This document shows, one piece after another, positions 1 through 64,000 of a stretch of 64,000 nucleotides of DNA (positions are counted from its first letter, which is position 1; every line of letters begins with the position of its first letter). Both the position numbers and the translations under genes were made by a program. The notes beneath the pieces were generated by a model that saw nothing but the letters and a program-made list of their open reading frames with translations, was not told the DNA's origin and made no database searches. Source of the stretch: a virus. The DNA is taken from IMG/VR virus record IMGVR_UViG_3300035698_017588, positions 1 through 64,000 of that record; one strand, 5' to 3'.

Positions 1-489
1 ATCCCAGATATCAACTATACCATCGAATTTCATCAATCTCCAAGGGTCGACACTAGCTCGATAGGCATCAGTGTCCTCAATAACCAATTCGTCATGCTTA
101 TCTGCATGGTAGCTTGGTACGGTGACGCCACAGGCGAATGACTCAAATTGTTCGAGGTAGTCTATGGTTTCCACAACCCGGAATTTCGGCGTAATGTCAG
201 TGTGCAAGACCATGATTGGGCTATCGTCGAATAGGGCATCTGCATGTTCCCACATCGTAAGGATGCAGCTGGTTTCGAACAATATGGAGTTGTAAGAAGC
301 ATAACCTGGGAAGAAGTCTGATTCGCACAGACCGTCCCTGTAAGCGTGTGTTAATCCACAATTAATATGGGTTATATTGACCCGTCGAGATCGGAAGTCC
401 TTCAAGCGAATTAGATTCAAGCTATTGGGATGGTGGAGTATGACGACGTTCAAAGCTAAATCTCGGTTGATAATAAGTAAAAGATCCAT
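1..489 (-). CDS. Partial hypothetical protein, possibly glycan-related; 3' end outside the window
   Basis: Reading the minus strand from an ATG at 489 gives an open frame to the left edge (about 163 residues, C-terminus missing). An in-frame stop at 511-513 limits the 5' end. Recognisable stretches include VNITHINCGL and YRDGLCESDFFPGY, then an acidic region with MVLHTDITPKF. I do not recognise the family. Its place beside several glycosyltransferases makes a glycan-modifying role plausible, but that is inference from context only. An HNH endonuclease gene starts only 17 bases away on the other strand, so the 5' end may have been altered by that insertion; the short N-terminus before the conserved-looking region fits this but does not show it. 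Confidence 0.55.
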   Translation of the reverse strand, partial: MDLLLIINRDLALNVVILHHPNSLNLIRLKDFRSRRVNITHINCGLTHAYRDGLCESDFFPGYASYNSILFETSCILTMWEHADALFDDSPIMVLHTDITPKFRVVETIDYLEQFESFACGVTVPSYHADKHDELVIEDTDAYRASVDPWRLMKFDGIVDIWD

Positions 490-505
490 CACCCCGGAAA
501 ATATT

Positions 506-841
506 ATGCCTTACAAAGACCCCGAAGCTCGGAAAAAGTTCGATGAAAAGAGAAAATCCGATCCTAAATTCATAGAACAGAGAAGATTTATCGCAGCTGC
601 CAAATCCGTTGCAAACAAGGTTAAGGCCGTCTTATATAAAGGCGGGAAGTGTCAAAAATGTGACTACGACAGATGCTACGCATCTCTTGACTTTCATCAC
701 AGAGATCCCACCCAAAAAGATGGAGTATGGAACAAGTTTAAGGGACGATCGTGGGCCAAAATCAAAAAAGAACTGGACAAATGTGACTTGCTTTGTGCGA
801 ATTGTCATCGAGAAGAACATTTCAATAAGGATGCCGCATAA
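506..841 (+). CDS. HNH homing endonuclease
   Basis: About 111 residues from ATG 506. The N-terminus is basic and helical (MPYKDPEARKKFDEKRKSD), a DNA-binding type start common in phage HNH enzymes. The nuclease core follows: CQKCDY, then LDFHHRDP (the HH of the motif), then CANCHREEHF at the C-terminus. The four cysteines fit a structural zinc site and the histidines the beta-beta-alpha-metal active site. Such genes cut DNA site-specifically and spread into phage genomes that lack them. I chose 506 over the upstream in-frame start at 377 because the upstream part overlaps the divergent gene and has no family character. The gene is AT-rich and stands alone between two minus-strand genes, as expected of a mobile gene. 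Confidence 0.85.
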   Translation: MPYKDPEARKKFDEKRKSDPKFIEQRRFIAAAKSVANKVKAVLYKGGKCQKCDYDRCYASLDFHHRDPTQKDGVWNKFKGRSWAKIKKELDKCDLLCANCHREEHFNKDAA

Positions 842-844
842 CAC

Positions 845-964
845 ATGATTGACTATTTTAAAAACAGAGACATAAAATATGTTAAAAATGGAATTCTAGT
901 TAATTATGACGAAGAGATAAATTATGTCAAAGAGATGCCGATCATGAATATTGAGAGTTCTTGA
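845..964 (+). CDS. Small ORF downstream of the HNH gene (doubtful)
   Basis: A 39-codon frame starts 3 bases after the HNH stop and ends inside the 3' end of the convergent glycosyltransferase gene. It reads MIDYFKNRDIKYVKNG and continues with a Tyr/Glu-rich tail. Composition is AT-rich like the HNH gene, so it could be part of the same mobile cassette or chance reading. It is the only candidate content of the roughly 100 bases between 841 and 942. I recognise no family. Confidence 0.25.
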   Translation: MIDYFKNRDIKYVKNGILVNYDEEINYVKEMPIMNIESS

Positions 965-1757
965 TTGTTACAGCAAATCGTGGGACGTCGATACGTTGAT
1001 TGAATTGGTCTTTCATGCCGAATGGGATGTAGCTAACGATTCGACCGTCGTCCCATTGGCAGTATGGAGCACAGAGTTGAGTGAATCGCATACCCCATTT
1101 CTTATGAAGTTGTATTAGTCTGCCAAGGAAACTAGAATCTTGGTAAAGACTGGCGGAGTATTGTCCGCAATGCTGAATATCGAAGTCGGCGGCAGCCAAT
1201 TGGTATCCAGTAGATCTAGCTTGGAGGCAGTAGTCAAGCCCGTAGAGATGGAAGCCTTGCCAGCTTGGGTCGAAGCGTAGGCCGGAGTTTCTGTCGATTA
1301 GCATGAAGACTTCGTCGACGCTTTGGACTAAGTGGAAGCCTTTAGAGCCAGACCAAGTCGGGTTGTTGTCTTGGTCGTAGATGTTTCCGACTGTGGCGTT
1401 TGGGATGTCATTGAGACCCCATTTGCCGAGCAGTTCTGGGTAAATTGTGTCTCGTATACCGGCAGCACCGACTAATGCTACGTTGTCTGGGTAATTCTTT
1501 ATTATTGATGCTAGTTTTTTGGATGAGGACGGTTTGAATTTTACGTCTTGATGCACGTATAATAGGAATCTGTCTTTGCATATTTCTAAAGCGATGTTGG
1601 CAGCTATAGACGCAGAATAGACATTCCCCTCATTATAGATAGGTATTATATTGATGTCCAAGTCTTCACGCAAACATGAAATAGATTCCAGCACGCAAGC
1701 TTGAAAAGCTTCAATATTGGACACACAACACGCCACTGTTAATCGAGGCTTACTCAT
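942..1757 (-). CDS. Glycosyltransferase, GT-A fold (family 2-like)
   Basis: About 271 residues from ATG 1757. It begins MSKPRLTVACCVSNIEAF, the first beta strand of a GT-A nucleotide-sugar-binding fold, and has a DxD-like acidic site near FLLYVHQDVKF (about residue 80). Later it carries WSGSKGFHLVQSVDEVFMLI and a histidine-containing acceptor region (FDIQHCGQYS). The likely role is transfer of a sugar from a nucleotide donor onto a phage virion or cell-surface glycan. The ATG at 1757 overlaps the ATG of the divergent gene in the four bases CATG (1755-1758). The upstream start at 1784 would lie inside that other gene and adds residues without family character. Substrate cannot be told from sequence. 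Confidence 0.75.
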   Translation of the reverse strand: MSKPRLTVACCVSNIEAFQACVLESISCLREDLDINIIPIYNEGNVYSASIAANIALEICKDRFLLYVHQDVKFKPSSSKKLASIIKNYPDNVALVGAAGIRDTIYPELLGKWGLNDIPNATVGNIYDQDNNPTWSGSKGFHLVQSVDEVFMLIDRNSGLRFDPSWQGFHLYGLDYCLQARSTGYQLAAADFDIQHCGQYSASLYQDSSFLGRLIQLHKKWGMRFTQLCAPYCQWDDGRIVSYIPFGMKDQFNQRIDVPRFAVTIKNSQYS

Positions 1758-1983
1758 GGCTAACACCACACTCGTTCGAATCACAAATACAACTAGTCAA
1801 GTCGTTTCTGTTATGGTCAACGCGATTGATCCTCGGAAATCGAATCCGCAAAGCACGATTCGTCCGCAAGAAGACGGCTTGTACCAGATGACTTCCGGTA
1901 GCACAATGACAGTGGAGCTTCAGCGAATCAGTGTGGGTCAACTTGACAACCTGCAGAACTTGGGACAAATCACTTACGCATAG
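1756..1983 (+). CDS. Small hypothetical protein (75 aa), possibly virion-associated
   Basis: Starts MANTTLVRITNTTSQVVSVM and is rich in Thr, Gln and Val with alternating beta-strand-like pattern, ending LQNLGQITYA. No membrane segment or metal motif is seen. The sequence style resembles small phage decoration or tail proteins, but I cannot assign a family. Its start codon overlaps that of the divergent glycosyltransferase in CATG, so its ribosome-binding region lies wholly in the antisense of that gene. Its 3' end overlaps the following plus-strand glycosyltransferase. Confidence 0.6.
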   Translation: MANTTLVRITNTTSQVVSVMVNAIDPRKSNPQSTIRPQEDGLYQMTSGSTMTVELQRISVGQLDNLQNLGQITYA

Positions 1984-2698
1984 CCCCGTCCCAATTGTCT
2001 TAACTAGTTATCACCGCCCGAAAACATTCGAGAGGTGTGTTACTAGTGTGGTTAGAGCTACACGCCAACCTATCTACATCATCGACAACTCACAAGGTAA
2101 GATCGATGAACAACTTCGCTGGGCACAAGAAGATCTTGGAATAAAGATTATTCGCAACAGTGAGAATCTTGGCAAGCCGACCTCTATCAGAAGGCATTGG
2201 TCCAAAACCCCACAGGGTCAATGGTTCATCACCATGGACCCTGATGTGATTGTCCCTGAAAATGGGATCGATGACCTAATCTACTGTGCCAATAGTATGT
2301 CAGAAGAAGGATACCAAATAGGTATCATATGCCCGGCCTTGGAGCAAAAAGGTAGAATATGGGCTAAGCAATTGGAAAAGAAGAATCTCGTGATGCACAA
2401 TTGGAACGAGATGACAAGAATCAAGCAAGACGTTTATTTCAATTCATCCCTAGCCGGATGTTTAATGCTCGTCAACAATCTATTCTACAACCACATTGGC
2501 GGATTCATAGGATGTAGGATGTATAACGATGACGACGGATGGTTGTGCAATGAATCCGTGAAGCATGGGCTCTTAAATCTTATCAACAGTAATGTGATAT
2601 GTGAGCACGATTTGAGTGAAGAGACGTCGGGATATCGGACTTGGAAAGACCGGAATTCTACACTACAAATTGATCAGTTAGGATACTGGGATCAGTAA
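1931..2698 (+). CDS. Glycosyltransferase family 2-like protein
   Basis: The protein begins with a typical GT2 strand, PIVLTSYHRPKTFERCVTSV, followed by YIIDNSQGK, NSENLGKP and the metal-binding acidic site FITMDPDVIVPE (about residue 115). It ends with an acceptor-binding type segment (NDDDGWLCNESVKHG, then CEHDL). This is a soluble, inverting-type GT-A enzyme by pattern. The start is uncertain: ATG 1931 lies inside the previous gene and the recognisable fold begins only about 20 residues later, so a non-ATG start nearer 1983 is possible. The 3' end overlaps the end of the convergent sulfotransferase gene by about 40 bases. Confidence 0.75.
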   Translation: MWVNLTTCRTWDKSLTHSPVPIVLTSYHRPKTFERCVTSVVRATRQPIYIIDNSQGKIDEQLRWAQEDLGIKIIRNSENLGKPTSIRRHWSKTPQGQWFITMDPDVIVPENGIDDLIYCANSMSEEGYQIGIICPALEQKGRIWAKQLEKKNLVMHNWNEMTRIKQDVYFNSSLAGCLMLVNNLFYNHIGGFIGCRMYNDDDGWLCNESVKHGLLNLINSNVICEHDLSEETSGYRTWKDRNSTLQIDQLGYWDQ

Positions 2699-3290
2699 TC
2701 CCATCATAGAATTCATTGATTAACCACGATTCTTTTTCCAACAGCTGCTTTAAAATCTCCGGCTTATAGATAGCCACGTCTTTTGCAGTTTGGCCGATTT
2801 TTCCAGACGTATTGGTCCGTGGAACATTGTTTATTTGTTCTCGTGTTACGTCGTAACCCATTTTGATGAGAAATCTGAACAATCCGTCAGTCAATTGTTC
2901 GTTTTTGATGATGTGCTCTACTCGTTGATTCCTTTTCTTGTATAGAAAAAGCTTGGTGAGACTTGTCAGACGACCGTTTGGATCGTAGTCCATCACATTC
3001 TGTACGAACTGGTTAAAGTCATTTGAGGCACATTCCCAGTCTATGGGGTGCAACGGCATCCAGCCTATTCTAATGCGATGGTACCAACGAGATTGATACC
3101 AAGTCACTGGGTGCCGGATACTGATAAGAGTCGGCAGATTGATGCCCCTCTTGGGCATCGCGAATGATGAAGCATGGTGTTGGCAGACTTCTTCGCCAGT
3201 GATCCCAAGCTCTTGAATGACTCTTCGTATATGCTGTCCGCCAGTTTTCGGCAGATGAGCAAATACGAATTTATCAGTTACTAGGGACAT
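2658..3290 (-). CDS. Sulfotransferase-like protein
   Basis: About 210 residues. Near the N-terminus VFAHLPKTGGQHIRRVI matches the 5'-phosphosulfate loop of PAPS-dependent sulfotransferases. About 45 residues on, LISIRHPVTWYQSRWYH matches the 3'-phosphate-binding Arg/Ser motif. These enzymes move sulfate from PAPS to a hydroxyl, often on carbohydrates. Length is near that of compact bacterial family members. It overlaps the upstream glycosyltransferase (start 3290 inside the end of the gene at 3274-4248), which suggests co-translation and a shared glycan target. Phage sulfotransferases are uncommon; sulfated polysaccharides are typical of marine bacteria and algae. Confidence 0.7.
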   Translation of the reverse strand: MSLVTDKFVFAHLPKTGGQHIRRVIQELGITGEEVCQHHASSFAMPKRGINLPTLISIRHPVTWYQSRWYHRIRIGWMPLHPIDWECASNDFNQFVQNVMDYDPNGRLTSLTKLFLYKKRNQRVEHIIKNEQLTDGLFRFLIKMGYDVTREQINNVPRTNTSGKIGQTAKDVAIYKPEILKQLLEKESWLINEFYDGITDPSILTDQFVV

Positions 3291-4248
3291 TTGCTACTAG
3301 ATCCGTTGCTTCTTTATGCCATCCTAACGCATTAAACAGCGTAGCTAGGCGATGGTGGTAAGTATGGTTGTTCATAACCTGCTTGTGGATTCGATCTGCC
3401 AATTCGATCCGTTCATCTGTCTTCACCATGTAATGCAAATGGATACCAGCGTATTCTTCGGGATTTCTAGCCATTGGCAAATCTGGAAGAAGCCGATGCA
3501 GAGTAGGAACTGGATCATGGATCGGCAAACAACCGCAAGCGGCTACCTTCCAAACACGTTCTGGCAAGTCAAATCCCCATTTCTGAGTATGTGGCTCTGA
3601 AATGCATGGGCCGATTTGAGCCCGGTTGAACGTTGGTGTGACTTTGTCTTCGGGAAGTATACCGTGGCTTAACCCGTCTTGCCACTCTCCCCAACCGTGG
3701 ATTTCGACTTTGTAATTGTAAGGAGCGACGTGCCTGATCATTGGAATGAGGTATGCGTCAATGCTTTTGGCTTTGTAGGCCCAACGACCACCAATATAAG
3801 CGGCTGCGAGGGCACGATGTTCTGGTGGAGCTGTTCGCTTGAAGATCGTAGCATCAGCCCCGGTGGGCATTGGGCACCATGGGATTCCAAGCTTTTCTTT
3901 CCAGTATTGCCAATACACTCGGTCTTCTTCGAATCCGTAACCAAAGACGAGAGACGGGTTCATATCTCGAATATATTGGATCGAATCGGCTGATTCATTG
4001 ATGGCCCCGCAATCCATTGGTCCGTAAGGATTGACGTGCATTGCGAATTTGCAGCTTGGGTCTTTGGGAACGGGCTGTCGGTGTCCTGATGATCCGATAT
4101 AAAGATCGGGCGAGAACACTTTCCATGACTCAATCAGTCCGTCCCAACGTTGCACTTTATGCCCAGCAGAACGAAGAGTGTTAGCCCAGCTATCGGTAAT
4201 GTAGCCAAAAGCACCACCTGGTCGATGAACCAACATTATTCTTTTCAT
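3274..4248 (-). CDS. Glycosyltransferase, GT-B type (GT1/GT4-like)
   Basis: 324 residues starting MKRIMLVHRPGGAFGYITDS, a GT-B first strand. The C-terminal half has the donor-binding pattern: VEIHGWGEW, then PERVWKVAACGCLPIHDP, the conserved segment where a Glu and a Gly-rich turn hold the nucleotide-sugar in 'spore maturation' type glycosyltransferases. The C-terminus is helical (MVKTDERIELADRIHKQV). The likely role is transfer of a sugar in the same glycan pathway as its neighbours. It overlaps the sulfotransferase downstream by 17 bases. Acceptor and donor are unknown. Confidence 0.7.
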   Translation of the reverse strand: MKRIMLVHRPGGAFGYITDSWANTLRSAGHKVQRWDGLIESWKVFSPDLYIGSSGHRQPVPKDPSCKFAMHVNPYGPMDCGAINESADSIQYIRDMNPSLVFGYGFEEDRVYWQYWKEKLGIPWCPMPTGADATIFKRTAPPEHRALAAAYIGGRWAYKAKSIDAYLIPMIRHVAPYNYKVEIHGWGEWQDGLSHGILPEDKVTPTFNRAQIGPCISEPHTQKWGFDLPERVWKVAACGCLPIHDPVPTLHRLLPDLPMARNPEEYAGIHLHYMVKTDERIELADRIHKQVMNNHTYHHRLATLFNALGWHKEATDLVANVPSN

Positions 4249-4274
4249 GATTTACCCGATTTTTAGATTGTTCT

Positions 4275-6374
4275 CTAACTCAGGTATTTACCGTAACCTA
4301 GAGAGTGCAACTGTTTGTGTTGTAAACGAACACGTTGCTCGATTGTCATTTTATTCAATCGAGATGCGATCGATTTATTGTCATTATGATGGTCGTTCCA
4401 ATCAGCAGCACGACCATGCCATAAGTGGACTAAGTCGAATTCCGTCGAACAGAGCCATGATGGTGTGCTTCCGATTCTGGCATAGAAATCGCAGTCTTCG
4501 CAGCCATAGCCCCAGAAATCTTCGTTGAATGCACCGCGTTCCCAGAAAGTAGACATCCGGCATGCGAGTGAGCCACCTTCGAAGTAACCGACGATGCGTT
4601 CGAATTGCACATCATCAGGGACGTACCCTACTCGGTTCACACGATTCGTAGACTCCATGTTGAGGTAAATGACACGCCCGCAAATGTGGACTGATTCGTG
4701 CGATTGGAGTAAGTCATAAGTCCGTCTAATATAGTCAACGCGAGATAACATATCAGCGTCATGAAGAATGACTGAATCAGCGGTGCATTTTGCGACAGCA
4801 CGATTAAATGCTTTAGACTTGTTGAATAGGTCGTTGCCTTCGCCGCCTACGAACAAGTAGTTGACCGATGGATAATCATCTCTACTGAGTCGTTGTTCAG
4901 AGTCTTGCTCAACTAGCCATATGTCGATTTCGGGAAAAGATTGGCCGATTACTCCTTTGACTACGGATTTGATACTGTCTTGTCGTCCTTGGTCACCAGC
5001 GTCTCTACATGGGATGACGTATGAGATCTTTGGGACTACGGATTGCTCGCATGGGGGATGATAGGTTCTTGGGATTCGTTTTTCGAAGAGTGATTTATTA
5101 CGAACGTAGTGTTCTGTTTTGCTGTCGACTGATGTTGCTTCAGCGTGGATTCTGACGTATTCAGTGCTGCCTACTAAATCGTAAAACCCTGCGGGTTGCA
5201 GATTGAATTCTAATGGTCTCATTGACCAATCGACGTGTTCCATGCCATAAAATTGATATTGTGCGTCGAAGTAGCCGATCTTTTTGAGGCAGTGGTTCGA
5301 CATGTACAACATGGCACCATGTGGTTTATCGGGCACATAGTTCATGCGGATGTTTCTAAATTTCTTTTCTTCCCCTAATTTGGCACCGTAAACGTTGGGT
5401 TGTCTGTAGCAGAAATGGTGGAAGCCCGATGCTTTTGCTCCACGAACGTAGAATTCGATCCATCCGGGTTGCAAGAATTCAATGTCGTCGTTGCATATGA
5501 ACATGTGCTCGAATCGAGACATGCATCGTAGTAATCGGTTGGAATTACTGGAGATTCCGACGTTTTCGGAGTTTTTGATTACTACTATGCGGGAATCGGT
5601 TGCGATCTGAGAGAGGATAGTGAGTGTCTGTTTGCTGGTACTCGCATCATCTGAAATGAATAAAGTAGTCGTGTTCAGATCAATTGTTCTTTTGATCGAT
5701 TCGACGAGTCGCAGCAGCGATTTGCCGCGATTATACGAGAGTATGCCGATTGCGATACCGTTGCTGATTCGGTATGGTGCTTTGGCGTTGTTTTCTTTGT
5801 AGATCTGAGTCGCATCGCCCGATACGATCTTTCCGACTAACTGTTTTTCAGTTTTCTTGCGACCTTTGTAGATCCCGCCAGGGCGATGTTTGTGGATGGT
5901 GGGACGTTTGTCATGGACAACGGGCTGGCGACGTATACCTTTGTTGGTCGGGACGACTTCTACTGCTTCGGAGTTGCTTGTGGGCTTTGTGTGGACTCTT
6001 GGGGCCTTGGTAGGCGTTGTTTTGGGTGTTGAGGTTGGTGTTTGCTTGACCGATGGTTGAGGTACATCGGGAGTCTTGATTGGAGTGGTTTTGTGTGCGT
6101 TGATTCTTTGTTGGATATCGTTCTGTCGTTGAACTCGTGGCTTAGAACCCAGTTTGAGGTGATTCACTGGGGTATTAATAGAACTGTTGGTTCTAGGAAC
6201 AATTACATTGGATGGAGTGCTGGATTCATCTACTCGTTCAATATATCCACGAGCTGTGTATCTCTCGTAATATTCATCCAGATGTTTTCGTGCTTTGCCT
6301 TTTAGTCGAATCCGTTCCCCTGCGGGACCCATTAATTCAACTGTGTGCGGCCACGGGTTGATGTATTCTGGCAT
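4275..6374 (-). CDS. Bifunctional glycosyltransferase with two GT2 domains
   Basis: 699 residues. Residues 1-60 are a short domain (MPEYINPWPHTVELMGPAGE) that resembles a phage structural or head-fibre tag. Residues 60-200 are a Thr/Pro/Lys-rich disordered linker. From about 205 comes a GT2 domain (IAIGILSYNRGKSLLRLVES, ISDDAS, acidic site ICNDDIEFL). From about 448 comes a second GT2 domain (ISYVIPCRDAGDQ, acidic site LHDADML, then GYGCEDCDFYARI and HLWHG of the galactosyltransferase C-terminal type). Two active sites in one chain suggest consecutive sugar additions. The N-terminal tag plus linker could tether the enzyme to a virion or to the neighbouring protein at 6337-6885; that is inference. 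Confidence 0.8.
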   Translation of the reverse strand: MPEYINPWPHTVELMGPAGERIRLKGKARKHLDEYYERYTARGYIERVDESSTPSNVIVPRTNSSINTPVNHLKLGSKPRVQRQNDIQQRINAHKTTPIKTPDVPQPSVKQTPTSTPKTTPTKAPRVHTKPTSNSEAVEVVPTNKGIRRQPVVHDKRPTIHKHRPGGIYKGRKKTEKQLVGKIVSGDATQIYKENNAKAPYRISNGIAIGILSYNRGKSLLRLVESIKRTIDLNTTTLFISDDASTSKQTLTILSQIATDSRIVVIKNSENVGISSNSNRLLRCMSRFEHMFICNDDIEFLQPGWIEFYVRGAKASGFHHFCYRQPNVYGAKLGEEKKFRNIRMNYVPDKPHGAMLYMSNHCLKKIGYFDAQYQFYGMEHVDWSMRPLEFNLQPAGFYDLVGSTEYVRIHAEATSVDSKTEHYVRNKSLFEKRIPRTYHPPCEQSVVPKISYVIPCRDAGDQGRQDSIKSVVKGVIGQSFPEIDIWLVEQDSEQRLSRDDYPSVNYLFVGGEGNDLFNKSKAFNRAVAKCTADSVILHDADMLSRVDYIRRTYDLLQSHESVHICGRVIYLNMESTNRVNRVGYVPDDVQFERIVGYFEGGSLACRMSTFWERGAFNEDFWGYGCEDCDFYARIGSTPSWLCSTEFDLVHLWHGRAADWNDHHNDNKSIASRLNKMTIEQRVRLQHKQLHSLGYGKYLS

Positions 6375-6885
6375 AAAGTGGCCTTGATGTATCGCCGTTG
6401 ATGAACGTTTTGTTCGACGGTTTGAGAATTAATTCTTCATGTTGATTTGACATTTCATCAATTGAAGACTGGTCCAATGCTCCTTTACCCAATAGTTTTT
6501 GGGTGGAAAAATGGCCTTTTAACAATTGATCCAACATTCCAGGACTAATAAATTGCCCCTTCGGCTCCACGAAGTCAACTACGTTTAGATCTGCGTCGAA
6601 GAACATTTGGTACTTATTGATTCCTGAAGTGGAGGCAATAGGTATGAAACCTTCATTGAGAGACAATGCCTTCATATGTAATTCTTCTAGGTTGGTAATA
6701 ATATTACCACCCCAATCCGCGATCTGTAAAGTTACATCTACATTTTCACCCAATAGGGCAAAAATCGACAAGCCCGGTTTGTAGGGTTTAATGAAAAAGA
6801 CATTCTGACCGTACAAAGGTGAACCCGGTGCCAGATCCGAGATCTCGGGGGCTTTATACAAACCAGATTGGGAGACTGTGCTCAT
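6337..6885 (-). CDS. Hypothetical protein
   Basis: 182 residues starting MSTVSQSGLYKAPEISDLAP. It contains hydrophobic beta-type segments (LSIFALLGENVDVTLQIAD) and a Gln/Met-rich helical C-terminal third. No enzymatic motif is seen. It overlaps the large double glycosyltransferase by 38 bases and the upstream small gene by 32 bases, so it belongs to the same transcription unit. The general character is that of a small phage virion or tail-associated protein. Confidence 0.55.
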   Translation of the reverse strand: MSTVSQSGLYKAPEISDLAPGSPLYGQNVFFIKPYKPGLSIFALLGENVDVTLQIADWGGNIITNLEELHMKALSLNEGFIPIASTSGINKYQMFFDADLNVVDFVEPKGQFISPGMLDQLLKGHFSTQKLLGKGALDQSSIDEMSNQHEELILKPSNKTFINGDTSRPLYARIHQPVAAHS

Positions 6886-7153
6886 GTGAATGCCTTATGA
6901 TTGTGAATCTGCCACCTCTTGAATTACGAAGTTCTTCAAGGTTCAGTTTCTGTATTGATTTGCCGATCCCGTCTGTACGCACCAATAATGCAGGAAGCCC
7001 CGCGATCATGAAAGTGCAATCACTCGGTTGACGATAATCTATGAGAAATCCGTGCCACGTGCTAAACCACTTCGACCAAACAAGATAATCGCCGTAGAGT
7101 GGAACGTATGTGAGGATTGATTGAGTATGACATGCTGGTTTGATATCGTTCAT
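6854..7153 (-). CDS. Hypothetical protein
   Basis: 99 residues starting MNDIKPACHTQSILTYVPLY, with many aromatic residues (Tyr, Trp) in the first half and a basic C-terminus. No motif recognised. It sits between the membrane protein gene (7162-8013, 8 bases upstream) and the 6337-6885 gene, which it overlaps, and appears to be a normal member of this operon. Confidence 0.45.
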   Translation of the reverse strand: MNDIKPACHTQSILTYVPLYGDYLVWSKWFSTWHGFLIDYRQPSDCTFMIAGLPALLVRTDGIGKSIQKLNLEELRNSRGGRFTIIRHSHEHSLPIWFV

Positions 7154-7161
7154 CAGTGAGC

Positions 7162-8013
7162 TTAATCATTGTCCGCCATGGTCAACCGGTCCGCAATCGG
7201 ATCATAAAAGTAAGTAGAGTCGCCCACGACCCATTTAATACGGTCACCATCTCGTTCGCCGCCCGTGCACTTCTTAATGAATGAATTGACGGCTGAATTT
7301 TCACCTATCCTGAGTGGTATAATACTCTCACCTTCATTGATTGGTATAGACGAAGGTGGAGCTTCTTCTTGATCTGCACCAAGAATAGCATCCTTAATGA
7401 TTTCCATGTAAGGTGGATGGTCGGTCGAGGTATTAACATGGAATTCTTGTTCACCCACGTTGAGACTCACTACTCGACCAGATCCAGGCTTACGTTCTTT
7501 GAGAACTTTGATGATTCGTTTCACATCAGCGAGAGAGCTGATGATAGTAACTTCTTCAGATCCTCGTCGAAATTCACGTTCACGTGCCTGACTTAGCAGG
7601 GCTTCGGGGTTATATTCGTTCATTTCTTGTCCGAAACTGACCAATGGTGACACAAGTTCGATAGCTGTAACTCTACCGCGATGCAGCAGCTTGTACGAAG
7701 TATTTAGCCAATTGGTGGTCCTCTGAAGTGCAAACAGAATAATAGGCAGCAATAACCAATTGGTAGCCCAAGATAATAGCAATGCACCTGGGATAGAGTA
7801 AATGACACTCATGCATTGCCCACAGGTGATCCACTTATACAGAGTCCAGTTGTACCACACTGGATTCTCTGCGTACCTGGGAGTGATTCTAGAATGAATC
7901 AGGGCGTGACTGATATCTGAGTCTTTTACTAACTCAATTATAGCTTCGGTCGCTAGAGCGACGAAAAAGAATGCTATTACTGGATAATATGGCGACAAGA
8001 GAAATTCGTGCAT
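7162..8013 (-). CDS. Membrane protein, phage, unknown function
   Basis: About 283 residues from ATG 8013 (MHEFLLSPYYPVIAFFFVAL). The N-terminal half has two or three hydrophobic segments (IAFFFVALATEAII; MSVIYSIPGALLLSWA; LLLPIILFAL) with a CGQC pair between them, reminiscent of small phage membrane proteins with a Cys-containing loop. The C-terminal half is soluble, with an acidic linker (DAILGADQEEAPPSS). I chose 8013 rather than the in-frame upstream start at 8073 because the hydrophobic segment then begins directly and less of the upstream gene is overlapped. Function unknown. Confidence 0.6.
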   Translation of the reverse strand: MHEFLLSPYYPVIAFFFVALATEAIIELVKDSDISHALIHSRITPRYAENPVWYNWTLYKWITCGQCMSVIYSIPGALLLSWATNWLLLPIILFALQRTTNWLNTSYKLLHRGRVTAIELVSPLVSFGQEMNEYNPEALLSQAREREFRRGSEEVTIISSLADVKRIIKVLKERKPGSGRVVSLNVGEQEFHVNTSTDHPPYMEIIKDAILGADQEEAPPSSIPINEGESIIPLRIGENSAVNSFIKKCTGGERDGDRIKWVVGDSTYFYDPIADRLTMADND

Positions 8014-8264
8014 TGTTTCCGGGGCCTTCCGCCAACACGGGTCATCATAACTGTATGCTGGCAGAGGGGGCACTTCTCAGCGTCGGGCCGTCTAACAGCT
8101 CGTGGGACCGACGTACGTTCGCCTGTCTTTTGATTATTTACAAAGACACGCATAGTGGAAGGCGGTTTTAGATTCACGGCCTGTGGAGATACTGCCTGAT
8201 TATTAGCAGTCTGAGGGGTAATTTGAACGCGAAGAGGTCTTTTACTTCCACCGCAACAAGCCAT
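7977..8264 (-). CDS. Small zinc-ribbon protein
   Basis: 95 residues. The C-terminus has a CPLC-x(n)-C-x4-C type ribbon (KCPLCQHTVMMTRVGG, then KQCTNFSCRHI), and the N-terminus MACCGGSKRPLRVQITPQ is basic and Cys-containing. It may bind nucleic acid or serve as a structural zinc protein. It overlaps the membrane protein start by 37 bases. No closer family recognised. Confidence 0.55.
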   Translation of the reverse strand: MACCGGSKRPLRVQITPQTANNQAVSPQAVNLKPPSTMRVFVNNQKTGERTSVPRAVRRPDAEKCPLCQHTVMMTRVGGRPRKQCTNFSCRHIIQ

Positions 8265-8318
8265 AACTTCACCTAGATGGAAAAATGCTGTTTTATCATT
8301 CTTATCTTTGTAAGAAGA

Positions 8319-8762
8319 TCATTTCACGATCTTAGAACGATAAAGATTTGTCCGATCTTTACTATTGGTGCAAGCCTCAATCTCGGACTCTGTCGCACCA
8401 ACGCTCTCAAGTATAGCCACTTGATCAGGTTTCTTGCCTCTCCCGAAGCGTTTCGTTAGCTGCCGGGTACCAACAGGATGTAGAGGACCTTGGTCACGTT
8501 CGAGATAGTCCGCCATAGCACGTAGAACTGTCGGAAGGTCCCATTTACCGTGGATACATCGAGACTTATGGAAGTTCTCGATCTTTCCAAGTAGAGCGTT
8601 GCCTTCAGAAGACACAACTGCACGAATCCTACCGGATTTATGATCATGATCGACGACAGGAATTAATTCCTCATGGCCCAGAATTGGGCAATGTGGTGGA
8701 ATATTCTCTTCTCGCCATTGGGCCAGACGCGATTGTGGTACGTAATCGTCGTACTGGGCCAT
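8319..8762 (-). CDS. Recombination endonuclease VII-like Holliday junction resolvase
   Basis: 147 residues. The core segment CPILGHEELIPVVDHDHKSG, followed by RIRAVVSSEGNALLGKIEN, matches the T4 endonuclease VII (gp49) His-Me finger: a DHDH nuclease site and the Asn-containing helix. T4 endonuclease VII cuts four-way junctions to clear branched DNA before packaging. The enzyme's usual zinc cysteines look only partly preserved here (CPILG lacks the second Cys of a CxxC), which is unusual. It sits at the downstream end of the replication and recombination gene block, a sensible context. Confidence 0.8.
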   Translation of the reverse strand: MAQYDDYVPQSRLAQWREENIPPHCPILGHEELIPVVDHDHKSGRIRAVVSSEGNALLGKIENFHKSRCIHGKWDLPTVLRAMADYLERDQGPLHPVGTRQLTKRFGRGKKPDQVAILESVGATESEIEACTNSKDRTNLYRSKIVK

Positions 8763-8763
8763 A

Positions 8764-9015
8764 TTAGTTCTCTGTCACGATCATTGTGTTGAGAACTGAA
8801 ACTGGTGAAAAACCAGCCAGATCCTCTAACGCGAGATAATCCTCGATGTTAGGTGAGTTCACAGAACTCGGGATCAACGGATCTGGGATAACCCGCATAT
8901 CTGTCTCGGCAGCAAGAGCTACTTGCTGGATAGTGGTGGCGGGATCGTTTTTGTCAACGACGTTACCGTTGGAGTCGATAAGCGTTGGTTTGACGTAAAC
9001 TGTGTGGACTGCCAT
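8764..9015 (-). CDS. Hypothetical protein (83 aa)
   Basis: Starts MAVHTVYVKPTLIDSNGNVV, a beta-rich small protein with no cysteines, no membrane segment and an acidic middle. It lies one base from the endonuclease VII-like gene and two bases from the 5'-3' exonuclease gene, so it is part of the same operon. Family not recognised. Confidence 0.55.
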   Translation of the reverse strand: MAVHTVYVKPTLIDSNGNVVDKNDPATTIQQVALAAETDMRVIPDPLIPSSVNSPNIEDYLALEDLAGFSPVSVLNTMIVTEN

Positions 9016-9017
9016 GA

Positions 9018-9821
9018 TTATTCCTCATTAGAAACTGACCAATCTAGCTCGTGCAAGGCCGGATACATATTATATTGGCCTAAAATGCCTCTCGCAGCAT
9101 TGAGATCGAATTTAGTTTCCTCTTGGATACCATTCAGAACGGTATACTGAGCCCGCATCTGATATGGACAAAGGGATAAATCCACAATGTTCATATTGAA
9201 CAAGAAGGTGCGGGGATCAGCAGAAACGAATTCATGCAATTTATTTGGACATTGAAGCATCTTTTCAGCTCTTACTGGCCCGATTCCCCTATAGCCTTCA
9301 ATATTGTCCGATTTGTCTCCCATTAAGCACTTTTGCAGAACCGGGTTGCAGAGAGGCTTCTCGTAGAAATCCCCTGCTGGTTTGAGCTGCCGAGCATTCA
9401 GGAATCTGAACGGGATCTGCAATAAATCGTGGTCAGATGAGAGGACCACGAGGTCAGTAGGATGGAACAACGCGGCGAAAGCGTAAACAAGGTCGTCAGC
9501 TTCGAGCTTGTCACAGTAGTATTGGCGGAAGCCTAGGACTGGTATCACTTTTTTCAACACTTGTAAGTTGATACCGATTGCTTCGCCAATTTCGGGGTCG
9601 CTTTCTTTGCGGTTGGCTTTGTATGGTGGATATAGTTTTCTACGCCAAGTCTCATTTCTTGGACAGTCCCAGAAGATATGAAAAGAGGTGGCATTCGCCG
9701 TTCTAATCGACTTCTGTATGATACGAAAGAAAACCTCTACCGGACTGTCCTTCGATCTAACGAAGATAGCCCGGTAGAGGATGTTCTTACCATCTATTAA
9801 CAGATGGGTTCCTGGCAACAT
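9018..9821 (-). CDS. 5'-3' exonuclease / RNase H-type flap nuclease
   Basis: About 267 residues from ATG 9821. The FEN-family acidic residues are in order: HLLIDGKNILYRA near the start, KLEADDLVYAF, VVLSSDHDLLQI, then MGDKSDNIEGYRGIGPVRAE, which also holds the helix-hairpin-helix DNA-binding turn. Such enzymes (T4 RNase H, T5 D15) remove RNA primers and 5' flaps on the lagging strand. Its start is 1 base past the SSB stop, so both are probably co-expressed, which matches T4 biology where gp32 and RNase H interact. An upstream TTG at 9842 is possible but overlaps the SSB gene. Confidence 0.88.
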   Translation of the reverse strand: MLPGTHLLIDGKNILYRAIFVRSKDSPVEVFFRIIQKSIRTANATSFHIFWDCPRNETWRRKLYPPYKANRKESDPEIGEAIGINLQVLKKVIPVLGFRQYYCDKLEADDLVYAFAALFHPTDLVVLSSDHDLLQIPFRFLNARQLKPAGDFYEKPLCNPVLQKCLMGDKSDNIEGYRGIGPVRAEKMLQCPNKLHEFVSADPRTFLFNMNIVDLSLCPYQMRAQYTVLNGIQEETKFDLNAARGILGQYNMYPALHELDWSVSNEE

Positions 9822-9822
9822 G

Positions 9823-11052
9823 CTAATTTGAGAATCCCTCAAGCATACTTTCGATTTCGTTCATCACGTCGTCTCCGCCTCCAGTTGGAGGCTGGACTGT
9901 CTCAGCTGGTGCCGCGACAGGAGCCGGGGCAGCTTGGACCACTTCAGCTGGTGCAGCTGGTGCAGCTGGTGCAGCTGGTGCAGCTGGTGCAGCTGGTGCC
10001 GCGACCGGAGCAGCCTGAACAGGTGCCGCAACAGGTGCCGCAACAGGTGCCGCAACAGGTGCCGCAACAGCCGGTTGTGCCGGAACGGGAGCCACAACAG
10101 CAGCCGCGGGAGCCACAACAGCAGCCGCGGGAGCCACAACAGCGGCCGCGGGAGCCACAACAGCAGCCGCGGGAGCCACAACAGCAGCCGCGGGAGCCGC
10201 AACAGCTGGTTGTGCCGGAACGGGAGCTACAGTGGCCGCAGCCGGGGCAGCAGCCATTGGAGCAGCCGGGGTCCCGAATCCATCATCTTCAACACCGTTG
10301 ATCAAGTTCTGAGCAACCTTGTTGAGAGATTCAATATTCGGAAAATCGACCTTGGTAGTGAGATCGAACCGCGAGGACAGAATTTGCTGAATACCAGCAG
10401 CATCAGACATTGCGGTCGGAGTTCCACCATTAGCCAAGAAACCCGAAGACTCATAGGTGTTGTTCTGTCCCTTGACTTTACAAGAAAGCTGAAACATGAA
10501 CGCCGCGTTCTCATCAAAGAACGCCCCATAAGCTTGCGGATCAAGCGAATCGCCAGGACCGGTTCGTTCAAGAGCCTCCACCCAAATGTCGAAACACGTA
10601 CGTGGAGCCTTGTAGAACATGACACGGCCTTCCAAATCGGAGCCATTACCTTGTCCGACAGGGAAGTAAATGTTGACGACTTTGTAGTCGGCTGGCATCC
10701 ATTCACGACCAATCGCACTCTTTGCAGCACGGTCATCAGCAGCTTCTTTCATGAGATCGAAGCCGTGTTGACACACTGGACATGTGCCGCCATCGCAAAC
10801 CCGAGGGCATGGCTGCGGCGGCTTGCAAAGACCGAAGTGAATACCATAAGGCAAGAAGAACGTATCCAAGCTATGGGAAGCCGGGGTTCCACGCAGCGGA
10901 TCATTTTCTTGGTAGGGCGGAAGGATATAGAAACGGTACTTCAATTCCTTTCCAGCATCAGCTTTCGCGGGTCGGAACTCATCCGGATCGCTACGGCGAC
11001 CAGATTTGAGTGCATTGACTTTTTTCCGCATGGCATCGAGATCATAACTCAT
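9823..11052 (-). CDS. Single-stranded DNA-binding protein, T4 gp32-like
   Basis: 409 residues starting MSYDLDAMRKKVNALKSG, a basic helix like the gp32 cooperativity region. A Cys cluster follows (CKPPQPCPRVCDGGTCPVCQ, about residues 75-95), consistent with the zinc site of gp32, within an OB-type core with YFPVGQGNG and RVMFYKAP. From about residue 270 the protein is a low-complexity Ala/Pro/Val linker encoded by tandem repeats (9940-10215). It ends with an acidic tail (GGGDDVMNEIESMLEGF) of the kind SSBs use to recruit partners. The linker makes it longer than T4 gp32 (about 300). Role: coats single strands in replication and recombination. Confidence 0.85.
   Translation of the reverse strand: MSYDLDAMRKKVNALKSGRRSDPDEFRPAKADAGKELKYRFYILPPYQENDPLRGTPASHSLDTFFLPYGIHFGLCKPPQPCPRVCDGGTCPVCQHGFDLMKEAADDRAAKSAIGREWMPADYKVVNIYFPVGQGNGSDLEGRVMFYKAPRTCFDIWVEALERTGPGDSLDPQAYGAFFDENAAFMFQLSCKVKGQNNTYESSGFLANGGTPTAMSDAAGIQQILSSRFDLTTKVDFPNIESLNKVAQNLINGVEDDGFGTPAAPMAAAPAAATVAPVPAQPAVAAPAAAVVAPAAAVVAPAAAVVAPAAAVVAPAAAVVAPVPAQPAVAAPVAAPVAAPVAAPVQAAPVAAPAAPAAPAAPAAPAAPAEVVQAAPAPVAAPAETVQPPTGGGDDVMNEIESMLEGFSN
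9940..10215 (-). repeat. In-frame tandem repeats encoding the Ala/Pro/Val linker of the SSB
   Basis: Three adjacent repeat families occur, all with unit lengths divisible by three. A 9-base unit (ggtgcagct on the plus strand) is repeated about 6 times near 9950-9997. A 12-base unit (ggtgccgcaaca) is repeated about 4 times near 10021-10070. A 21-base unit (cacaacagcagccgcgggag plus one base) is repeated about 5 times near 10092-10198. They keep the frame and code for AAP and AAVVAPA runs. Replication slippage is the likely origin. Confidence 0.85.
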
Positions 11053-11058
11053 AACTCA

Positions 11059-11637
11059 TTAACTCCCAGAACTTTCAGAACGTTTCAAACTAGTAAGTGT
11101 ACGGCCCAAATCAGCCTTCATACGAATCGCTTCAATCATGTAGAACATCTTGCTCGCAACCATATGGGATTGAGCATGTTGAAGTTCTGCACGGTTAACA
11201 CGTTCGTCCTTCTCTACCAGTGTTTTGATGGCGTCTTGGGCCAGACGGACACCATCTTTCGCAGCGGCATCTAATATCTGTTCATGAGCGGTGGCCCTTG
11301 CGGTTTTCACCATTCTTTCCAGAATATTAGTACGGTACTTGGCTTCTGCATAAACAGCCGACCAGAACGCTAATTCTGAGGAAATGTCGGCCAATTGATG
11401 CTCAACCGTATCGTAGTCGAGTGACACATTCGCTAAAAGATCAACACGAATGGTCTTATTTCGTTTCTCTAATTGATTGTTCTGGCACTGAGGGCACGCA
11501 ATCAAATTAGGATCAAAGACAACATTACACTGAGCACAGAAATGCTCGAACATCGAAGGAAGAGTCACTTCGAATTTGAATATCCGCGAATCAATAAGAT
11601 CCTGCGGAACACTCTTTATAAAGGGTAATTTGCTCAT
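11059..11637 (-). CDS. Hypothetical zinc-ribbon and coiled-coil protein
   Basis: 192 residues. A zinc ribbon lies at about residues 33-53 (FCAQCNVVFDPNLIACPQCQ), followed by a long helical region (LADISSELAFWSAVYAEAKY onward) ending in a Ser-rich tail. No catalytic motif. It sits between the family A polymerase and the SSB in the same orientation, so a replication-accessory role is plausible, but the family is not recognised. Confidence 0.55.
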   Translation of the reverse strand: MSKLPFIKSVPQDLIDSRIFKFEVTLPSMFEHFCAQCNVVFDPNLIACPQCQNNQLEKRNKTIRVDLLANVSLDYDTVEHQLADISSELAFWSAVYAEAKYRTNILERMVKTARATAHEQILDAAAKDGVRLAQDAIKTLVEKDERVNRAELQHAQSHMVASKMFYMIEAIRMKADLGRTLTSLKRSESSGS

Positions 11638-11676
11638 ATTAAATCCAACACATCAAAAACTCATTGCTCAGTACAT

Positions 11677-12861
11677 TTATATTTGCTTGGAACGAACGAC
11701 AGATATCTCTTTCCACTGCTTCCAGCGGTTCCCCATCGACACCTTGTAAGGGAACACAAGATCCTGCGTAAAAATCCCATCAAACGGACGATAAAAAATC
11801 TCACCAACCTTCTCAACCACATGGCCCAAAATCTTCTTATCCTTAGGCAAAGAAAGGACCACACCATCATGGATGTCTGTAATTAAGTAGTTCGGAAACA
11901 TCCGACGAACATTCCATAACACATTCTGCATCGCAGCAGCAACACTACCCTGCAAAATAGCATTAAAAACAGAACGCTCCGTACGATCTTGCTTCAAACG
12001 AAACTGACGACCAACAATATTAGCAGAATACTTATCCTCACGAAGCTTCATCAACGTACCCTGCAACCAATTACACAACTTCGGAAACTCACCCCTAATC
12101 ACCTCATCAGAATAATCCAAACTATTAATCGTCTTCAACAACAACAGCTTAGCATCATCCCGAGCCTGACTACCACACCCAGTCAACCGCTTAGACAAAT
12201 AAGTATAGGGGTCAGAATCGAAGAAAGAACTATTAAGAGCATCATCACCCGAAAACAATGAAGCGATCCGAAAGTCAGCACAAATCCAGTCAAAATGCAA
12301 CTGCACTGACTCGTACGGCATCATAGGCTGATAAATCGCATCAGCATTAGACCAACCCTGAACATTAAAACCAGTACACTTCGATCGGCCAGAATAAGTG
12401 TCCCAAGACCAATGTGGTTCCATCTTGGTGTAATTCAACATCAAACCAGTGCGTTCCATTCCAACGTAAACGCTTTGTGCTTTGGCTAAGATGTTCTGAT
12501 ATGGACGATTAGGAACAGCCTTGACCAACTCGACGATCTTTTCACAAAGGATCTTATCCTTACTAGAATCGCCGGTTGATTTGATGGAACTGTAAGCATA
12601 GTCGCGAGCCTGCGTCCCGCCATGCAGCTCTTCCATATTGAAAGCTCGGAGCAGATCGCCCATATTCGGAGACCGGAAATCACCTTGAGCGGCCCACGAC
12701 AATAGTTCGTGTGCTCCATCAAAGCGTTTAAAGGTCTCAGCGAGACTCTTGCCTCCGCCCTGCCTGAAAATCTCGAAAGCGACAGTCTTCTGCTCGTTTT
12801 GGAAATGAAACCAAGCTGGGCGACCTTTATTGTCGATTGTCGCCACAGCATAGGTTGTCAT
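11677..12861 (-). CDS. Compact family A DNA polymerase without exonuclease domain
   Basis: 394 residues covering only the polymerase part. The palm entry segment WDTYSGRSKCTGFNVQGW matches the T-GR-S...NxQ pattern of Pol I. Motif A is FDWICADFRIASLFSGD (catalytic Asp kept; the usual steric-gate Glu is Asp). Motif B is RDDAKLLLLKTIN, keeping Arg and Lys but with Leu for the usual Phe. Motif C is ITDIHDGVVLS, with the catalytic HD kept and the usual Glu replaced by Gly. No 3'-5' exonuclease or 5' nuclease domain precedes it; the first 120 residues are unassigned. It overlaps the upstream zinc gene by 4 bases (ATGA). Since a Pol III alpha is also encoded, this may be a gap-filling, translesion or specialised enzyme. 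Confidence 0.75.
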   Translation of the reverse strand: MTTYAVATIDNKGRPAWFHFQNEQKTVAFEIFRQGGGKSLAETFKRFDGAHELLSWAAQGDFRSPNMGDLLRAFNMEELHGGTQARDYAYSSIKSTGDSSKDKILCEKIVELVKAVPNRPYQNILAKAQSVYVGMERTGLMLNYTKMEPHWSWDTYSGRSKCTGFNVQGWSNADAIYQPMMPYESVQLHFDWICADFRIASLFSGDDALNSSFFDSDPYTYLSKRLTGCGSQARDDAKLLLLKTINSLDYSDEVIRGEFPKLCNWLQGTLMKLREDKYSANIVGRQFRLKQDRTERSVFNAILQGSVAAAMQNVLWNVRRMFPNYLITDIHDGVVLSLPKDKKILGHVVEKVGEIFYRPFDGIFTQDLVFPYKVSMGNRWKQWKEISVVRSKQI

Positions 12862-13307
12862 TTTTCACCAGATTTCGGTACGTCAGATGGTTTAAAAGGC
12901 TCAGAGACAGTTTTCTGAGTGAAATACTTGGTGTTAGGGTCATGCTTGCCTTGGTCCTTCAGACCACGACGAACATGTTCGACTTCGCCTGGGACCCTGT
13001 GCTTAGAATACGGGTCTTGATTATCTAGGTGATAGACATGCATGTCACGTTTCGAACCAGCCTTATCTTTCCATCCATATCCGCGTATGTAACTGGAAAT
13101 GTTTACACCAACGAATGTCTTGTCACAATCTCCACTATTACATCGTGGACAAAGAACCGCCTCTTTTAATTGTTCTTCCGATGGATTCATCGTATGGAAC
13201 GTCTCGAACAAGAGCTTCTCGCCATATTCTTCTTCGGACATGGCATCGGCTTCTGCCTCAGTGTAATTTGAGGAGCAAGCATTGCATTGGTAGACGTAAA
13301 CTGGCAT
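12858..13307 (-). CDS. FmdB-type zinc-ribbon protein
   Basis: 149 residues. The N-terminus MPVYVYQCNACSSNYTEAEA is typical of the FmdB/CxxC putative regulatory ribbon, and a second CxxC pair follows at VLCPRCNSGDCDKTF. The rest is charged and probably disordered, ending PSDVPKSGEK. Such small ribbon proteins are common in phages and lack a firm function. Stop and next start overlap (ATGA) with the family A polymerase. Confidence 0.6.
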   Translation of the reverse strand: MPVYVYQCNACSSNYTEAEADAMSEEEYGEKLLFETFHTMNPSEEQLKEAVLCPRCNSGDCDKTFVGVNISSYIRGYGWKDKAGSKRDMHVYHLDNQDPYSKHRVPGEVEHVRRGLKDQGKHDPNTKYFTQKTVSEPFKPSDVPKSGEK

Positions 13308-13316
13308 AATAAATCT

Positions 13317-13484
13317 TCAAGGTAGAATTATAGTTGGCGGCGGCGGATCATCTCTTAAAGTGACCATTCCTTCGCCATGACATTGTTTACAGCAACCCAT
13401 GACGAAAGACACAGCTGACGAACAGGAGCATTCTGGTGTATGCCCCGATCCGCCACAAATACCACACCAGTCCTTATGAATCAC
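13317..13484 (-). CDS. Small DnaJ-type zinc-finger protein
   Basis: A 55-residue frame from a GTG at 13484. It carries two CxxCxGxG-type units, CGICGGSGHTPEC and CCKQCHGEGMVTL, which is the cysteine-rich repeat of DnaJ. Nothing of the J-domain is present. The GTG overlaps the end of the GroES-like gene by 11 bases, so it is probably translationally coupled to it. The same frame extends upstream to 13760 through the GroES gene, but that part has no family character, so I take the GTG as the start. Possible role: a partner in protein folding; inference. Confidence 0.5.
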   Translation of the reverse strand: MIHKDWCGICGGSGHTPECSCSSAVSFVMGCCKQCHGEGMVTLRDDPPPPTIILP

Positions 13485-13938
13485 ACGAGCCGCAGTCGGG
13501 CTCGCAGGACGGCTTGCAGACGACGTTGACTTTTGGTCCAGTCGTTGCCTTGTAGAAGATGTTTTTCTCTGTGAAGAGTTGGACAAGTCGTCCCTCATAA
13601 GCTGGGCCTTGTTCCTCGACGTTAACGATACCACCACCCTTCGGGTTGATGATAACATTTTGTCCGAGCTTGAACGAATTGACACACTGGGTTCCAACAC
13701 CGACGATAACGCCAACATTAGAGAATCCACTTGCACCGGGCAAGGCGATTTGGGATTCACGCGGAGTGAGCATCACAGCGACGTAGTCATTAAAGACGTC
13801 GACAGCTGGGAGGGTTGTCTGATCTGGTACAGAATCGACGACGTTGTGAGACTTTTCGAGGGAAGCGTCAGGACCGATCTTACGAGCGGTACCAGCGGAT
13901 TCAGCAGCTTCGAGAGTAGCGGATTTTGGCAGAGCCAT
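13474..13938 (-). CDS. GroES-like co-chaperonin (functional analogue of T4 gp31)
   Basis: About 154 residues from ATG 13938. After a 45-residue N-terminal extension, the chain follows the GroES pattern: VFNDYVAVMLTPRESQIALP, a short loop in place of the long mobile loop, VGVIVGVGTQ, LGQNVIINPKGGG and LVQLFTEKNIFYKA. It ends with a Cys-rich tail (CKPSCEPDCGSCDS) that is not usual in GroES. GroES-type proteins cap the GroEL chamber; T4 gp31 does this for capsid folding. The neighbours are small zinc proteins and the DnaB C-terminal gene. I chose 13938 (MALPKSATLE) over the upstream frame, which overlaps the next gene. Confidence 0.7.
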   Translation of the reverse strand: MALPKSATLEAAESAGTARKIGPDASLEKSHNVVDSVPDQTTLPAVDVFNDYVAVMLTPRESQIALPGASGFSNVGVIVGVGTQCVNSFKLGQNVIINPKGGGIVNVEEQGPAYEGRLVQLFTEKNIFYKATTGPKVNVVCKPSCEPDCGSCDS

Positions 13939-13939
13939 G

Positions 13940-14134
13940 TTATTCCTTTTTGGACTTAGACTTGGTAGGAGCGTTTTTGTATGTAACCTTGCATTTTCTG
14001 CTAGGAACCACAACATTATCTCCGACCGTGATTTTATGACCGGAGCCGTCTCTATCTACAGTGAAAGTCCCACGTTTAATAGTATCAGTGATCGTCTCGG
14101 ACGCATCGACTTCGATTTGGATGATTGTTTTCAT
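13940..14134 (-). CDS. Small hypothetical protein (64 aa)
   Basis: Starts MKTIIQIEVDASETITDTIK and has a beta-rich core with KITVGDNVVVPSRKCKVTYK, then a lysine/serine tail. The core looks like a small SH3- or OB-like barrel. It fits exactly between the DnaB C-terminal gene (1 base) and the GroES-like gene (1 base), which supports it as real. Family not recognised. Confidence 0.5.
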   Translation of the reverse strand: MKTIIQIEVDASETITDTIKRGTFTVDRDGSGHKITVGDNVVVPSRKCKVTYKNAPTKSKSKKE

Positions 14135-14135
14135 A

Positions 14136-15272
14136 TTACGTATTAATCTCTCGAACTTTCATGGTAGTGTAATTGATCTCGCAAGTAACGGTCTTGTGTT
14201 TAGGACCATTCCGATTCTTAGCAATAAAGAAACGAAAACGTGGAGGACTTGATTCACGTTCCTCGGGAGTCTGGTTGATGGTGATAATATAGTCCATTGA
14301 GAACTGCTTGGCATAAGACTCTGCCGCGTCCTTCAACGTAATAGCTTCGCCAGTAGATCCCGCTGACCTATTCGTCTGCGTAGCCGTGAATACTAACACA
14401 TTTTCATTTTTAGCAAAGCCCCGAACCTCATTAGCAACAGCCTTTTGCCGACTGTAATCATCACGATTAGCGTACTTATTCCGACTCACCATCAAATCGA
14501 GATAATCGATAATAACAACGTCCGGATACCAACCATGAGACCGACGAAGGTTATCTAGCAAGTGATACAAATGGTCAACACTACATTGCTCAGGCGGCAA
14601 TTCAGAAATAAAAATCTTGCCATCATAAGTCGTCTTCAACGAATTAATCTTGCTCGTTATTTCATCCTGGCGACTGACTAATTTGTCCATCGGGATATCT
14701 TCACCAAGAACGCCAAGACACCGCATCGAAGTCTTAATATAATCAAGCTCAAACGTCACCAACAAAACATCCTGCCCAACCCTACCACCAGGACCCGGCC
14801 CCTGCCAAGACGTAATGGCATTATTACACAGAACAATCGAATTATGGCTAACCAAACCAGAAGTATAATACCAATGCGGATCAGATATGGTAATATCATA
14901 AAAATCTTCCTCGGGACCATCATCAATATAATAGCCACCAGGAGAATAGTAATTTCCATGCCGTAGATGTTCACAATGGAAACCAACTAAAACATCATTA
15001 GTACAATCTATTTGATCAGCACGGGCTGCCGTTAATTTTCCATCCCTTATGATCTGTAAAACATGCCCAGGATCACAAGAAAATTTATCAGCTCGAAGAG
15101 AGAAAATCTTAGAAGGCCCGCGTTTCATGAACGCAAAATCAAGAACTTTAGTCCAGCCAGATGGGGTCAACACATGGTGAATAGCATCAGGATTCTCTTC
15201 TAAATCATCTTTAATGATTGATAATGGAACTTCTTGAAGTCTATTCGTCGGTTTAATTGATCTAATTTTCAT
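14136..15272 (-). CDS. Replicative DNA helicase DnaB/gp41, C-terminal piece preceded by C-intein
   Basis: 378 residues. Residues 1-144 are the C-terminal half of a split intein ending in YYTSGLVSHN. The +1 Ser (145) then starts the extein SIVLCNNAITSW, the rest of the RecA-fold helicase after Walker A. The Walker B region is VVIIDYLDLMVSRN, followed by VLVFTATQTNRSAGS and the arginine-finger zone MDYIITINQ. Joined by trans-splicing to the N-piece at 16297-17157, it would restore the P-loop GTNVGK-S. DnaB-type helicases unwind DNA at the fork. The intervening endonuclease gene and a 59-residue gene separate the two pieces. The start at 15272 overlaps the 59-residue gene in ATGA. Confidence 0.88.
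   Translation of the reverse strand: MKIRSIKPTNRLQEVPLSIIKDDLEENPDAIHHVLTPSGWTKVLDFAFMKRGPSKIFSLRADKFSCDPGHVLQIIRDGKLTAARADQIDCTNDVLVGFHCEHLRHGNYYSPGGYYIDDGPEEDFYDITISDPHWYYTSGLVSHNSIVLCNNAITSWQGPGPGGRVGQDVLLVTFELDYIKTSMRCLGVLGEDIPMDKLVSRQDEITSKINSLKTTYDGKIFISELPPEQCSVDHLYHLLDNLRRSHGWYPDVVIIDYLDLMVSRNKYANRDDYSRQKAVANEVRGFAKNENVLVFTATQTNRSAGSTGEAITLKDAAESYAKQFSMDYIITINQTPEERESSPPRFRFFIAKNRNGPKHKTVTCEINYTTMKVREINT
14841..15272 (-). mobile_element. Split intein, C-terminal half (DnaB P-loop site)
   Basis: Residues 1-144 of the C-piece. The last block reads DFYDITISDPHWYYTSGLVSHN-like with the terminal Asn and +1 Ser needed for splicing. It is longer than usual C-inteins (about 35-50 residues). 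It also contains a segment with TPSGW and RADKFSCDPGHVLQI that looks like the first half of a HINT fold (intein blocks A/B). The N-half already has a block-B-like stretch, so the two halves together appear to carry redundant material. Confidence 0.75.
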
Positions 15273-15448
15273 CTGTTTTCAAATTCCATGTGATTTTCAA
15301 TGGCCGATTGTACAGTTTCACCCACAGAAACCACTTGCGGCTTTCGTTTTTCATGAGGACGAAAACCTTCTGCTTTATATTCATGCTGAAGACGCAAATC
15401 AAGCCATTTGGCGTCCTCTAAATCAAGTTCGATTATTATTTTCGACAT
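15269..15448 (-). CDS. 59-residue ORF between the homing endonuclease and the DnaB C-piece
   Basis: Starts MSKIIIELDLEDAKWLDLRL and ends SAIENHMEFENR. It overlaps the endonuclease gene end by 26 bases and the DnaB C-piece start in an ATGA overlap, so all three could be read by coupled translation. The first 20 residues look like a strand plus amphipathic helix. Function unknown. It could be a small phage protein trapped in the fracture or a helper of the mobile element. Confidence 0.6.
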   Translation of the reverse strand: MSKIIIELDLEDAKWLDLRLQHEYKAEGFRPHEKRKPQVVSVGETVQSAIENHMEFENR

Positions 15449-16343
15449 CTTCTATAATCCCTTTGAGTCTTAAAAAAGCTTCCTTTGGTGTTTTCATAAT
15501 CTCTGATTCCCAGAACACGTGAACAACATATCCAAGAGCTTCGAGATCGTTTTTCCTAATCTCATCTTTTTCTTTTTTGTTCATTCGTCCGTCATTACAA
15601 ACAAAACGATCTGAATGCCAATAATCACCATAAACCTCTATTACAATATTATCAAATAAACAAAAATCTACACAATACTTGTCTATCAGAAACTCGAATT
15701 CAAAATCGAATTCGAAAGAATGCAACATGCCCCACATAGCAAGTTCTGGTTTAGTGACAATTTTAGATTGTAGAGATCTAGTTCTGGCAGACACTCTTTT
15801 AGTCTTATCAGTATGACCTCTTCCATGAAAACCATTATTAGAACCACATGACTTTTTACTTAATTCCTTTTTTATTTCCGATTTTGGTTTGCCGGTTCTT
15901 TTTTGAATCGATTTAATAGAAGCCGGGTTTCTAGCCCCAGAATTACATTCTCTCAACAACTTTTTCAATTCATCGGTAGAATACCTCTCAGCAATCCCTT
16001 TCTGACGAGAGCTTAAAGCGATAATAGCATCATCAACTTCCATCCCCTGATATAGATAGAACTCTATACATGATGGATTTCGGAGTCTGTTGATGCTACT
16101 ACATTCTCTAGCAAAACAAGAATAAGCAAAATCCCTTCTGTGAAGGTTGACATCTCGGCCGCAACCACAACAACATTTTGGGACTTGAAAATAATCTTTC
16201 AAATAATCCCCAAAATCCCCACCACGCTCAGAATTGCGTCTCTTAATACCATGTACATCATGTAAGTGTGTCATGAGCTTATTCGGATGAGATCCGTCAC
16301 ACTTCCAATCGCATATCTGACAATTCCAAATCCCAGGAATCAT
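15423..16343 (-). CDS. Free-standing homing endonuclease (Vsr/EDxHD type) inside the fractured DnaB gene
   Basis: About 306 residues from ATG 16343 (MIPGIWNCQICDWKCDGSHP); longer starts at 16370 or 16472 are possible. The N-terminus has zinc-finger-like units (CQICDWKC...HLHDVHGI; CCCGCGRDVNLHRR...CFARECSS) for DNA recognition. The C-terminal 110 residues form a Vsr-like nuclease: KPELAMWGML, YCVDFCLFDNIVIEVYGDYW, HSDRF, then LGYVVHVFWESEI. This matches the endonuclease family described with fractured genes and split inteins (Dassa and colleagues, 2009). It lies exactly between the two intein halves and is AT-rich, as expected of the element that broke the gene. Confidence 0.82.
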   Translation of the reverse strand: MIPGIWNCQICDWKCDGSHPNKLMTHLHDVHGIKRRNSERGGDFGDYLKDYFQVPKCCCGCGRDVNLHRRDFAYSCFARECSSINRLRNPSCIEFYLYQGMEVDDAIIALSSRQKGIAERYSTDELKKLLRECNSGARNPASIKSIQKRTGKPKSEIKKELSKKSCGSNNGFHGRGHTDKTKRVSARTRSLQSKIVTKPELAMWGMLHSFEFDFEFEFLIDKYCVDFCLFDNIVIEVYGDYWHSDRFVCNDGRMNKKEKDEIRKNDLEALGYVVHVFWESEIMKTPKEAFLRLKGIIEDVENNNRT

Positions 16344-17157
16344 CGACAGATGGTAAATCTCCGATCTCATCCTCTTCGGTAAGATCTTTAACTTTAACTG
16401 CTCCGCGTGCAGTTTGAACTTTTCTAAATCCTGCAAGTTGTCGAACCGTACCATCTTCCATCTCCAATTCATAAAGCTGTGAATTTTCTTTATTTACAAT
16501 CGAAGTTGATAAAGAATGGCATTTACCAACATTTGTTCCCGCAAGCCAACAAACAACCTCTTTAGGTCCTGGACCGCCATTATTGAGGAATTTATCAAGA
16601 CTTCGGAAACCAGAGGTACGATGCTCAATAGCAGACGGGCTGAACAATAATTCATAATTATCCAGAAGCCACAAACCCTGGACCTGCAGATCAGTAATCC
16701 GATTAGCCTCTTCGACGATCTTCTCGATCTCATCAAAATCCCCGTTCTGATAAGCAAGCATCGCCTCGTCTGAATAGATCAAGCCGAAAGCCCTCTTCCG
16801 AGCCCATTCGACCATCTTCTCTTTCAGAATGGGAACATCACGCGGGTTCGATTTCTGATCGATAAGTTCCAGAACCGATTCATATGGGTCATCCTCAGTC
16901 ATATGCTGAAGGATGAAATCACGAAGCAGGCCCCGAGTCGGGACGATTTGATGCTTCTCAATGTGATTAAGAATGATAGCGATTACGTATCGTGCTTCAA
17001 CCGCTTCGAAAAGATCTGGCGTTAAGAATCGTCCGATCGAAAGAAATAGATCCGGGTGATCAAGGGCAAGGGGGATCAGAGCCTTCTCAACGTACTTGCC
17101 AAATTCGCTCTCAGCCTCGTTATTTTGAGTGAGAAATTTGGAAGTATCTTCGTACAT
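16297..17157 (-). CDS. Replicative DNA helicase DnaB/gp41, N-terminal piece followed by N-intein
   Basis: About 286 residues from ATG 17157 (MYEDTSKFLTQNNEAESEFG). The N-terminal helical domain is followed by the linker and FRSLDKFLNNGGPGPKEV, the usual lead-in of DnaB. The chain then reads VCWLAGTNVGK, the P-loop up to its Lys, where Cys 213 begins the N-intein (CHSLSTSIVNKENSQ). The N-intein ends with the protein. The helicase cannot bind ATP unless the missing Ser and C-terminal part are joined by trans-splicing with the gene at 14136-15272. The upstream 118-residue gene stops 1 base before the start. Confidence 0.87.
   Translation of the reverse strand: MYEDTSKFLTQNNEAESEFGKYVEKALIPLALDHPDLFLSIGRFLTPDLFEAVEARYVIAIILNHIEKHQIVPTRGLLRDFILQHMTEDDPYESVLELIDQKSNPRDVPILKEKMVEWARKRAFGLIYSDEAMLAYQNGDFDEIEKIVEEANRITDLQVQGLWLLDNYELLFSPSAIEHRTSGFRSLDKFLNNGGPGPKEVVCWLAGTNVGKCHSLSTSIVNKENSQLYELEMEDGTVRQLAGFRKVQTARGAVKVKDLTEEDEIGDLPSVDDSWDLELSDMRLEV
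16300..16521 (-). mobile_element. Split intein, N-terminal half (DnaB P-loop site)
   Basis: 74 residues from the catalytic Cys to the stop. Recognised by Cys1 directly after GTNVGK and by the block-B-like stretch LYELEMEDGTVRQLAGFRKV with a GAVKVKDL turn after it. The segment that normally lies between Cys1 and block B (a VxTPxG...GD turn) is nearly absent, so the half is short. Pairs with 14841-15272. Confidence 0.75.
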
Positions 17158-17158
17158 A

Positions 17159-17515
17159 TTATGGTCCTGAAGTGCCGCTCGTACCTGATGTAAGATCAAC
17201 GCAATGCGTAGCGATCCTATTTTGAATTGCAGCTAGTTGATTTTGATGATACTGTTCTGCCAACGCAAGAGCATCACAGATCTGAATAAATTCGCATTCT
17301 TCGAAAGTGATAATTGCCCCATTTGTCAGACTCCGACGCTCCCCATAATGGGGAGCATGCGTTGGCAAATTGGGCCTAATTAGAATGGTATAAACCCACC
17401 CATTATTTCCACGGGTAACACCCGCAATCGTATGAGCTTCTAAGAATCCGACTGAGGCGGATTCTCGGAGGTAGACGGTTGTTCCTCGTTCGTAGAGGGG
17501 AGCGTCGTAGGGCAT
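17159..17515 (-). CDS. Hypothetical protein (118 aa)
   Basis: Starts MPYDAPLYERGTTVYLRESA, with an SH3-like beta pattern (GWVYTILIRPN) followed by a helical segment (CDALALAEQYHQNQLAAIQN) and a Thr/Ser/Gly tail (TSGTSGTSGP). No motif assigned. It sits between RecA and the DnaB N-piece; the start lies inside the 3' end of the recA gene (75-base overlap), which makes the start uncertain. Confidence 0.5.
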   Translation of the reverse strand: MPYDAPLYERGTTVYLRESASVGFLEAHTIAGVTRGNNGWVYTILIRPNLPTHAPHYGERRSLTNGAIITFEECEFIQICDALALAEQYHQNQLAAIQNRIATHCVDLTSGTSGTSGP

Positions 17516-19656
17516 GAGTCTGTTCCAGTGATTACATGATTGTAAATTCTCTGAAATAGATTTGGGTCTGTCGCCAATGTAGCAGCAGAAGCCGCCATAC
17601 CATTGCCAAGAGATTCCCCATCATATTTGATATGACTCCCAGAGACAGTAACAATTTTCTTATCTTTCGCTACCGTCAACAAGCTGGAATATGGGTCGAC
17701 ACCATAAATTGGGTATTCAGGCAGACCAAACGTGATATTGAATTCAGCGACAGTAAAAGGCGGTGCGATCTTATTCTTCTTGAACGTCACCTTAGTAGTA
17801 TTACCAACAACAGTATCACCAACCTTAAAAGAACCCGTCCGACGAATGTCCATTCGAATAGACGAATAGAATTTCAAGGCTCGACCACCAGGAGTTGTCT
17901 CAGGAGAGTTATGCACAACAACACCAACTGGATTACCACCAGCCATGTAATTATGATTCCCTTCTACAGAAATATCATACTTTCCCTTCTGCTTCATTTG
18001 TCGTTTGCTAGCTGGTCGAATATCAACAATCTCAACACCGCAAGATCTGAAAGCCCTTTTTCGACTAAGATTTAATGTTTTGTAAAACCCGCGACGACAA
18101 ACAGGTAATTTTCTGTCCATACATTCTGGGACAAAGCAAGCGATCTTAGAAGCAATATTTTCGCTGATGTCCACGTCAAATGTGACTCTGCCACCACGAG
18201 ACATGTAGTGGAATAAGCCTAATTCATCAAGTGCTCGACTAATTTGATCAAGCTTCTCACCATCACCAGCGAATCGTTTGATAGATAATTGATAACGTTT
18301 ACGTTCGTAAACAGCATCATCCATCATCCAAATAGCAAAACCAAGCCATGAAAAATTGTCAAGCAAAATCATTGGGTCGCGATTTGGATAATCACGCTTA
18401 ACTTCAGCAAATTCAGGATACTCTATTGAAGAATAAAAGACGCCAGAATTACATTTATAATCAGCCATCTTAAGACCAGCAGCAGAAAGAATTTCAGCCT
18501 TCCAATTCATATAATGAGTATCAATATTATCTCGAATCTTCAGAGCAGCTCCTAATCTCTTCTTATTTTTGGAGATATGAGAGTCACCGGACAACACTCC
18601 AGTAAGGAATTGACCAAGAGTGCCATTTGGGTGACCGTCTTCATCAAACACAAAACAATCTTGTTTTGTGGTAAGATGATCACCCACACTCAAAGAATCC
18701 ATTTGAACGAATTCATTATCACACAATACTTCGTGACTTGGAGTCACAGTGATTTGCATGGTACCGTTTTTCGTACCAGGACCACGCAATGAAACGTGAA
18801 GATAGTCGTCAGATATTTCTACATCACCATTGTGGTGCCAGTCGACGATTTTCTTTGGTTCGAATTCCTTGGTCTCGATGTTGTAAGACCATACCTCACC
18901 TTCAACCTTTTCATCATAAACTTGACGAATCGGCAATACTCTGCCATCTACAAATGGGATTAAAGTGTCGGCATGAAGGCAGCCGAACATGACGCCGATC
19001 TTCTCTCGGATCTGATTAACACACAATAGAGTGCATTTACTGGCTGAAACAGGGCCATTGATTTTAGCAAAGGCACGACTGTTCATTCGAGCATTAGCAC
19101 CAATTTGGTTGTTACCCTCAAGAGTGCCTTCGATTTCGTCTTTCGTGATCATGGCAGCGATAGAGTCGATGATCACCAATTCTACCTTGCCGGATTTGAC
19201 AAGCAATTCGACAATATCGTACGCTTGCTCACCATTACTCGGCTGAGAGAAGATCAATTCTTCGACGTTCAAACCGATCGCCGAAGCCCAAGTGGGATCA
19301 AAAGCGTGCTCGACGTCGACAAAAGCCACACGTCCTGGTCGTTGACCAGTCACTTTGCCAGAGTCGTCTTTGACGTCAAAAAGAGTGTTCTGAAATGCTG
19401 CACCGATTTTGAGGCACGTGGTAGTCTTTCCGCTCGACTCAGGCCCATAGATCTCGATGATCCTGCCTCTCGGGATTCCGCCGCATCCGATCGCCTCGTC
19501 GATACCGACGACACCGGTTGGAACGGAATCTACTGGGACAATAGCGTTGTCTCCAGCGAATCGTACGGCTTCGACACCATACTTAGATATGAAGTGTGCT
19601 CTCAGCTCAGTCAGATCTTCAATTGCTGTGCTCTTCGCTTTAACTTTCGCCATCAT
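17440..19656 (-). CDS. recA: RecA/UvsX recombinase interrupted by a LAGLIDADG intein
   Basis: About 738 residues from ATG 19656, which has AAGGTGAGA just upstream. Walker A is GPESSGKT (71-78), followed by FVDVEHAFD and Walker B LVIIDSIAAM. DNA-binding loop 1 region residues follow (NQIGANARM). The intein occupies residues 226-583, between CVNQIREKIGVMFG and SPETTPGGRALKFYSS, i.e. just before loop 2. The C-terminus has a variable tail, acidic and Ser/Pro-rich. RecA forms filaments on single strands for strand exchange; in T4-like phages this also starts replication. The spliced product of about 380 residues is close to bacterial RecA, closer in motif wording to RecA than to T4 UvsX. Confidence 0.93.
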   Translation of the reverse strand: MMAKVKAKSTAIEDLTELRAHFISKYGVEAVRFAGDNAIVPVDSVPTGVVGIDEAIGCGGIPRGRIIEIYGPESSGKTTTCLKIGAAFQNTLFDVKDDSGKVTGQRPGRVAFVDVEHAFDPTWASAIGLNVEELIFSQPSNGEQAYDIVELLVKSGKVELVIIDSIAAMITKDEIEGTLEGNNQIGANARMNSRAFAKINGPVSASKCTLLCVNQIREKIGVMFGCLHADTLIPFVDGRVLPIRQVYDEKVEGEVWSYNIETKEFEPKKIVDWHHNGDVEISDDYLHVSLRGPGTKNGTMQITVTPSHEVLCDNEFVQMDSLSVGDHLTTKQDCFVFDEDGHPNGTLGQFLTGVLSGDSHISKNKKRLGAALKIRDNIDTHYMNWKAEILSAAGLKMADYKCNSGVFYSSIEYPEFAEVKRDYPNRDPMILLDNFSWLGFAIWMMDDAVYERKRYQLSIKRFAGDGEKLDQISRALDELGLFHYMSRGGRVTFDVDISENIASKIACFVPECMDRKLPVCRRGFYKTLNLSRKRAFRSCGVEIVDIRPASKRQMKQKGKYDISVEGNHNYMAGGNPVGVVVHNSPETTPGGRALKFYSSIRMDIRRTGSFKVGDTVVGNTTKVTFKKNKIAPPFTVAEFNITFGLPEYPIYGVDPYSSLLTVAKDKKIVTVSGSHIKYDGESLGNGMAASAATLATDPNLFQRIYNHVITGTDSCPTTLPSTNEEQPSTSENPPQSDS
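17908..18981 (-). mobile_element. Contiguous intein with LAGLIDADG endonuclease in RecA
   Basis: 358 residues, from Cys in GCLHADTLIPFVDGR to the last Asn in VGVVVHN, with +1 Ser. Splicing blocks: ITVTPSHEVLC (block B), then KYDISVEGNHNYMAGG (block F) and VVHN (block G). Between them are two LAGLIDADG-like helices, LGQFLTGVLSGDSHI and WLGFAIWMMDDAVY, each with the acidic residue. The intein should therefore still encode a homing enzyme. Confidence 0.88.
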
Positions 19657-19891
19657 TCTCACCTTGGTTATCAGAATTAATAGCCGGTTTCACTTCCGTA
19701 GTGAACTGGCCTACTACCTTTACGGCAGATGGTTTAACACGTAGAATACGGGCACCGCGTGACAACACAAGGAATTCGTCGTGGCTAGATACAACAGACC
19801 ATCGGCCACTTGAATCAAACCCACCTTTCTGCCCAAGAACACCAGTGGTATCAATAATAATTACAATGTCGAAAGCACGGATATTCTTCAT
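19640..19891 (-). CDS. Hypothetical protein (83 aa)
   Basis: Starts MKNIRAFDIVIIIDTTGVLG, a small beta-rich protein with an acidic C-terminus (INSDNQGENDGES). Its end overlaps the recA start by 17 bases. It is the first gene of the long leftward unit; the 44 bases to the divergent gene at 19936 must hold both upstream regions. I see no strong ribosome-binding site before it. Family not recognised. Confidence 0.5.
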   Translation of the reverse strand: MKNIRAFDIVIIIDTTGVLGQKGGFDSSGRWSVVSSHDEFLVLSRGARILRVKPSAVKVVGQFTTEVKPAINSDNQGENDGES

Positions 19892-19935
19892 TTCAAAAAT
19901 AATCTTGAACCAAAAGTGGATGGGAAACTAAACTT

Positions 19936-20466
19936 ATGAATAACCAAGACAAATCAATCGTCGAAGAGATCCGAGCTTATTTAGGTCTCGACGCCCATGA
20001 CAGGGGCGATGAGCAACGATTAGCTTTGGGTTCGCAACATATCCGCGAATACATCGACGACGCCTATCGTCTGAAAGTCGGTAAACTATCCCACTTCGAT
20101 TCAATCGTCACTGCATTCAGTAAAACACATCACTCAATGTATATTGACGACCCCGCATTCGTCACCACCTTCAAAAAGGAAATGACAGCACGGGGCCTAC
20201 CAAAACCACAAATCGAAGAAGCACTCGATGCGGTCGACGCCGTTCTCGACAAAGTCGTCAAAGAATTTGGTTCAAAGCAAGAAAAAGACGGCGGAACCCA
20301 CCCGAAATTCGACGACATCAAAGAAGTCAGTCAACCCGGACAACCCGATAATGGTGGATTAGTCAAGCCACGAGATGGGCACAAGCAAGAGAATAATATC
20401 GACAGCGACCTGCCAATCAACCGAGACAAAGCCCCTAAACGGCAGAAGCCTGAACTAGAGGGTTAA
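19936..20466 (+). CDS. Hypothetical protein (176 aa)
   Basis: Starts MNNQDKSIVEEIRAYLGLDA. The first 120 residues are helical (FVTTFKKEMTARGLPKPQIE), followed by a charged, probably disordered tail ending PKRQKPELEG. It runs alone on the plus strand, convergent with the next gene by a 4-base overlap. No family recognised. Confidence 0.55.
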   Translation: MNNQDKSIVEEIRAYLGLDAHDRGDEQRLALGSQHIREYIDDAYRLKVGKLSHFDSIVTAFSKTHHSMYIDDPAFVTTFKKEMTARGLPKPQIEEALDAVDAVLDKVVKEFGSKQEKDGGTHPKFDDIKEVSQPGQPDNGGLVKPRDGHKQENNIDSDLPINRDKAPKRQKPELEG

Positions 20467-21248
20467 CGGCGTACAGTAACTTCCCCAGCCCCATTGCATT
20501 TGGGACACTTCTGACCACTCACCTGACCGGTAGGAGTCCCATTCTTCATACATAATTTACATGGGCTAAATTGGACTGAATAACCGTCACCAAATGATTG
20601 GTCGACAGCTCCATTATTCTTCCCATCTCGCTTCATTCTCTCCCAATTATCATTGAAAGCCTTCTCGCTATTAGTATCAATAGCGATAATGGTTTCACCA
20701 GTCTCATCCACAGTACGTTCTGGTAACTCAAACTGGCGACCAGTCGGAGACTGAACACGCTGCTTGACCTGAACCTTCTCACCGGGTTTAACAGATTCAA
20801 CAATCGGGGTCCGAGCTGGTGCAGGGGCCGAAACAGCAACAGCTTGAGCTGGAGCACCCTCCGAAACACCTTCCGAGGCTTCCTCTTGGTCTTCCTCGTC
20901 TTCGCCGTTACGTGATGGTATTTGCTGCATCCTCATCGTTACAGGACCAGGAGAGGCCACAGGAGCCGCTGGAACGGGTTGAGCCGCTGGGATAGGTCCA
21001 TTATCCGTAGGTCCCCCAATAGTCATCATACCGCCTTTGGCGATCGCCTCCTCTAAATCGAAGCCGAAAGTCTCAGCTAATTCTTCTGCTTGAGTGACCA
21101 ATTTGACCACCGCATCCCTTACTTCAGCGAGTGATCGGCCCAACTCGTCATCGCAAATAGCAACAGTAATCGGACCAAGACTACATTGAACAGTCACAGA
21201 AGTATTAAGTTCTTCAGTCGTCTTGCTAAACAAGCACTTTTTAGCCAT
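20463..21248 (-). CDS. Hypothetical protein with C-terminal DnaJ-like zinc motif
   Basis: About 261 residues from ATG 21248 (MAKKCLFSKTTEELNTSVTV). An N-terminal compact domain with helix ELAETFGFDLEEAIAKGG is followed by an Ala/Pro-rich and acidic linker (GEDEEDQEEASEGVSEG). The C-terminal domain has CKLCMKNG...QKCPKCNGAGEVTV, a CxxC/CxxCxGxG pair as in DnaJ. Zinc binding is likely; function unknown. It is divergent from the gene at 21260, with only 11 bases between start codons. Confidence 0.55.
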   Translation of the reverse strand: MAKKCLFSKTTEELNTSVTVQCSLGPITVAICDDELGRSLAEVRDAVVKLVTQAEELAETFGFDLEEAIAKGGMMTIGGPTDNGPIPAAQPVPAAPVASPGPVTMRMQQIPSRNGEDEEDQEEASEGVSEGAPAQAVAVSAPAPARTPIVESVKPGEKVQVKQRVQSPTGRQFELPERTVDETGETIIAIDTNSEKAFNDNWERMKRDGKNNGAVDQSFGDGYSVQFSPCKLCMKNGTPTGQVSGQKCPKCNGAGEVTVRR

Positions 21249-21259
21249 CGTAGGAACCC

Positions 21260-21649
21260 ATGTCAAAAGCAATTATTGTCAAAATTGATCTCGCAACGCC
21301 GCCCGAAGAATACATCAAACGTCACTTGGGTAAGCAGTCTGAAGAAACCAAGGCGGCAATCGAAAAAGTAGTCCAAGAGAAAAAACTCGTACAAAATGCC
21401 AAGGATTCTCTGGAAGAAAAAACACGCCAGAAAACCACAGCATTAAACAACCTATTTACTCAAATCCATGCACAGGGCGAAACTGGTATGCCCAAGCAAG
21501 AAGTCATCGACGCCATGATGGAAATGGAAGCCGTCAAAAGCTCGTCCGGAGCGACTTTGAAGCTCAAGAAAATGGTGGCCACTGAATTAATCGGATATGA
21601 GCTAAAAGTGACCAAGACGCATTATTTCATCGTCAAAGCCGAAAACTGA
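21260..21649 (+). CDS. Hypothetical coiled-coil protein (129 aa)
   Basis: Starts MSKAIIVKIDLATPPEEYIK and is strongly helical and charged (EEKTRQKTTALNNLFTQIHA), with a C-terminal strand segment YELKVTKTHYFIVKAEN. No catalytic motif. The 3' end overlaps the convergent KdsB-like gene by 28 bases. Family not recognised. Confidence 0.55.
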   Translation: MSKAIIVKIDLATPPEEYIKRHLGKQSEETKAAIEKVVQEKKLVQNAKDSLEEKTRQKTTALNNLFTQIHAQGETGMPKQEVIDAMMEMEAVKSSSGATLKLKKMVATELIGYELKVTKTHYFIVKAEN

Positions 21650-22341
21650 GCGTAATCCCTAGGGACGTCAATAGTCCTCAATCTTTGCAAGACGGTATGG
21701 ACCTTAATCTCCATACCGTCCATCATCCATTGAATCTGCTCTAAATTTTCAGTATGGGTATAATAACCAATTGACCCATTAAATTTCTTAGGAATTCCCT
21801 GCGGGAAGATATAAACACCAATGTGCTTATAAAACTTCGATCCGTTATAGGGAATACAAGACCGGCTGAAGTACAAAGCTTTGCCACCTGCAGCAAAGAC
21901 AACTTTGACAGTATTCGGGTCATCTGGATCATCATACTTATCATCTGACAAGAATGAATATGCCAAAGTATGAATCGGAAACGAGGTGTCAGTAACCAAA
22001 CCGGCCAAAATACCATTCAGCAACATCGGATCTAAATCAGGACAGTCAGCCTGAATGATAATAAACGGATCGTTGATATTATTCTTCATCAGATAGCGAT
22101 GAACCCGATCAGATCCAGAATGTCCAAGAGTAGAATCAACGATCCGGACTTTAGTAAAGTCCACCTTACTCACAGCTTCTACTATCCTGGGATCATCCGT
22201 GAGAACAACCACTTCGCTAATATAATCACACTTGGCGGCATTCTCAACAACATGATTAATCAGCGGTTTCCCACCAATCTCTATCAGGACCTTCCCAGGG
22301 AAACGAGAAGAATCATACCGAGCAGGTATAAACGCAATCAT
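21622..22341 (-). CDS. KdsB-like sugar nucleotidyl (CMP) transferase
   Basis: 239 residues. The N-terminus MIAFIPARYDSSRFPGKVLI is the signature of 3-deoxy-manno-octulosonate cytidylyltransferases (IPARxxSxRxPGK). It is followed by GGKPLINHVVENAAK, VVVLTDDPRIVEAV, and the metal and nucleotide site FIIIQADCPDLDP. These enzymes activate Kdo or similar acidic sugars with CTP. Length fits the family (about 245). Overlap with the upstream flavoprotein gene (ATGA at 22338-22341) suggests a joint role in making an activated sugar for surface glycan. Whether the substrate is Kdo or another nonulosonate-type sugar cannot be told. Confidence 0.75.
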   Translation of the reverse strand: MIAFIPARYDSSRFPGKVLIEIGGKPLINHVVENAAKCDYISEVVVLTDDPRIVEAVSKVDFTKVRIVDSTLGHSGSDRVHRYLMKNNINDPFIIIQADCPDLDPMLLNGILAGLVTDTSFPIHTLAYSFLSDDKYDDPDDPNTVKVVFAAGGKALYFSRSCIPYNGSKFYKHIGVYIFPQGIPKKFNGSIGYYTHTENLEQIQWMMDGMEIKVHTVLQRLRTIDVPRDYAQFSALTMK

Positions 22342-23267
22342 ACTATTGATCCATCAGCGATTTTTAATAAGCGGTGCAAACAACTGGAAACGTCCATAGC
22401 AGAATCCCATTGAGCAGACATACCCAATGGGACGATACCATACGACTTGAGCCAATGCACATCTGAAATAGCACCAGCTGGCAAACAGCCAGGATAGAAA
22501 AACCCAGAGATCAAATCAAAATCATCAACATAGGGCGTCAAATAAAGCCCCGGATTGTCGATCCGATCCAAGAAGTAGAAAATGTACTTGTTTTCGCTAA
22601 CCTGTGCGGTCTTATAAAATTGAATCTGAGGATCGACGACATAAACCTGATTGAACCCCTCATAATTCAGCGTGCTCGACTCTAGAAGAATCACACTAAT
22701 ATCGATACTATGCAAATTAGACTGATAATTCGTCAATTCGCACAAATCATCGAGCGGGATAGTAGAAATACAATTATCGAACTCAATCACATGCCCGTCA
22801 TTAAACTCGATCCTATGAGGCTCGATAGACTTAATAGACGAGATATTGCGAGAATTTTGCAATTCCTGATAATAACGCTGATACAATGCAGCATAGAGCT
22901 GATTTACTCTGGTCCCGTATACATCGAACTCCATCCGGTGCGGATAAACGAGTTCCAAATGTCCAGGGATTTGGAAGCCATAGGTCTTAGCCAACCAAAA
23001 CGAGCAATGCTCTTTGTCAAAGCCGCGAACTAACTGCCCCTCGTGCGACCAACAGCATTTATAGGGGTGTCGTTTAATGTCGATGTTCAAAGCCTTGAGT
23101 TGATTCTCTAAAGGCTTCAGTAGATCACTAGCATAAATGAAGTTGTCAGCCGATGCCGGATTGACTCCATAAAATCGACTAGGCCCGGCACTGATCATTT
23201 CATAATCGGAGCCTAAAATATGACGAGCCAAAAAAGCATTAAGGCCGGAGCCTAATATTACATTCAT
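22338..23267 (-). CDS. FAD/NAD-binding protein, UDP-galactopyranose mutase-like
   Basis: 309 residues. The N-terminus MNVILGSGLNAFLARHIL is a dinucleotide-binding Rossmann turn. Further on, SIEPHRIEFNDGHVIEFDNC and ISTIPLDDLCEL match the middle of UDP-galactopyranose mutase/protoporphyrinogen-type flavoproteins, where a surface-exposed strand precedes CISTIP. It is shorter than UDP-Galp mutase (about 370). The 4-base overlap with the KdsB-like gene supports a nucleotide-sugar pathway. Assignment to the mutase itself is tentative. Confidence 0.55.
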   Translation of the reverse strand: MNVILGSGLNAFLARHILGSDYEMISAGPSRFYGVNPASADNFIYASDLLKPLENQLKALNIDIKRHPYKCCWSHEGQLVRGFDKEHCSFWLAKTYGFQIPGHLELVYPHRMEFDVYGTRVNQLYAALYQRYYQELQNSRNISSIKSIEPHRIEFNDGHVIEFDNCISTIPLDDLCELTNYQSNLHSIDISVILLESSTLNYEGFNQVYVVDPQIQFYKTAQVSENKYIFYFLDRIDNPGLYLTPYVDDFDLISGFFYPGCLPAGAISDVHWLKSYGIVPLGMSAQWDSAMDVSSCLHRLLKIADGSIV

Positions 23268-23866
23268 TATTCGCCGTCAGGGTCAAAGTCAGTTGGTATA
23301 GCATCTGGGGTGTTTTCTAGCAGCTCGCCCATCGCATCAAACACATCCCCACCACGAAAATCGATTCTATCTTCCTCAGGCTTCTTGACCTTCTTCCATT
23401 GATCACGACGGCGAATAAATTGCCCAAGGCCCTCGCTGCGTCTTTCGACCATTGGATCTTCGATTTCCTCGATCAACATTGGCTTCTCGTCATTGTCTTC
23501 ATCAATAAACATTGCATCAATATTGCTCAATGCCGTTGGGTTGATGTCGAACAATACTAGAGAACTAGTAGAAATCGGATCTCTGAACGGAAATTCATGT
23601 TCGATGACTTCCGGAACATAGACGTAAGGAAAGCACTTTTCGCAGTACGTCGGTATGGGGACATTCAAATCGTCGGAAGGCTTTATTATCTGTTCTATCA
23701 GACTACCACATTCCGGACATGTAGTCACAGCCATGGTGGGACGGATCAATTCGCCATTTTGACGAATATAATCCTTATTATAATCATCGTCGTCGAATTG
23801 CACTGGTCGTAGAATGAGCGATTGACCATTCAATACGCCTTCAAGAATAGCAAAAGGATTCGACAT
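23267..23866 (-). CDS. Hypothetical zinc-binding acidic protein
   Basis: About 199 residues from ATG 23866 (MSNPFAILEGVLNGQSLILR). Two CxxC pairs (TTCPECGS and TYCEKCFP) about 30 residues apart fit a zinc ribbon. The second half is acidic and probably disordered (MFIDEDNDEKPMLIEEIEDP). The start overlaps the upstream stop (TAATG). No family recognised. Confidence 0.5.
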   Translation of the reverse strand: MSNPFAILEGVLNGQSLILRPVQFDDDDYNKDYIRQNGELIRPTMAVTTCPECGSLIEQIIKPSDDLNVPIPTYCEKCFPYVYVPEVIEHEFPFRDPISTSSLVLFDINPTALSNIDAMFIDEDNDEKPMLIEEIEDPMVERRSEGLGQFIRRRDQWKKVKKPEEDRIDFRGGDVFDAMGELLENTPDAIPTDFDPDGE

Positions 23867-24321
23867 TATGATTCTGTCTCCCAAGAGCTTGCACCCGGAG
23901 GCACAGGCTTCGGTTCGAACTCGGACTTGAATTGCGGGTGTATCAAAAACGAGAGATAATTTGGGTCGGTCGCCACCGCTTTTGTTTCCAAATCGACCTC
24001 AACAGCGGTGACAAACACCAAAAAAGCCGGACCATTCACAATTGGTTCGCCAGATATCTCACAATCTGCTCGGCCTCTGCGTTTTTTCTGCTGAAGTATA
24101 ACATTCGTACCAATGACTTTCTGGGCGAATTTGCCATGACAATTGCCACACAAATCAAGAGATCCTATAGCAGCTTTGCGATTTGCTTTAAGAACGGAAG
24201 GCCCCATACCATTGATGATATTGACACCACAGAGATCGTAACTGTAGTATCTGAACTTCGATTTCAATTTCATGTGACAAAGATCACACGATATTCCATC
24301 TTTAGTCGTAAGCTGGGCCAT
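23866..24321 (-). CDS. Hypothetical zinc-finger protein (151 aa)
   Basis: Starts MAQLTTKDGISCDLCHMKLK. A first CxxC is followed by LDLCGNCHGKFAQ, giving a four-cysteine ribbon of about 50 residues, then a beta-rich region. It directly follows the Pol III C-terminal gene with a 1-base overlap, so it is transcribed with the replicase pieces. Function unknown. Confidence 0.5.
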   Translation of the reverse strand: MAQLTTKDGISCDLCHMKLKSKFRYYSYDLCGVNIINGMGPSVLKANRKAAIGSLDLCGNCHGKFAQKVIGTNVILQQKKRRGRADCEISGEPIVNGPAFLVFVTAVEVDLETKAVATDPNYLSFLIHPQFKSEFEPKPVPPGASSWETES

Positions 24322-25520
24322 TAATCTTTCCGATTCAACGGGATTATCACATTATTACGCAACATCGTAAAGGACTTGCGTTTCGGCTGATAAGTCACCG
24401 GAATCATACAAGCAACACCCTTCCTCAGGACCGATGGGTTAATCTTCTCTAGATTGTCGCTCCAGATGAAAACTGTCGTGGTTTCACGACCATCAGTAAC
24501 ATTCAATCGACAATAAGGATCACCCTTCTGAGTGCTACCTCTATGTGCTTCATTGATAATGCATTCGAGGAAAGCAGCCTGCTGAGTCATGAAATCCTCA
24601 ATACAACCCTGGATATCCCGATTAGCCCGAGTATCATACATCAAAAGCGGATTGGATAGATGATAACCCAAATACTCTTCTTCATAATCAATGATTTCCG
24701 AGATCTTATAATCGTCGAACAATTCATTGAAAGTCTTCAAATCGTGCTTATCTTCTGGCATCCATTCAGTCACCCGCTTAGGATAATTAGCTTCCTTCTT
24801 GCGAGGGAATAAATCACGATAGGCGTCAACCTGACGATCACGTTCATTCTCGATCTCGGAAGGCGACCAACCAACATGCTCAATCAGAGTCGGATACAAC
24901 TCACGACGTTCAGCAGTCTTCATCTTCTTATACTTATAAGCATAATAATGCCACAAAGCCCGGCGATTCTCATGCTCCGGAACCTTCTCGAAAGCCCCAA
25001 GACGAATCAAACGCTCAACAAGAGTCTTACCAGCATTCGTACGTTCGATAAAGTCATCAAGCGATTCAAAAGGCCCCTCGACCTCAGTGATGGCACGATC
25101 TGATTCACCGATGCCCTTAATCGAAAGCATACCGACCGAAACAACATTGCCAATCACGCTAAAATTAGGGCTCAGATTGTTCACATCAACAGGGATGATC
25201 TCAAACTTCTCGTAGCCCTCTTTCGGGGGTCGTCCGAGCTTGGTGATCTCAGTAGGGTGCCAACCTTCTGCACGGGCCACGGAGATATAACGGGGAGCCT
25301 TCTTTGGGTCACACGTACTCAGAACCGACGCGATCCACTCTGGGAAGAAGTGAGCCTTGAACCATGTGCAGCGATACGCGATAATAGCAGCGTACGCAAC
25401 TCCGTGACTATTTTTGTGAATAACGGAACTATTGCCGGTCAAATAGTTGTGGTGTTTTGATTGCATCTCTGGCGAATAAGTTCTTTTAACACCCAAAGAA
25501 GTCAACGATTTAATTTTCAT
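24321..25520 (-). CDS. dnaE: DNA polymerase III alpha subunit, C-terminal piece with C-intein
   Basis: 399 residues. Residues 1-37 are a C-intein (MKIKSLTSLGVKRTYSPEMQ to the terminal Asn); the +1 Ser 38 starts SHGVAYAAIIAYRCTWFKAH, the well-conserved fingers segment of bacterial DnaE. Further on, MLSIKGIGESDRAI is the helix-hairpin-helix, and the C-terminal OB fold appears near VFIWSDNLEKINPSVLRKG. The spliced chain would have palm from 26997-29003, fingers and C-terminal DNA-binding domains. A tau-binding tail is not obvious. Start overlaps the endonuclease stop (ATGA). Confidence 0.9.
   Translation of the reverse strand: MKIKSLTSLGVKRTYSPEMQSKHHNYLTGNSSVIHKNSHGVAYAAIIAYRCTWFKAHFFPEWIASVLSTCDPKKAPRYISVARAEGWHPTEITKLGRPPKEGYEKFEIIPVDVNNLSPNFSVIGNVVSVGMLSIKGIGESDRAITEVEGPFESLDDFIERTNAGKTLVERLIRLGAFEKVPEHENRRALWHYYAYKYKKMKTAERRELYPTLIEHVGWSPSEIENERDRQVDAYRDLFPRKKEANYPKRVTEWMPEDKHDLKTFNELFDDYKISEIIDYEEEYLGYHLSNPLLMYDTRANRDIQGCIEDFMTQQAAFLECIINEAHRGSTQKGDPYCRLNVTDGRETTTVFIWSDNLEKINPSVLRKGVACMIPVTYQPKRKSFTMLRNNVIIPLNRKD
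25410..25520 (-). mobile_element. Split intein, C-terminal half (Pol III alpha)
   Basis: 37 residues ending SSVIHKN before +1 Ser. Length and layout match known short C-inteins of the DnaE/gp41 split type. Partner half at 27000-27320. The SKHHNYLTGNSS stretch is block F. Confidence 0.85.
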
Positions 25521-27046
25521 ATTTTCAACCCATATTTCAAATTACCAGAATCCCACAATCTACGATAGCCGTTTGCGAACATATTTTCTGACTCAGTGAG
25601 ATCAGGATCAAAATGATCTAGTTTCTCAGAAAGTTTATGCTTTTGAAATGACCTTCTGTTATACAATTTATTAGATCTCCAATATCTATAACCAGGATTC
25701 GTGATACCATTAAATGTCATCCCAAATTTAGAATAACACGTATCTTGAGTAGTAAAAGATCGATCGACAAATGTTTCGATACAAGTCGGTTTGTCGAATT
25801 TAATAAAGCTTTTCATGAGTTTGGAAAAACCGCCAATAACGGTATGTCCAATAATATTTGCAAATCTGGAGATGGAATAATTTACATCATTTCTGGTTAG
25901 AGATAAAACAGAAACAATTTTACCATCATTCTCTAGAGCATACGCCACATGCGGCATAACTCCACAATGATAATGATTATCATCAAAAAATCTTTTAGCC
26001 TGCAAATTGTCCATCTTGATAATAGAGCATTTTCTTGCGTAGATCCTAGATGATAAACCCAAAGAATTTTTTATCATCGAATCTGCTACGATTCTTCGTT
26101 TAGAATAATCAAGATCAACAAACTGCAACAACTTAAAACCTCTTCTATAAGCCATGGCAGATTTCATAGAATGATAGTTTCTGTGATATGTCGATTCTTT
26201 AATATTGAATGAATGAAAATAAGCACCATGATATTCTATACCAACATTAGCATCAGGTAGCCAGATATCCAATTCCAAACCATTTAAAATAGATCGGTTA
26301 GATCTTTCTATTTTACCATCATAAACAGAAGCGATCCAATCAGCCAGTTCATTCTCTGGAATAGAAGTCAATTTCTCAGTGTTGCATTTAGGACAGCCAT
26401 TTTTCTGTCTAACATGCCCAGTTGGTCTAGTTTCAAAATCACCGTGTTTAGGACATACGACTATCACTTTTGTTCGCTGATTTATATATATCGTTTTTGA
26501 ATAATCATATTTATTACCATGGGTCGCAACACACCTTCCGATGAATTCTTCCTGGTTTAAAGTTCGTGGGTCATCTGATGGACTATCATAATAATCGGAC
26601 CTAGCTTTAGTCACTCTGTCGACATAATCTTGATCTGTGCGAAATTTTTCCTTGATCGCCTTTGACATTTTCTCCTTGAAGTCTTCAGAAACAGAAAGCC
26701 TTTCATGATTGATCACCATTTTCTCACGATAAGAAGGATCTTTCCATCTTTCTTTGGCTGTTTCAGATCTTTTTGAAAAACTGGAAGACTTCGACGCAAC
26801 AATAGACTGTCTCTCTTTAAAAGAGTCCAAAGAACGAAAACATTTCGGACAATGATAACAATTAACGTGTTTAGATTGATTATTAACCTTCCTAACATGA
26901 TCATAAAAATTCGTATCTGAATTCTCATTGCAAGAATAACACGACACAATAACTCTATGCTTCAGCTTTGGTTTAACATGACCTGGATCGACCAATCTAA
27001 GGCGTGGTGATCTCCAATCCTTTGGCAACAATTTCTCTAACTTCAT
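25517..27046 (-). CDS. Homing endonuclease (zinc-ribbon repeats plus Vsr/EDxHD nuclease) inside the fractured Pol III gene
   Basis: About 509 residues from ATG 27046; ATG 27058 is also possible. N-terminal cysteine pairs (SCYSCNEN; YHCPKCFRSL) are followed by basic helical units (ETAKERWKDPSYREKM) of the NUMOD type. A DUF723-like unit follows (EFIGRCVATHGNKYDYSKTI ... CPKHGDFETRP ... GCPKCNTEKL). The nuclease core reads NGLELDIWLPDANVGIEYHG and AYFHSFN, with the catalytic Asp and Glu and the YxHS motif. The C-terminal 170 residues (FFDDNHYHCGVMPHVAYALE, ending MFANGYRRLWDSGNLKYGL) are nearly the same type as in the gene at 32507-33943. Its placement between intein halves marks it as the mobile gene of a fractured gene. 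Confidence 0.83.
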   Translation of the reverse strand: MKLEKLLPKDWRSPRLRLVDPGHVKPKLKHRVIVSCYSCNENSDTNFYDHVRKVNNQSKHVNCYHCPKCFRSLDSFKERQSIVASKSSSFSKRSETAKERWKDPSYREKMVINHERLSVSEDFKEKMSKAIKEKFRTDQDYVDRVTKARSDYYDSPSDDPRTLNQEEFIGRCVATHGNKYDYSKTIYINQRTKVIVVCPKHGDFETRPTGHVRQKNGCPKCNTEKLTSIPENELADWIASVYDGKIERSNRSILNGLELDIWLPDANVGIEYHGAYFHSFNIKESTYHRNYHSMKSAMAYRRGFKLLQFVDLDYSKRRIVADSMIKNSLGLSSRIYARKCSIIKMDNLQAKRFFDDNHYHCGVMPHVAYALENDGKIVSVLSLTRNDVNYSISRFANIIGHTVIGGFSKLMKSFIKFDKPTCIETFVDRSFTTQDTCYSKFGMTFNGITNPGYRYWRSNKLYNRRSFQKHKLSEKLDHFDPDLTESENMFANGYRRLWDSGNLKYGLKI

Positions 27047-29003
27047 GATACAGGCCATCCTCACATAAAAATTTATGGTCTAAAGTCACGTCTTCGCAAG
27101 AACCGTCTTCGAACTCTACTCTAAAGATTTCTTGTTCACCAGAATAACTAATATCCACACAATGATCTATGAACAAATCTTGTCCATCATATGACCAAAG
27201 ACTTGGTAATTGATTATGTTCAAGAAAATCACTTGTCACGGGGGGAGAGTCACACCATTCTTGAATAGTCATCTCTAATCCAGTAACAACACATTTCAAT
27301 TTTGTGTCGTATGACAAACATTTATTAAAAGCGTAGCGACCGAAAGTCTCAAGCTTTCCCCAATATTCCTCAGCAAATTGTGGGCCAAGAGTCTTTGACG
27401 CACCACGAATCCATTTTTCTTTGATAGCTGGGAGCTTGTGGACCTTCTTCTTCGCAATGTCCTTCCGACTCATCTGAGCCTCGGTGGCCGAAAAACCACC
27501 CAGACGTTGCCAAAGAGCCGTCAACTGTTCCTGATAAGTACAAACACCATAAGTCTTCTCAAGGATCTCGAACATAATCGGGTTGCGAGCCTTAAGCTCG
27601 CCCTTCCACGATTGAGTTGGATCATCACGATTAGCCAAAACAGTAGGAATCGACTGCATCGGGCCAGGGTGCCCGAGAGCATTCAACAATGTCAACTGGT
27701 GCGGATCACTGACACCCTCACCCTCAGATGCGTCAGCCAAAATCGACTTGGCCAATGACGTATCGAACTGGAAAATCGTGTCCGTCCGTTGGGTGTTGAT
27801 GAGCTTATAAGTCGCTTTATCATCATAGCGAATCTCGTGCTCGTTCCCATCCAAGTCATAAAACTTGCCACAATAACCAGCCTCGGGATCGACATCATCA
27901 AGACCCGAAAGCTCATAGCAACCGCCATATCCCTCGATCTCTTGTGGAATACCAAAAGTAATCCCGCGATTCGCCTTGATCATATAACAACAGTTATAAA
28001 TGTACTCCAAGGTCTTAAGACCAAGAATGTCCCATTTAATATATCCGCATTTGGATAACTGTTGATTCCCGCCCTCAGACCACATCGAAACCCAAGGGCC
28101 ATCAACCTTATTCTTACCAAGCGGGATGTTGCCAAGAAGCTTGGTACTGGCGATGATTAGAGCACCCGCATGCATGCCCATGTTGCGAATTCGACCGACC
28201 ATTTTAGCCGCATAGCCAATAGCAGCCGGGAAACGACGAGCAAAATCAGCTAAAGGCTCGTTCTCTTTCAACAGACGTTCGAGAGTCGGAGCGTCAGTTA
28301 GTTCACTACCACATTTCGGACATTGATAACGAGCGTGGCGATTGCCACACTCACGCATTTTGCCGCTCTCGTCTGTGATGTTGCCTTTACAAGTAGCCAG
28401 ACCACCGGGTTTGAGGTTATCAAGATCATCGGGGAGATTGGAAGTCAGCTTTTCAGCTTCGTTCCTATGCATCAATCCTAAAGCGGTTGCTGCGTCTTGG
28501 ATCGCCATCTTGAATTTGTATGTCTGCCATGTGCCGACACTACACACTTGAAGATCGCCCAATCCGTTCCCATCACCATAACGTCTGATGGCGTAGTCTT
28601 TGATCGGATCGCGGGCCGCTGGGAGACAGTCAATGTCAATATCTGGGACATCATTGTCTTTTTGGAAGTCATGGGGTGGACTACCATGCTTCTCGACGTA
28701 TGCGGCGACGTCGTCGTAGCTTGTGCTGATTAGGCATTCCGAGCCTCGTTGAGACATGGGATCGACGGGATCTGTGAGCATCCCGAGAACCCATGGTATT
28801 AGCAGATTGTTCGGATTCGAGTCGAATTTGGCTTCGGTGTTGAGATACTCGATCCAAAGACCATTTAAACCTTGCTTGTTCAGTTCGTACAACTCGAACT
28901 CAACACGATCCTTGTATTGTTCTGGTAAGTGGTCGGCTGCTTGCTTTACAGACTCTTCGAACTCTTCCCAGGTTTCAATCTTGTTTAGCAGCGTTGTACT
29001 CAT
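26997..29003 (-). CDS. dnaE: DNA polymerase III alpha subunit, palm piece with N-intein
   Basis: About 668 residues from ATG 29003 (MSTTLLNKIETWEEFEESVK). The catalytic aspartates are at VPDIDIDC (120-125). Palm and fingers segments follow, with a Cys-rich insert (LATCKGNITDES ... YQCPKCGSELTDAP) that may bind zinc. Later DTIFQFDTSLAKSIL and VCTYQEQLTALWQRLGGFS are typical DnaE fingers motifs. The chain reaches FGRYAFNK, where the N-intein begins. The upstream zinc-finger gene overlaps the start by 29 bases. The first 100 residues resemble a worn second copy of the segment that ends the PHP piece. With the PHP piece and the C-piece it would form a complete replicase. Confidence 0.9.
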   Translation of the reverse strand: MSTTLLNKIETWEEFEESVKQAADHLPEQYKDRVEFELYELNKQGLNGLWIEYLNTEAKFDSNPNNLLIPWVLGMLTDPVDPMSQRGSECLISTSYDDVAAYVEKHGSPPHDFQKDNDVPDIDIDCLPAARDPIKDYAIRRYGDGNGLGDLQVCSVGTWQTYKFKMAIQDAATALGLMHRNEAEKLTSNLPDDLDNLKPGGLATCKGNITDESGKMRECGNRHARYQCPKCGSELTDAPTLERLLKENEPLADFARRFPAAIGYAAKMVGRIRNMGMHAGALIIASTKLLGNIPLGKNKVDGPWVSMWSEGGNQQLSKCGYIKWDILGLKTLEYIYNCCYMIKANRGITFGIPQEIEGYGGCYELSGLDDVDPEAGYCGKFYDLDGNEHEIRYDDKATYKLINTQRTDTIFQFDTSLAKSILADASEGEGVSDPHQLTLLNALGHPGPMQSIPTVLANRDDPTQSWKGELKARNPIMFEILEKTYGVCTYQEQLTALWQRLGGFSATEAQMSRKDIAKKKVHKLPAIKEKWIRGASKTLGPQFAEEYWGKLETFGRYAFNKCLSYDTKLKCVVTGLEMTIQEWCDSPPVTSDFLEHNQLPSLWSYDGQDLFIDHCVDISYSGEQEIFRVEFEDGSCEDVTLDHKFLCEDGLYHEVREIVAKGLEITTP
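27000..27320 (-). mobile_element. Split intein, N-terminal half (Pol III alpha)
   Basis: 107 residues, CLSYDTKLKCVVTGLEMTIQ to the stop. Close in style to the N-intein of cyanobacterial DnaE (CLSYxT start; EQEIFRVEFEDGSCEDVTLD as block B with DHKFL). The insertion site is K before S in FNK-SHG, three residues downstream of the cyanobacterial site (Y before CFNK). Confidence 0.87.
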
Positions 29004-29934
29004 CCAGTTTTTCCGGGTGCTTTTGTTTGACGTGATTGGTAACACCGAAGGCTTTCTTCATCGTTTTGTCACAGTAAGGACAGGAAAAACCTTCAGTCGG
29101 TTTCTCTATCACTTCTGGTACTTCCTCTTCGGAACCACGGGGATCAGCGGTTGGTGCTTCCGTGGTGGTATCCGTCTCGGAGTCGTCTTCAAGGAATTGT
29201 GGTGGCACATCATTGTCGACCACTAAATCTTCAACGTCAACGGCGGCATCGGATGATTTGGTGAAGTTCCGGAGCGAGACTGGAAGCAACACCCATGGGC
29301 CTTCTGCGACGATGTGTTTTCCCTGTATTGTAAACGAGCTGTAATACAAGAGCAGATTATGATCGTTCGATTGGGAAACGATCTCTTGCAGATGCTTCTT
29401 AGAGAAAGCCTTGCGGAATCCGACGATTTTGGATGGTGGTTCGACTAAGGCGAAAACGAATTTTTCATAGTCGAGGTCATTTAGTGATTTGCCGATATCG
29501 ACAGCGACATTCCCGCTGTCATCTTGACTGTAGAACACAGAAGGGGGCAGGTTTTTCACAATGATTTCATCCACAATAGCACGTTCGTCAGAAGCAGCCA
29601 AAAGAGACGATTCAGCTGATAATAATTTCTCAATCACCAAGTCTGGTGCACCGTATTCAACACGCTTGAATTTGTCACGCCACTCACCAAGCACCTTCTC
29701 AGTACAAGATGACTCATCTGGGCTGACCAATATCAATTCGTGTCGGAAATTACCTATTGTGGCAGCTAAAGCCAATAATTCACCGCGACCGGCAGACGGG
29801 CAAATCTCAGCAGAACCAAACCAACGTGCCATGTAAAGCATGGAGTAGTCTCCATCTTTCATCTCACGTTGGACTTGGAGAGAGCAATAAAGTTGTCGGT
29901 CAATTATTGAGTCGTCGTACTGAATTCTGATCAT
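28975..29934 (-). CDS. Hypothetical protein with C-terminal C2H2 zinc finger, between Pol III pieces
   Basis: About 319 residues from ATG 29934 (MIRIQYDDSIIDRQLYCSLQ). The first 250 residues are an unassigned alpha/beta protein (AATIGNFRHELILVSPDESS). An acidic/Thr linker follows (DDSETDTTTEAPTADPRGSE), then a single classical finger FSCPYCDKTMKKAFGVTNHV with KQKH. The start overlaps the stop of the PHP piece in ATGA, and the end overlaps the palm piece start, so it is made in step with both polymerase pieces. A structural or loading role for the split replicase is possible; inference only. Confidence 0.6.
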   Translation of the reverse strand: MIRIQYDDSIIDRQLYCSLQVQREMKDGDYSMLYMARWFGSAEICPSAGRGELLALAATIGNFRHELILVSPDESSCTEKVLGEWRDKFKRVEYGAPDLVIEKLLSAESSLLAASDERAIVDEIIVKNLPPSVFYSQDDSGNVAVDIGKSLNDLDYEKFVFALVEPPSKIVGFRKAFSKKHLQEIVSQSNDHNLLLYYSSFTIQGKHIVAEGPWVLLPVSLRNFTKSSDAAVDVEDLVVDNDVPPQFLEDDSETDTTTEAPTADPRGSEEEVPEVIEKPTEGFSCPYCDKTMKKAFGVTNHVKQKHPEKLDEYNAAKQD

Positions 29935-32483
29935 GTTGATGAAACCGGTTTTGGCATGGATGCATTGAGACGGTATCCACCACGGGCTTCTGCAAGGAAC
30001 CGGTCGAATGACAGGTCCCATTTCAGAGGATCGATCGAGGATAACCCTAGTAAGTAACAAACCAAACTACCACCACCACTACCCCGTGGACCAAAGATCC
30101 ATCCCTGCGACTTTCCATACATAATCAGATCCTGAGTAATCAAGAAATAACTAGCAAAGCCTTTGGAAATAAAACGAGTCAGCTCGATAGTAGCTTGTTG
30201 GACGTAAGTGACCTCACGACCATCGATCACGAACTTGCGATCGACCTTATCAAGACCTTTCATTCTCAACGCTTTCATCACAATCTCAGTCAGCTTCGTA
30301 GCATCATCAGTGATACGCGGAAACTTTGGATTGCTATCCAACTCAATGTAATCACACTTATCAACAATCTCAAGAGTAGCATCACACATAGCCTCGAAAG
30401 CACTAGATGACACCTTCTCACAGTAGCGGTTCGACGCATAATAAGACCAAAGCTCAGCCCTGGTCTTAAAATATTGCTCGCTACTATTCACATGGAACAA
30501 ATCAGGAGAATCAACAGTCGTCCCCTGAGCCGTAGCCATCATGATCTTCTGGATCTCGAAGTCCTTACGCTGAATGTAATGAGAATTGCCAGATGACAGA
30601 CCGACCAAGAAGGAATGATCATCTTCGACTTGTATACACCACACTTCTTTTAAATCAGATTTAACGACTTTAAATGGATTTTTAATCCAAACTCCATGGT
30701 GATCTTGATGATGTTTAGATCTAACTTTAGAAGCGTCAAAATACTCGCCCAACCCAATCGCAAAGATACCAGCTTTACCGATAGAACCAGTATAACCCTC
30801 CCTATGTCTTGTTGATATCCTACGACCGTCTTTTTTCTTGATTATAGCATCTTTAGCGGGTCGTAGCTGCGGAGTAACCCCGACACCAAGACAAGCAAAA
30901 GCGTGCATTAAATCAGTGAAAAGTTGGAAGGATGTAGTAAAAAAACTGCGACGAGAAATACAACCATCACCTTCAACGTAACCTCGTATTAAAACCGACA
31001 ACTGACGAGATGATAACTTAGTCCAAAATTGCGGTAATTTCTTAGCATAAACAGAAAATCCACAACAATTAGCGAACAATTTGGAAAAACCAGAAGAACA
31101 GATTCTAATTGATCTGCCTTTATCAGATACTTTAGAGATATCACTTGGAGAAAAACCAAATTGGGTAAAATATTCTTGTATCCGACTGAAACGATCAAGT
31201 TCCAAATCATTACCAGCAAATCCGAGCCTGTAGTCCTTATCGGTATGACCTTCAGCAATGTAAATGCCGAACAACCATAATAATTCATCAGTCAATTCTA
31301 TGACATTTGGTATCGGATTTATCGATTTGCCGCCAAATGGGTAAATCAACCCATCCCTTACTTTACATCTAGGGTCGTCAATATAATCACTAATAGTCAA
31401 TTCTTTTAAATCGTCATCAGGAAGAATGGGAGCGGCTACGTGTATAAAATCATCGGGACTAATATCACGAATCTCTTTCATTCCAATCAAACCGGTTTCA
31501 TGGCATTTAGAATACAATCTATGATTTTCAGTGCATACCATCACTTGGCTACCCAGAAAACCATATAATTCTTCTCTATCTCTAACCTTTCTCTTACCAA
31601 TACACTGTACTTCTCTAAGACGATTTTTATGTGTCCAAACATACTCACCAGGGCGAATGTCGCACAGCCTCTTAGAACCATTGATAGTCTGAACAGTAAC
31701 CTCAGGATTCCAACAATCATTCGCAAGAACAGTCTTCAATCCAAAATAATCTGCCAAGCCTACTAGATCCCAAAAGACCTCGTAGTCATCCTCAATCCCT
31801 GGCATTTGCAATTCGATATAGTAATCCTCACCGAATGCATCCTTAAACTTCTTTACCCACGTCGCAGCAGCTTGAAAACGCTCCTTACGAGTAGTCTCAA
31901 CAATGAGATTATCCTCTTTGTCTCGAAGCTCCTTATACCGAAGCTCATGAGCCACGGGACCATTGAGGCACCCGCTGAGAATAATCAAGCCTTCCCGGTG
32001 TTTACAAAGCTTGTCGAACCAAATACGGTTCATTTTACGACTACCAGCCCCGAAGAGCCCATCATCATAAGCTTCCGTGGTCAATTTGAGCAAGTTATGT
32101 AAACCCTGCTCTGTCTTGCAGAGCACGGTAAGGTGACGATTACGATTGATTCTAGTGGCGAGTGCGAAATTCTCAGCACGCCAAGCCTGACTCTTGAGCT
32201 TTATGCCTTGTTCGACCAACGACTGTCTTTGGGGTTCATAATCATTAAAATAAATCTCGCAGCCAAATATACTTTTCAGACCGTGTTTTTTGAATTCAAA
32301 ATGAAAATCTGGAACAGATCCCATATGACCATGTTCAGTGATGGCCATGCCGGGCCATCCATTATCGACACATTTTTCGGCGTATTCTTCGATAGTCGCT
32401 ACACCATCAAGTGCCGAATAAATCGAATGACAATGAAGGTGGGCAAATCCCGAAGATCCGGTATATTCGCTAGGTTCAGGCAT
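29931..32483 (-). CDS. dnaE: DNA polymerase III alpha subunit, PHP-domain piece with contiguous intein
   Basis: About 850 residues from ATG 32483 (MPEPSEYTGSSGFAHLHCHS). The PHP metal motifs are kept: HLHCHSIYS, AITEHGHMGS, IFGCEIYF, LSGCLNGP, and the final Asn-Asp-x-His, which is interrupted by an intein (residues 257-633) after VLAND. After the intein, SHYIQRKDFEIQK continues the domain. The C-terminus runs into the start of the palm (GFASYFLITQDLIMYGKSQG, PRGSGGGSLVCYLLG) and stops at VSST, shortly before the catalytic aspartates. The upstream in-frame start at 32525 would overlap the endonuclease gene on the other strand and adds a hydrophobic stretch foreign to the family. Confidence 0.9.
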   Translation of the reverse strand: MPEPSEYTGSSGFAHLHCHSIYSALDGVATIEEYAEKCVDNGWPGMAITEHGHMGSVPDFHFEFKKHGLKSIFGCEIYFNDYEPQRQSLVEQGIKLKSQAWRAENFALATRINRNRHLTVLCKTEQGLHNLLKLTTEAYDDGLFGAGSRKMNRIWFDKLCKHREGLIILSGCLNGPVAHELRYKELRDKEDNLIVETTRKERFQAAATWVKKFKDAFGEDYYIELQMPGIEDDYEVFWDLVGLADYFGLKTVLANDCWNPEVTVQTINGSKRLCDIRPGEYVWTHKNRLREVQCIGKRKVRDREELYGFLGSQVMVCTENHRLYSKCHETGLIGMKEIRDISPDDFIHVAAPILPDDDLKELTISDYIDDPRCKVRDGLIYPFGGKSINPIPNVIELTDELLWLFGIYIAEGHTDKDYRLGFAGNDLELDRFSRIQEYFTQFGFSPSDISKVSDKGRSIRICSSGFSKLFANCCGFSVYAKKLPQFWTKLSSRQLSVLIRGYVEGDGCISRRSFFTTSFQLFTDLMHAFACLGVGVTPQLRPAKDAIIKKKDGRRISTRHREGYTGSIGKAGIFAIGLGEYFDASKVRSKHHQDHHGVWIKNPFKVVKSDLKEVWCIQVEDDHSFLVGLSSGNSHYIQRKDFEIQKIMMATAQGTTVDSPDLFHVNSSEQYFKTRAELWSYYASNRYCEKVSSSAFEAMCDATLEIVDKCDYIELDSNPKFPRITDDATKLTEIVMKALRMKGLDKVDRKFVIDGREVTYVQQATIELTRFISKGFASYFLITQDLIMYGKSQGWIFGPRGSGGGSLVCYLLGLSSIDPLKWDLSFDRFLAEARGGYRLNASMPKPVSST
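30585..31715 (-). mobile_element. Contiguous intein with LAGLIDADG endonuclease in the Pol III PHP domain
   Basis: 377 residues from CWNPEVTVQTINGSKRLCDI to LSSGN, with +1 Ser. Block B is QVMVCTENHRLYSK, block F is WCIQVEDDHSFLVGLSSGN. LAGLIDADG-type helices are LLWLFGIYIAEGHTD and LSVLIRGYVEGDGCIS, each with the catalytic acid. It appears intact and therefore likely active. Confidence 0.87.
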
Positions 32484-32506
32484 CGAAAATCCAAAGAGTT
32501 GAAGTA

Positions 32507-33943
32507 ATGGCAAGAAGAAGAACACAAGAAGAATTTATTGAACAAAGCTTAAAGAAACATGGCGAAAAATATGATTATAACAAATCTGATTATATAAATG
32601 AATATACTAAAATAATAATAATATGCCGAGAGCATGGCGAATTTGAGCAAAAACCGTCAATCCACTTAAAGGGACATGGGTGCAGAAAATGCCGATATGA
32701 AAAATTAGCAGCCAATATGGGTGGTGGATTAACCGGTTTTATTAAGAAAGCTTCTAAAATTCATGATAATAAATACGATTATTCAAAAGTTGAATATTCG
32801 ACATCACAGAAGAAAGTGGTTATCATATGTCCAGAACATGGTGAATTCGAACAATTACCGTGTAATCATATTAATAAGTGTGCTGGTTGTTTGAAGTGTT
32901 CGACCGCTTACCAACCCACAAATAAAGAATTTATAAACAAACTTGTTTATAAATTCGGAGAAAGGCATGATTATTCTAAAACTATATATACATCATCGAA
33001 AGACAGAATTACTGTAATATGTCCAGAGCATGGTGAATTTCAAATTAGAGCTGAATCTTATGTAAGATCTGGATCTTGCCCTAGATGCTGCTCGTCTAAC
33101 GAACAATTGGTGATCCACGATTTTGTTACCAGCTTCGAACCAACGGCAAAATCGAATGATAGGGAAGCCATACGCCCTTTAGAATTAGATGTCTATATTC
33201 CAAGCAAAAAACTTGGAATAGAATATAATGGAAATTATTGGCATTCATTTAACAGAAATGAAACAACAGAAGAGAGAAAGAGGCACCAAACAAAATTCGA
33301 GAAATGCGAAAAATCTGGTATAAGATTATTTCAAATAAACACCACGGAATATGAAGACAAATTCGAAATAGTCCAATCTATGATCAGACACAGATTAGGA
33401 TTATCAAAAAAGGTCGGTGCCAGAAAAACAATGGTCAAAGAAATATCTAACAAAGAAGCGGGAATTTTTTTAGACCGCTGTCATATTAGTGGCCACAGAA
33501 ATGCATCTAAAAATTATGGATTGATTCTTGACGACAAATTGATCGCCACAACCACATTTAGTAAATATAAAATAGGTTGGGAAATAATAAGATACGCCAA
33601 CGAGTTAAACATAACCGTGGTAGGCGGTTTTTCTAGATTACTAAAATCATTTATAATCGACAATCGACCGAAAACAATCATGACGTTTGCTGATCTAAGA
33701 TATGGAAGTGGAAATGTTTATAAAGAATCTGGCTTCGAGTTAGTGAAACGAACGAAACCAGGATATGTCTATCTTGACTCTAATGCAAGATATATGGGGT
33801 CTAGGATAAAATTCCAAAAACATAAACTTGAAAAAATTTTAGAAGTCTTTCATACAGAACTAACGGAATCTGAAAACATGTTTCTCAACGGTTATAGAAG
33901 AATGTGGGATGCTGGGCATAATCAGTTTATTTTGAATCTCTAA
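32507..33943 (+). CDS. Free-standing homing endonuclease with DUF723-like repeats and Vsr/EDxHD nuclease
   Basis: 478 residues. Three repeats of about 60-65 residues share the pattern FIEQSLKKHGEKYDYNKSDY, then IICREHGEFEQKPSIHLKGH with a CRKC pair: the DUF723-type zinc-ribbon unit used for DNA binding. The nuclease core is EQLVIHDFV, then LELDVYIPSKKLGIEYNGN followed by YWHSFN, with the EDxHD acidic residues. The C-terminal domain (ISGHRNASKNYGLILDDKLI; TESENMFLNGYRRMWDAGHN) matches that of the gene at 25517-27046. Strongly AT-rich and antisense to the operon in which it sits, 24 bases from the Pol III PHP start codon. Confidence 0.83.
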   Translation: MARRRTQEEFIEQSLKKHGEKYDYNKSDYINEYTKIIIICREHGEFEQKPSIHLKGHGCRKCRYEKLAANMGGGLTGFIKKASKIHDNKYDYSKVEYSTSQKKVVIICPEHGEFEQLPCNHINKCAGCLKCSTAYQPTNKEFINKLVYKFGERHDYSKTIYTSSKDRITVICPEHGEFQIRAESYVRSGSCPRCCSSNEQLVIHDFVTSFEPTAKSNDREAIRPLELDVYIPSKKLGIEYNGNYWHSFNRNETTEERKRHQTKFEKCEKSGIRLFQINTTEYEDKFEIVQSMIRHRLGLSKKVGARKTMVKEISNKEAGIFLDRCHISGHRNASKNYGLILDDKLIATTTFSKYKIGWEIIRYANELNITVVGGFSRLLKSFIIDNRPKTIMTFADLRYGSGNVYKESGFELVKRTKPGYVYLDSNARYMGSRIKFQKHKLEKILEVFHTELTESENMFLNGYRRMWDAGHNQFILNL

Positions 33944-34565
33944 AGCTTATGATCTTATCGATATTTTGAATGAGTAGAGGAACGTCCGAGTCCTCAATCT
34001 CTAACACATCGAGAAGTTCATTAAAAGGATCAAATGTGACAGACTCCATTTCCTGAGTAATCAGATAAATCTTGTCACCATATTCCTTATCCCCAACATA
34101 CTTAGCCCTAGGTTGGTACCTATCAAGTGTCATGCGAGAAGCACGGGCTGACCTCTCTCGAATCAATGGATTAGCCACTATTTTGGCTACAAACTCTTTT
34201 ATCTTGTCGAATGGACGGAGTTCGACCCAAAACAGTTGCACAAATCTTTCAGCTGTCTCTGGGTCAGATAAGGATTTAATCAACCTCTTAACGAAGTCTT
34301 TGAAATACCGTTTCGATTTCGAAGAATAACCAGCATTGTAGCCATTCTCATAAGCCAAAGAACAAGCTTTGAGAGTAGAAAGAGAAGCTTCGCCCCTAGT
34401 TGCTTCCGGAAGCCAATATTCAGGAGCAATTATGTTGAGTTGTTTGAATTCGGAATCGAAGATTTTAATGTCCCAGATATCGAAAATATCAAGATAATAA
34501 ACCGAGTTACCTATCTTGATAACAACCACTTTATCTTTTGAACACAGAAATTCAAACTTCGCCAT
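33927..34565 (-). CDS. Hypothetical protein (212 aa)
   Basis: Starts MAKFEFLCSKDKVVVIKIGN, a beta-rich N-terminal third followed by helices (YFKDFVKRLIKSLSDPETAE) and a Tyr/Lys-rich stretch. No motif recognised. It follows the actin-like ATPase gene with a 1-base overlap, the position where ParR-type partners or filament adaptors are often found; this is inference from position only. Its last few codons overlap the 3' end of the convergent endonuclease gene. Confidence 0.55.
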   Translation of the reverse strand: MAKFEFLCSKDKVVVIKIGNSVYYLDIFDIWDIKIFDSEFKQLNIIAPEYWLPEATRGEASLSTLKACSLAYENGYNAGYSSKSKRYFKDFVKRLIKSLSDPETAERFVQLFWVELRPFDKIKEFVAKIVANPLIRERSARASRMTLDRYQPRAKYVGDKEYGDKIYLITQEMESVTFDPFNELLDVLEIEDSDVPLLIQNIDKIISFRDSK

Positions 34566-35851
34566 TAGAACATTTCAGCAGCTTTCAAGCATCCTCGTGC
34601 CACAGTGAAGAGTGGACTTTTGCAAAGGATGACTTTATTAATCTCGAATGGCACTTCGAGTTCTTTGATCAATTTGATGCATCGATCATTGAATCCGGCA
34701 GGGCTGGCGGTGCCTCCTGCCATGTAGAGGTTGACACCTTCTTCGATTCTGGCTTCATTCTCGTTCTCTTTGAATCCTTCGATGATACCGGTAAGAACAT
34801 TATTAATGAGAATATCATAATGTAACACAATATCCATGCCAAGCCGGTCATCAGGCTCTTTGCCGGGAGTGAGATTAACAGACATTTTACGTTTCGACAC
34901 AGTAGTCGGAGTCTCTTTGGATTTCTTCCGGCTATCGGCATTGAATCCATGTCGTTGTGCTGTTTCATAATCAATCCAATCTCCGGAACCAACCCAGCAA
35001 AAGCTGAATATTTCTAGACCGTACTTGACATAGCTGACAGTAACGGTACCAGCACCCCAACTAATACCAATCCCCGTGCCATCGTCTGAGGAATCCAACA
35101 CAATCGCGTGTGATTCCTTGATCGTATGCCGTTCGATATTGGACTTAGTTTCATAACTATCCAAGATGACATTGACTACACGAGTATGGTAATCCAGATT
35201 GATATCTTTATTAATCGCTTTGGCGGTCGTACAGTAACACAGCTTGACACCATCACCGAATTTGCCGATGTCGTCTTCAGCCGTCTGCAACAAGCCAGTG
35301 ACAATCGTTGAGAGGATCGTCATAGCTTCTTCGTCAGCCGCAACACCGCCCTCAGCCATGGGACGCCGAAGATAATCGTTTTTGGCATAAGCGAATTCTT
35401 CTGCGTCTTTGCCGAGAATGATTGCTTGACCGTCTAGCTCGATCCAACGTGCCGGGCGTTTGGTCCCGTCAGATCTGACCTTGTTGGGATCATCGAGCAT
35501 ATTCTTCAAGAATGGAGTGACACGCTCGAAAGGCCAATAACCGTTAACCTCACTGAGGTAGCCGATTTCGCCGTTCTCTTCCTTAAAGGCAAGAACGATA
35601 TTACGGGTTCCGAGGTCGAGTCCTAAGTATTCCATTTTCATTCTCTTTGTTCTACAAATTTCGCCAAGCCGAAACACCCTTGGTTTCTTGGCAACCTTAT
35701 TTACTACCGAAGCAATGCGGGTATGCCCACGAACGATATCGATCTTGGACAGTGCGGGCTTGGTAGGTTTAGGAGCAAGAGGGGTATCAGCGATGACAGG
35801 GATTGGACGCTTTACAGTGTCCGACAATATTCTATTAGGTTCACTCGCCAC
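34565..35851 (-). CDS. Actin-like ATPase (ParM/MreB/Hsp70 superfamily)
   Basis: 428 residues. A basic, Pro-rich extension of about 72 residues (MASEPNRILSDTVKRPIPVI) precedes MEYLGLDLGTRNIVLAFKEE, the phosphate-1 motif of the actin fold. Phosphate-2 is near HAIVLDSSDDGTGIGISWGA, and the adenosine motif is LYMAGGTASPAGFND. These proteins bind ATP and can form filaments; ParM segregates plasmids and PhuZ-like or ParM-like filaments position phage DNA. The extension is unusual and could be an extra interaction domain, or translation may start at Met 73. It overlaps a small membrane-protein gene upstream. Confidence 0.75.
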   Translation of the reverse strand: MASEPNRILSDTVKRPIPVIADTPLAPKPTKPALSKIDIVRGHTRIASVVNKVAKKPRVFRLGEICRTKRMKMEYLGLDLGTRNIVLAFKEENGEIGYLSEVNGYWPFERVTPFLKNMLDDPNKVRSDGTKRPARWIELDGQAIILGKDAEEFAYAKNDYLRRPMAEGGVAADEEAMTILSTIVTGLLQTAEDDIGKFGDGVKLCYCTTAKAINKDINLDYHTRVVNVILDSYETKSNIERHTIKESHAIVLDSSDDGTGIGISWGAGTVTVSYVKYGLEIFSFCWVGSGDWIDYETAQRHGFNADSRKKSKETPTTVSKRKMSVNLTPGKEPDDRLGMDIVLHYDILINNVLTGIIEGFKENENEARIEEGVNLYMAGGTASPAGFNDRCIKLIKELEVPFEINKVILCKSPLFTVARGCLKAAEMF

Positions 35852-36107
35852 TCTTTGCCCTTGAACCGAAGCTAGTCTTGGGTGCTTTCTTCATCATCGA
35901 AGCAGGATCGGGTAATGGAACTTCCTGTTTCTTACCGTAGCCATTTTCCTCTCTTGTTGGAAAATCCAACGTCTCCACATTGCCCTTATAGACTGTGGGA
36001 GTCTTGGGTGCTTCAACATTAATATTGATGACGGATTCCTTCTTCGAAAACACCCATGCCCAATAATTTGCTGAAACAAGAAAAAGGATCATCCAGACAA
36101 TTGACAT
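35841..36107 (-). CDS. Small single-pass membrane protein (88 aa)
   Basis: The N-terminus MSIVWMILFLVSANYWAWVF is a single hydrophobic segment, followed by a charged cytoplasmic-type tail (KTPTVYKGNVETLDFPTREE). It overlaps the actin-like gene start by 11 bases and the preceding gene end by 19 bases. It could anchor the actin-like protein to a membrane; that is only a suggestion from the overlap. Confidence 0.55.
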   Translation of the reverse strand: MSIVWMILFLVSANYWAWVFSKKESVININVEAPKTPTVYKGNVETLDFPTREENGYGKKQEVPLPDPASMMKKAPKTSFGSRAKSGE

Positions 36108-37222
36108 ACATCACCCAAGATCTTGAAGGAAATACCACGATCAGTGCAATGCTCTATGATCCTAGTCATAAAAGTCTGACGTTTAATGGATTCAGAATTA
36201 TCGCCAGCTGCGACCAAAGCACTGAACACACTATTAGAATTGACCAGGATAGACTTTGGAGAGCACGACACCAAGATCTCAATGGCAGTCAGCATATTAT
36301 TGGAAGAGACAGAAAAGGGCGGTGCGAAATTGATATTCGACGTGAACTGCTTAACTGCGAACGTCCCAACCGGACCCAAAGACGGAGTGAACAAAGGTCC
36401 CGGACTAGTATGGTCAAGCAAGACTATCTGTGCGAATGTTCGAGACATATCGAATTCCGTGATCATCGCACCCGGCAAAGCGAAATAAAAATCCGCGTCG
36501 ATATCGGGGTCCAAAGCAAAAGTCAAATAATTATACTGACAAAATTGATAATCATTCGAATAAGAGTCAGTCAGCAATACATCATTACCACGGACCTTAT
36601 CAAAAAGTTTAATAAACCCGTCGCGGTTTGAATTGTGAACTCCGGTCATTGAACCACGAGATTGTGTAACAACGATCTCGTCTTTTTCAGTAGACAACAA
36701 GTAGTCTAAAGATTGGCGTGAATAATTCGACGACAATGAAGCCCTAACTGTTGGCAACGCTTCTCGGAATTTAACAGATGCGAGCCACCCTTCCAAGACT
36801 GAAACATCATATGACTTAGGGTGCAGCAGTAAACTCAATTCTAAAAACAAGTCGGTGATGTTAGTACACCGATGCAATAATCGTGCCAACGTGCCCTTAT
36901 GAGCTATTAAACCGAACGGGATAAAATCCGGCTTAACATCGACATTCGTCAAAACCGGTTGAGTCTTCAAATTAGCTTGGAGAGCAACGTGGTTAATCTT
37001 CTTGCCGAATGGGTTCTGGATTTTAGAACTAAATGGCAAGATCTGAGGAACATACATTGCTTTCACATTTGTAGTATCAAAATCAGCCGGTGGTTCCAAG
37101 CACTGATACGACAAGTCTGCAATCATTACCCATTCTGTTGGAGATTTCCGGACTTTATCAAAGAGCCCAGAAATAGACAATCCATCAGAAAACTTGATAC
37201 GATGTAATTCTTGATATTTCAT
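36089..37222 (-). CDS. Hypothetical protein, possible virion component (377 aa)
   Basis: Starts MKYQELHRIKFSDGLSISGL. The chain is mixed with many Asn/Ser/Thr and beta stretches (DADFYFALPGAMITEFDMSR) and no metal or nucleotide site. Style and its place next to the collagen-like fibre gene suggest a structural or fibre-associated protein. Not assigned to a family. Confidence 0.5.
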   Translation of the reverse strand: MKYQELHRIKFSDGLSISGLFDKVRKSPTEWVMIADLSYQCLEPPADFDTTNVKAMYVPQILPFSSKIQNPFGKKINHVALQANLKTQPVLTNVDVKPDFIPFGLIAHKGTLARLLHRCTNITDLFLELSLLLHPKSYDVSVLEGWLASVKFREALPTVRASLSSNYSRQSLDYLLSTEKDEIVVTQSRGSMTGVHNSNRDGFIKLFDKVRGNDVLLTDSYSNDYQFCQYNYLTFALDPDIDADFYFALPGAMITEFDMSRTFAQIVLLDHTSPGPLFTPSLGPVGTFAVKQFTSNINFAPPFSVSSNNMLTAIEILVSCSPKSILVNSNSVFSALVAAGDNSESIKRQTFMTRIIEHCTDRGISFKILGDVCQLSG

Positions 37223-37250
37223 AGATTAATAATACAGTGTGGATTTACAC

Positions 37251-38762
37251 TCAACATTCGCCGGATTCCGGAAAGATAAAGTAATCATCCTGACAACACT
37301 CATCACCAGTTGGCTCTTTAGGACGAACCAACTCGTAAGGATATCTACCGGGTCGAACGCCCTCTGGGCCATACCATTTGAGATCTTCTGAACATGCTGC
37401 AGCATCAGTCCCAGAAATCCAATCGAATTCATGTTTTTCAAATGAACGGCGAGTGAAGCATCCGTCTTGAGGTTCCCATTGTTGTAGATCTGGGTCCTCG
37501 ACTTCTACTTCAGGAAATGCATTAGACAAAGGCGTCGTCTTTTTTATAGCTGTCGCTACACGTTCCACAGCAACATACCGGCCTTCAACTATAGGCCGAG
37601 TAGTGGTAGTACCAGCCAAAATATCAGTCGTAATCAACTGAAAAGCATCTTGAGAAACCAAACGAGTATAATTGACATAAAAAGTGTCATTCTCGCAGTC
37701 CAACCGAAAATGAGTCAAAGTCCCATCAGGACGAACATTCGAATCATCTGGGAATTCACAAGGCTCAGTCCGGATAAAACCGTCCGGAATATCACCACGA
37801 TCACCAGTGGGACCACGTTGACGGGCTTTCCAAACAGTTTCTTCGGGCCAACCACCGGGAATTTCGAATTTGAGAAGTCCGATATTTTGATCAAATTCGA
37901 TCACAATATCATCTGGATTAGCCCCGATGCCATTGACCACTATTTCAAAAGAGCCATCTACTGGATTAATATCCAACTGGAAAATGACATTAGGCACAAG
38001 ATTCAAGGAATTCGTCACAGTTTGTGACAATGCGATATTTGGACCAGTCGTAAGACCTAGAGACTGGTCAATTATTTGCTGGCGTAAACGTGAGAAAACC
38101 GTTTTCTCTTCATCAGCAACAAAAGGGCTGCCAATCACATCAATCCAATATACCAACTGGTCCCCGAACGAAAACGAACCAGGGATTTCATAAAACCCGA
38201 AAAACCTAAGGCTAATAGGTGTGATTGTAGGATGATTAAAATACGTCCCAATCGGAATAGGAACATAAGCTTGGCCGGTAACGACATCATTAACCTTAAA
38301 AGGATAATATGTCGCCTCATTTGGGGCCGGAATACCAACCTCACCATCAGGACCTTGCTCGCCCTGGGGGCCTCGATCGCCAATACAGAGATATCGGTAG
38401 TAATAAGCGACGAGCTTTTGTTCGTTGACGTCGATATTGATTTCGCCATTACCACGATAGCGAATATCGATTAGCCCGTCAGGACTGTAGAAATAATAGT
38501 AATATGCGTCAGTGCCAGGAGCGATCTTGAAAACGGAAACATCAAGACCTTGAAGAGAATCCTGCAGCGTAACGAGCTTGTTATAAATTACCGGTGTGAT
38601 CAACCCATCCTGGACAGGCGATGCAAGAGGAATCAACTCATTCAGCTCATTCTGCACCCAACGAATAGATCCGCTTTGATACCGCCACTCAATTCCATTT
38701 GTGTCGACAAACAGTTGACCGTTTATCGGATTACGAGGGAATTTAGTGACAGCTGCCATCAA
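37251..38762 (-). CDS. Fibre-type protein with collagen-like segment
   Basis: 503 residues. The N-terminus MMAAVTKFPRNPINGQLFVD, then WRYQSGSIRWVQ, is common in phage tail-fibre or appendage proteins. A short collagen-like triplet run occurs near residue 128 (GDRGPQGEQGPDGEVGIPAP), and a second GPTGDRGD lies further on. The remainder is beta-rich, with many aromatic residues and two Cys near the C-terminus (ECCQDDYFIFPESGEC). It probably forms trimers on the virion. The start overlaps the SbcD stop in ATGA; the start may be the second Met. Confidence 0.7.
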   Translation of the reverse strand: MMAAVTKFPRNPINGQLFVDTNGIEWRYQSGSIRWVQNELNELIPLASPVQDGLITPVIYNKLVTLQDSLQGLDVSVFKIAPGTDAYYYYFYSPDGLIDIRYRGNGEINIDVNEQKLVAYYYRYLCIGDRGPQGEQGPDGEVGIPAPNEATYYPFKVNDVVTGQAYVPIPIGTYFNHPTITPISLRFFGFYEIPGSFSFGDQLVYWIDVIGSPFVADEEKTVFSRLRQQIIDQSLGLTTGPNIALSQTVTNSLNLVPNVIFQLDINPVDGSFEIVVNGIGANPDDIVIEFDQNIGLLKFEIPGGWPEETVWKARQRGPTGDRGDIPDGFIRTEPCEFPDDSNVRPDGTLTHFRLDCENDTFYVNYTRLVSQDAFQLITTDILAGTTTTRPIVEGRYVAVERVATAIKKTTPLSNAFPEVEVEDPDLQQWEPQDGCFTRRSFEKHEFDWISGTDAAACSEDLKWYGPEGVRPGRYPYELVRPKEPTGDECCQDDYFIFPESGEC

Positions 38763-39862
38763 TCTACGCCTATGTTATCAACTGTGTACAGTGAATCGCC
38801 TTCATGGATAATCTCACTGTTTAGCTGCTCCATTAAAGACTTATTATATTTATCTGCGTGTTTATCACGATCAAAATATCGGCTAAAGAGATCTTGAACT
38901 TGCATCCTGGACGGAGCACCATGACCCCTATTAACTTCGGGCTCAAGGGAATCTTTCAGTCGAAGGAATCTGACGACCTTTGCTCCCTTATCCAACAATT
39001 CTTTCCGGTATTGAGTCGTCAAATCATCAGGGAGATACTGCTCCGCAATAATCCGAAAATGATTCCCCATCACATCATGTTCCGATAAACCAGCCACATC
39101 ATCAAGACCAATCGTTAACATATGAGGGGGAATCATCTGGCCAGGATTATCAGTGTACATCAGAGGACGCAAATCCACGAAGCTATGCTTCCCGGTGTCA
39201 CAATCGTATTCAACAAAACCATGGGGCACAACACCCTCATCGAATGAGAAAGGAATCGGCGACCCCACATAGTGAGTCTTCACGCCAGCCCGATGATAAC
39301 AATGAAAATGTCCGGTGAAGACCTGACCAGCCGCTCGGTGGTCGAAATTAATGGCCTTTTGTTCTTGGAATAAGAAGCAAAGGTTGTACGAGGCCCCGAT
39401 ACATCCAATGTGAGTGAGTAAAACGTCGCTTTGGCGACATTCCTTGTCGATCTCGTCGACGACGTCCATATAAGCCTTGTCGACGGCGATGAACGGGATC
39501 ATCCAAAATCGACGGTCAAATAACTCGACGCGATGAATGTCTTCCAGCACGTGACAGACGTCCGCTAACGGTCGGAGTGATGTGATTTTCCAGTTGTACT
39601 TGTAGTACATGTCATGATTGCCTGGAAAGACATACCATTCTTGATCGTATTCTCTTTTCGTAGCCGCGAGAAACTCATAAACGACGTGCATCACTTCAAC
39701 GTTAATTGACTCACGATCATGGAAGAGATCACCCAAAACAAAAACGTGTTTAATACCGTTCTTCTGGGCGTAACTCCGAATCGATTTCGCTGCCATCAAA
39801 ATGTCTTTGGTCCGACCGTGAAGACCAAAATGAAAATCTGCCGTTAAAAGGACTTTGCTCAT
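38759..39862 (-). CDS. SbcD/T4 gp47-like metallophosphoesterase nuclease subunit
   Basis: 367 residues. Calcineurin-type motifs appear in order: LTADFHFGLHG (8-16), VLGDLFHDRESI (44-50), FPGNHDMYYKY (81-84), DVLLTHIG, and FTGHFHCYH. With the SbcC-like protein at 44277-46088 it should form the Mre11-Rad50-like complex that processes DNA ends; in T4 gp46/gp47 this is essential for recombination-dependent replication. Here the two subunit genes are on opposite strands and separated by an intein-bearing helicase and an endonuclease gene. Its ATG shares CATG (39860-39863) with the divergent helicase gene. Confidence 0.9.
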   Translation of the reverse strand: MSKVLLTADFHFGLHGRTKDILMAAKSIRSYAQKNGIKHVFVLGDLFHDRESINVEVMHVVYEFLAATKREYDQEWYVFPGNHDMYYKYNWKITSLRPLADVCHVLEDIHRVELFDRRFWMIPFIAVDKAYMDVVDEIDKECRQSDVLLTHIGCIGASYNLCFLFQEQKAINFDHRAAGQVFTGHFHCYHRAGVKTHYVGSPIPFSFDEGVVPHGFVEYDCDTGKHSFVDLRPLMYTDNPGQMIPPHMLTIGLDDVAGLSEHDVMGNHFRIIAEQYLPDDLTTQYRKELLDKGAKVVRFLRLKDSLEPEVNRGHGAPSRMQVQDLFSRYFDRDKHADKYNKSLMEQLNSEIIHEGDSLYTVDNIGVD

Positions 39863-42695
39863 GTCTGAAACAATTCCAGCTCAAGTAATTGATGAAAATC
39901 TGATCGATGCCTGTTTCCCAATGGAAACCTATCGACCACAACAAAAAGAAGTAATACAAGGGATAGTTCGTTCAATCAACGCAGGCTACAAGTACATCAT
40001 TGCCGAATGCCCAACCGGAAGCGGCAAAAGCCCAATCGCTGTGGCAATCGGAGCCCTAGCAGGAACCGAACGTGCTTACTACATCACAACCACAAAACAC
40101 CTGCAGGACCAGATCGAAACGGACTTCCCAACCGTCGTCACGCTCAAAGGCCGCAATGCCTATCCTTGCACCGCATACCAGAACTTCCAGACTCGACTCT
40201 ACACGATCCTGGGAAAAGACCGGTACACCCAACAAGCAGGTCAAGAACTCAGCTGCGACGAAGGATACTGCAAAACCAACACCGGCAAAGCCAGCTGCAG
40301 CATGTGCCTCCCAAGCCAAGAGGACAAAGACTCAGGCCGAGTCCAACTGCCACAGGACATGAACTACAGCTTCTGCCCATACTACGAAAAGCTCTACGGC
40401 GGGATCAACGCCCAAACCTGCTCGATGAACTTCAACAACTTCATCCTGCACCTGAACGCCGGGCACCGATTCTCCAAACGCAAAATCCTCATCATCGACG
40501 AATGTTTTCATGCACACACATTCATCGAAACAGAAATTGGAAGAATTCCAATTGGAAAAATAGTAAACCAAAATCTGCAAGTAAGGGTAAAAAGCTGGAA
40601 TTTCGAAGAAGAAAAATTCGAATATAAACGAGTCACCAGATGGCTAAAAAGAGATGAAAACCAGACATTCAGAGTTCTGGCTGGCAACAGAATAATGTAT
40701 CCCACTATGGACCATAAGATTTATACCCCAAATGGTTTAAAAAAGTTGTCTGATTTAAGGATCGGAGACCAAGTCATGGTAAATCAAAATCAGATCACAG
40801 ATGACCAAGAACAATTGGTCTTAGGGTCCTTGTTGGGTGACGCATCACTTGATATTGTCGAATCAAAAAGAATTTCGAAAAAACATGTCAATAAAGGCAA
40901 TAGAGCAAGAATAAGTTTTCGACATGGGCCGAAACAATATGAATACTTGCTTTGGAAACATTCTTTATTAAAAGGACACGTCGGAAATAAACCCAAACTA
41001 GAAAAATCGAAAGGTTTTGGAAAAACAACAGCCAGATTCCAAACAAATTGCGGGTTTTATGATACGATCATGCCGACAATATTAGGCGGTCGTAAAACAC
41101 CAAAAGATTCATGGTTGAATAAAATCGGACTACTCGGTCTGGCAGTGTGGTACATGGATGATGGTGGAAAATCGAATGAGACGTGCAGATTTCACACTCA
41201 AGGATTTGATTATTCAGAAGTGGTTACATTAAGAAATTGGTTAACAACCAAATGGGATCTTGCAGCCAGCGTGCACGAAGAGAAAAAAGAAGATGGGAGA
41301 ATCTATTTCTATATCTCATTAAACAGACAATCATCAAGAAGGCTAATGTGGATTATATCAAAATTTGTGCCAACACATATGAGATATAAATTACTTGAAT
41401 TCAAAAAATGCAATCAAGACGGGGTTTTAGACAAGTCCATTGAGAACGATTCATGGCCTCAATACAACGACCAAATAGAAAATCAAGATGTAAAAGAAAC
41501 GACATTTCAACCGATCATCTCGATCGATCAGTATAAATATGATTACACCTATGACTTAGAAGTAGAGGATAATCATAATTATGTTGCAGGAAACACTGTT
41601 GTTTCTAATTGCCACAACACCGAAGCCAAGCTGCTTGATTATCTCGAATGTACAGTGAGCAGCCGACACATCGAAACCAAAATCCCAGAACTCACCAACC
41701 CGATGCAATACGTCACATGGTTGCAACAGATCGGGGCGTTGCAATATCTCAAGGACAAAATCGAAACAGCTCGGGAAAGCCAAAATCTCCGGATGATGAC
41801 GACTTATGAGGGACTGTTCAAGAAGTACATCAATATGATGATCGAGGTCAAGGAAGATCCAACAGGGTGGGTCGTCGAGTACGAAGAAGACAAGAAAACG
41901 GACACGACCAAAGCGACTCTCAAACCGATTTTCGCTCACCGGGCTGCGAAGAATTTTCTATTCAAGTTCGCTGATCACATCGTCTTCTTGAGTGCGACGA
42001 TTCTCAATGCTAAGACTTTCGCACGAAACCTTGGAATCCAAGAGGGAGAATACGCCGCTATGCGTATCCCATCGCAATTCCCGATTGTTAATCGCCCGAT
42101 CACGACTGATTTCGCCGGTCGATTCACTGGTGGCAAAGCCAAAATGAACCAATGGATCGGTGATATGTCTAATAAGGTAGTCGATATCGCACTCCGTTAC
42201 AAAGAGCATCGCGGGATCATCCACACTCACTCATTCGGCATTCAACGAGCCCTCATCGAGAAGCTTCCACCGGTAGTGAGTAATCGATTGATTCAACAAT
42301 TCGATTTTCAGACCAAAACCGAAATGATCGAAGCCCATGCGAAACGTCCGGGCTCTATTATCATCGCACCGGCCATGCATGAAGGTGTCGACTTGAAGGA
42401 TGATCTGAGCCGATTCCAGATCCTTTGCAAGGTGCCTTTCGCCAATTTCTACGAGAACAAGCAACTCGAAGCTCGAATGGAGCTTGACTCAGAATATTAT
42501 GACTACATTACCATACTCAAAATTATACAAAGCGTAGGGCGCAGTGTTAGAAGTATGACAGATTGGGCAGATACTTTTATTATTGACGAGTCTTTTGACC
42601 GAATTTATCGGAATAATCAAAATTCTTTTCCATTGTGGTTCAAAGAAGCCGTAACCAAGGAGATACCAAATGTCCGCAAAAAGGAAAAGATTTAA
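39861..42695 (+). CDS. XPD/DinG-type DECH-box helicase with intein and a replaced C-terminus
   Basis: About 944 residues from ATG 39861 (AAGGA 8 bases upstream). Walker A is ECPTGSGKS (49-57), followed by cysteines at about 103, 132, 137, 146, 149 and 172 that may hold an iron-sulfur cluster as in XPD/DinG. Motif II is IIDE then CHN, split by the intein (215-583). After it come FLSATILNAKTFARN, APAMHEGVDLKDD and motif VI QSVGRSVRSM. The XPD/DinG family unwinds 5' to 3'. From about 42480 the coding style turns AT-rich, and the last 35 codons (42588-42692) match a second copy at 44180-44275 downstream of the endonuclease gene. Confidence 0.88.
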   Translation: MSETIPAQVIDENLIDACFPMETYRPQQKEVIQGIVRSINAGYKYIIAECPTGSGKSPIAVAIGALAGTERAYYITTTKHLQDQIETDFPTVVTLKGRNAYPCTAYQNFQTRLYTILGKDRYTQQAGQELSCDEGYCKTNTGKASCSMCLPSQEDKDSGRVQLPQDMNYSFCPYYEKLYGGINAQTCSMNFNNFILHLNAGHRFSKRKILIIDECFHAHTFIETEIGRIPIGKIVNQNLQVRVKSWNFEEEKFEYKRVTRWLKRDENQTFRVLAGNRIMYPTMDHKIYTPNGLKKLSDLRIGDQVMVNQNQITDDQEQLVLGSLLGDASLDIVESKRISKKHVNKGNRARISFRHGPKQYEYLLWKHSLLKGHVGNKPKLEKSKGFGKTTARFQTNCGFYDTIMPTILGGRKTPKDSWLNKIGLLGLAVWYMDDGGKSNETCRFHTQGFDYSEVVTLRNWLTTKWDLAASVHEEKKEDGRIYFYISLNRQSSRRLMWIISKFVPTHMRYKLLEFKKCNQDGVLDKSIENDSWPQYNDQIENQDVKETTFQPIISIDQYKYDYTYDLEVEDNHNYVAGNTVVSNCHNTEAKLLDYLECTVSSRHIETKIPELTNPMQYVTWLQQIGALQYLKDKIETARESQNLRMMTTYEGLFKKYINMMIEVKEDPTGWVVEYEEDKKTDTTKATLKPIFAHRAAKNFLFKFADHIVFLSATILNAKTFARNLGIQEGEYAAMRIPSQFPIVNRPITTDFAGRFTGGKAKMNQWIGDMSNKVVDIALRYKEHRGIIHTHSFGIQRALIEKLPPVVSNRLIQQFDFQTKTEMIEAHAKRPGSIIIAPAMHEGVDLKDDLSRFQILCKVPFANFYENKQLEARMELDSEYYDYITILKIIQSVGRSVRSMTDWADTFIIDESFDRIYRNNQNSFPLWFKEAVTKEIPNVRKKEKI
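40503..41609 (+). mobile_element. Contiguous intein with LAGLIDADG endonuclease in the helicase DECH box
   Basis: 369 residues from CFHAHTFIETEIGRIPIGKI to NTVVSN, +1 residue Cys. Block B is NRIMYPTMDHKIYTPNGLKK, block F is DYTYDLEVEDNHNYVAGN. Endonuclease helices are LVLGSLLGDASLD and LLGLAVWYMDDGGKS. Much richer in AT than the flanking extein. Splicing rejoins DE with CHN to recreate the Walker B box. Confidence 0.9.
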
Positions 42696-44181
42696 TTGCC
42701 ATAAATGCGGAAAATCATCAGAAAAAACCGTTCCCAATTTTTACAAACAACTTAAAATCTACGGTTGTTCATATTGCACAGATTGTGCTATAAAGATAAG
42801 GAATTCTAATAACTCAAAAAGAGAAAAAGAAAGAAATAAATCGAAGATAAAGAATAAAGATCTTGTTGGGGCAATATGTGAGAAATGCGGGCAAACCAGA
42901 TCGATTCAATATAGATTAGCAAAACAATCTAAACTATGCTACTCTTGTGCGGCCAAAGAATCACATAGATCACATCGCGATTCATATTTAATAGGACAAG
43001 ACAAACTAAAAAACAATAATAATTTCAAAAAACTAGTATCAAATGGTATAATGGCGGCTTCAACGCCAGAACAAAGATCAGAGAACGCAAGAAAATCTGC
43101 TGAATATTGGAATAATCCAGAAATTAAAGAATGCATCTTAAAAAGACGCATGGAGCCCGAATACCGCAAAACCATGAGGGAAATTTGGGATAGACCGGGA
43201 TATAGAAAAGCGGCCTCAAAAAGAGCCAAAGAACACTTTAAAAAGTTGTGGCAAAACGAAGAATTCCGAAACAAAATGGCAATAGCAAGAAGCAAAATGC
43301 CTAGGGAATCAAGCCAACAAAAGATTCTTTCGAATATACTCGATGATCTTAATATAGAACATTTCAAGGAATACCCAATAGGACCTTGGTGTTTTGATTC
43401 ATTCATCCCAGAACATAACTTATTAATAGAAGTACAGGGAGAATATTGGCACTCACTACCAAAGGCTATTAGAAACGATAGATCGAAGAGAACATATATT
43501 ACTAATTATACCGACTACGATGTGTTGTATTTATATGAAAGAGACTTTTATTCCAACAACACTGTCCTGAATAAATTATTAAGTAAATTCGGCATATCTT
43601 CTGTAGATGAAAAAAAATTTGATTTTTCAAATGTATCAATAAAAGTAGAAGAAAATAAGACCATTTCAGAATTTTTATATTCATATCATTATCTCGGGAC
43701 AATAACACACAGTAACAATATTTGTTTTTATCTCAATGATGAATTAATAGCGGTTGGGTGTATAGGGCCATGTTCAAGAAATGAAACGCCAAAAAGACAC
43801 GGCTTAACCAACAATGAATGTCGAGAATTAAGAAGATTTTGTATAAAACCTGGATATCATAAGAAAAATTTCGCTAGCTGGTGTTTGAGTAGAATAAGGT
43901 CAGAACACAAAGAATCAAGACCAAAAACAAAAAGAATTTATAGTTTCGCCGATAGCACCATGGGGCACAATGGCACAATCTATAAAGCGGATAACTGGAT
44001 ATATGATGGTGACACTCAGCCATCATATTATTATATCAGTAATAATGGTTGGGTTATGCACAAGAAAAGCCTGTATAATATGGCCATAAAAATGGGTTTA
44101 AAAGAAAAAGAGTATGCAGAATTACATGGATACGCAAAGCAACATACAGATAATAAATCAAGGTTTTATAAAGACATCTGA
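42670..44181 (+). CDS. Free-standing homing endonuclease (Vsr/EDxHD type) at the helicase 3' end
   Basis: 503 residues. The N-terminus has zinc pairs (FNCHKCGKSSEK; CSYCTDCAIK; AICEKCGQTR; LCYSCAAKES), followed by basic helical repeats (NARKSAEYWNNPEIKECILK; RAKEHFKKLWQNEEFRN). The nuclease core is SQQKILSNILDDLNIEHFKE, WCFDSFIPEHNLLIEVQGE and YWHSL, the EDxHD pattern. The C-terminal 180 residues are a GNAT-like fold (FLYSYHYLGTITHSNNICFY; ELRRFCIKPGYHKKNFASW), also known from phage homing enzymes. It overlaps the helicase stop by 26 bases; its own stop codon overlaps the start of the stranded original helicase end. Very AT-rich. Confidence 0.83.
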   Translation: MSAKRKRFNCHKCGKSSEKTVPNFYKQLKIYGCSYCTDCAIKIRNSNNSKREKERNKSKIKNKDLVGAICEKCGQTRSIQYRLAKQSKLCYSCAAKESHRSHRDSYLIGQDKLKNNNNFKKLVSNGIMAASTPEQRSENARKSAEYWNNPEIKECILKRRMEPEYRKTMREIWDRPGYRKAASKRAKEHFKKLWQNEEFRNKMAIARSKMPRESSQQKILSNILDDLNIEHFKEYPIGPWCFDSFIPEHNLLIEVQGEYWHSLPKAIRNDRSKRTYITNYTDYDVLYLYERDFYSNNTVLNKLLSKFGISSVDEKKFDFSNVSIKVEENKTISEFLYSYHYLGTITHSNNICFYLNDELIAVGCIGPCSRNETPKRHGLTNNECRELRRFCIKPGYHKKNFASWCLSRIRSEHKESRPKTKRIYSFADSTMGHNGTIYKADNWIYDGDTQPSYYYISNNGWVMHKKSLYNMAIKMGLKEKEYAELHGYAKQHTDNKSRFYKDI

Positions 44182-44275
44182 GTCTTTCAACCGCGTCTAC
44201 CGCAATAATCAAAGCTCGTTCCCTCAGTGGTTCAAAGAAGCGGTAACTGACATTATCCCAAAGGTCGACAGATAA
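44180..44275 (+). pseudogene. Stranded original 3' end of the helicase gene
   Basis: 31 codons plus stop reading ESFNRVYRNNQSSFPQWFKE, AVTDIIPKVDR. 22 of 31 positions are identical to the current helicase C-terminus (42588 onward: ESFDRIYRNNQNSFPLWFKE...). No start codon or continuous frame links it to a gene now: it begins directly at the endonuclease stop (TGA overlapping GAG). Its base composition is like the phage core genes rather than the endonuclease. I infer it is the original end left behind when the endonuclease gene brought its own recoded copy. Confidence 0.85.
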
Positions 44276-44276
44276 T

Positions 44277-46088
44277 ATGCTTGAAATTGCTAAATTCTCA
44301 TGGTCCAATTACTTAAGCTTCGGTGATTACGTATCAACCGTTGACTTGACCAATTTGAAAGAGTGCTTCATAACCGGGACCATTGAAGACGAAAACGGCA
44401 ATCTGCTCGATGGACGATCCAACGGAGCCGGTAAGAGTAATGTCATTTCGGCCCTTCAATGGACGCTTTTTGGTCGCACCACTCACTCAGCCAACCCCGG
44501 CAATAAAATCAGAAACTGGGGCAGTAAAGCGGATACGTGGGGCAAGGTGGTCCTCGAAAACGGCGATAACATCCTCAGAACACGCACAGCAGATGGAACC
44601 ACGGAAGTCACCTTCTATCACGCTGGAGAAGAAACGTGTGCAACAGCCGACACACTTGGCACGCTCAAAGCACAACAAGCCAAGCTGAACCAAGCATTCA
44701 AGCTCGATTGGGATATCTTCTCCAAAAGCGTTTTCTTTTCATGCTTCGACAAGCCCTGGTTACAAATGAGTGACCAGAAGCGGAAAGAGGTTTTAGAAAA
44801 GCTGCTCAAGTTGGATAGATTGGGATATTACGCCAAGAGTGCTCAAGCGAGAGCCGGTGCTGATACCAGAGATCTTGAGACACAAAAGACTGAAATCAGC
44901 AGCAGAATCCGATTCTTAACCGATCTAAAGACACAGACAGAAGCCCAGAAGAATGCTGCAGACCAATTTGAAGTCAACCGCACTAATCGTATCAACGCCA
45001 AAATCCAACAAAAGAACGACACACAGGTCCAGCTTGACCAATGCCAAGTATACGATATTGAATTAGTACGTGGGTGCTGGGAGCGATATAATGCTCTCAA
45101 GGCCCAAATGACCGAGAAGATCAACGCAGTCCAGACTAACAGGACCAAGACGGCGAATAGCTATAATTATTCTATGCGGCGGGTGGCGGATCTTCAACGA
45201 GAGATCATGGCGTGGGAGAGCAAGAAAGGTACTACGTGTGCGTCTTGCGGTCAGCCGGTTGCCGATGGTCATGTTCATGAGCAAACGACGCCGAAGAGCG
45301 AAGAAAAGGCTTCCTTGGAGTCAACGTTGCCTGATCAAGCTGGTCAGATCGAAGCGATGGATGCGATGATCGCCAAGGTTCAAAAGGTAATGGTCGAACA
45401 AGCACCAAAGATCGAACTGAGCGTTGTAGAAGCAAACGAACGGTATCGGGTGAGCCTCCAGCATCAGATTCAAGGCTTTGATGCCGAGATTGTTCGGATT
45501 CAAGAAGAGGTCGCTCCGAACGTCCAGGCGATGGATGAACTCAAGTCATCGTTGGGTCGGATTAAGCAGGAGATCGGCGAATGTCAGAAGAAGGTCGGAA
45601 TTCTCGAAGAGAGAATCATCCACCTTGAGTACATCCGCAAGGCTTATAGCGATCGATCGAAAGTCAAGAGGGATATTGTCGGACAGCATATTCCCCTAAT
45701 CAATGAAAGACTTCGGTATTACTTGGATGTAATGGAGCTTGAAGTCAAAGTACAATTGACTGATAGTCTTGGAGTAGAGAGTAATTATTGGGGGTACGAT
45801 TTTCAGAGTAATGGTGAGAAACGTCGTACTGATGTGGCGATGATGCTAGCTACTTATGACCTCCATGAGCAATTGTATGGGCGTCAGTGCAATATGCTTG
45901 TTCTTGATGAGGTTGATGGTCAAATGGATCGTCAGGGGATCAACGCACTGATACATATTATTAAGAATGATTTGGTCAATCGTGCCGGATCGGTTTTTAT
46001 CATTTCGCACAATAATACAATGCAGAGTGTATTCGGAAGCGAAATTAAAGTACGCAAGCGTGCTAAGTTGTCATACCTAGAGTCATAA
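44277..46088 (+). CDS. SbcC/T4 gp46/Rad50-like ATPase
   Basis: 603 residues. Walker A is GRSNGAGKSNV (46-54), preceded by WSNYLSFGDY of the SbcC first strand. A coiled-coil follows to about residue 320, where TTCASCGQPV gives the zinc-hook CxxC, then a second coiled-coil. The signature helix is FQSNGEKRRTDVAMMLATYD, and Walker B/D-loop is MLVLDEVDGQMDRQG, then VFIISHN. It is the ATPase partner of the SbcD-like protein at 38759-39862. Length fits T4 gp46 (560). Start is 1 base after the stop of the stranded helicase end, showing the original helicase-gp46 spacing. Confidence 0.92.
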   Translation: MLEIAKFSWSNYLSFGDYVSTVDLTNLKECFITGTIEDENGNLLDGRSNGAGKSNVISALQWTLFGRTTHSANPGNKIRNWGSKADTWGKVVLENGDNILRTRTADGTTEVTFYHAGEETCATADTLGTLKAQQAKLNQAFKLDWDIFSKSVFFSCFDKPWLQMSDQKRKEVLEKLLKLDRLGYYAKSAQARAGADTRDLETQKTEISSRIRFLTDLKTQTEAQKNAADQFEVNRTNRINAKIQQKNDTQVQLDQCQVYDIELVRGCWERYNALKAQMTEKINAVQTNRTKTANSYNYSMRRVADLQREIMAWESKKGTTCASCGQPVADGHVHEQTTPKSEEKASLESTLPDQAGQIEAMDAMIAKVQKVMVEQAPKIELSVVEANERYRVSLQHQIQGFDAEIVRIQEEVAPNVQAMDELKSSLGRIKQEIGECQKKVGILEERIIHLEYIRKAYSDRSKVKRDIVGQHIPLINERLRYYLDVMELEVKVQLTDSLGVESNYWGYDFQSNGEKRRTDVAMMLATYDLHEQLYGRQCNMLVLDEVDGQMDRQGINALIHIIKNDLVNRAGSVFIISHNNTMQSVFGSEIKVRKRAKLSYLES

Positions 46089-46092
46089 TTTC

Positions 46093-46620
46093 ATGCCAGT
46101 TGATCTAGATAATCTCAGAAGAGCCGCGAACTGCCATAAAGTACAGAAGAACCTGATTCATTATTTTATCGGCAAGGTCGGCAAAGAAAGTATGGGTAGG
46201 ATTGTTGATCCTAGCCAATTGGCCGATATAACTGTGCAGATCCCACAGCTTCACACGAAGTTGGAAATTGTGCCGAACGCTAAGGATTTAAAAATCCAAG
46301 ATGACCACCTATCATTAGAGTGGAATCTATTCGTTCTGGGCACGAAGAGAATGTTCCTGGGGCGTACGGCCCACCAGGATATTATGGCGACACTCCATAC
46401 TGTTAAGATGGGTGAACCTGTGAATAGGGTTCATGGTATCGAGTATGGGGTAAACCCGAAGCAGATTATTGCTTTTATTATTCGGGTGTTGAGTAAGCAC
46501 GAAGATGGCTACGTTCCTTGGGTGACACCTGAACGTAGTATCGATCAGGTACTCAACTTCGGAATGTTGGGGACAGGATATAGTCACTCAGCCGGTATGG
46601 CTGGTGACATTTATCGCTAA
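46093..46620 (+). CDS. Hypothetical protein (175 aa)
   Basis: Starts MPVDLDNLRRAANCHKVQKN. Mixed alpha/beta, with a conserved-looking segment EYGVNPKQIIAFIIRVLSKH and a Gly-rich C-terminus. No motif recognised. Directly follows the gp46-like gene (4 bases) and ends convergent with the gene at 46617. T4 has small genes beside 46, but I see no specific match. Confidence 0.5.
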   Translation: MPVDLDNLRRAANCHKVQKNLIHYFIGKVGKESMGRIVDPSQLADITVQIPQLHTKLEIVPNAKDLKIQDDHLSLEWNLFVLGTKRMFLGRTAHQDIMATLHTVKMGEPVNRVHGIEYGVNPKQIIAFIIRVLSKHEDGYVPWVTPERSIDQVLNFGMLGTGYSHSAGMAGDIYR

Positions 46621-47789
46621 TAGTCGCCTTTGACCATCGCTAGTGTCAAAGCTTCGACCTGGACACGGACGGTGGTCAATTCCTTCTTGGACAGCCCGAG
46701 CATTGACTCAATGTTCTTGAGTGACACTTTGGCGTCTCCGAATTCTTGCAGGTATCGGTCGTACCAGTACCCTTCGCCGCTCTTGATTTGGCGATAGGCT
46801 CGACAGTTCTCGGTTGGTAGTCGTGCGTCGACCGTTGCGAGGAAGTCATCTGAGATAATTTTGGCAACGTGGTCTTGCTCGGCTTCGTGTGGTACCTCAA
46901 TTGGGCTTGGTGCGTCTGGCCCACACTGACTTGGTGTGAGCATCGTGACGTGGACTTTTTCGGTCACGCTTTGGGTGATGCTCTTGCAGTCTGGTCCACG
47001 TTGGATGGTGATGCCAGATGGGTCGAGGGAGATGACCACTCCGTTTTCTTGTGCTTCTTGTCGGATTGCGGAGATTTGTCCGATGGTCCGGCTTGGGCAT
47101 GCCTGGACGTCGAAGTAGACGCTTGCGGCTTGTTCGCTACCTTTGTCGGTGTTGACTTTCTGGTGGCTGATTTTGGAGCTGTTGAGTAGGCTTTCGACGG
47201 ATCTTACGATCTGTTTGTCGGCGTAATCGGTCACGGTATTCGTCCTCGTAGTGGTGGTGATAGGATTTTCCCGTAATTGTTGACGAGTGGCATTAGACAA
47301 TTGTTGACTAAACCACCGAGACATTTGTGTCTCGTCTTGGATTACGGAGTCAGGGTCAGGGTGGCGTTCGCCTACAACAATGGCTCGGATCGGAGATTCA
47401 CCGTCATCGCCTGTGCAACCGCAGTTCTTGCAGGGATTATCACGGCTTTGAATTTCCGATAGAGAACCAGTCTTGTTCTTGTAAGTCCGTGATCCGCACT
47501 GGGTGCATTCGAACTCGTATTTCTTGTGGTAATAGAGCATCACGACGCCACGCCAGATGATGACGTAATAGTCTTGCTCGGCGGCTTCCTTGTCTCGGTA
47601 GTCACCCCCAATGGTGGTACTCATATCTCTAATGTACCTCCGCTTGTGTTTTTCCATTTCGGGGTGGTTTACAACCAACGCCACCACTTCATTTGCCCGG
47701 TCCTGCTCTTCAGCAGTCAAGTTGGCCATCGTTTCATTAGCTAGGCTACCTCGCAGGTAAAGCTCTGGCAGTTGAGTAATAATACTCAT
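46617..47789 (-). CDS. Hypothetical zinc-ribbon protein, possible transcription-related (390 aa)
   Basis: From ATG 47789, which has GGAGG 11 bases upstream; the track-style longer start at 47807 lacks a good site. A four-cysteine ribbon lies near residue 100 (FECTQCGSRTYKNKTGSLSE ... NPCKNCGCTG), preceded by an aromatic helix (DYYVIIWRGVVMLYYHKKYE). The C-terminus ends with a helix-turn-helix-like stretch (SLKNIESMLGLSKKELTTVR). DNA binding is possible. It lies divergent from the sigma-factor gene, with only 16 bases between starts. No family recognised. Confidence 0.5.
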   Translation of the reverse strand: MSIITQLPELYLRGSLANETMANLTAEEQDRANEVVALVVNHPEMEKHKRRYIRDMSTTIGGDYRDKEAAEQDYYVIIWRGVVMLYYHKKYEFECTQCGSRTYKNKTGSLSEIQSRDNPCKNCGCTGDDGESPIRAIVVGERHPDPDSVIQDETQMSRWFSQQLSNATRQQLRENPITTTTRTNTVTDYADKQIVRSVESLLNSSKISHQKVNTDKGSEQAASVYFDVQACPSRTIGQISAIRQEAQENGVVISLDPSGITIQRGPDCKSITQSVTEKVHVTMLTPSQCGPDAPSPIEVPHEAEQDHVAKIISDDFLATVDARLPTENCRAYRQIKSGEGYWYDRYLQEFGDAKVSLKNIESMLGLSKKELTTVRVQVEALTLAMVKGDY

Positions 47790-47805
47790 AATAGGAAAAT
47801 CCTCC
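47790..47805. promoter_or_regulatory. Shared two-way ribosome-binding region
   Basis: The 16 bases between the divergent starts at 47789 (minus) and 47806 (plus) contain the near-palindrome aggaaaatcctcc. Read rightward it gives AGGA about 10 bases before the ATG of the sigma-factor gene; read leftward it gives GGAGGA about 9-11 bases before the ATG at 47789. One short sequence thus appears to serve both genes. Promoters must lie inside the opposing genes. Confidence 0.5.
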
Positions 47806-48465
47806 ATGGCACGTTATTGTGACAGTAAAGAGTTAGAACGATTTTGGTTCGAATGGGCAATGGCATCCAGCACACCCGATTTCGAACCGTTACGACAGGT
47901 AGGAGCGATCTACAGCCGTGTTAAACCCGACCAGATTGTAACACAGAAGACTCAAACGTGCAAGAATCCCTGGCTTCCTCTGAAAGAGCATTTTTTGGTC
48001 CTCTTTGACCCCGTACATGTTACAAGCGAGGCGGGTGACGTTAATTTCGACCTCGAAAGAATACAAGTCAGGGTAGCCGACAGGGTAACACATCAGAGAT
48101 TACTTGACGATGGTTACTACCTGGAGCCGACCGAGTCTTACGCCTGGGAAAGGCTGTTCCTTGAGGTCAAAAAGATGTGTGAAGGAATATCCAGAAAATT
48201 CTCTGTCGAACCTGATTCAAGGATGGAAATCGAACAGGAAGGTCTGGTTATGGTCATCGATAAAATACGGAACAAGAAAATTCGGTATGAGCCAGGCTTG
48301 GCTCCCGTCTTTAATTTTCTGACGACAGCGATCCATCGCTGTATATACAACCACCTGAGGAAATCGACTCGTTATTCAAAGCAGATGCACGAGTTGCGAG
48401 AACGATTAGACAAGGGTCACCTTGATGTTTCTATGAGAAGTTACAAGCCTATTTCAGGAGTTTGA
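47806..48465 (+). CDS. RNA polymerase sigma factor, T4 gp55-like
   Basis: 219 residues. The middle and C-terminal part follows sigma region 2: EIEQEGLVMVIDKIRNKKIR, then GLAPVFNFLTTAIHRCIYNH with LRKSTRYSKQM, where the aromatic helix melts and binds the -10 element. Region 4 is absent, as in T4 gp55, which recognises the TATAAATA-type late promoter together with the sliding clamp. The size (gp55 is 185) and the nearness of gp46/47 homologues support this. It likely directs host RNA polymerase to late genes. Confidence 0.75.
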   Translation: MARYCDSKELERFWFEWAMASSTPDFEPLRQVGAIYSRVKPDQIVTQKTQTCKNPWLPLKEHFLVLFDPVHVTSEAGDVNFDLERIQVRVADRVTHQRLLDDGYYLEPTESYAWERLFLEVKKMCEGISRKFSVEPDSRMEIEQEGLVMVIDKIRNKKIRYEPGLAPVFNFLTTAIHRCIYNHLRKSTRYSKQMHELRERLDKGHLDVSMRSYKPISGV

Positions 48466-48466
48466 A

Positions 48467-48721
48467 ATGAGCAGAGTTAGCGATTTGTTGGATGATGCAG
48501 ATGAATTCATCATCATTACCATGAAGAAAAATAATGATGCCCAATTAGATGTGGGCGTCATTATGGGTTGTGACCCCGGTGGTCCAATGCTTGACGTCCT
48601 AGACAATGTTGTTAAGGACGCTAAAGATGCAGCGAGCAGTTACAGCAAGCGTGCTGAGACGGACAGCGATCAAACCGAAAGTGACGGTAATTCAAAAACC
48701 GGTTACGCAAGCAGCGTCTAA
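48467..48721 (+). CDS. Small acidic hypothetical protein (84 aa)
   Basis: Starts MSRVSDLLDDADEFIIITMK. The Asp-rich N-terminus is followed by QLDVGVIMGCDPGGPMLDVL and a Ser/Asp tail. No motif. It lies 1 base after the sigma-factor stop and overlaps the next gene by over 100 bases in another frame; its codon pattern and position favour a real gene. Confidence 0.5.
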   Translation: MSRVSDLLDDADEFIIITMKKNNDAQLDVGVIMGCDPGGPMLDVLDNVVKDAKDAASSYSKRAETDSDQTESDGNSKTGYASSV

Positions 48722-49634
48722 TAAACAGACCCTTCAGCGTACTACTCAAGTACGTCACCAACCGATTCCACCACGGACCCAAGTACAACCAATTCCACCA
48801 AGCGAAGCGGCCCCGGTGGTCGCTCGAAGAAACCAATCGGTTAACACGGTCCGAGACCGAATCAACAGGACACGGCGGGAATTAGTCCCCCAAGCTCCTA
48901 GACGAAAAGTCCCACCCAAAGTCACCTATCTCAGTGCTGACCTAACGGTCGATCAGATCGAAAAAGTCAAAGCACTCAAGGGATCAGCCCAAGGCCGATA
49001 CCTGGTGATTTTGGGTAACGGGCCATCTTTAGAGCAAGTCGATACTAACCGCTTAGCACAGTACGACAATATCAAGCTCTGTACGATCAACGTCCCAGAC
49101 AAACGATGCTGGCCAACACCATACTGGGCCTTCTATGATCGATCACAATATCATCGTCACAAAGAATTATACAAGGGCTTTGCAGGAACCGTCTTCAATA
49201 GCACCGGCATCAAAGAAGGCAACGTAGGAAGCATCAAGTTCAAACACAACCCCGGACTAGGTTGGAGTAGAGATATTTCTAGGGGAGTATATGTCGGCAT
49301 GTCGAGTGTCTACGCCACCCTTCAAATCGCTGTGTACATGCAATTCAACCGGATATACGTCGTCGGTTGCGATATGAGCGAAAGCATGGACCTAGGCAAG
49401 ACCCATTTTTACGGGATAAACCCAGACGTCAAGCCAGAGGAACGCAAAAAGCGTTTTGTCAAGGAAGCGAATTGGTATGATAGGATGACGGAAGTTTTAA
49501 AAGAAGACGAGAAACAAAAAATCGTGTTTTGTAGTAAGGGTGTAAATAAGTGGCCATTCATGAGTCACTTTACTACTGTGAGGCCAGATCAAGCCACACA
49601 ATTTATCATCCAGGATACGGGTTATGCCAGCTAA
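48606..49634 (+). CDS. DUF115/6-hydroxymethylpterin-diphosphokinase-like phage protein
   Basis: Up to 342 residues; the start is uncertain (ATG 48606 or 48627) because the first 110 residues are basic, Pro/Gln/Arg-rich and overlap the previous gene. The recognisable domain begins at GRYLVILGNGPSLEQVDTNR, then CTINVPDKRCWPTPYWAFYD and RIYVVGCDMSESMDLGKTHF. This wording is that of the DUF115 (MAF/flagellin glycosylation-type) family in phages and bacteria, which handles nucleotide-sugars. A role in glycosylating phage proteins is plausible. Confidence 0.65.
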   Translation: MLLRTLKMQRAVTASVLRRTAIKPKVTVIQKPVTQAASNKQTLQRTTQVRHQPIPPRTQVQPIPPSEAAPVVARRNQSVNTVRDRINRTRRELVPQAPRRKVPPKVTYLSADLTVDQIEKVKALKGSAQGRYLVILGNGPSLEQVDTNRLAQYDNIKLCTINVPDKRCWPTPYWAFYDRSQYHRHKELYKGFAGTVFNSTGIKEGNVGSIKFKHNPGLGWSRDISRGVYVGMSSVYATLQIAVYMQFNRIYVVGCDMSESMDLGKTHFYGINPDVKPEERKKRFVKEANWYDRMTEVLKEDEKQKIVFCSKGVNKWPFMSHFTTVRPDQATQFIIQDTGYAS

Positions 49635-50031
49635 GTTCTATGTCGCGACCACTCTTTCTAATGCAGATCAGGCCAAAATAGCAATTAATCGACTGAGTGA
49701 CTTTGGTCATGAAGTCAGCTACGATTGGACGACCCATGGTTTCGCACCAGTCGAAGTCAGGAAAGAGATCGCAGCCAAGGAATTGCAAGGCGTTATTGAT
49801 GCGGATGTTTTATTCGTTATCTGGCCCGGTGGTGGCGGAACCCATATTGAGATGGGTGTCGCGATATCTCTAAACAAGCCGATCATCTTTGTTGCTCCAG
49901 AGAGTCTTGAAAGAGAAGTATCATTTTACCAACTCGACAATGTATTGAGAATGAGTGAAATGAGCAAGGCCATCGAGGTCGCCCACAAGCATCTATCCCA
50001 ATACGAAGGACAATTAGCAGATTATGAGTGA
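49624..50031 (+). CDS. Nucleoside 2-deoxyribosyltransferase-like protein
   Basis: 135 residues. MPAKFYVATTLSNADQAKIA is the first strand and helix of the deoxyribosyltransferase/DUF4406 fold. ADVLFVIWPGGGGTHIEMGV holds the Gly-rich turn and catalytic-type Glu (G-x-x-x-E-x-G), followed by LNKPIIFVAPE. These enzymes exchange bases between deoxynucleosides or hydrolyse 5'-deoxynucleotides. Being three genes upstream of the PurZ-like gene, a part in nucleotide metabolism fits. It overlaps the next gene by 8 bases. Confidence 0.6.
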   Translation: MPAKFYVATTLSNADQAKIAINRLSDFGHEVSYDWTTHGFAPVEVRKEIAAKELQGVIDADVLFVIWPGGGGTHIEMGVAISLNKPIIFVAPESLEREVSFYQLDNVLRMSEMSKAIEVAHKHLSQYEGQLADYE

Positions 50032-50626
50032 CATCAAATGGGGTTCATTGATTATTCAATGCAACGACGCACAATCTATCCGACCAGCTTCTGAGCTTGC
50101 TCACAAACAAAGAGTCGGCAATGTAATCGTCCCGCCCGAGAGCATCGAGCAAAGCATCATGGGACGCAGCATGATGAAGGCGAAATACCATCTCCTGACA
50201 ACAATCAAGAACCCAAGCCAACGGGCTCCAGGCTCTGACAAATTCATCAACATCAACGCAGATGTTTTTGACGTCGAAGGATTCGAAATCGTTCCAATGA
50301 AAACGGATAACCCGCAAGTCTTGCTCAAAGACTTGCGGATGTGCTCTGACTTTCTGAAAAACAACCTCAACCAACAAGTAACTATTGGTTGGAACCTTTC
50401 AGGTCACGGTCTCAAGGACAAAGAGACCCTGCAGCTTTTAGATTCAATCGCCAAGGGCTACAGACCAGATTATATCCGGTTTGATGAATCCCAAGGGCTG
50501 ATCTGCACAATCGCGAAAAAGATTTGTGCGACGAAAATGGCTCTTCCATTCAATGCTGACGTTGAATCTGACTGGAAAATCATCGAAGCTTCGGAAGCCC
50601 TCAAGCTTGCGAAACAACCAGCATGA
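50024..50626 (+). CDS. Hypothetical protein (200 aa)
   Basis: Starts MSDIKWGSLIIQCNDAQSIR. The alternation of strands and helices (KFININADVFDVEGFEIVPM; QVTIGWNLSGHGLKDKETLQ; YRPDYIRFDESQGLICTIAK) suggests a TIM-barrel-like or Rossmann-like enzyme, but I see no known active-site motif. It sits between the deoxyribosyltransferase-like gene and a small membrane-protein gene, upstream of the PurZ-like gene. Confidence 0.5.
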   Translation: MSDIKWGSLIIQCNDAQSIRPASELAHKQRVGNVIVPPESIEQSIMGRSMMKAKYHLLTTIKNPSQRAPGSDKFININADVFDVEGFEIVPMKTDNPQVLLKDLRMCSDFLKNNLNQQVTIGWNLSGHGLKDKETLQLLDSIAKGYRPDYIRFDESQGLICTIAKKICATKMALPFNADVESDWKIIEASEALKLAKQPA

Positions 50627-50644
50627 GAACGATCTGGGACTGAA

Positions 50645-50881
50645 ATGAACGAACAGCCCGAATTTTATCCGGCGTGGAAAGTGAAAGGTGGTCTGTTCTG
50701 GTCATTCAGAATCATGTTAGTGCATTTATTGTTCATCTTAACTCCGCTAGCAGGACTCTTCATAGACCCATTGATGGTTCCAGTCGGACTGTGCATCTCA
50801 ATGGGCTGGGCATACACAGAATTTAATAGGTATTCTAAATGGTGGAACAAGACCCTCAGAAAAGACCGAAAACCATTTTGA
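50645..50881 (+). CDS. Small membrane protein (78 aa)
   Basis: Two adjacent hydrophobic stretches (SFRIMLVHLLFILTPLAGLF; LMVPVGLCISMGWAYTEF) flanked by basic ends (WWNKTLRKDRKPF) suggest a two-span inner-membrane protein. No family recognised. Located between the 200-residue hypothetical gene and the PurZ-like gene. Confidence 0.55.
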   Translation: MNEQPEFYPAWKVKGGLFWSFRIMLVHLLFILTPLAGLFIDPLMVPVGLCISMGWAYTEFNRYSKWWNKTLRKDRKPF

Positions 50882-50921
50882 TATCAGACGTCACTTAACT
50901 TCATTTCATTACAGAGATACT

Positions 50922-52052
50922 ATGAAACTTGGAAAAATTAACCTCGTCGTAGACGGACAACATGGCTCAACTGGCAAAGGTCTGATCAACTCATACCTTG
51001 CATGGCGAGACAGGCCCGAAGTCATCAGTTGCACCAACATGGCAAACGCAGGCCACACCGCCATTCTCCCGGACGGAACAAAATTCGTCGCAAAAGCCCT
51101 GCCAAGCTCCACGATCCTTAACAAACTCGACAACTACTCACCAGAAGTCGTTGTCGGAGCAGGAGCAGCATTCACCGTCGACCAGCTGCTCAAAGAACTG
51201 AAAGAATGCGGCAACCCGAACTTAACCGTCCATCCAAGAGCCGGAGTGATCACGCAAGAACACAAAGAGCGTGAATCCGAACTCAAGGGCGGTACAAAGC
51301 ACATTGCCAGCACAATGCAAGGCTGCGGAGCCTTTTTAGCTGATAAAGTGATGCGAGGACCAGATGTCAAGCTGGCTGGAGACTACGAAGATCTGTCCTT
51401 CTTCGCTCCGAGTTTTCTTGCTGATCGTCTTGGCTCCAAAAGCAAGTATCTGCCCGATCTGTTGATGCAATATTTAACCACCGGTCGCACTATTCTCCAT
51501 GAAGGCTCCCAAGGTTTTGGGCTTGATATCAATCACGGGAATCAATACCCGAATTGCACAAGCCGTCAATGTACAGCTTTGCAATCAGTCGCTGATATGG
51601 GGCTGCCCCATCAAGTTATTGGCGACGTTTACATGGTGATCAGGCCCTATCCAATTCGAGTTGGGAATGTGGTAGAAAAGGGCAAGACTGTTGGCTACAG
51701 CGGCGACCCCTACTCCGACAGCAAGGAGATCACTTGGGAGGAAGTCGCGACTCGATGCGGTGCTCCACCCGAAGTGATGGCCGGAGAGCTAACAACGGTC
51801 ACGAAGAGGCTTCGACGGGTGTTCGAGCGGTCAGATATTCAGTTCCGCCAAGCTGCAATGGTCAACGGGGCCACGAAAATTGCTTTGAACTTCGCGAATT
51901 ATGTTGATTGGTCTTGTTATGGCAAGAACAATTGGGATGAACTTGGCGACAAGGTTCACAGTTTCATTGCGAAGGTCGAAGACGCGGCTGGAGTGCGGGT
52001 TGAGCTTGTTGGGACCGGGCCGAGCGTTGAACATGTTGCGGTTCGTCCGTAA
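50922..52052 (+). CDS. PurZ-like adenylosuccinate synthetase (candidate 2-aminoadenine pathway enzyme)
   Basis: 376 residues, shorter than PurA (about 430) and nearer to phage PurZ. The GTP/IMP loop reads VVDGQHGSTGKG: where PurA has GDEGKG with catalytic Asp13, Ser 16 is found here. The substitution of that Asp by Ser is reported for phage PurZ, which uses dGMP and Asp to make the precursor of 2-aminoadenine (Z). The His of NAGHTAIL is kept. The C-terminal aspartate-binding region reads TTVTKRLRRVFERSDIQFRQ, and ALNFANYVDW replaces the usual TKLDVLD. No DatZ or MazZ gene is visible in the window, so Z-DNA is a hypothesis. An ordinary divergent PurA is the alternative. Confidence 0.78.
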   Translation: MKLGKINLVVDGQHGSTGKGLINSYLAWRDRPEVISCTNMANAGHTAILPDGTKFVAKALPSSTILNKLDNYSPEVVVGAGAAFTVDQLLKELKECGNPNLTVHPRAGVITQEHKERESELKGGTKHIASTMQGCGAFLADKVMRGPDVKLAGDYEDLSFFAPSFLADRLGSKSKYLPDLLMQYLTTGRTILHEGSQGFGLDINHGNQYPNCTSRQCTALQSVADMGLPHQVIGDVYMVIRPYPIRVGNVVEKGKTVGYSGDPYSDSKEITWEEVATRCGAPPEVMAGELTTVTKRLRRVFERSDIQFRQAAMVNGATKIALNFANYVDWSCYGKNNWDELGDKVHSFIAKVEDAAGVRVELVGTGPSVEHVAVRP

Positions 52053-52077
52053 CGTACATAATCCAGACAATGAGCGA

Positions 52078-52118
52078 CTCAAGGGCTTGAGGGACATGGT
52101 TGTTTCTCAAGCCCTTGC
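52078..52118 (+). promoter_or_regulatory. Intergenic hairpin with alternative pairings after the PurZ-like gene
   Basis: A perfect 12-bp stem forms between caagggcttgag (52080-52091) and ctcaagcccttg (52106-52117), with a 14-base loop. The left arm can also fold on itself (ctcaag 52078-52083 with cttgag 52086-52091). No T-run follows, so it is not a simple terminator; it could be a processing site or attenuator. It is followed by the very strong ribosome-binding site aaggaggga (52132-52140) before the ATG at 52149. Confidence 0.55.
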
Positions 52119-52148
52119 TATATACAAACATAAGGAGGGAGATTCTTT

Positions 52149-52676
52149 ATGACTGAAACAAATCCAATTATGGCCTCGGCTAAATATCCACTTGGTAGCA
52201 CGGCATGGTTCCTGGGATTAGAGCCGCATGAAAGTTATCAATTGGGTGAACAATATGACATGTTCATGTTCGAGCATCCGATTTTCGCACTTAGCCGAAC
52301 GCCGTTGCGACATATTTGGAAGAGTAGTCGTGCATTGCCAAAGTTAGAACATGAATCTTTTGACAATATAATCACTCTGGTTACGAGTCGTATCTTAGTC
52401 CAGTCAATGGTTGTCGAGAGTATCGAACGAAGCGAAAATACAGGGGAATTCGTTTATTTGGATAATGATCTAGAGGTCTGCTTACCAGAGCAAGTTCTCT
52501 ATTCTACGAGGCGTGAAGCTTCGCGAGAACAAACACGAATTCTTAAAATGGTCAGAGACTGGGCAATAGCACAATTGGAAACGAACAATGAAATGTTTTC
52601 CATGCGAAGGAATAGCAAAAAACAACAAAATCGACGTCGTGATCGTCGATCCGGGAAAGCCCCTAATCAGGGGTAA
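52149..52676 (+). CDS. Hypothetical protein (175 aa)
   Basis: Starts MTETNPIMASAKYPLGSTAW after the perfect ribosome-binding site at 52132. Contains helical segments and an Arg/Lys-rich tail (MRRNSKKQQNRRRDRRSGKA) that overlaps the start of the giant gene in another frame. The basic tail could bind nucleic acid. No family recognised. The strong start signal suggests high expression, as for a virion or internal protein. Confidence 0.5.
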   Translation: MTETNPIMASAKYPLGSTAWFLGLEPHESYQLGEQYDMFMFEHPIFALSRTPLRHIWKSSRALPKLEHESFDNIITLVTSRILVQSMVVESIERSENTGEFVYLDNDLEVCLPEQVLYSTRREASREQTRILKMVRDWAIAQLETNNEMFSMRRNSKKQQNRRRDRRSGKAPNQG

Positions 52677-55600
52677 TTCTAATCAAGCACGATCGGAGTT
52701 CCCGTGGACTAATCCTCGCAATCGGTATGACGTCAATAATAGTGGCGATGTAACGGCACTTGATGCCCTCTTAGTTATCAATGCATTAAATCGAGGCATT
52801 GAATTCGACCCTTTCGTAGAACCAGAATTCTTCTACGATGTGAATGGCAGTCGGACTGTTTCGGCACTAGATGCACTGCAAGTCATCAATTACATTAATG
52901 GCCAAGACACCAACAATAATGGCGTCGTAAACAGCGGAGATCTTGACACACAACGCCTTATCGCAAAGAAAATCGAAGGCGTAAAAAGACAAGCAACCCG
53001 TCTACGGGCACAAGAATCGAACGAGCCAATCAGACTTCAAAGCAGTGGAAACGGGGCAGCATTAAGATTCGAACTATTGTTTCCATTCAGAACAATGGGT
53101 GGAGCTTTCCGATTCACCCTACAATCAGTAGAATGGGGCGAATCAGTATGGTCGCCAGAAATTCGTATCCCAAATTCTGTCTATCACAATGCTTTAAGTG
53201 ACCAACCAGCTGCTGGAGCCAATTATTCTTCTGACATGGCGGACGTCAGACAACAGATGTTGGACGCGGTCTTAGCCGTATACAACAATACTCCGACTTT
53301 CGATAACATCACAGCCGCAAACGTCACTATCCAACAATATGTTAATCAGGGATTCTGTTGGTATGATATCGTCGTCGATTGTGTGCCACCAGCGGGTTTT
53401 TGTGGAGCAGGTCAAGAATATGATTTCACCATCTTTCGAACGACATCGACGAATCGAGCTCTAGCAGCACAGTCAGCTGGATTTTATGCTGAAAAAGTTT
53501 TTTCATTCTCTGGACCAGGAGGAAGTTCAGCCTTAGGTTCGACTTGGAGCACTGATAGAAGACTAACAGATGGAACATTGACCTTCCAATTCAGAAGACC
53601 AATTTCTATCCAACGAGGAAATATCAATAGCTTCGTAAGTATGACTGTCCCGTGGGACATGAATTTCAGTGACTTTGCGGCCTTGGTGGACCAAACCATC
53701 GGCCCATTGTATGGCGGTGCAGGACAAGGAAATACATCTGTAGAGAATTATACTGGTAGTTTTCTTTTCAACAGCAAAATCGGTGAGAACACTCTTGGAA
53801 TTCGAGTAAAGCAGTTTCCATTTCTTGCAGTAGACCCAGCCACATTGAGCGACCTCTTATTTGAGATCGATGGAAACAATACCAAAATGCTGGTTCCATA
53901 TAATAATGTAACTCCAGGCATTACACAATTATTCTTTAGAGAATGTGGCGGCACCGGTCCAACAAACGTCAGCGGTGGCGGATGCGGACCCTGCAATCCA
54001 GGTGGTGGCTCCAACGGCTCCAACGGCTCCAACGGCTCCAACGGCTCCAACGGCTCCAACGGATCAAACGGCTCCAATGGATCAAACGGCTCTAATGGAT
54101 CGAACGGCTCTAATGGATCGAACGGCTCTAATGGCTCAAATGGTACCAATGGACAAGATGGAGGACCAGACAATACTTGTGTTTATGATTTTCTAGAAGT
54201 GCCCGTCTGCAACACTCTGCTTGACCCCAATTTAACGCCTCGGCAAAGAGGATATGGTGTATATGGTGCGAGCCACGAATGGGATCTCACTAATATCGGA
54301 TATGCTAGTTTTACTATCAACTTCACATTCGGTGGTGGTCAGACCGCATCTACTCAACCAATCATCGTAAACGATACGACGATCTCTGCGTCGCCATTTG
54401 TCGACTATAACACCGAAGATGTGATAAAAAGTGGCGATCAACCGCCATCATTTTTCGCATTGAATAGTTTGATCCTCGAAGCAATATTCAATCTATATAA
54501 TTCGAATAATGCATTCCCATACATCAGTCGAAGTGAAATCCAGGTTTACAATTTCCATGTCCCAACTGGTATAGCACCATCCACGTATATCGTGAAATGG
54601 GGCTTCCGAATTAAGAAGGCCCCCTTCGACGGATTCGAATCAATCAGCGTTACCACGTCAACCAAAACCAACAAGATCTTCTTCAACGACACCGTATCTG
54701 GATCGACGTTTCCAGGAGTTTCGATCGAAAGATGGCTAAGGTTTGTCGGTGGTTCAACTGGAACATTCAATATCGTTGCTACAATCGACCGCCAATTCGA
54801 TGATGTCGATGACGTGCTGTTGTATCAAAATATCCCAGCCAATATTACACTGGCTGATCTCAAGACATTATTAAACACCCAGAGTTTCTCTAATGTTGGA
54901 ACTGGTGGACAATTCAATGCTGGGCAATTTGAAGTAACCCCATACACAAATGGAACAATGTCTGATCCAGTAAACAATGGATCACTATTCAGAATCGCAT
55001 ACTTGTTCACATCACCGCTTCAGCCGGTGATTAATCAAAGAAGATTCATACAAATCGAGGCTGAAGGTCTCAACGACAATATTATCCACAATTATTTCAA
55101 CAAGACAATTAACTTAGATAATTGTGGAGAGATTAATGGTGTGGTGAATGGGAAAACGCCAGCGACATTCACACCATTTCAAATCAGATTCGAACCAGGA
55201 CCAAACCCAAATGTTCCTATAAACATCTACTCTGTTTATGTGAAATACAGTCTAAGAAGCACTGTTAACACAGCAAACAGAACTATCGTTTACATGCCGA
55301 TAAGCGAATATGATGGAACTTCCGCTCCTAACTGTGTGGACTGGGGAATCAACGGTGTAAGTGGAGAACTCAACACTGACTTGAACTTAGCAGAGCTTCA
55401 AACAACAAGCTTAGACGTATCAGGCAATGAAAGATTCATCTATACCAGATTCAACCAAGGGAGCGGAGAAAGCTTCGCAACTCAGCTGGGCTTTGAATTC
55501 GAATCGCCATGGACCAACAGTCCAAATCGAGTAATCGATGGTGATACCGGTCTTGCGATGCTTCCCGGAATGACAGGATACAAACCCAGCCGGATTGAAA

Positions 55601-58600
55601 AAGCCGAGCTATTGATTCTGGCGGGAAAGCCCGACAACCTAGAAGCACAAACACCAATCGAACTGTCATACTTCCCAGACGAGAGAAAAGTTTACAGCTC
55701 TGTGGGCACCACCCCGACCCACAATCAATTCAACGTAGTTCTGATGGTCTCAAGAAATTCGGGGGCCATTCACGGACAATTGACTACTCCGAACATCACA
55801 CAGTTTGTCGATGATTTGGAACTAGCACTAGGTTCAACATCTTCTGTTGCAGTCGTCGAATTTGGTAAAGTGCCCTCCTTATTCTCCGGAAATAGCAATA
55901 CAGTTCTTGGTTTCACACCATTAACGAACAAACCAGCGATAATCGCAGCAATTGACGGCATCGTTTACAATGCAAGCGAATCAAAGTGGGGACAAGTCCA
56001 AGGCTTAGACGCAGCCGTCACTCTGTTCAATAGCCTTGGAACATCGCCATCACGAAAATTGTTGATCTCACTCAGCAATGGTATTGAGACACGACAAGCA
56101 AGAATCGAAAGAGGCACTAGTCCGACTAGTTGGCTTGTGAGAGCTTCACAGTTTTCATCTAATGGAACAGATGTAGTCTTATCAAATCAAAGCAATGACT
56201 TCCCTGGTATGACATTGCCACTTGGAGTCAGCTACGGTGAACCAGACGACTATACCGATTTTCTAGACAGACTCGCAGGAGCGATCTACGCCTACAACAA
56301 TGTTCCGTACGCCGATCCAAAAAATCTGCTTATTGAACTACCAGTATCATGCACTGAGGGTATTTCAGAGCCGAACGATTTGGTGATTTCGACACAAATC
56401 GGTGCCTCGACTTGGCGAACCATTCTACCTTCTAACAGGATCATAGCTTCAACGGGCAATCCGTTCTTTTGGGGCTATGATTTTGATGAAGGCAGTGGAT
56501 TCTTACGCAATATCAGAATCGACGCACAGACCGTCTTTAACGACGCCGTCGTTGGGAACTGGAATAATCTTCCAGCTATCGACTTCAAAAGAGTAGGCAT
56601 TGAATTGGAAGAAGCTGGCTGGAACACACTATGCTTGCCTCTTGGAGAGAATTTGCAAGGTGGTGGAGATGGAGGGGGATCGGACGGCGGTATTGTCACA
56701 GATGGATGTGATCTGAGCAACATTCAAGTCAGCTTGACTTACGATCTGTTCACAAGGAATCCAATCAACATCTATGCCTCGGCTATGAAGTACGTCGTTC
56801 GAGACTTCATCAATCCTTCTATTAGAGCCACAATCATTGTGCCAATTGAAGGATGGAACAATCTGAACCTCTCCTATGGACAAACACCATGTTCATATTG
56901 GGTGAGCAATACGATCCCTACTCAATATAGCCGATATCCCGCCCCGACATCTGGTAGCGTGGTAAATGTATCAGGAGTAGCGAACTTCATTTCGCCATTG
57001 TTCGGACTTGGGGGTAATCCTCAAACGACGATATCCACGGTGCCGACACACGATCAAGATAACGTAATGGGGCGGATCGTTTCTGGTGATCCAAGATGCA
57101 CACTGACAAGAAGCCAAGTTGGATATCGATCGTGTGTGGTCGAGTCGATGGAACTTCTGCTATTATCGTCACTTGCTAACAATCTACTGGCTGATCCACC
57201 ATTCATTGAAAGAATCTTCGATGAAGAAATTATTTTCTTCGATCCCGGCAACTGTGATGTGTTAGACGTCGTTTTCGCAGTTGACAATTCTGGAAGCATG
57301 AACGGACCGATCAATAATGTTAAATCCGGTATCGATCAATTGATCGATTTCATCTTTAGTATCAGTCCCTTAGGACGCATTGGTTTGGTGAGTTATGGTC
57401 AATCATCTAACAATGGTTTACCAATTGTTTATCTCTCGCCCACGTCCGTAGCTACCGCGATAGAAAGAGACACCATTCGACAAGCAGTCCAATTATACCA
57501 AGCAAGTGGTAGTAGAGAACCACACGGTTCAGCAGTAAAAACAGCCGTTGACGAACTATTGGCAGTACCATTTTCTGGTTTAACGTTCTCCGGAGCACCA
57601 GAAAATATCGAGCCACAAAACAACTCGGAAATCAGACCGAGCATTATTAACGGCCAGCCTACTAGCAATTATGAAGCCGTTGGTGTCGTCAATGGAAACT
57701 GCACAGGAACACTAATTGCACCAGAATATGTGTTAACAGCGGCCCACTGCATGTTCGACCAGAACAATGTTAAGATACCGCTCAGCAGTATGAGCTTTGA
57801 GGTTGGCGGAACCGTTTATAATGTAGTCGAAGAGACAACTCATCCAAATTACGATGATGCATTCTTCGAAGTGGGATTTGACGCCTCTATATTAAAACTA
57901 TCGACACCAGTGACTGGAGTAACCCCGTATGGTCTACTAACAGTACCACCAACCGTTGGCGATACATTGACCATAGTGGGCTTCGGAGAGGGTGGCAACA
58001 GTGCATCACCTCAGCCCAACTTTGGCACAAAAAGAGTAGGACAAACGCCACTAGAAAACCTGACTTTCGTCCATTTAAACTGGAGTTATGATCCGGGCGA
58101 AGCGAACACAAGTTTCGGCGATTCGGGAGGACCATCATTTGTCGATGTCAACGGCACAGATTTAATCGCTGGAATCGTTAGCGGCGGTGCCGGTATTCCT
58201 AGGGATACACCGGGTGTGTCATCATTCAACACCAGGATAGACACGATACTACCATGGATCAATTCCGTGTTAAGCGGAGGTGGTGGTGGAGGTAGCGGAC
58301 CCGTCGATCGTTCGCAAGTAGTCATATTAATCACTGATGAAGGATCGGCAGATGACGGATATGGTAGTTCCAATGAGTCGGATGCTTTCATTCGGACACA
58401 AGCACAATACGCTGGTGCTAATGATATCCCGATTTTTAGCGTTCAAGTGGCGAACAATTCTGGAGATGGAGTAATCTTCGATTTCCATAAAATCAACGCT
58501 CAGGAAAGCTCAGGTGCGGCAGTCAAGCAGATCGATGGTTTGATTGTTGAACCGTTAATCAAATTGTTCACCAGATTCTGTCTTACAGCAGTAGGCACTT

Positions 58601-59694
58601 CAAACACAGAAGTAGTAACACCGAACCAGTGTACGGGTCTTAACAATGGCAATATGCTGATCGATCTGGAATTCGACAGCGAAGCCTATCCGAATAGACA
58701 ATCTTTTCAATACAATCTTCAAGCGATTGAGATATTGCAAACCACTGGCAATGAAGTATTCTGGCCTTATAACCCACCAGCATCTCTTCAATATGACACC
58801 AGACCAGACGGCAATTGGTTGAACTATCCAAATATCGACCGACAGGGTGTTGAGATGGGTCTGGCACGATGGGAAGGTTTCAGAATCTTCACTGACCTAC
58901 CGGATGGAACTGGAGTTGTACAGTGTACTGGTATCAATGTCCGACTAATCGAAGGTCGAGGCAATATCAACATCCCACCAATTGAAATCGCTGGTGTCGG
59001 TCAAGTTGCAAGATGTTTCACAAATGTGACTGTTGCGACAATCAATGAAGGTGGCAACGGAAACCCAACAGTTCAGGTTATCACTCTAGATAACGCTACT
59101 GGTGGAGATTGGCAGATAGAAATACCAGACACCACAGCTGGAACAGTAACATCTGTTTTGGGTTGGGATGCTACGGCCACAGATGTAGAAAACGCATTAA
59201 ACGCTCTCCCGCCACTCACTGGCAGAGTCGCAGTAACAGGAAATAATCCAATATTCACAATTACTTTCAATGCTGGGATTAGCCCAATTAGTGAATTGAT
59301 TCTGATAAACAATCTTACCTGTACTGATCAAGCGATCACGATTGTACCAGATGGGCCATATTGTTATGAAGTGCCTAAGCCAGGACCGAATGACAATGTT
59401 GATCCGCCAGATGAATCATGTAATTTCTGCATCCCAACGGTGACACAAACCGTAAACCTTCATTATGAAGGCATTAGTGCTGGATGTGATACATCGACAC
59501 GTAAAATAGCTTGCAGATTCACCAAGATTCCTGGTGATTACAACTATTTCAAATTGGTCAATGGCGTTTTGCAAACGGTACCTGCAGATTATGAAGCAGT
59601 TCCCGGCGACAAGATCGTTTTGTTAAACAAATCGGTCGAACAGACCAGCGTTATTCTCAGTAAAGTCAGTCGGTCATTTACTGAGAAGATATGA
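52588..59694 (+). CDS. Giant surface protein: dockerin, GSN repeat, VWA domains and an embedded trypsin-like protease
   Basis: 2368 residues. Two dockerin-type units lie at about 44-105 (RYDVNNSGDVTALDALLVIN; FYDVNGSRTVSALDALQVIN). A Gly-Ser-Asn repeat lies at 472-522. A degenerate von Willebrand A domain starts near 1050 (NVVLMVSRNSGAIHG). A second VWA starts near 1558 with an intact metal site, VVFAVDNSGSM. Between its halves, about 1687-1896, is a chymotrypsin-fold protease: IINGQPTSNYEAVG, TAAHC (His 1720), FDASILKLS (Asp 1765), GDSGGP (Ser 1846). The VWA resumes at QVVILITDEGS (about 1909). No signal peptide is seen. Likely a virion fibre or adhesin; the start is uncertain because of the overlap with the previous gene. 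Confidence 0.85.
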   Translation: MKCFPCEGIAKNNKIDVVIVDPGKPLIRGNSNQARSEFPWTNPRNRYDVNNSGDVTALDALLVINALNRGIEFDPFVEPEFFYDVNGSRTVSALDALQVINYINGQDTNNNGVVNSGDLDTQRLIAKKIEGVKRQATRLRAQESNEPIRLQSSGNGAALRFELLFPFRTMGGAFRFTLQSVEWGESVWSPEIRIPNSVYHNALSDQPAAGANYSSDMADVRQQMLDAVLAVYNNTPTFDNITAANVTIQQYVNQGFCWYDIVVDCVPPAGFCGAGQEYDFTIFRTTSTNRALAAQSAGFYAEKVFSFSGPGGSSALGSTWSTDRRLTDGTLTFQFRRPISIQRGNINSFVSMTVPWDMNFSDFAALVDQTIGPLYGGAGQGNTSVENYTGSFLFNSKIGENTLGIRVKQFPFLAVDPATLSDLLFEIDGNNTKMLVPYNNVTPGITQLFFRECGGTGPTNVSGGGCGPCNPGGGSNGSNGSNGSNGSNGSNGSNGSNGSNGSNGSNGSNGSNGSNGSNGTNGQDGGPDNTCVYDFLEVPVCNTLLDPNLTPRQRGYGVYGASHEWDLTNIGYASFTINFTFGGGQTASTQPIIVNDTTISASPFVDYNTEDVIKSGDQPPSFFALNSLILEAIFNLYNSNNAFPYISRSEIQVYNFHVPTGIAPSTYIVKWGFRIKKAPFDGFESISVTTSTKTNKIFFNDTVSGSTFPGVSIERWLRFVGGSTGTFNIVATIDRQFDDVDDVLLYQNIPANITLADLKTLLNTQSFSNVGTGGQFNAGQFEVTPYTNGTMSDPVNNGSLFRIAYLFTSPLQPVINQRRFIQIEAEGLNDNIIHNYFNKTINLDNCGEINGVVNGKTPATFTPFQIRFEPGPNPNVPINIYSVYVKYSLRSTVNTANRTIVYMPISEYDGTSAPNCVDWGINGVSGELNTDLNLAELQTTSLDVSGNERFIYTRFNQGSGESFATQLGFEFESPWTNSPNRVIDGDTGLAMLPGMTGYKPSRIEKAELLILAGKPDNLEAQTPIELSYFPDERKVYSSVGTTPTHNQFNVVLMVSRNSGAIHGQLTTPNITQFVDDLELALGSTSSVAVVEFGKVPSLFSGNSNTVLGFTPLTNKPAIIAAIDGIVYNASESKWGQVQGLDAAVTLFNSLGTSPSRKLLISLSNGIETRQARIERGTSPTSWLVRASQFSSNGTDVVLSNQSNDFPGMTLPLGVSYGEPDDYTDFLDRLAGAIYAYNNVPYADPKNLLIELPVSCTEGISEPNDLVISTQIGASTWRTILPSNRIIASTGNPFFWGYDFDEGSGFLRNIRIDAQTVFNDAVVGNWNNLPAIDFKRVGIELEEAGWNTLCLPLGENLQGGGDGGGSDGGIVTDGCDLSNIQVSLTYDLFTRNPINIYASAMKYVVRDFINPSIRATIIVPIEGWNNLNLSYGQTPCSYWVSNTIPTQYSRYPAPTSGSVVNVSGVANFISPLFGLGGNPQTTISTVPTHDQDNVMGRIVSGDPRCTLTRSQVGYRSCVVESMELLLLSSLANNLLADPPFIERIFDEEIIFFDPGNCDVLDVVFAVDNSGSMNGPINNVKSGIDQLIDFIFSISPLGRIGLVSYGQSSNNGLPIVYLSPTSVATAIERDTIRQAVQLYQASGSREPHGSAVKTAVDELLAVPFSGLTFSGAPENIEPQNNSEIRPSIINGQPTSNYEAVGVVNGNCTGTLIAPEYVLTAAHCMFDQNNVKIPLSSMSFEVGGTVYNVVEETTHPNYDDAFFEVGFDASILKLSTPVTGVTPYGLLTVPPTVGDTLTIVGFGEGGNSASPQPNFGTKRVGQTPLENLTFVHLNWSYDPGEANTSFGDSGGPSFVDVNGTDLIAGIVSGGAGIPRDTPGVSSFNTRIDTILPWINSVLSGGGGGGSGPVDRSQVVILITDEGSADDGYGSSNESDAFIRTQAQYAGANDIPIFSVQVANNSGDGVIFDFHKINAQESSGAAVKQIDGLIVEPLIKLFTRFCLTAVGTSNTEVVTPNQCTGLNNGNMLIDLEFDSEAYPNRQSFQYNLQAIEILQTTGNEVFWPYNPPASLQYDTRPDGNWLNYPNIDRQGVEMGLARWEGFRIFTDLPDGTGVVQCTGINVRLIEGRGNINIPPIEIAGVGQVARCFTNVTVATINEGGNGNPTVQVITLDNATGGDWQIEIPDTTAGTVTSVLGWDATATDVENALNALPPLTGRVAVTGNNPIFTITFNAGISPISELILINNLTCTDQAITIVPDGPYCYEVPKPGPNDNVDPPDESCNFCIPTVTQTVNLHYEGISAGCDTSTRKIACRFTKIPGDYNYFKLVNGVLQTVPADYEAVPGDKIVLLNKSVEQTSVILSKVSRSFTEKI
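54001..54150 (+). repeat. Gly-Ser-Asn triplet repeat region in the giant protein
   Basis: A 9-base unit (ggctccaac and variants such as ggatcaaac or ggctctaat) is repeated about 16 times and codes for GSN triplets followed by GTNGQDGG. The first repeats are identical, the later ones vary at third positions, which suggests recent slippage at one end. The Gly-x-x periodicity is collagen-like, though the segment lacks proline. Confidence 0.85.
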
Positions 59695-59728
59695 TATCAC
59701 CCCGTCCGACAAAATCGAGCTTGTTTCA

Positions 59729-60241
59729 ATGTTGGGAAAAATAGTCCTGCCAGTCGAATTTTGTAATCGCAATATCTTAAAAAGCGAAAGACTGGCAAGA
59801 ATCACCACCAATATGGCTCAGCACGGGTATACTGAGATTGTCGAAAAGCTCCGTGGGCACAGAAACCCATTGTATGGTCTTTTGCGACAGTGTCAACTTG
59901 TCGGTGGGACCTATCAAAAGATATTCTCATCGAACGAAGTGGTCTTCCACCCCGTTCATCCGTTTCTTTATTCGAAACGAGAACAATTAATAATTTTGAG
60001 ACTTTTCGAAGGGGACATAACAGAATACCTCATTAGCACGATGGTCAATGTTCCAGACCACAAAGCCCAACGACGCAAAACCGTGGGCGACAAGCAATTG
60101 TACTGGGGAGTGGCAAGCAAATTATCAGAACTAGATGAACTCTTGTTTGGTCAAACACCCCAAGAGATATTGTTACCTGGCGATGTTGCTAACGTTTTTG
60201 GGCTTGAAGTGCTCAGTAGCCTCAAGACGCCTTTCCTGTAG
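59729..60241 (+). CDS. Hypothetical protein (170 aa)
   Basis: Starts MLGKIVLPVEFCNRNILKSE. Mostly helical with a central basic segment (VPDHKAQRRKTVGDKQLYW). The reading frame continues upstream without an ATG (YDITPSDKIELVSMLG), so the true start may be a non-ATG codon near the giant gene's stop. No family recognised. Ends convergent with the next gene with a 20-base overlap. Confidence 0.5.
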   Translation: MLGKIVLPVEFCNRNILKSERLARITTNMAQHGYTEIVEKLRGHRNPLYGLLRQCQLVGGTYQKIFSSNEVVFHPVHPFLYSKREQLIILRLFEGDITEYLISTMVNVPDHKAQRRKTVGDKQLYWGVASKLSELDELLFGQTPQEILLPGDVANVFGLEVLSSLKTPFL

Positions 60242-61619
60242 CTCGCTCGAACATTCGACGAACTATTGCGGCCTCAGGGATTTTTGCTTCTTCATAACGC
60301 TGAAGAACGTAATCAGCCATTGCTACAGGATCTTGACCTGAAGCTTTAGCCGCACGAGCAGCAGACATCATCTTTCGATAGATCATCGCACCAGTCGAGA
60401 CAGGCTTTTCCTTTTCCTGTTCAGGAGCCGGTGGTACCGGTGGTGCTTCAACAGGTTGTTCGAGATTCACCATTGGATTTTCCGGTATCAATGTTGGAGG
60501 TAATTGTGTCACCTGAGGCATAGGTACTTCCCTCTGATCTGATGGGCGACCTGGATTCTGAGATATCTCATCAAATCCATCTTGTACAGGCGGAGCACCG
60601 CTCATAGGTCGTACGGCTCCAGAACCCGGTGGTTTTGGCTCTGTTCTCCACCTTTCTGGTTTAGGTGATTGGGTCTTTTGTGCTGGCGGCTTCTTGGTTG
60701 GCATCTTGAATTTATCAGAACCCAATAATTTCGAAGCTTTGGCCAGGATTTCTGCGTTGCCTGATTCTTCACGACTTTTCCAGGCTTTCATCATGAATTT
60801 GCGATCAATTCCAGCTGTTTGTAGCTTGTCGTAAGCCCTATCGGTTACGATCTGCAATAGATGGAAAATAGCAGCTTTGGCGAGGTTCTGAGATCTTTTC
60901 TTGTCATATTTCTCACCCGCCATGATTTTGGTCAATTGGGGCGAAGCGAAGAAACTGGACATTTTGGAGACTACGTCGGTGAACATATTCTCTAGTAGAA
61001 TTTCTTCGGAGATCATGTCCCGATCGTCTTGCTTCGATTCCTTGGGCCACTCTGAAAGGCCACCGGAAGGCTTTCCCTTTGAGTCTGTTTTCTTGGTTTC
61101 TCCGGAGCCGGGCGGACCTTTTACAGCACCACCGGAGCTACGGGAGAGCCTTTCTTGGGTTTCGAGAGCCTTAGTAAGACGTTCGTTGAGCTTGTTGAAC
61201 CGTGCGGAGATCATCTTCTGCATTTTCAGAAGGTCTTCGGGGGTGGTTTTACCGCTTGATGCACGTTTTCCGAAAGTTCCTAGCATTTTCTGTAGTGCTG
61301 GGTCTTTTTGGGCCAGGGGTGTATTGGTGTACTTCTTGATGGCGTCTAGAGCGTTGGCTCGGGGTTGACTTGCGGCTGCTTGGACGTTAGAATGGACTTT
61401 TTTGATGTCAGCCCATTTTGCTCCCGTTGCCTTTCGTACTTCCCCCCACCATTCCCGGTTGTTTACGAAATCGCTCGGAGCACCTCTGATTATACGAGTT
61501 AGGTCGCTCTTGTAAGAATCTGGTAAGAGAATGGCTGCAATCGGTGCGAATGCAGGCGGCGTCGGAAGTTCCGCAGCACTCGTGACAGCACTGAGGGCTT
61601 TGCTGAAAATGTTTGGCAT
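60222..61619 (-). CDS. Hypothetical Pro/Lys-rich protein, possible internal virion protein (465 aa)
   Basis: Starts MPNIFSKALSAVTSAAELPT. A helical N-terminal region (KATGAKWADIKKVHSNVQAA), a Gly/Ser/Lys linker (GSGETKKTDSKGKPSGGLSE), a central helical domain (LTKIMAGEKYDKKRSQNLAK), a long proline-rich stretch (GRPSDQREVPMPQVTQLPPT) and a C-terminal helix (MADYVLQRYEEAKIPEAAIV). No enzyme motif. The start has AGAGGT before ATG. Divergent from the next gene across 50 bases that contain tataat at 61631-61636. Confidence 0.5.
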   Translation of the reverse strand: MPNIFSKALSAVTSAAELPTPPAFAPIAAILLPDSYKSDLTRIIRGAPSDFVNNREWWGEVRKATGAKWADIKKVHSNVQAAASQPRANALDAIKKYTNTPLAQKDPALQKMLGTFGKRASSGKTTPEDLLKMQKMISARFNKLNERLTKALETQERLSRSSGGAVKGPPGSGETKKTDSKGKPSGGLSEWPKESKQDDRDMISEEILLENMFTDVVSKMSSFFASPQLTKIMAGEKYDKKRSQNLAKAAIFHLLQIVTDRAYDKLQTAGIDRKFMMKAWKSREESGNAEILAKASKLLGSDKFKMPTKKPPAQKTQSPKPERWRTEPKPPGSGAVRPMSGAPPVQDGFDEISQNPGRPSDQREVPMPQVTQLPPTLIPENPMVNLEQPVEAPPVPPAPEQEKEKPVSTGAMIYRKMMSAARAAKASGQDPVAMADYVLQRYEEAKIPEAAIVRRMFERATGKAS

Positions 61620-61669
61620 TGTTGACCTCTATAATAATTACTAATGTATTTTTCTACTGGAGGTAACTC

Positions 61670-62335
61670 ATGGTTAAGAATCTTGGCGGTCGAATTGAAC
61701 TGGAAGTTGGTAAGAAGGTTCGATTCCTAGATATTCATGGTTGTGTCAGCCCTGATATTTATGAATTCGACACCCCGCACACTGATTACAGAGCAAGGGC
61801 ATCACTAAAGAATGGAGACTGTGTTGTTCAAACGCACTACGATCGCATTCTACCCCTTGAATCGGGAGGAAAAGCAATCGCAGTGTTGGGCGAAAAGGAC
61901 ATAACCATTACTTGTCCGAGTTGCCGCAAAGTCGTGACCGCCGAGTCCGGTCAAACCCATTTCACTTGTTGTTCGACATTAGAGGTATTTTTCATGTCAG
62001 ACGCTGTAAACGAAGTCCAAAAGCAGGAAGAGCAAAAGTTCGACCTTGAATCACTCAAGGCTAACTACGAAGTATGGACCAAGGATGGTCAATTCAGCGA
62101 GAACATCGGCTTGACGACAGTCCAGCTGGTCCTTCTCCAAGGCGAAACTCCGCGAAAGATGAGTTTCAATCTCTACGACGGCAAATTATCCACCAGCGGC
62201 AAACAAGTCGATCTTCGCCTCGAAGAATTCAACAAGGGCGAAGTCAACGAGGGCAAGAAAAAATTCTGGTACGACGTGGATTCCACCAAGTACCAAAAAG
62301 CCCTGACGTCCAAGGGATATGAAAAGCTTGCCTAA
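61670..62335 (+). CDS. Hypothetical protein with zinc ribbon (221 aa)
   Basis: Starts MVKNLGGRIELEVGKKVRFL after a good ribosome-binding site (ggaggt, 7 bases). A single ribbon ITCPSCRKVVTAESGQTHFT with CC follows at about residue 85. The C-terminal half (from MSDAVNEVQKQEEQKFDLES) looks like a separate domain and might be made from an internal start at 61994. No family recognised. Confidence 0.55.
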   Translation: MVKNLGGRIELEVGKKVRFLDIHGCVSPDIYEFDTPHTDYRARASLKNGDCVVQTHYDRILPLESGGKAIAVLGEKDITITCPSCRKVVTAESGQTHFTCCSTLEVFFMSDAVNEVQKQEEQKFDLESLKANYEVWTKDGQFSENIGLTTVQLVLLQGETPRKMSFNLYDGKLSTSGKQVDLRLEEFNKGEVNEGKKKFWYDVDSTKYQKALTSKGYEKLA

Positions 62336-62393
62336 GTTACCAAATCGACACAAAGATAGGACGCCCCTTTTACTACTAACGGAGTAACAGTCG

Positions 62394-62582
62394 ATGCTAG
62401 TGCTAAGTCGCAAGAAGAATGAAGAGATCATTATCGGGGAAGGTGAGAACCAAGTCCGACTAATGATCGTGGAGATAAGGGGTGACAAAGTTCGCCTCGG
62501 AATCGACGCAGATCGAAGCGTACCAGTACACCGTAAAGAAGTGTACGACGCCATCGAACGAGAGAAAAACGGCGGAAAATAA
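62394..62582 (+). CDS. csrA: CsrA-like RNA-binding translational regulator
   Basis: 62 residues: MLVLSRKKNEEIIIGEGENQ is the CsrA N-terminus (MLxLxRKxxExIxIG), followed by VRLMIVEIRGDKVRLGIDAD and VPVHRKEVYDAIEREKNGG. The RNA-binding residues at the start (Arg6 region) and near VHRKEV are kept. CsrA dimers bind GGA in 5' leaders and usually block translation. In a phage it may shift host metabolism or time its own genes. It is followed by a clear terminator and starts after cggag. Confidence 0.92.
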   Translation: MLVLSRKKNEEIIIGEGENQVRLMIVEIRGDKVRLGIDADRSVPVHRKEVYDAIEREKNGGK

Positions 62583-62609
62583 CCGCCGAAACATTCTGTT
62601 AATCACAAG

Positions 62610-62642
62610 CCACTCGGGTTATGTAACCCGAGTGGCTTTTTA
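62610..62642 (+). terminator. Rho-independent terminator after csrA
   Basis: A perfect 12-bp stem, gccactcgggtt (62610-62621) with aacccgagtggc (62626-62637), loop atgt, followed by five T (62638-62642). Two additional A-T pairs extend the base. This ends the csrA transcript and insulates the following sugar gene. Confidence 0.9.
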
Positions 62643-62664
62643 ATATATTAACAGGAGTAGAAAA

Positions 62665-64000
62665 ATGAAAGTATTAGTCACAGGTGGAACCGGATTCCTA
62701 GGCAGACACCTACAAGCCCGACTAACACTACACGGCAACGCACAATTCTGCTACGCCAATAGCATGGACTGCGACCTACGAAATCAAGCAGCAGTCAACG
62801 CCTTCTTCCTCGAACACAAATTCACCCACGTAATCCACCTAGCAGCAAGTGTTGGGGGAATCGGGGCCAACAAACAAAACCCAGGCAAATACTGTTACGA
62901 AAACCTCATCATGGGCTGCAACGTAATCGAAGCAGCCCGACTCGCAGGCATACGCAAGCTAATCTGTGTTGGAACAGTTTGTTTTCCAAAAGGAACGATG
63001 ATCAACACAAATAGTGGTTGGAAATGTATATCTAATATTAATGAATTTGATGATGTTGTTACTCACACTGGTAAATTAAAACCAGTAACACAAACAATGT
63101 GTCGAGATTATGACGGCCCAATACAACACATTAAAATCAATGGAATACTCGATATTAAATCGACACCAAAGCATCCTTTCTTAACAGAGAGGGGTTGGAT
63201 CGAAGCTGTAGAATTACGCCAAGATGATAGAATTTTGGTGCCGATAACTCATAATTATAAAGACCAAAGACTCCAGGTTTTACAAGGCCGAGACTTGTTA
63301 AGATGGGTATATCACCACGAACCGATAAACAAAGTGGAATTCGCACAAAAAGGTGGGACAAATAATCAATGGCGTGATTGGAAACGACATACACCAAAAT
63401 GTGCTAGAATCACATCACCATTTATCACCACAAACGATATAGCATGGTTATTCGGAACATATGCTGCCGAAGGATTTAGATGCAAAAATGATACTGGTAA
63501 AAGAGGTTCAAAACATTATTTATATTGGGCGACAAACCATGAAGAACGAAGATTTAGATTAGAAATAAATTCAGAATATTACAAATTGTTTGGAAAAACA
63601 ATGTCAGAAGTCGTGAGAGAGACCGCTACTAATCTGGAAGTAGGAGACAAATATACAATCGATTTGTTTGATGATTTTTACTATGATGGTGGAACAACGG
63701 CGGAATTTAAAAAAGTCCCTGATTCAATAGCAGATTCATCAGATTCCACAATAAAGCTTTTTATTAAGGGATATTGGAAAGGAGATGGCCATTGGGCAGA
63801 AAGAGCTAAAAGGCCCGGACAATACATTGCTACTTGTAATTCTACATCCCTTAGAATGATTTTAGATATTCAAAAACTTTTGCTAAAGTTAGGCATATTT
63901 AGTACAGTCCATCCTCGGAAAAAACAAGGGAAAATAATTATTCAAGGTAGAGAAGTGGAAACAAAAGACTCTTGGTCTATTAGAATAACTGGTAAGTGGG
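62665..64000 (+). CDS. GDP-L-fucose synthase-like epimerase/reductase, N-terminal extein plus intein (partial)
   Basis: Open from ATG 62665 (aggag 8 bases upstream) to the right edge. Residues 1-105 are an extended SDR: MKVLVTGGTGFLGRHLQARL (NAD(P)-binding GxxGxxG), HVIHLAASVGGIGANKQNPG and YCYENLIMGCNVIEAARLAG, then LICVGTV. Family members read VGTVCAYPK at this point, with the catalytic Ser/Tyr zone near. At Cys 106 an intein begins. The enzyme would make GDP-fucose or a related sugar for the glycosyltransferases seen elsewhere. The C-terminal extein lies outside the window. Confidence 0.85.
   Translation, partial: MKVLVTGGTGFLGRHLQARLTLHGNAQFCYANSMDCDLRNQAAVNAFFLEHKFTHVIHLAASVGGIGANKQNPGKYCYENLIMGCNVIEAARLAGIRKLICVGTVCFPKGTMINTNSGWKCISNINEFDDVVTHTGKLKPVTQTMCRDYDGPIQHIKINGILDIKSTPKHPFLTERGWIEAVELRQDDRILVPITHNYKDQRLQVLQGRDLLRWVYHHEPINKVEFAQKGGTNNQWRDWKRHTPKCARITSPFITTNDIAWLFGTYAAEGFRCKNDTGKRGSKHYLYWATNHEERRFRLEINSEYYKLFGKTMSEVVRETATNLEVGDKYTIDLFDDFYYDGGTTAEFKKVPDSIADSSDSTIKLFIKGYWKGDGHWAERAKRPGQYIATCNSTSLRMILDIQKLLLKLGIFSTVHPRKKQGKIIIQGREVETKDSWSIRITGKW
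62980..64000 (+). mobile_element. Intein with LAGLIDADG-type endonuclease in the sugar epimerase (partial)
   Basis: Begins CFPKGTMINTNSGWKCISNI, a textbook intein start. Block B is GILDIKSTPKHPFLTERGW with the TxxH motif. An endonuclease region follows with AWLFGTYAAEGFRC and LFIKGYWKGDGHWAE, matching the two LAGLIDADG helices. The C-terminal splicing blocks are beyond the window end. AT-rich compared with the extein. Confidence 0.85.

What the first reader, a model, noticed from the sequence alone, without database searches (positions are those of the whole stretch)
14136..17157. Fractured DnaB helicase: split intein at the P-loop with an endonuclease gene between the halves
The N-piece ends the extein at GTNVGK and the C-piece resumes with Ser, so neither piece has a whole Walker A. 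Both carry intein halves and the endonuclease gene lies exactly between. This is the fractured-gene arrangement reported from metagenomes (Dassa and colleagues, 2009). Having it in the essential replicative helicase means trans-splicing is needed for replication.
Basis: partly seen in the sequence, partly recalled or inferred. Interest (0 to 1): 0.75.

Follow-up and report, generated by a model that had tools for sequence, protein, structure and literature searches.

The report
Phage helicase with two-part chimeric split-intein
A phage's copying helicase is made as two proteins that must be glued at the ATP-binding site by a split intein, and this intein is a hybrid: a nearly complete cutting-and-joining domain on one piece, a tiny catalytic stub on the other, plus a conserved, catalytically dead piece of a second intein that probably serves as the docking clamp.

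Summary
The only DnaB-type helicase on the 95-kb phage record is two ORFs broken exactly at Walker A (GTNVGK|S); the exteins rejoin to 446 aa, the length of an uninterrupted relative (L007), and match one helicase profile without gap or overlap. A DUF559/Vsr-like endonuclease and a 59-aa ORF lie between. The C-piece carries a nearly whole Hint domain, with its own block-B and block-F His and HN|S, lacking only about the first block-A strand, as in S1/S2-split inteins (VidaL, Cat/AceL-TerL). The N-piece supplies that strand (CHSLSTSIVN) but then adds about 45 residues homologous to the second (N2) half of a canonical split N-intein, without its catalytic His, and the C-piece starts with the matching basic strand MKIRSIK. 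The same chimera occurs in a distant phage (L090; exteins 41-45% identical, no endonuclease); the tail core is under purifying selection. A comparable tail without any splicing parts sits on split PolB genes. Best reading: an S1-split intein with a grafted 'capture' module that brings the pieces together before trans-splicing. Splicing and docking are inferred, not shown. New variant of a known kind.

The parts
16522..17157 (-). N-extein: helicase residues 1-212, ending GTNVGK (Walker A up to the Lys)
   Evidence: PHROG_19 positions 150-366; start ATG matches the start of the intact L007 helicase
16492..16521 (-). Catalytic IntN segment: block A strand CHSLSTSIVN with Cys1 at 16521
   Evidence: Cys directly after GK; the same in L090 (CHTLESKMIE)
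16357..16479 (-). N-tail: N2-lobe-like 'capture' module (QLYELEMEDG...KVKDLTEEDEIGD), block-B His absent; unique acidic extension continues to the stop at 16297
   Evidence: Canonical split N-intein HMM positions 43-93 of 94, i-E 1.2e-11 at Z=1000; net charge of the 65-aa tail -9; dN/dS 0.26 against L090
15423..16343 (-). Free-standing endonuclease gene (N-terminal Cys/His finger-like region, C-terminal DUF559/Vsr-like nuclease domain)
   Evidence: PF04480 E 3.5e-8; weak Vsr match
15269..15448 (-). Small ORF, 59 aa (MSKIIIELDLEDAKW...), overlaps the endonuclease end and the C-piece start; unknown
   Evidence: no PHROG match
15240..15272 (-). C-piece residues 1-11, basic strand MKIRSIKPTNR, like the start of canonical split C-inteins
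   Evidence: Best of 3378 possible starts in the window by a PSSM of canonical C-intein starts; charge +4
14841..15239 (-). Near-complete Hint domain lacking block A: block-B His70 (CDPGH, 15065), block-F His133 (PHWYY, 14876), His143-Asn144 (14846-14841)
   Evidence: hhalign against canonical Hint 6-129 of 129, E 1.4e-7; profile matches to CatC, gp41-1 and VidaL structures; TIGR01443 intein_Cterm E 9e-4
14139..14840 (-). C-extein: helicase residues 213-446 starting with Ser+1 (14840), Walker B and later motifs; stop 14136-14138
   Evidence: PF03796 E 3.5e-11; PHROG_19 positions 367-581

Best explanation
The replicative helicase of this phage is interrupted at Walker A by a mobile, split class-1-type intein of chimeric build. 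(1) The N-piece ends in helicase-GK followed by the first block-A strand (about 10 residues, Cys1) and then a tail derived from the N2 lobe of a canonical (UvsW/TerL-type) split N-intein. (2) The C-piece begins with the strand that opens canonical split C-inteins (MKIRSIK), the partner of that N2 lobe, then carries the rest of a complete Hint domain and the C-extein. (3) The acidic N-tail and basic MKIRSIK strand dock the two proteins (capture). (4) The block-A strand inserts into the Hint domain of the C-piece. (5) Cys1 acyl shift aided by His70, transfer to Ser+1, Asn144 cyclisation aided by His133/His143, then K212-S213 joining restores Walker A. The free-standing endonuclease spreads the whole insert to uninterrupted helicase alleles. 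Shown: anatomy, homologies, loss of the His in the tail, conservation in two distant phages, purifying selection on the tail core. Inferred: docking, splicing, homing.
For: Exteins complementary with no loss and an uninterrupted allele in L007; 73 of 80 relatives uninterrupted across the site, 6 contigs (two lineages) split, one partial. C-piece residues 31-144 align with canonical Hint 6-129 (E 1.4e-7) and with CatC (2.7e-5), gp41-1 (7e-5) and VidaL (2.3e-4). N-tail matches canonical N-intein positions 43-93 (1.2e-11; tblastn to S16 UvsW E 2e-4), so that region is present twice. The block-B His is present in all canonical N-inteins used, absent in both helicase tails and in the PolB tails, while CDP[GN]H is kept in both C-pieces. 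C-piece start ranks 1 of 3378. Independent allele L090: 41-45% identical exteins, same chimera, no endonuclease. Tail core dN 0.26, dS 0.99 (p 0.001); C-intein p 3e-5. Opposite charges. Capture by N2 and IntC is described for canonical split inteins, and said to be unavailable to a short-IntN split (PMC11923092; PMC13014065). The insert has 2 differences in 1680 bp against 1% around it.
Against: No splicing or binding data. Only two independent helicase examples were found. The AlphaFold model of the C-intein is unusable (pLDDT 39), so contacts are not modelled; N- and C-piece could not be folded together. Some of the canonical N-inteins used for the HMM were themselves found by similarity to this tail. 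Selection on the tail rests on 40 codons; over the whole 74-codon N-intein it is not significant (p 0.11).
Confidence: 0.6

Rival explanations
1. The tail on the N-piece and the MKIRSIK start are passive scars: a homing cassette from a UvsW-type fractured gene landed inside a helicase intein and left flanking scraps; the short block-A stub alone splices with the C-piece.
For: The tail and the start match the flanks of endonuclease genes in UvsW split inteins; very short natural IntN (15-16 aa) splice alone in other inteins.
Against: The tail core is under purifying selection between two distant phages (dN/dS 0.26, p 0.001), L090 keeps both scraps without an endonuclease, and a similar tail is kept on split PolB genes (dN/dS 0.26, p 0.01).
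Confidence: 0.17
2. Genes-in-pieces without splicing: the intein is dead and the two helicase pieces work as a non-covalent complex held by the tail module, like split NrdA or split gp43 of T4-type phages.
For: PolB pieces in L109 and L116 carry only the tail and MKIK start with no Cys1 and no block F/G; functional non-covalent split NrdA and gp43 are known (PMC2988022).
Against: All splicing residues (C1, block-B His, block-F His, HN, Ser+1) are kept in both helicase alleles; an unspliced product would leave Walker A split between Lys and Ser by intein segments.
Confidence: 0.12
3. Ordinary canonical split intein: N-piece and C-piece are simple complementary halves as in gp41-1.
For: Cys1 and HN|S at the junctions, endonuclease between.
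Against: Canonical positions about 50-93 occur in both pieces, positions about 11-42 are missing from the N-piece, its block-B His is gone, and the C-piece is 144 aa of near-complete Hint.
Confidence: 0.06

Closest known systems
Fractured-gene split inteins with free-standing endonuclease (Dassa et al. 2009, from memory; gp41-1, gp41-8, NrdJ-1, IMPDH-1)
   Same: Host gene of nucleic-acid metabolism broken in two by split intein parts with an endonuclease gene between; class-1 residues Cys1, HN, Ser+1
   Different: Those split at the endonuclease (S0) position, IntN about 88-110 aa and IntC 37-50 aa. Here the catalytic split is at S1 and the N2 region occurs twice. The insertion site is GK|S of Walker A
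Atypically (S1/S2) split inteins: VidaL (16 aa IntN), PolB16 OarG (15 aa), AceL-TerL and GOS-TerL (25-37 aa)
   Same: Short catalytic IntN, long IntC carrying block B; the C-piece profile matches the CatC and VidaL structures
   Different: Their N-pieces end after 15-37 residues. Here about 60 more residues follow, with an N2-like module and a matching strand at the C-piece start
gp41 of Vibrio phage vB_VmeM-32 (KU160494, L017)
   Same: T4-type helicase split at the P-loop, endonuclease between, long IntC lacking block A
   Different: N-intein of 27 aa with no tail, and no MKIRSI-type start on the C-piece (PSSM score -1.3)
UvsW fractured gene of Salmonella phage S16 (HQ331142, L016)
   Same: N-intein second half YELEMDDG...DELTENDDI and C-intein start MRLKSIK match the tail and the start
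   Different: Complete canonical split intein with block A, N1 lobe and block-B His

Membership tests
Fractured-gene split-intein arrangement (Dassa 2009) | One conserved gene in two ORFs, together complete | tested here: met
Fractured-gene split-intein arrangement (Dassa 2009) | Intein-derived sequence at both broken ends with nucleophile C1 and HN|S/T/C | tested here: met
Fractured-gene split-intein arrangement (Dassa 2009) | Free-standing endonuclease gene between the pieces | tested here: met
   DUF559/Vsr-like gene; absent in L090
Canonical (S0) split intein | IntN holds N1 and N2 lobes with block-B His; IntC about 35-50 aa | tested here: not met
Atypically (S1) split intein | IntC holds the whole Hint except the first strand(s) | tested here: met
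Atypically (S1) split intein | N-piece ends shortly after the block-A strand(s) | tested here: not met
   74 intein-side residues after the extein, with an N2-like module
Class 1 intein | Cys/Ser1, block-B His, block-F His, penultimate His, terminal Asn, +1 nucleophile | tested here: met
   Sequence and alignments
Class 1 intein | Protein splicing activity | not testable with these tools
   Needs expression of both pieces
Nested intein (twintein) | Inner intein with its own Cys1 and C-terminal Asn plus nucleophile | tested here: not met
   No second Cys1 before YELEMEDG, no HN|S/T/C after MKIRSIK
EDxHD homing endonuclease (I-Bth0305I family) | Vsr-like catalytic domain with the EDxHD residues | tested here: inconclusive
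   DUF559 E 3.5e-8, Vsr E 0.04; no I-Bth0305I structure match; residues not aligned
Homing endonuclease | Cuts the uninterrupted helicase allele | not testable with these tools
   Only indirect: low divergence of the insert between related phages

The most novel reading that the evidence does not exclude
Phages use a catalytically dead N2-lobe/MKIKxI pair, derived from canonical split inteins, as a portable docking clamp. In the helicase it is grafted onto an S1-split intein to give it the capture step it would otherwise lack; in split PolB genes it holds the two polymerase pieces together with no splicing at all.
Probability: 0.4. Interest if true: 0.78.

Novelty: new variant of a known kind. 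Interest (0 to 1): 0.62.

Why it matters
Short-IntN (S1) split inteins are prized for protein labelling, but the literature read here says short-IntN splits lack the charge-driven capture step of canonical ones (PMC13014065). If the natural chimera works as proposed, evolution has solved this by adding a separate, non-catalytic clamp, which would be a ready design principle and makes the roles of capture and catalysis separable in one system. The PolB tails bear on the open question, raised in PMC2988022, of how the products of phage genes-in-pieces assemble.

Tried and rejected
AlphaFold on the C-intein with a two-sequence alignment: pLDDT 39, not used; a wider alignment for a second job was misaligned by MAFFT and not submitted. 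tblastn of the C-intein or endonuclease against cultured phages: nothing. Scans of bacterial and archaeal genomes with N-tail and C-intein profiles: nothing confirmed. Endonuclease scan of viral contigs: only the same virus. Nested intein: rejected, no inner splice residues. Coconversion tract as proof of homing: differences do cluster next to the junction (16528-16591) but similar clusters occur elsewhere (12750, 17750, 20750), so kept only as a hint. Literature searches for degenerate or nested inteins as docking parts: nothing relevant in the held library; Dassa 2009 and Shah 2013 could not be read and are cited from memory or through papers that cite them.

Full report
What is there. On the minus strand, window 17157-14136, the replicative helicase of a 95-kb phage record is two ORFs. 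The N-piece (17157-16297) runs to GTNVGK at helicase residue 212, followed by Cys and 73 more residues. The C-piece (15272-14136) has 144 residues ending SHN, then resumes with Ser at helicase residue 213. PHROG_19 (DnaB-like helicase) is covered at 150-366 by the N-piece and 367-581 by the C-piece. L007, 83-87% identical, is the uninterrupted allele, 446 aa, exactly 212+234. Of 80 helicase relatives fetched, 73 are uninterrupted across this site, six contigs (two lineages) are split there and one is partial. The same split is in at least four contigs of the same virus from other metagenomes with about 1% DNA divergence, so it is not an assembly error. No second DnaB_C domain is on this record, an 84-kb record of the same virus or the 256-kb L090 record.

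Between the pieces. The endonuclease ORF most likely starts at 16343, overlapping the N-piece by 47 nt; its C-terminal part matches DUF559 (E 3.5e-8) and weakly Vsr. A 59-aa ORF (15448-15269) overlaps both the endonuclease end and the C-piece start. The four ORFs are thus a chain of overlapping genes.

The C-piece is almost a whole intein. A profile of the C-piece inteins (window, L090, Vibrio phage vB_VmeM-32) aligns residues 31-144 with positions 6-129 of an alignment of canonical phage inteins (hhalign E 1.4e-7; 5.7e-5 without the Vibrio sequence). It also matches the sequences of solved inteins: CatC 2.7e-5, gp41-1 7e-5, VidaL 2.3e-4 (weaker without the Vibrio sequence). It has its own block B (CDPGH), block F (DPHWYY) and SHN|S. 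Only about the first block-A strand is missing. This is the layout of the S1/S2-split inteins described in PMC13014065.

The N-piece is a stub plus a second intein fragment. After GK comes CHSLSTSIVN (Cys1, then a block-A-like strand), and then, with a short linker, QLYELEMEDGTVRQLAGFRKVQTARGAVKVKDLTEEDEIGD. An HMM of nine canonical split-type N-inteins (UvsW, UvsX, TerL) matches it at positions 43-93 of 94 (i-E 1.2e-11 at Z=1000); tblastn finds the UvsW N-intein of Salmonella phage S16 at E 2e-4 in 2.3 Gb. So the region of the Hint around block B occurs twice, once in each piece, and the N-piece copy has lost the block-B His (GNHK to GFRK). The C-piece starts MKIRSIK, the typical start of canonical split C-inteins (S16 MRLKSIK, L015 MKIKSIK), and ranks first of 3378 possible starts in the window by a PSSM of such starts; the Vibrio C-piece, which has no tail partner, scores -1.3. 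The best reading is that the N-tail and the MKIRSIK strand come as a pair from a canonical split intein and were inserted at the S1 position of another intein.

A second example. L090, in a 256-kb contig with exteins only 41-45% identical, has the same build at the same site: CHTLESKMIEENLSGIFEIELDNGKTLKLAGFREVQTARGPVKVCDLTEEDDI... on the N-piece, MKIKSINKTN... and a CDPNH block B on the C-piece, and only 88 bp between them, with no endonuclease. The tail core shows dN 0.26 against dS 0.99 (Fisher p 0.001) and the C-intein p 3e-5: both are kept as protein. Synonymous sites of the exteins are saturated between the two phages (pS 0.81-0.91) but those of the intein parts are less so (0.47-0.71), which suggests that the intein moved between lineages after the helicases diverged.

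A related tail without an intein. L109 and L116 carry T4-type PolB genes in two pieces. The N-piece ends with YLYEIELENGEVLKLLEDDNIKLKDGRIIQVKDLTENDEIS and the C-piece starts MKIKRIIKKS, with no Cys1 and no block F or G. These tails match the same HMM region, are more similar to each other than the exteins are, and are under purifying selection (dN 0.10, dS 0.40, p 0.01). There is no splicing machinery left here, so the conserved function is most simply association.

How it most likely works. In canonical split inteins the disordered, oppositely charged N2 lobe of IntN and IntC first capture each other electrostatically and then collapse into the Hint fold (PMC11923092). For the CL intein, PMC13014065 states that its short IntN and long IntC cannot associate in this way. 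Here the N-tail corresponds to N2 (net charge -9 over 65 residues) and the C-piece starts with the IntC strand (+4 over 11). I infer that the pair is a clamp that brings the pieces together; the block-A stub then completes the Hint domain of the C-piece, and Cys1, His70, His133, His143-Asn144 and Ser+1 carry out normal class-1 splicing, restoring GK|S of Walker A. Capture, splicing and endonuclease activity are inferred. The exteins are under strong purifying selection against L007 (pN 0.09-0.11, pS 0.8), so the helicase is presumably made.

Mobility. Between contigs of the same virus the 1680-bp insert has two differences against 114 in 11.2 kb around it (p 2e-5, ignoring clustering), and 14 differences crowd into 64 bp directly upstream of the junction. 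This fits recent spread of the insert, but similar clusters occur elsewhere in the region, so it is a hint only.

Limits. No structure model was usable. Several canonical N-inteins in the HMM were found through this very tail. Dassa 2009 and Shah 2013 could not be read here.

Noticed in passing
L109:5035-6220 and L116:5029-8260: T4-type PolB DNA polymerase in two genes whose ends carry only an N2-like tail and an MKIKxI start, with no splicing residues; L116 has an endonuclease-like ORF between the pieces, L109 none.
   Followed up: partly
L130:896-2683: Another PolB broken near its palm region, N-piece ending with a degenerate N2-like tail (PVEVELENGEVRKLYENNRVDVIRNGKKMEIKVKDLLETDDFLS), followed by an ORF resembling a Vsr-like nuclease.
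   Followed up: no
L110:4024-5769 and L114:4885-6693: Phage baseplate-like protein with an internal stretch (KIVFEFEDGTVFECEETRQLKTQNGWKQAKDLTEEDVIENL) that matches the split N-intein N2 region, embedded in one continuous ORF.
   Followed up: no
window 17440-19662 (-): RecA gene with a contiguous intein carrying a LAGLIDADG endonuclease domain; related inteins at the same site in L007, L053, L067, L085 and L090.
   Followed up: no
window 17750-18000 and 16528-16591: Clusters of differences between contigs of the same virus lie beside both the RecA intein and the helicase intein junctions; other clusters at 12750 and 20750.
   Followed up: partly
L017:4044-7119 (KU160494.1): Vibrio phage vB_VmeM-32 has an unannotated split gp41 at the P-loop: 27-aa N-intein, endonuclease, long C-intein; its UvsX gene is also split by an intein with an endonuclease between.
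   Followed up: partly
window 15448-15269 (-): 59-aa ORF of unknown function between endonuclease and C-piece, overlapping both; absent from L090.
   Followed up: no
L019:1609-4570: Streptococcus phage vB_SagM-GXN1 has unannotated large-terminase-type ORFs carrying intein parts at more than one point, one with an in-frame endonuclease-like domain.
   Followed up: no

What the first reader, a model, noticed from the sequence alone, without database searches (positions are those of the whole stretch)
24321..29003. Fractured Pol III alpha: second split intein with its own endonuclease gene in the same genome
The palm piece ends with a 107-residue N-intein and the C-piece starts with a 37-residue C-intein; the endonuclease gene between them overlaps both. 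The site (FNK before SHG) is three residues from the famous cyanobacterial DnaE split intein site (Y before CFNK), suggesting an independent invasion of the same hot spot. Two fractured replisome genes in about 15 kb is striking.
Basis: partly seen in the sequence, partly recalled or inferred. Interest (0 to 1): 0.78.

Follow-up and report, generated by a model that had tools for sequence, protein, structure and literature searches.

The report
Mobile split intein breaking phage DNA polymerase
In this phage the replicative DNA polymerase gene is cut in two by a split intein with a homing endonuclease gene wedged between the halves; it belongs to a family of mobile elements found at this polymerase site in many phages, and it is the closest relative we found of the well-known cyanobacterial DnaE split intein.

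Summary
On the minus strand, the Pol III alpha palm/finger gene (start 29003) ends in a 107-residue N-intein. A 37-residue C-intein opens the next DnaE gene, and an endonuclease gene overlaps both. A close relative (L005) has the empty site in one gene, which fixes the junction. The site, FNK|SH, lies four residues from the cyanobacterial site (Y|CFNK), not three. Database scans show a family. Eight phage lineages carry split inteins at FNK|SH and one at FNKSH|S. Between the halves lies an EDxHD-type endonuclease (four lineages), a Mom-domain relative, or a LAGLIDADG endonuclease. In another lineage the endonuclease is decayed; in one it is absent and the halves lie on opposite strands. The split inteins form one clade, yet their host polymerases are scattered among empty alleles on the polymerase tree, so the element moves. 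Between two strains the element differs at 2 of 1911 bases, against 69 of 2750 just upstream. Independent invasion relative to cyanobacteria is not shown: the window intein is not inside the cyanobacterial clade, but the two are sisters in all three trees (bootstrap 71-94). Known kind ('fractured gene'), new family.

The parts
26997..29003 (-). DnaE palm-rest/finger gene (N-extein) with the N-intein fused at its C-terminus; longest ORF starts at GTG 29045
   Evidence: Pfam DNA_pol3_alpha and DNA_pol3_finger; phrog_405 profile 441-793
27000..27320 (-). N-intein, 107 aa, C1 (CLSYDT), block B TxxH (VTLDHKF)
   Evidence: phmmer to Ssp/Npu DnaE split inteins E 1e-7 to 1e-5; junction FNK|C fixed by the empty allele in L005
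25517..27046 (-). free-standing homing endonuclease gene (ORF open from GTG 27064): N-terminal Zn-finger-like region, EDxHD-type nuclease core (E264, D266, E277, H284 in GTG numbering), C-terminal GNAT/Mom-like region
   Evidence: phrog_559/3339; profile hit to 3r3p 'mobile intron protein' E 6e-6, weak GNAT hit E 0.4; 839 phage records with relatives
25410..25520 (-). C-intein, 37 aa, block F TYSPEM..HHNY, terminal Asn before Ser+1
   Evidence: sequence; alignment with cyanobacterial and phage C-inteins
24321..25409 (-). DnaE C-extein (end of fingers, HhH, OB)
   Evidence: HHH_6; phrog_405 profile 793-1044, which starts exactly where the N-extein ends
29931..32525 (-). first DnaE gene (PHP and start of palm), itself with a cis LAGLIDADG intein (LAND|C...GN|SHYIQ); context, not part of the element

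Best explanation
A mobile 'fractured gene' element. A split intein sits at FNK|SH of phage DnaE, its halves are made as fusions to the two DnaE parts, and they join the parts by protein trans-splicing (Cys1 thioester, transfer to Ser+1, Asn cyclisation). The endonuclease gene between the halves cuts intein-free dnaE alleles, so the N-intein/endonuclease/C-intein block is copied into them. Shown from sequence: the anatomy, the empty allele, conservation of the unit, scattered occurrence on the host tree with a single intein clade, and endonuclease exchange and decay. Inferred: splicing activity, the cleavage site, and homing itself.
For: Empty allele L005. The same unit is kept in L067, L068 and L069, with N-intein about 40%, endonuclease about 41% and C-intein about 54% identical between window and L068. 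The split inteins form one clade, 98/96*, 97/90* and 91/85 in three datasets, while their DnaE hosts need 8 changes among empty and cis alleles, at least 6 forced; holding them together costs 1098 lnL units, p-AU 0.003. Intein and host trees conflict with support on both sides (p 0.03 and 0.009). Strain comparison: 2/1911 differences in the element against 69/2750 upstream (p 8e-14) and 13/1579 downstream (p 0.001). EDxHD nuclease core.
Against: No splicing or cleavage assay. The block-F Asp usual in inteins is Ser here and the penultimate His is Lys, so activity cannot be taken for granted, though cyanobacterial DnaE inteins also lack the penultimate His. Scattered occurrence could in part be repeated loss. 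The strain comparison rests on one phage species.
Confidence: 0.85

Rival explanations
1. Old vertically inherited split intein with many independent losses; the endonuclease is now mainly a passenger.
For: Among the four lineages with the EDxHD endonuclease, intein and endonuclease trees are close to the host order. One lineage has a decayed endonuclease.
Against: Supported conflict between intein and host trees for L069 versus L070/L071. L072's polymerase is far outside the phage group although its intein is in the clade. Near-zero divergence of the element between strains.
Confidence: 0.13
2. Independent invasion relative to cyanobacteria: the phage and cyanobacterial DnaE split inteins were split separately and share only general intein ancestry. 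(This concerns origin only and is compatible with the best explanation.)
For: Different site (four residues apart), different +1 residue (Ser versus Cys), block-F Asp replaced in all phage members. A cyano+RecA grouping is not rejected (p 0.35), and support for the sister pair falls to 71/92 with more decoys.
Against: Sister in the best tree of all three datasets; best solved-structure hits of the window intein are all cyanobacterial DnaE inteins.
Confidence: 0.5
3. The window intein was transferred from a cyanobacterial host DnaE intein.
For: Sequence resemblance (CLSYDT, GEQE, DHKF) to Npu/Ssp DnaE.
Against: The window intein lies inside a phage clade that excludes the cyanobacterial ones; joining them to the window group is rejected (p 0.007).
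Confidence: 0.03
4. Two separate subunits that work without splicing; the intein pieces are inert remnants.
For: This DnaE is already two genes at another point (PHP/palm) with no intein, so non-covalent assembly is possible.
Against: C1, block B TxxH, block F His, terminal Asn and Ser+1 are kept in all members, over about 40% identity.
Confidence: 0.05

Closest known systems
Fractured genes of phage metagenomes (Dassa et al. 2009, Nucleic Acids Res. 37:2560)
   Same: Replication gene broken by a split intein with a free-standing endonuclease gene in between, often of the Vsr-related family; mainly phage (from memory; the paper is not held, only its citation was seen)
   Different: DnaE FNK|SH site, endonuclease with an added GNAT/Mom-like part, and derivatives with exchanged, decayed or missing endonuclease. 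Whether that paper lists this DnaE site could not be checked
Cyanobacterial DnaE split intein (Npu, Ssp)
   Same: Same gene, same region, same canonical split point, nearest relative in the trees
   Different: Y|C site, Cys+1, block-F Asp present, halves far apart, no endonuclease gene (the last two from general knowledge)
Phage cis inteins at FNK|SH (Rhodococcus phage Grayson gp103; gut phage MT835601)
   Same: Identical insertion site
   Different: Continuous mini-inteins, canonical block-F YDxE, outside the split clade
I-Bth0305I (PDB 3r3p; enzyme name from memory), EDxHD homing endonuclease
   Same: Nuclease core, profile E 6e-6
   Different: No treble-clef repeats or GNAT/Mom-like part in the solved fragment; intron-borne

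Membership tests
Fractured gene (split intein plus free-standing endonuclease) | conserved gene broken by complementary N- and C-intein pieces | tested here: met
Fractured gene (split intein plus free-standing endonuclease) | endonuclease gene lying between the pieces in its own frame | tested here: met
   25517-27064(-), phrog_559/3339, EDxHD core
Fractured gene (split intein plus free-standing endonuclease) | phage setting, DNA-synthesis enzyme | tested here: met
   IMG/VR virus record, DnaE
Class 1 intein | catalytic residues: Cys1, block B TxxH, block F His, C-terminal Asn, Ser/Thr/Cys+1 | tested here: met
   C1, TLDH, HHN, N37, S+1
Class 1 intein | penultimate His and block-F Asp | tested here: not met
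   Lys before the terminal Asn; block-F Asp is Ser (TYSPEM). Usual features, not essential in all inteins (Npu and Ssp DnaE lack the penultimate His)
Class 1 intein | splices in trans | not testable with these tools
   needs co-expression
Cyanobacterial DnaE split intein allele | insertion at Y|CFNK with Cys+1 | tested here: not met
   FNK|SH, Ser+1
Cyanobacterial DnaE split intein allele | falls inside the cyanobacterial clade | tested here: not met
   only two cyanobacterial sequences in the tree
EDxHD homing endonuclease | homology to the EDxHD nuclease core with conserved acidic and His residues | tested here: met
   3r3p E 6e-6; D266, E277, H284 invariant in 18 sequences
EDxHD homing endonuclease | cleaves the intein-free allele | not testable with these tools
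   needs protein and substrate

The most novel reading that the evidence does not exclude
The cyanobacterial DnaE split intein descends from a phage fractured-DnaE element of this family: endonuclease loss (seen in L071 and L070), then separation of the halves (seen in L070), then a shift of site by a few residues (the family already shows FNK|SH and FNKSH|S) and fixation in a cellular dnaE.
Probability: 0.25. Interest if true: 0.85.

Novelty: new variant of a known kind. Interest (0 to 1): 0.68.

Why it matters
How a mobile intein becomes a permanent split gene, as in cyanobacterial DnaE, has been a matter of inference. This family shows candidate intermediate stages at a single site: intact unit, exchanged endonuclease (three kinds), decayed endonuclease, and halves moved to opposite strands. 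It makes the origin of the cyanobacterial split intein testable with sequence data, and it offers new split inteins with Ser+1 for protein ligation. It also indicates that an element in three separate reading frames can spread as one unit.

Tried and rejected
A search with the window C-gene alone found only near-identical strains; the family appeared only with alignments around FNK|C. The single genome-contig scan gave one intein (L061) and three empty bacterial DnaE genes. The first tree contained very long branches (NrdA, PHP inteins), so it was rebuilt without them and with bacterial decoys. Mtu RecA with cyanobacteria could not be rejected. The plasmid search gave one weak hit. Papers: the fractured-gene paper and the cyanobacterial survey are not held.

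Full report
What is there. The window is part of a 95,001-base IMG/VR virus record. On the minus strand the DnaE-type Pol III alpha of this phage is spread over three genes. The first (29931-32525) holds the PHP domain and the start of the palm. The second (start 29003, end 26997) holds the rest of the palm and most of the fingers, and the third (24321-25520) the end of the fingers, the HhH and the OB part. The phrog_405 DNA polymerase profile is covered to position 793 by the second and from 793 by the third, so they are halves of one protein. The second gene ends in a 107-residue N-intein that begins directly after ...RYAFNK, and the third begins with a 37-residue C-intein that ends directly before SHGVAYA.

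Proof of the junction. L005 (IMGVR_UViG_3300009149_000014), whose exteins are about 80% identical, has one uninterrupted gene of 1385 aa reading ...RYAFNRSHGVAYAAI.... It is therefore a natural empty allele. L005 has other inteins instead: one in the PHP domain and one at the YQEQ region. Two further records are near-identical strains with the same element.

The endonuclease. The ORF between the halves overlaps the N-gene by 68 nt from GTG 27064, or by 50 nt from ATG 27046. Homologues share M(K/R)LxKL..KDW, so ATG 27046 is the likely start (inference). It overlaps the C-gene by the ATGA. It belongs to phrog_559/3339, annotated in phages as Hef-like homing endonuclease. A profile of 18 relatives finds PDB 3r3p ('mobile intron protein'; from memory the EDxHD enzyme I-Bth0305I) at E 6e-6 over the nuclease core, and only weakly a GNAT fold over the C-terminal part. 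In two sister endonucleases (window 42670-44181 and L139) that C-terminal part matches the Mom family clearly.

A family at this site. A scan with an alignment around FNK|C and a second one with an intein alignment, followed by reading of each locus, gave a series. Split at FNK|SH with the same kind of endonuclease: window, L067, L068 (the same record as L016) and L069. Split at FNK|SH with a Mom-type endonuclease: L139. Split at FNK|SH with a LAGLIDADG endonuclease: L072. Split at FNK|SH with only a remnant endonuclease (residues 40-232 with a stop, then 470-501): L071. Split at FNK|SH with no relative of the window endonuclease in the 49.6-kb record, no large ORF next to the N-half that could be one, and the C-half on the opposite strand about 3 kb away: L070 with L104. 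Split two residues further on, at FNKSH|S, with a LAGLIDADG endonuclease: L074. Continuous inteins at FNK|SH: Grayson, L092, L093, MT835601, L084, L091, L119, L061, L076. Empty sites: L005 and about sixteen further viral loci.

Trees. The split inteins form one clade in three datasets (98/96*, 97/90*, 91/85). All of them carry Ser or Asn in place of the block-F Asp that the cyanobacterial inteins, the FNK cis inteins and most others keep (L139). The cyanobacterial DnaE inteins (Npu, Ssp) are the sister group in each best tree (90/84, 94/95, 71/92). They are not inside the clade (joining them to the window group of four is rejected, p 0.007), but the sister relation is not secure: joining them with Mtu RecA is not rejected (p 0.35), and only two cyanobacterial sequences could be used. 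The cis inteins at FNK|SH fall outside the split clade in several groups, which suggests repeated invasion; one clade of all FNK inteins is not rejected, though (p 0.24).

Mobility. On the tree of the exteins the split-bearing polymerases are scattered among empty and cis ones: 8 changes, at least 6 forced, no fewer than with shuffled labels. Holding them together is rejected (p 0.003). L069, L068, the window and L067 form a starred intein group, while the host tree puts L070/L071 with L068 and the window and leaves L069 out; each dataset rejects the other's arrangement (p 0.03 and 0.009). L072's polymerase lies far outside the phage group. The endonucleases of window, L067, L068 and L069 group together (80/91), in line with movement as a unit, and L139 shows exchange of the endonuclease. 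Between the window and strain L004 the element differs at 2 of 1911 bases, against 69 of 2750 upstream and 13 of 1579 downstream. That fits recent copying of the element, but it is one species.

Mechanism. Most likely the halves associate and splice in trans: Cys1 attack, transfer to Ser+1 and cyclisation of Asn37 give one palm/finger/C-terminal chain that works with the PHP/palm-start chain. The endonuclease copies the whole block into empty dnaE alleles in mixed infections. The anatomy and the distribution are shown; splicing, cleavage and homing are inferred.

Comparison with the known. The arrangement is that of the fractured genes described by Dassa and colleagues in 2009 (cited in the papers seen; the paper itself is not held, so I could not check whether it lists this DnaE site). 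New here, as far as I could test: the FNK|SH split-intein clade with its altered block F, the exchange among three kinds of endonuclease, the decayed and separated derivatives, and the sister position to cyanobacterial DnaE inteins.

Noticed in passing
14136-17199 (-): DnaB-like helicase fractured in its Walker A (GTNVGK|C ... HN|SIVL) with a DUF559 endonuclease gene at 15423-16472 between. The N-intein lacks the block-B TxxH, and the C-piece carries a 142-aa C-intein with its own block-B-like segment, an unusual split.
   Followed up: partly
28975-32525 (-), also L005 4470-12143: DnaE of this phage group is two genes broken inside the palm just before the catalytic PDIDID, with another gene between and no intein at that break.
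   Followed up: partly
17440-19662 (-), 29931-32525 (-), 39855-42695 (+), about 62050-64000 (+): Four further cis inteins, in RecA, the DnaE PHP domain, a DinG-like helicase and a sugar-nucleotide epimerase: six inteins in about 50 kb.
   Followed up: partly
42670-44181 (+); L139 3140-4489: Homing-endonuclease-like proteins with a C-terminal Mom domain (PF25680, phrog_1384), the DNA-modification fold fused to an EDxHD-like nuclease.
   Followed up: partly
L070 2561-4393 (+) and L104 1489-2739: DnaE halves with complete intein pieces on opposite strands of one 49.6-kb viral contig and no endonuclease found, the cyanobacterial-type arrangement; misassembly not excluded.
   Followed up: partly
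L009 641-4353 (Klebsiella phage phiKp_21): nrdA fractured by a split intein with a hypothetical, probably HNH-like gene between the halves; the parts after nrdA are annotated only as hypothetical proteins.
   Followed up: no
L008 766-4284 (Salmonella phage SSU5 DnaE): A stretch resembling the end of an N-intein (VEMEDGTTQRIHRAEHFKCEDGALRTVEEALEAG) sits inside DnaE a little before FNKSH, perhaps an intein fossil.
   Followed up: no
L074 2492-6168: A third split-intein site in the same motif, FNKSH|STAYG, with a LAGLIDADG endonuclease gene.
   Followed up: partly

Follow-up and report, generated by a model that had tools for sequence, protein, structure and literature searches.

A candidate homing element carrying a diverged helicase 3′ end in a phage helicase gene

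In our study, an endonuclease gene of a phage was found to be flanked by two versions of the helicase 3′ end, here called copy A and copy B. The analysed window covered 64,000 nucleotides of a 95-kb IMG/VR phage record. We consider it probable that a homing element of ~1.67 kb (roughly 42510–44187) invaded the 3′ end of the helicase gene and brought its own diverged helicase end with it, so that copy A now ends the helicase and copy B is left behind the endonuclease gene. The features of the region are listed in Table 1.

Table 1. Features of the helicase, endonuclease and gp46 region of the window
Feature	Position	Strand	Evidence
Helicase, DinG/XPD-type, with in-frame intein, ending in copy A	39855..42695	+	phrog_2488 2e-84; Pfam Helicase_C_2 3.9e-17
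LAGLIDADG intein, 369 residues, within the helicase DEAH box	40503..41609	+	Pfam LAGLIDADG_2 8.8e-26; Intein_splicing 8.5e-12
Putative mobile unit of endonuclease gene and helicase end, the latter from motif VI on (copy A)	42510..44187	+	2 differences in ~1.67 kb against L002; AT-rich
Copy A, helicase end now used, 35 codons	42588..42692	+	22/31 residues in common with B; GC3 0.40 (helicase body 0.58)
Shine-Dalgarno AAGGAG of the endonuclease gene, within copy A, 7 nt 5′ of ATG	42657..42662	+	Sequence
Endonuclease gene, 503 codons, EDxHD nuclease and Mom-like domains	42670..44181	+	Profile matches; Pfam Mom; structure model
EDxHD (I-Bth0305I-type) nuclease domain, approximate	43309..43590	+	Profile positions 221–314 against 3r3p
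Mom-like GNAT domain, approximate, residues 328–486	43651..44127	+	Pfam PF25680; top PDB hit by fold, Mom of phage Mu
Copy B, stranded helicase end, 31 codons and stop, without its own start codon	44180..44275	+	Gene order as in L003; native GC3
SbcC/gp46-like gene, next after the helicase tail in the uninterrupted order	44277..46088	+	phrog_77 1.2e-69; overlaps the helicase end in L003

Copy A retained every conserved feature of the helicase end. The initial annotation had described a 35-codon A of which 31 codons align to B with 22 identical residues, and the two copies were present as described, forming an 87-nt direct repeat that was 74% identical with a spacing of 1592. The A/B repeat had an E value of 2e-10, whereas the next independent protein-level repeat, likewise nearby and on the same strand, had a value of ~8e-4; within the 64-kb window, no second such repeat of A/B strength was found. 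The 5′ end of the endonuclease gene overlapped the helicase 3′ end by 26 nt in a different frame. Its AAGGAG Shine-Dalgarno was contained in A and was absent from B and from the helicase tail of the relative L003. At the other end, the stop codon TGA (44179–44181) overlapped GAG (44180–44182), the 1st codon of B, by 2 bases in another frame, as the initial annotation had noted, and the stop codon of B was located 1 bp 5′ of the SbcC/gp46 gene. The intein in the helicase is an independent mobile element, separate from the tail element; it was missing from L003 and present in the sister phage L002.

The base composition of copy A was foreign. In the tract 42489–42692, GC3 was 0.35 against a mean of 0.54 in native windows of equal length, and only 3 of 1330 native windows had a GC3 as low. 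When codons were resampled with the amino acids fixed, p was 0.0013, a value that is somewhat generous because the left boundary of the tract was picked after the data had been seen. The endonuclease gene had a GC3 of 0.29, and a similar AT-richness was found in A together with 80–100 bp upstream of it. Copy B was not AT-rich and showed a native GC3 of 0.59 (19/31 codons). Since A is AT-rich like the endonuclease gene and carries its Shine-Dalgarno and start codon, whereas B is native-like and stands before gp46, these sequence features make it most likely that A was imported and that B is the native copy. Both copies lay at the positions given in the initial annotation; the foreign-looking tract, however, began earlier than copy A, and the left limit of the mobile unit is uncertain between 42489 and 42510.

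The helicase search in IMG/VR found two relatives. One of them, L003, was ~74% identical in the region and contained neither the intein nor the endonuclease gene. Its helicase end (...SFERVYYKNQNSFPKWFKEAVTKSIP...) overlapped the start codon of gp46, so that an uninterrupted helicase tail led directly to gp46 and the site was empty. From this arrangement, the native order is that of a helicase tail directly before gp46, which is the position of B. The L003 tail had 20 of 27 residues in common with A and 19 of 27 with B; being equidistant from both, it does not tell which copy is native, and B is marked as such only by its place in the gene order, by composition and by the pattern of the flanks. 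The comparison proposed in the initial annotation, with the helicase end of an element-free relative, therefore did not discriminate between the two copies. Searches with the helicase, gp46 and the tail pattern in IMG/VR, and of GTDB genomes, found L003 as the only element-free relative. No close relatives were found among cultured phages, whose helicases were merely ~28–38% identical.

The second relative, the sister phage L002 (84-kb contig), contained the intein, A, the endonuclease gene and B in an order identical to that of the window, and the tail-element structure was carried by these two phages alone. Over 63.8 kb aligned, the window and L002 had 0.29% differences outside clusters. The left flank (41873–42509) contained 46 differences in 637 bp, 40 of them silent and 6 replacement, followed by 0 differences in the 182 bp of 42511–42692 and 2 differences in 1487 bp of endonuclease sequence. 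Copy B contained 17 differences in 96 bp, and further ones were found as far as 44318. A and the endonuclease gene were thus 99.9% identical to those of L002, whereas the flanks differed by 7–20%, mostly at silent sites; at the rate of the flank, the probability of 182 unchanged bases was ~1e-6. Because the same element sits between differing flanks in L002, A and the endonuclease gene look like one mobile unit, and the simplest reading of the alignment is that they travel jointly as a unit of ~1.67 kb. In the first 27 codons of B, 7 silent and 2 replacement changes separated the window from L002, where 20–25% silent changes would be expected without selection (p ~0.0003–0.001). Since the differences are mostly silent, both B copies were live helicase ends until recently, and the stranding is recent. 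The main line of the proposal in the initial annotation, that a mobile gene had brought a diverged helicase tail and stranded the native one, was therefore supported by L003, by composition and by the flanks in L002.

The window and L002 also differed in 30 short tracts, which were 4–42% divergent on the background of 0.29%. Such clustered differences suggest frequent short recombination tracts, and because of them the divergence of the flanks beside the element could be partly due to chance. It is possible that the insertion is old and shared by both phages and that both flanks were exchanged later. Between B and gp46 of L002, a 300-codon ORF was found (8666–9568, minus strand) with local sequence differences on either side; family searches gave no clear family for it, and its insertion may have altered the right flank of the element. 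Elsewhere, the genome of L002 contained weak repeats.

The alternative that survives best, although we regard it as unlikely, is that a free-standing endonuclease gene lay 3′ of the helicase gene in an AT-richer related phage and that one chance recombination imported tail and endonuclease gene together. The left crossover would then have fallen inside the helicase gene and the right junction would have been illegitimate, and the tail would be the passenger of one accident rather than a functional component of a mobile element. The divergence of the element between the two phages, 0.12%, was not below the background of 0.29%, as expected if it had been present in their common ancestor. Other members of the endonuclease family also fit this alternative, as they sit between genes and without tails. 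Our sample of the family contained 38 IMG/VR loci, of which one was L002 itself (also L007) and some were near-duplicates. With the exception of the window and L002, no tail duplication was found in the 37 other loci, nor at five endonuclease relatives in cultured phages, all of which were placed between genes. Likewise, no stranded tail was found after the helicase gene among ~78 related phage helicases. An apparent second stranded tail in L149/L150 was rejected as a case, the helicase there having in-frame TAG codons; judging from these codons, that DinG-type helicase probably belongs to a genetic code reading TAG as an amino acid. Against a single accident, however, A and the endonuclease gene occur in two helicase alleles that have diverged from each other, and on either side the borders coincide with the ends of the element; the two B copies, moreover, have diverged under selection.

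Far less probable is an in situ duplication of the tail on entry of the endonuclease gene, with later divergence of A, or the converse case in which B is the newcomer and A is native. A and B are homologous and equidistant from L003, as such a duplication would have them. They differed, however, by 10 silent and 6 replacement codons in 27, yet B is undecayed and the two phages are only 0.29% apart. The composition of A, moreover, is that of the endonuclease gene and the composition of B that of the genome, and B holds the native position before gp46. An intron with B as the true last exon is highly improbable: the entry for the type enzyme I-Bth0305I (3r3p) names it a mobile intron protein, but a full second tail copy at the intron start would be needless, and a group I or II intron was rejected since Rfam gave no intron match in the element at a lenient threshold and none in the window. 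The record is of metagenomic origin, but an assembly artefact joining two phages has next to no likelihood, as the order A, endonuclease gene, B was also found in a second contig with a differing background, flanks and nearby insertions.

The endonuclease is, by profile comparison, an EDxHD homing-type nuclease joined to a Mom-like domain. A profile of 23 relatives matched 3r3p (I-Bth0305I) at 7.2e-14 and 8bv8 (phage Mu Mom) at 1.4e-12, and the Pfam match to Mom was 5.5e-20. The residues D243, H261, D270 and K273 were invariant in the 23 relatives, and E254 was nearly so. The predicted structure had a mean pLDDT of 81.5, with Mom as the top PDB match. In L011, L012, L030 and L033–L036, members of the endonuclease family were found near a GDP-mannose dehydratase-like gene, upstream or downstream of it. 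The window itself also contained a 478-codon ORF (32507–33943, plus strand) that resembles Hef-type nucleases; its C-terminal region looked Mom-like by eye, and no Pfam match was found for the ORF at a threshold of 0.001.

In the homing mechanism that we favour, the carried end would run from motif VI to the stop codon, ~60 codons, and would be fused in frame to the resident helicase. The endonuclease would cut a helicase gene that lacks the insertion, close to the DE/SFNR codons (equivalent to 42588/44180). A copy bearing the element would then serve as the template for repair; on the left, the crossover would fall in homologous helicase sequence and, on the right, at or within the duplicated tail. 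Since the homology on the left is provided by the helicase gene, the helicase end of the element would be copied along with the endonuclease gene, and the helicase would stay whole because the new end substitutes for the old one. Copy B would remain as a leader 5′ of gp46. The original right-hand junction may have formed at a microhomology of eight bases, GAGTCTTT, common to A and B. By this scheme the element may be actively mobile, and its new tail may be protected from cutting. The target of I-Bth0305I is nearly 60 bp long (PMC3943268), so the 26% divergence between A and B could suffice to escape cutting; the recoded tail A could in this way shield the site, as the initial annotation proposed. 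The fused Mom-like modification domain is another possible route to self-protection.

The likeness to the Allomyces atp6 element drawn in the initial annotation was apt, and further cases exist among the mobile ORFs of fungal mitochondria, namely in atp6 of Allomyces macrogynus, in atp6, atp9, cox2 and nad3 of Glomus, in atp9 of Rhizopus and in cox2 of Mortierella (PMC3630166). There too, an endonuclease ORF brings a diverged in-frame C-terminal end and strands the native end, and uninterrupted relatives exist. The fungal enzymes are LAGLIDADG or GIY-YIG endonucleases of mitochondria, whereas the enzyme here is of the EDxHD-Mom kind and is encoded in a replication gene of a phage, with its own Shine-Dalgarno and start codon in the carried end and in a separate, overlapping frame. 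As the record is from a phage and not from mitochondrial DNA, the element works like the fungal tail-carrying elements rather than being a member of them. It shares its catalytic domain with I-Bth0305I (3r3p, E=7e-14), which is encoded in an intron; here no intron was detected, the C-terminal domain is Mom-like, and the element carries a gene end. In jumbo phages, fusions of Mom and nuclease domains were interpreted as a restriction-modification device (PMC7824862). The present enzyme likewise joins a Mom-family domain and a restriction-fold nuclease in a single phage protein, but it is encoded within a gene and accompanied by a carried tail, a location that suggests homing.

Like the free-standing homing endonuclease genes seg/mob of T4, the endonuclease gene is associated with a conserved replication gene, in it or next to it, and is surrounded by recombination tracts. 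In Aeh1, mobE reportedly splits nrdA, and the gene stays as two cooperating pieces, whereas the substitute end keeps the helicase whole here. Some integrating elements restore the 3′ end of the gene that they enter, by means of integrases and near-identical ends; the present element also carries a copy of the end of its target gene, but with an endonuclease and a strongly diverged end. Fractured genes, as Dassa et al. are said to have described them in 2009, contain split inteins with an endonuclease gene between the halves, which protein trans-splicing rejoins. As in those genes, an endonuclease gene has broken a phage replication gene and function has been kept, but by replacement of the helicase end instead of rejoined halves.

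The DNA polymerase III alpha gene of the window (24321–29045, minus strand) appears to be fractured and is likely a split-intein case. On that strand, the part at 26997–29045 ends in an intein-like N half, followed by an endonuclease-like gene at 25517–27064, and the part at 24321–25520 starts with an intein-like C half, after which the polymerase continues. In the phage of L002, the N-terminal polymerase III alpha gene was found to be broken by intein halves around a 337-codon endonuclease-like gene (L133, 1006–4982); the uninterrupted counterpart of this break was at ~30075–30082 of the window (GPRGSGGGSLVC). Because the window holds this split polymerase gene with intein-like halves besides the tail element, the phage appears to have two different means of keeping invaded genes functional.

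The initial annotation knew of no described case of this kind in a phage replication helicase. This agrees with the open-access literature searched, where no phage case was found, although such a negative is weak evidence of absence and no proof of it; a review of the mobile elements of T4 does not mention duplicated or truncated gene ends (PMC2988022). In our judgement it is evenly balanced whether this is the first known case of a phage homing element that enters a coding sequence with neither intron nor intein, by means of a diverged substitute 3′ end. The same even balance applies, jointly, to the reading that the carried end restores an essential helicase, holds the translation signals of the endonuclease gene and may escape the endonuclease, all beside a Mom-type domain.

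An endonuclease gene that is not to destroy the gene it invades normally depends on an intron, an intein or an intergenic site. The present case would add a further route, described so far from fungal mitochondria and now found in a phage replication gene, where ordinary phage crosses could test it. The role of the Mom domain in nuclease fusions, which have been read as restriction systems (PMC7824862), could also be studied in this setting, and the case shows how such elements can exchange the ends of essential phage genes across lineages.

Follow-up and report, generated by a model that had tools for sequence, protein, structure and literature searches.

The closest described counterparts of the locus analysed here are the PurZ systems of the phages phiVC8, S-2L and SH-Ab 15497, in which the synthetase is accompanied by DatZ and MazZ/DUF550. 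In S-2L the residues diagnostic of PurZ are S23, T273, Q/N308 and V241 with its adjoining insert (PMC8342488), and selectivity for 2-aminoadenine (Z) is achieved through depletion of dATP, the PrimPol of this phage being itself non-selective (PMC8065100, PMC8342488); the majority of polymerases fail to distinguish A from Z (PMC8342488). The PurZ0 phages (Arthrobacter Wayne, Gordonia Ghobes/Frizzle) instead encode DutZ, which converts dATP to dAMP, and the NDT enzyme DmtZ, a demonstrated partner of PurZ0 that takes dAMP as its substrate and either hydrolyses it or transfers the deoxyribose-5-phosphate to base Z (PMC12884076). The named PurZ phages in the collection that we searched are small (about 38-83 kb), and a search of the open-access literature returned no report of PurZ in phages as huge as those considered below, nor of a partner with the fold of deoxyribose-5-phosphate aldolase (DERA).

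The purZ-type gene and its phylogenetic placement

The window studied here is a stretch of 64,000 nucleotides, positions 1-64000 of the 95,001-base IMG/VR record IMGVR_UViG_3300035698_017588, which is probably a fragment of a larger phage genome. The gene in question (50922..52052, + strand) is an uninterrupted open reading frame from ATG to stop, encoding a 376-residue protein. The original prediction had likened it to phage PurZ on account of a Ser in the catalytic loop GSTGKG and the sequence TTVTKRLRRVF, and both motifs are indeed present, at residues 15-20 and 291-301 respectively. The best-scoring model is NCBIfam PurZ NF038379 (E 2e-66), at 224 bits, which falls under the curated cut-off of 300 bits, a database naming threshold rather than a biochemical criterion. 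The protein also matches PHROG 1211 ('2-aminooxy adenylosuccinate synthetase', E 5e-63), and its top PDB chains are the PurZ proteins of phiVC8 and S-2L; together these matches rule out a chance motif match as the source of GSTGKG and TTVTK.

We mapped the active site using the S-2L numbering of the structure paper (PMC8342488). Ser16 of the window protein replaces the catalytic Asp13 of PurA and corresponds to S23 of S-2L, and a Ser occupies this position in every environmental viral-contig homologue inspected. In the window protein and in ten close relatives, Thr is found at T273 in the aspartate loop (TTVTK), and Val at V241 precedes the PurZ insertion. At the ATP site, residues 305/306/308 of the window protein read Asn-Phe-Asn, as in the phiVC8 type and differing from both PurA and PurZ0; the ten relatives likewise have Asn-Phe at 305/306 and Asn at 308, with the exception of G010, which has Asp at the latter position. 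Thus the protein shares with PurZ of phiVC8, S-2L and SH-Ab 15497 the fold family, the Ser in place of Asp13, the TTVT loop, the V241 insert and the Asn-Phe-Asn/Gln ATP site, whereas its C-terminus resembles that of archaeal PurA.

Homologues were recovered from some 25 huge-phage contigs of up to 408 kb. In a first tree eleven huge-phage sequences, including that of the window, form one clade (support 100/99). Its sister group is the clade of known PurZ proteins (86/93), PurZ0 and the archaeal and bacterial PurA proteins lying outside, and a branch supported at 100/99 separates the known PurZ and huge-phage groups from PurZ0. The proposed tree with PurA, PurZ0 and PurZ therefore places the enzyme on the PurZ side and outside cellular PurA, in line with the initial assignment. 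An extended tree with 30 environmental viral sequences is looser: most of these group with the window protein (85/79), and the PurZ set is not a single clade, G056, G057 and G058 falling with classical PurZ and G036 with a PurZ from Clostridia, while all 30 retain the Ser. The window protein is 33-38% identical to those of PurZ phages and about 26-30% to those of PurZ0 phages. Its nearest named relatives, at about 42% identity, are the PurZ of Clostridia MAG contigs and that of Bacillus phage vB_BpsS-140, the closest named-phage match (42.5%), which unlike the window phage has a small genome and, in its annotated record, shows no pair of NDT and DERA-fold genes next to purZ.

An ordinary phage PurA that raises the host supply of AMP would account for the closeness of the second-best model, that of archaeal-type PurA (206 against 224 bits), and for the C-terminal end that aligns with archaeal PurA; we consider this reading scarcely credible, given that every relative inspected has Ser in place of Asp13, that the GTP-site Asp has become Asn and that the tree places the enzyme on the PurZ side with support of 98-100. 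The active-site residues and the tree hence support a PurZ-type enzyme as opposed to a cellular PurA, and because the diagnostic residues are in place, the tree agrees and the Ser is kept throughout, it very likely carries out the PurZ reaction.

Several members of the family show peculiarities of their own. G036 encodes a very divergent, Clostridia-like PurZ (L180 11941-13125; GSSGKG, TSVTKK), which keeps the Ser and occupies the same cassette position as its counterparts, an apparent in-place exchange of the usual copy. The purZ gene of G011 (104944-108582, overlapping L012 6872-10510) is interrupted in frame by two intein-like insertions, one within the nucleotide loop NAGH/T, the other within the YPQ/CTSR motif; each begins with Cys and ends with His-Asn, followed by Thr and Cys respectively. 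Intein-like insertions in conserved motifs are usual for active, needed enzymes. A second Adenylsucc_synt match in the 408-kb record (G003 258326-259741) was rejected as PurZ, being a very divergent paralogue of the Asp type.

Known Z-pathway genes and the replication polymerases

It had been noted at the outset that the window contains neither DatZ nor MazZ, and this extends to the whole 95-kb record, itself probably a fragment, and to ten relatives of 84-408 kb, none of which yielded DatZ, MazZ or DUF5664. We compared a reference set of DatZ, MazZ, DUF550, DUF5664, DpoZ and PrimPol with all open reading frames of 13 records and obtained zero matches in the Pol III group, i.e. the records that share the Pol III alpha of the window phage; the DpoZ references matched G010 only, and did not match the compact family A polymerase described below. 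DatZ, MazZ and DUF5664 were not found in any of the 13 records, the search with PF18909 lacking a positive control from cellular genomes. As the records are fragments, DatZ or MazZ could sit in their missing parts. The only HD-domain match in the record of the window (78150-78812, - strand; L014), which has no counterpart in the relatives, was rejected as DatZ; it is sub-threshold in Pfam and appears MESH1/SpoT-like by eye.

More widely, members of the PurZ branch of the window or those beside the classical PurZ clade do encode genes of the known Z pathway. G056 has a PF18909 gene (dATP/dGTP diphosphohydrolase N-terminal; DUF5664) and a dUTPase directly after purZ, G051 has a YfbR/DatZ-like HD protein 2.8 kb upstream of purZ, and G052 combines a MazG-type gene 1.5 kb from purZ with a DpoZ-like family A polymerase, while a gene for adenylosuccinate lyase (PurB) lies close to purZ in G054 and at a distance from it in G004. 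These Z-pathway genes of the relatives provide independent support for a role of the wider PurZ group in 2-aminoadenine synthesis. Furthermore, dUTPase homologues occur in 7 of the 9 large relatives of the Pol III group (none was found in the incomplete record of the window) and could perform the conversion of dATP to dAMP, in which respect the group may be likened to the PurZ0 phages with their DutZ. By eye, dUTPase domains are fused behind a DHFR-like domain (G011 129937-131067) and behind a thymidylate-kinase-like domain (G007 20528-21646). Of the 13 core records, a ThyX-type thymidylate synthase (Pfam Thy1; record positions 67339-68712, - strand, L014) was detected in two alone, those of the window phage and of its 99% relative.

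The window phage, as the original prediction had it, encodes a Pol III alpha subunit. It is encoded in pieces (24321..32525, - strand) with intein-type and endonuclease insertions: the PHP domain and the start of the NTPase, bearing a Hint/LAGLIDADG insertion (29931-32525, -), the catalytic region and fingers (26997-29045, -) and the HHH region (24321-25520, -). All nine other records of the group retain Pol III alpha, always split, the break lying between a first NTPase half (ending ..FDRFLSPSRGGYMLN..) and a catalytic PDIDxDC half, which begins about 110 residues upstream of PDIDxDC. Two polypeptides make up the subunit in the window, G002-G008 and G011, the halves being about 56 kb apart in G002, and in the window further breaks with endonuclease-like open reading frames are present besides the Hint/LAGLIDADG insertion. 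Inteins with LAGLIDADG domains are also found in RecA (17440-19662, -) and a DNA helicase (39855-42695, +) of the window, amounting to a high intein load in replication genes.

The family A enzyme, likewise foreseen as small and exonuclease-less, is a protein of 394 residues (11677..12861, -) whose sub-threshold match to PF00476 (30.7 bits, residues 258-343) covers the polymerase region only. The residues of motifs A, B and C are recognisable by eye, and no 3'-5' exonuclease domain was found in it. This compact form, of about 400 residues and without the exonuclease, is kept in nine relatives; similar polymerases occur at no fewer than 79 loci (L207-L285) of huge-phage contigs, both where purZ was found and where it was not.

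In comparison with phiVC8, S-2L and SH-Ab 15497, then, the phages of the window group form a separate branch with huge genomes and Pol III, in which DatZ, MazZ, DUF550 and DpoZ were not found. The lack of a Z-selective, DpoZ-like polymerase in the group would fit a 2-amino-purine nucleotide made for partial modification, or as a decoy or block of a signalling pathway, in place of a genome-wide exchange of A for Z; as most polymerases do not discriminate the two bases, mixed incorporation of A and Z is to be expected unless dATP is depleted. S-2L, however, is selective with a non-selective PrimPol through just such depletion and works without DpoZ, so that a missing DpoZ does not exclude full replacement, and we regard a purely partial or signalling use as quite improbable. 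A Z-DNA genome copied by Pol III is a plausible reading; if the genome is indeed Z-DNA, the nucleotide pool must supply the main selectivity, as it does in S-2L, because the polymerases are not DpoZ-like and DatZ and MazZ were not found.

The conserved cassette and the likely partners of PurZ

While the missing DatZ and MazZ had been correctly recorded, two likely partner genes upstream of purZ had been overlooked. The gene lies in a conserved cassette in the order MptE-like, NDT, DERA-fold and purZ. The cassette is headed by an MptE-like gene (48606..49634, +; 342 residues; PF01973 E 1e-7, below the cut-off), which adjoins the NDT and DERA-fold genes in relatives and in the window overlaps by 11 bases the NDT-superfamily gene (49624..50031, +; 135 residues), whose end in turn overlaps by 8 bases the start of the DERA-fold gene (50024..50626, +; 200 residues). 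Between the latter and purZ is a small membrane-like open reading frame (50645..50881, +), a lineage-specific element that the window phage shares with its 99% relative alone, and downstream of purZ is a conserved gene for a protein of 175 residues with no family match (52149..52676, +). The order from the MptE-like gene to this downstream gene is kept in 9 of the 10 records of the Pol III group; G008 has all four cassette genes in a rearranged form, with NDT and MptE displaced. An Rfam search of the window gave no matches. Further downstream, a very large protein encoded in the window (52588-59694, +) combines a dockerin-like repeat with a trypsin-like stretch, and at 75924-76544 of the record there is an arylsulfatase-like open reading frame; these two recall Planctomycetota, a possible clue to the host.

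The NDT-superfamily protein matches PF05014 with an E-value of 2e-6, 0.5 bit under the cut-off, and a profile search links it to CMP N-glycosidase, BlsM and MilB. Its predicted model (pLDDT 87.8) has NDT and DNPH1 structures as fold matches, and the catalytic residues are recognisable as Tyr6 and the nucleophile Glu76 (GTHIEMG). It thus resembles the NMP N-glycosidases DNPH1/Rcl, MilB and BlsM, its best profile matches to solved structures, in fold, in the Tyr and in the GTHxExG nucleophile motif, but is remote from them (about 20% identity) and has Glu for the middle Asp/Asn. It is likely to be a deoxynucleoside-5'-monophosphate N-glycosidase. The presence of an NDT-superfamily enzyme with the synthetase recalls the PurZ0 phages; yet here the synthetase is of the PurZ type, a DERA-fold partner has not been reported for PurZ0 phages, and the NDT protein differs in key residues, being without equivalents of Asp12 and Pro57 of DmtZ and having Glu at the position of Asn77 (YDWT, Glu53). 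Deeper relatives lack the window-type NDT, and seven of them encode a member of a different NDT subfamily directly upstream of the DERA-fold gene. This second subfamily (Pfam PF15891/PF05014 matched in 3 of 4 tested) carries DmtZ-like YLAGPV(E/D) and YDPL motifs and has the Pro and the Asp/Glu.

No name for the product of the adjacent gene emerged from Pfam, PDB sequence or profile searches, and only the predicted fold supplied one. The model, computed for the family with a first sequence from L004 and not for the window copy, has a pLDDT of 84.7; its 50 best-ranked fold matches in the PDB are all DERA structures, engineered variants included, the best with an E-value of 1.6e-12 and a TM of about 0.72. 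The window copy is diverged and shortened (200 residues against 229-248 in the family) and shares only about 20% identity with the other copies. With DeoC/DERA the family shares the predicted fold, an FPxG-type motif and, in all members except the window lineage, a conserved C-terminal Lys at the Lys201 position. In contrast to the classical enzyme it gives no sequence-profile match, and in a provisional manual alignment, whose residue assignments found no support in a profile alignment with E. coli DeoC, it has Arg at the position of the Schiff-base Lys167 in nearly all members and Glu at that of Asp102 in most. As the Lys167 position reads Arg, the protein is probably not an ordinary aldolase.

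The DERA-fold gene was detected in 27 records (G000, G001, G029 and sets of 16 and 8), several of them near-identical, and purZ is present in all 27. Among 14 long contigs chosen only by their compact family A polymerase, seven have both genes and seven have neither, a split with an exact chance probability of about 1 in 3,400; some of the double negatives are probably fragments, and G050 resembles part of the phage of G004. Linkage alone fails to explain this pattern, because in G040 and G042 the two genes are about 175-187 kb apart. The window-type NDT is by comparison not exclusive to PurZ phages, since it was also detected in nine contigs of 9-84 kb that yielded no purZ in our search. This, together with the Arg at the catalytic Lys position of DERA and the dUTPase homologues of the relatives, could be taken to mean that PurZ makes dZMP while the NDT and DERA-fold proteins are a linked module for salvage or host-DNA degradation unrelated to Z-DNA, pool control being left to a DutZ-type dUTPase-like enzyme, to host enzymes or to none. 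We consider such an arrangement unlikely, if deserving of some weight: it sits poorly with the restriction of the DERA-fold gene to records with purZ, even where the two are far apart, and with the occupation of the slot beside it by NDT proteins of two different subfamilies. The genes for the NDT and DERA-fold proteins are likely to be pool-control partners of PurZ.

A proposed model for 2-aminoadenine synthesis in huge phages

Based on these observations we propose, as a model that is probable though by no means firm, that PurZ, depletion by the NDT enzyme and handling by the DERA-like protein together lead to the replacement of dATP by dZTP, wholly or partly. PurZ would condense what is presumably dGMP with aspartate, with ATP as the likely cosubstrate, to form succino-2-aminodeoxyadenylate, from which adenylosuccinate lyase, of the host or in some relatives of the phage, and kinases would produce dZTP, and this would take the place of dATP in all or part of the phage DNA. 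The NDT-family enzyme would hydrolyse a competing deoxynucleoside monophosphate, for which dAMP is the best guess, to the free base and deoxyribose-5-phosphate, which the DERA-fold protein may then bind or convert. Analogy with DmtZ makes action of the NDT enzyme on a deoxynucleoside monophosphate most likely, and the DERA-fold neighbour fits the product. The elements of this scheme that are directly supported here are the active site of PurZ, its phylogeny, the conserved cassette and the folds of the partner families. More tentatively, and with somewhat less than even confidence, we suggest that the huge Pol III-type phages may have arrived at Z-containing genomes by a third strategy, in which PurZ is combined with an NDT N-glycosidase and a non-classical DERA-fold protein that would eliminate dAMP, and with it dATP, and discard or recycle the deoxyribose-5-phosphate, replacing DatZ/MazZ and DpoZ.

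The window phage accordingly presents a variation on the known Z-genome pathway, in which the NDT and DERA-fold partners are what is new. As the usual helper genes are missing and these two genes lie beside purZ, the cassette suggests a different way of controlling DNA building blocks in a huge bacterial virus. The exchange of NDT subfamilies next to the DERA-fold gene has a parallel in the functional convergence reported between PurZ and PurZ0 phages, and the combination of PurZ, NDT and DERA-fold genes predicts, by way of small named genes, a third chemistry for clearing dATP. If huge Pol III phages do use 2-aminoadenine, the replacement of A by Z would be far more widespread than has been assumed, and a replicase of cellular type would have to cope with it.
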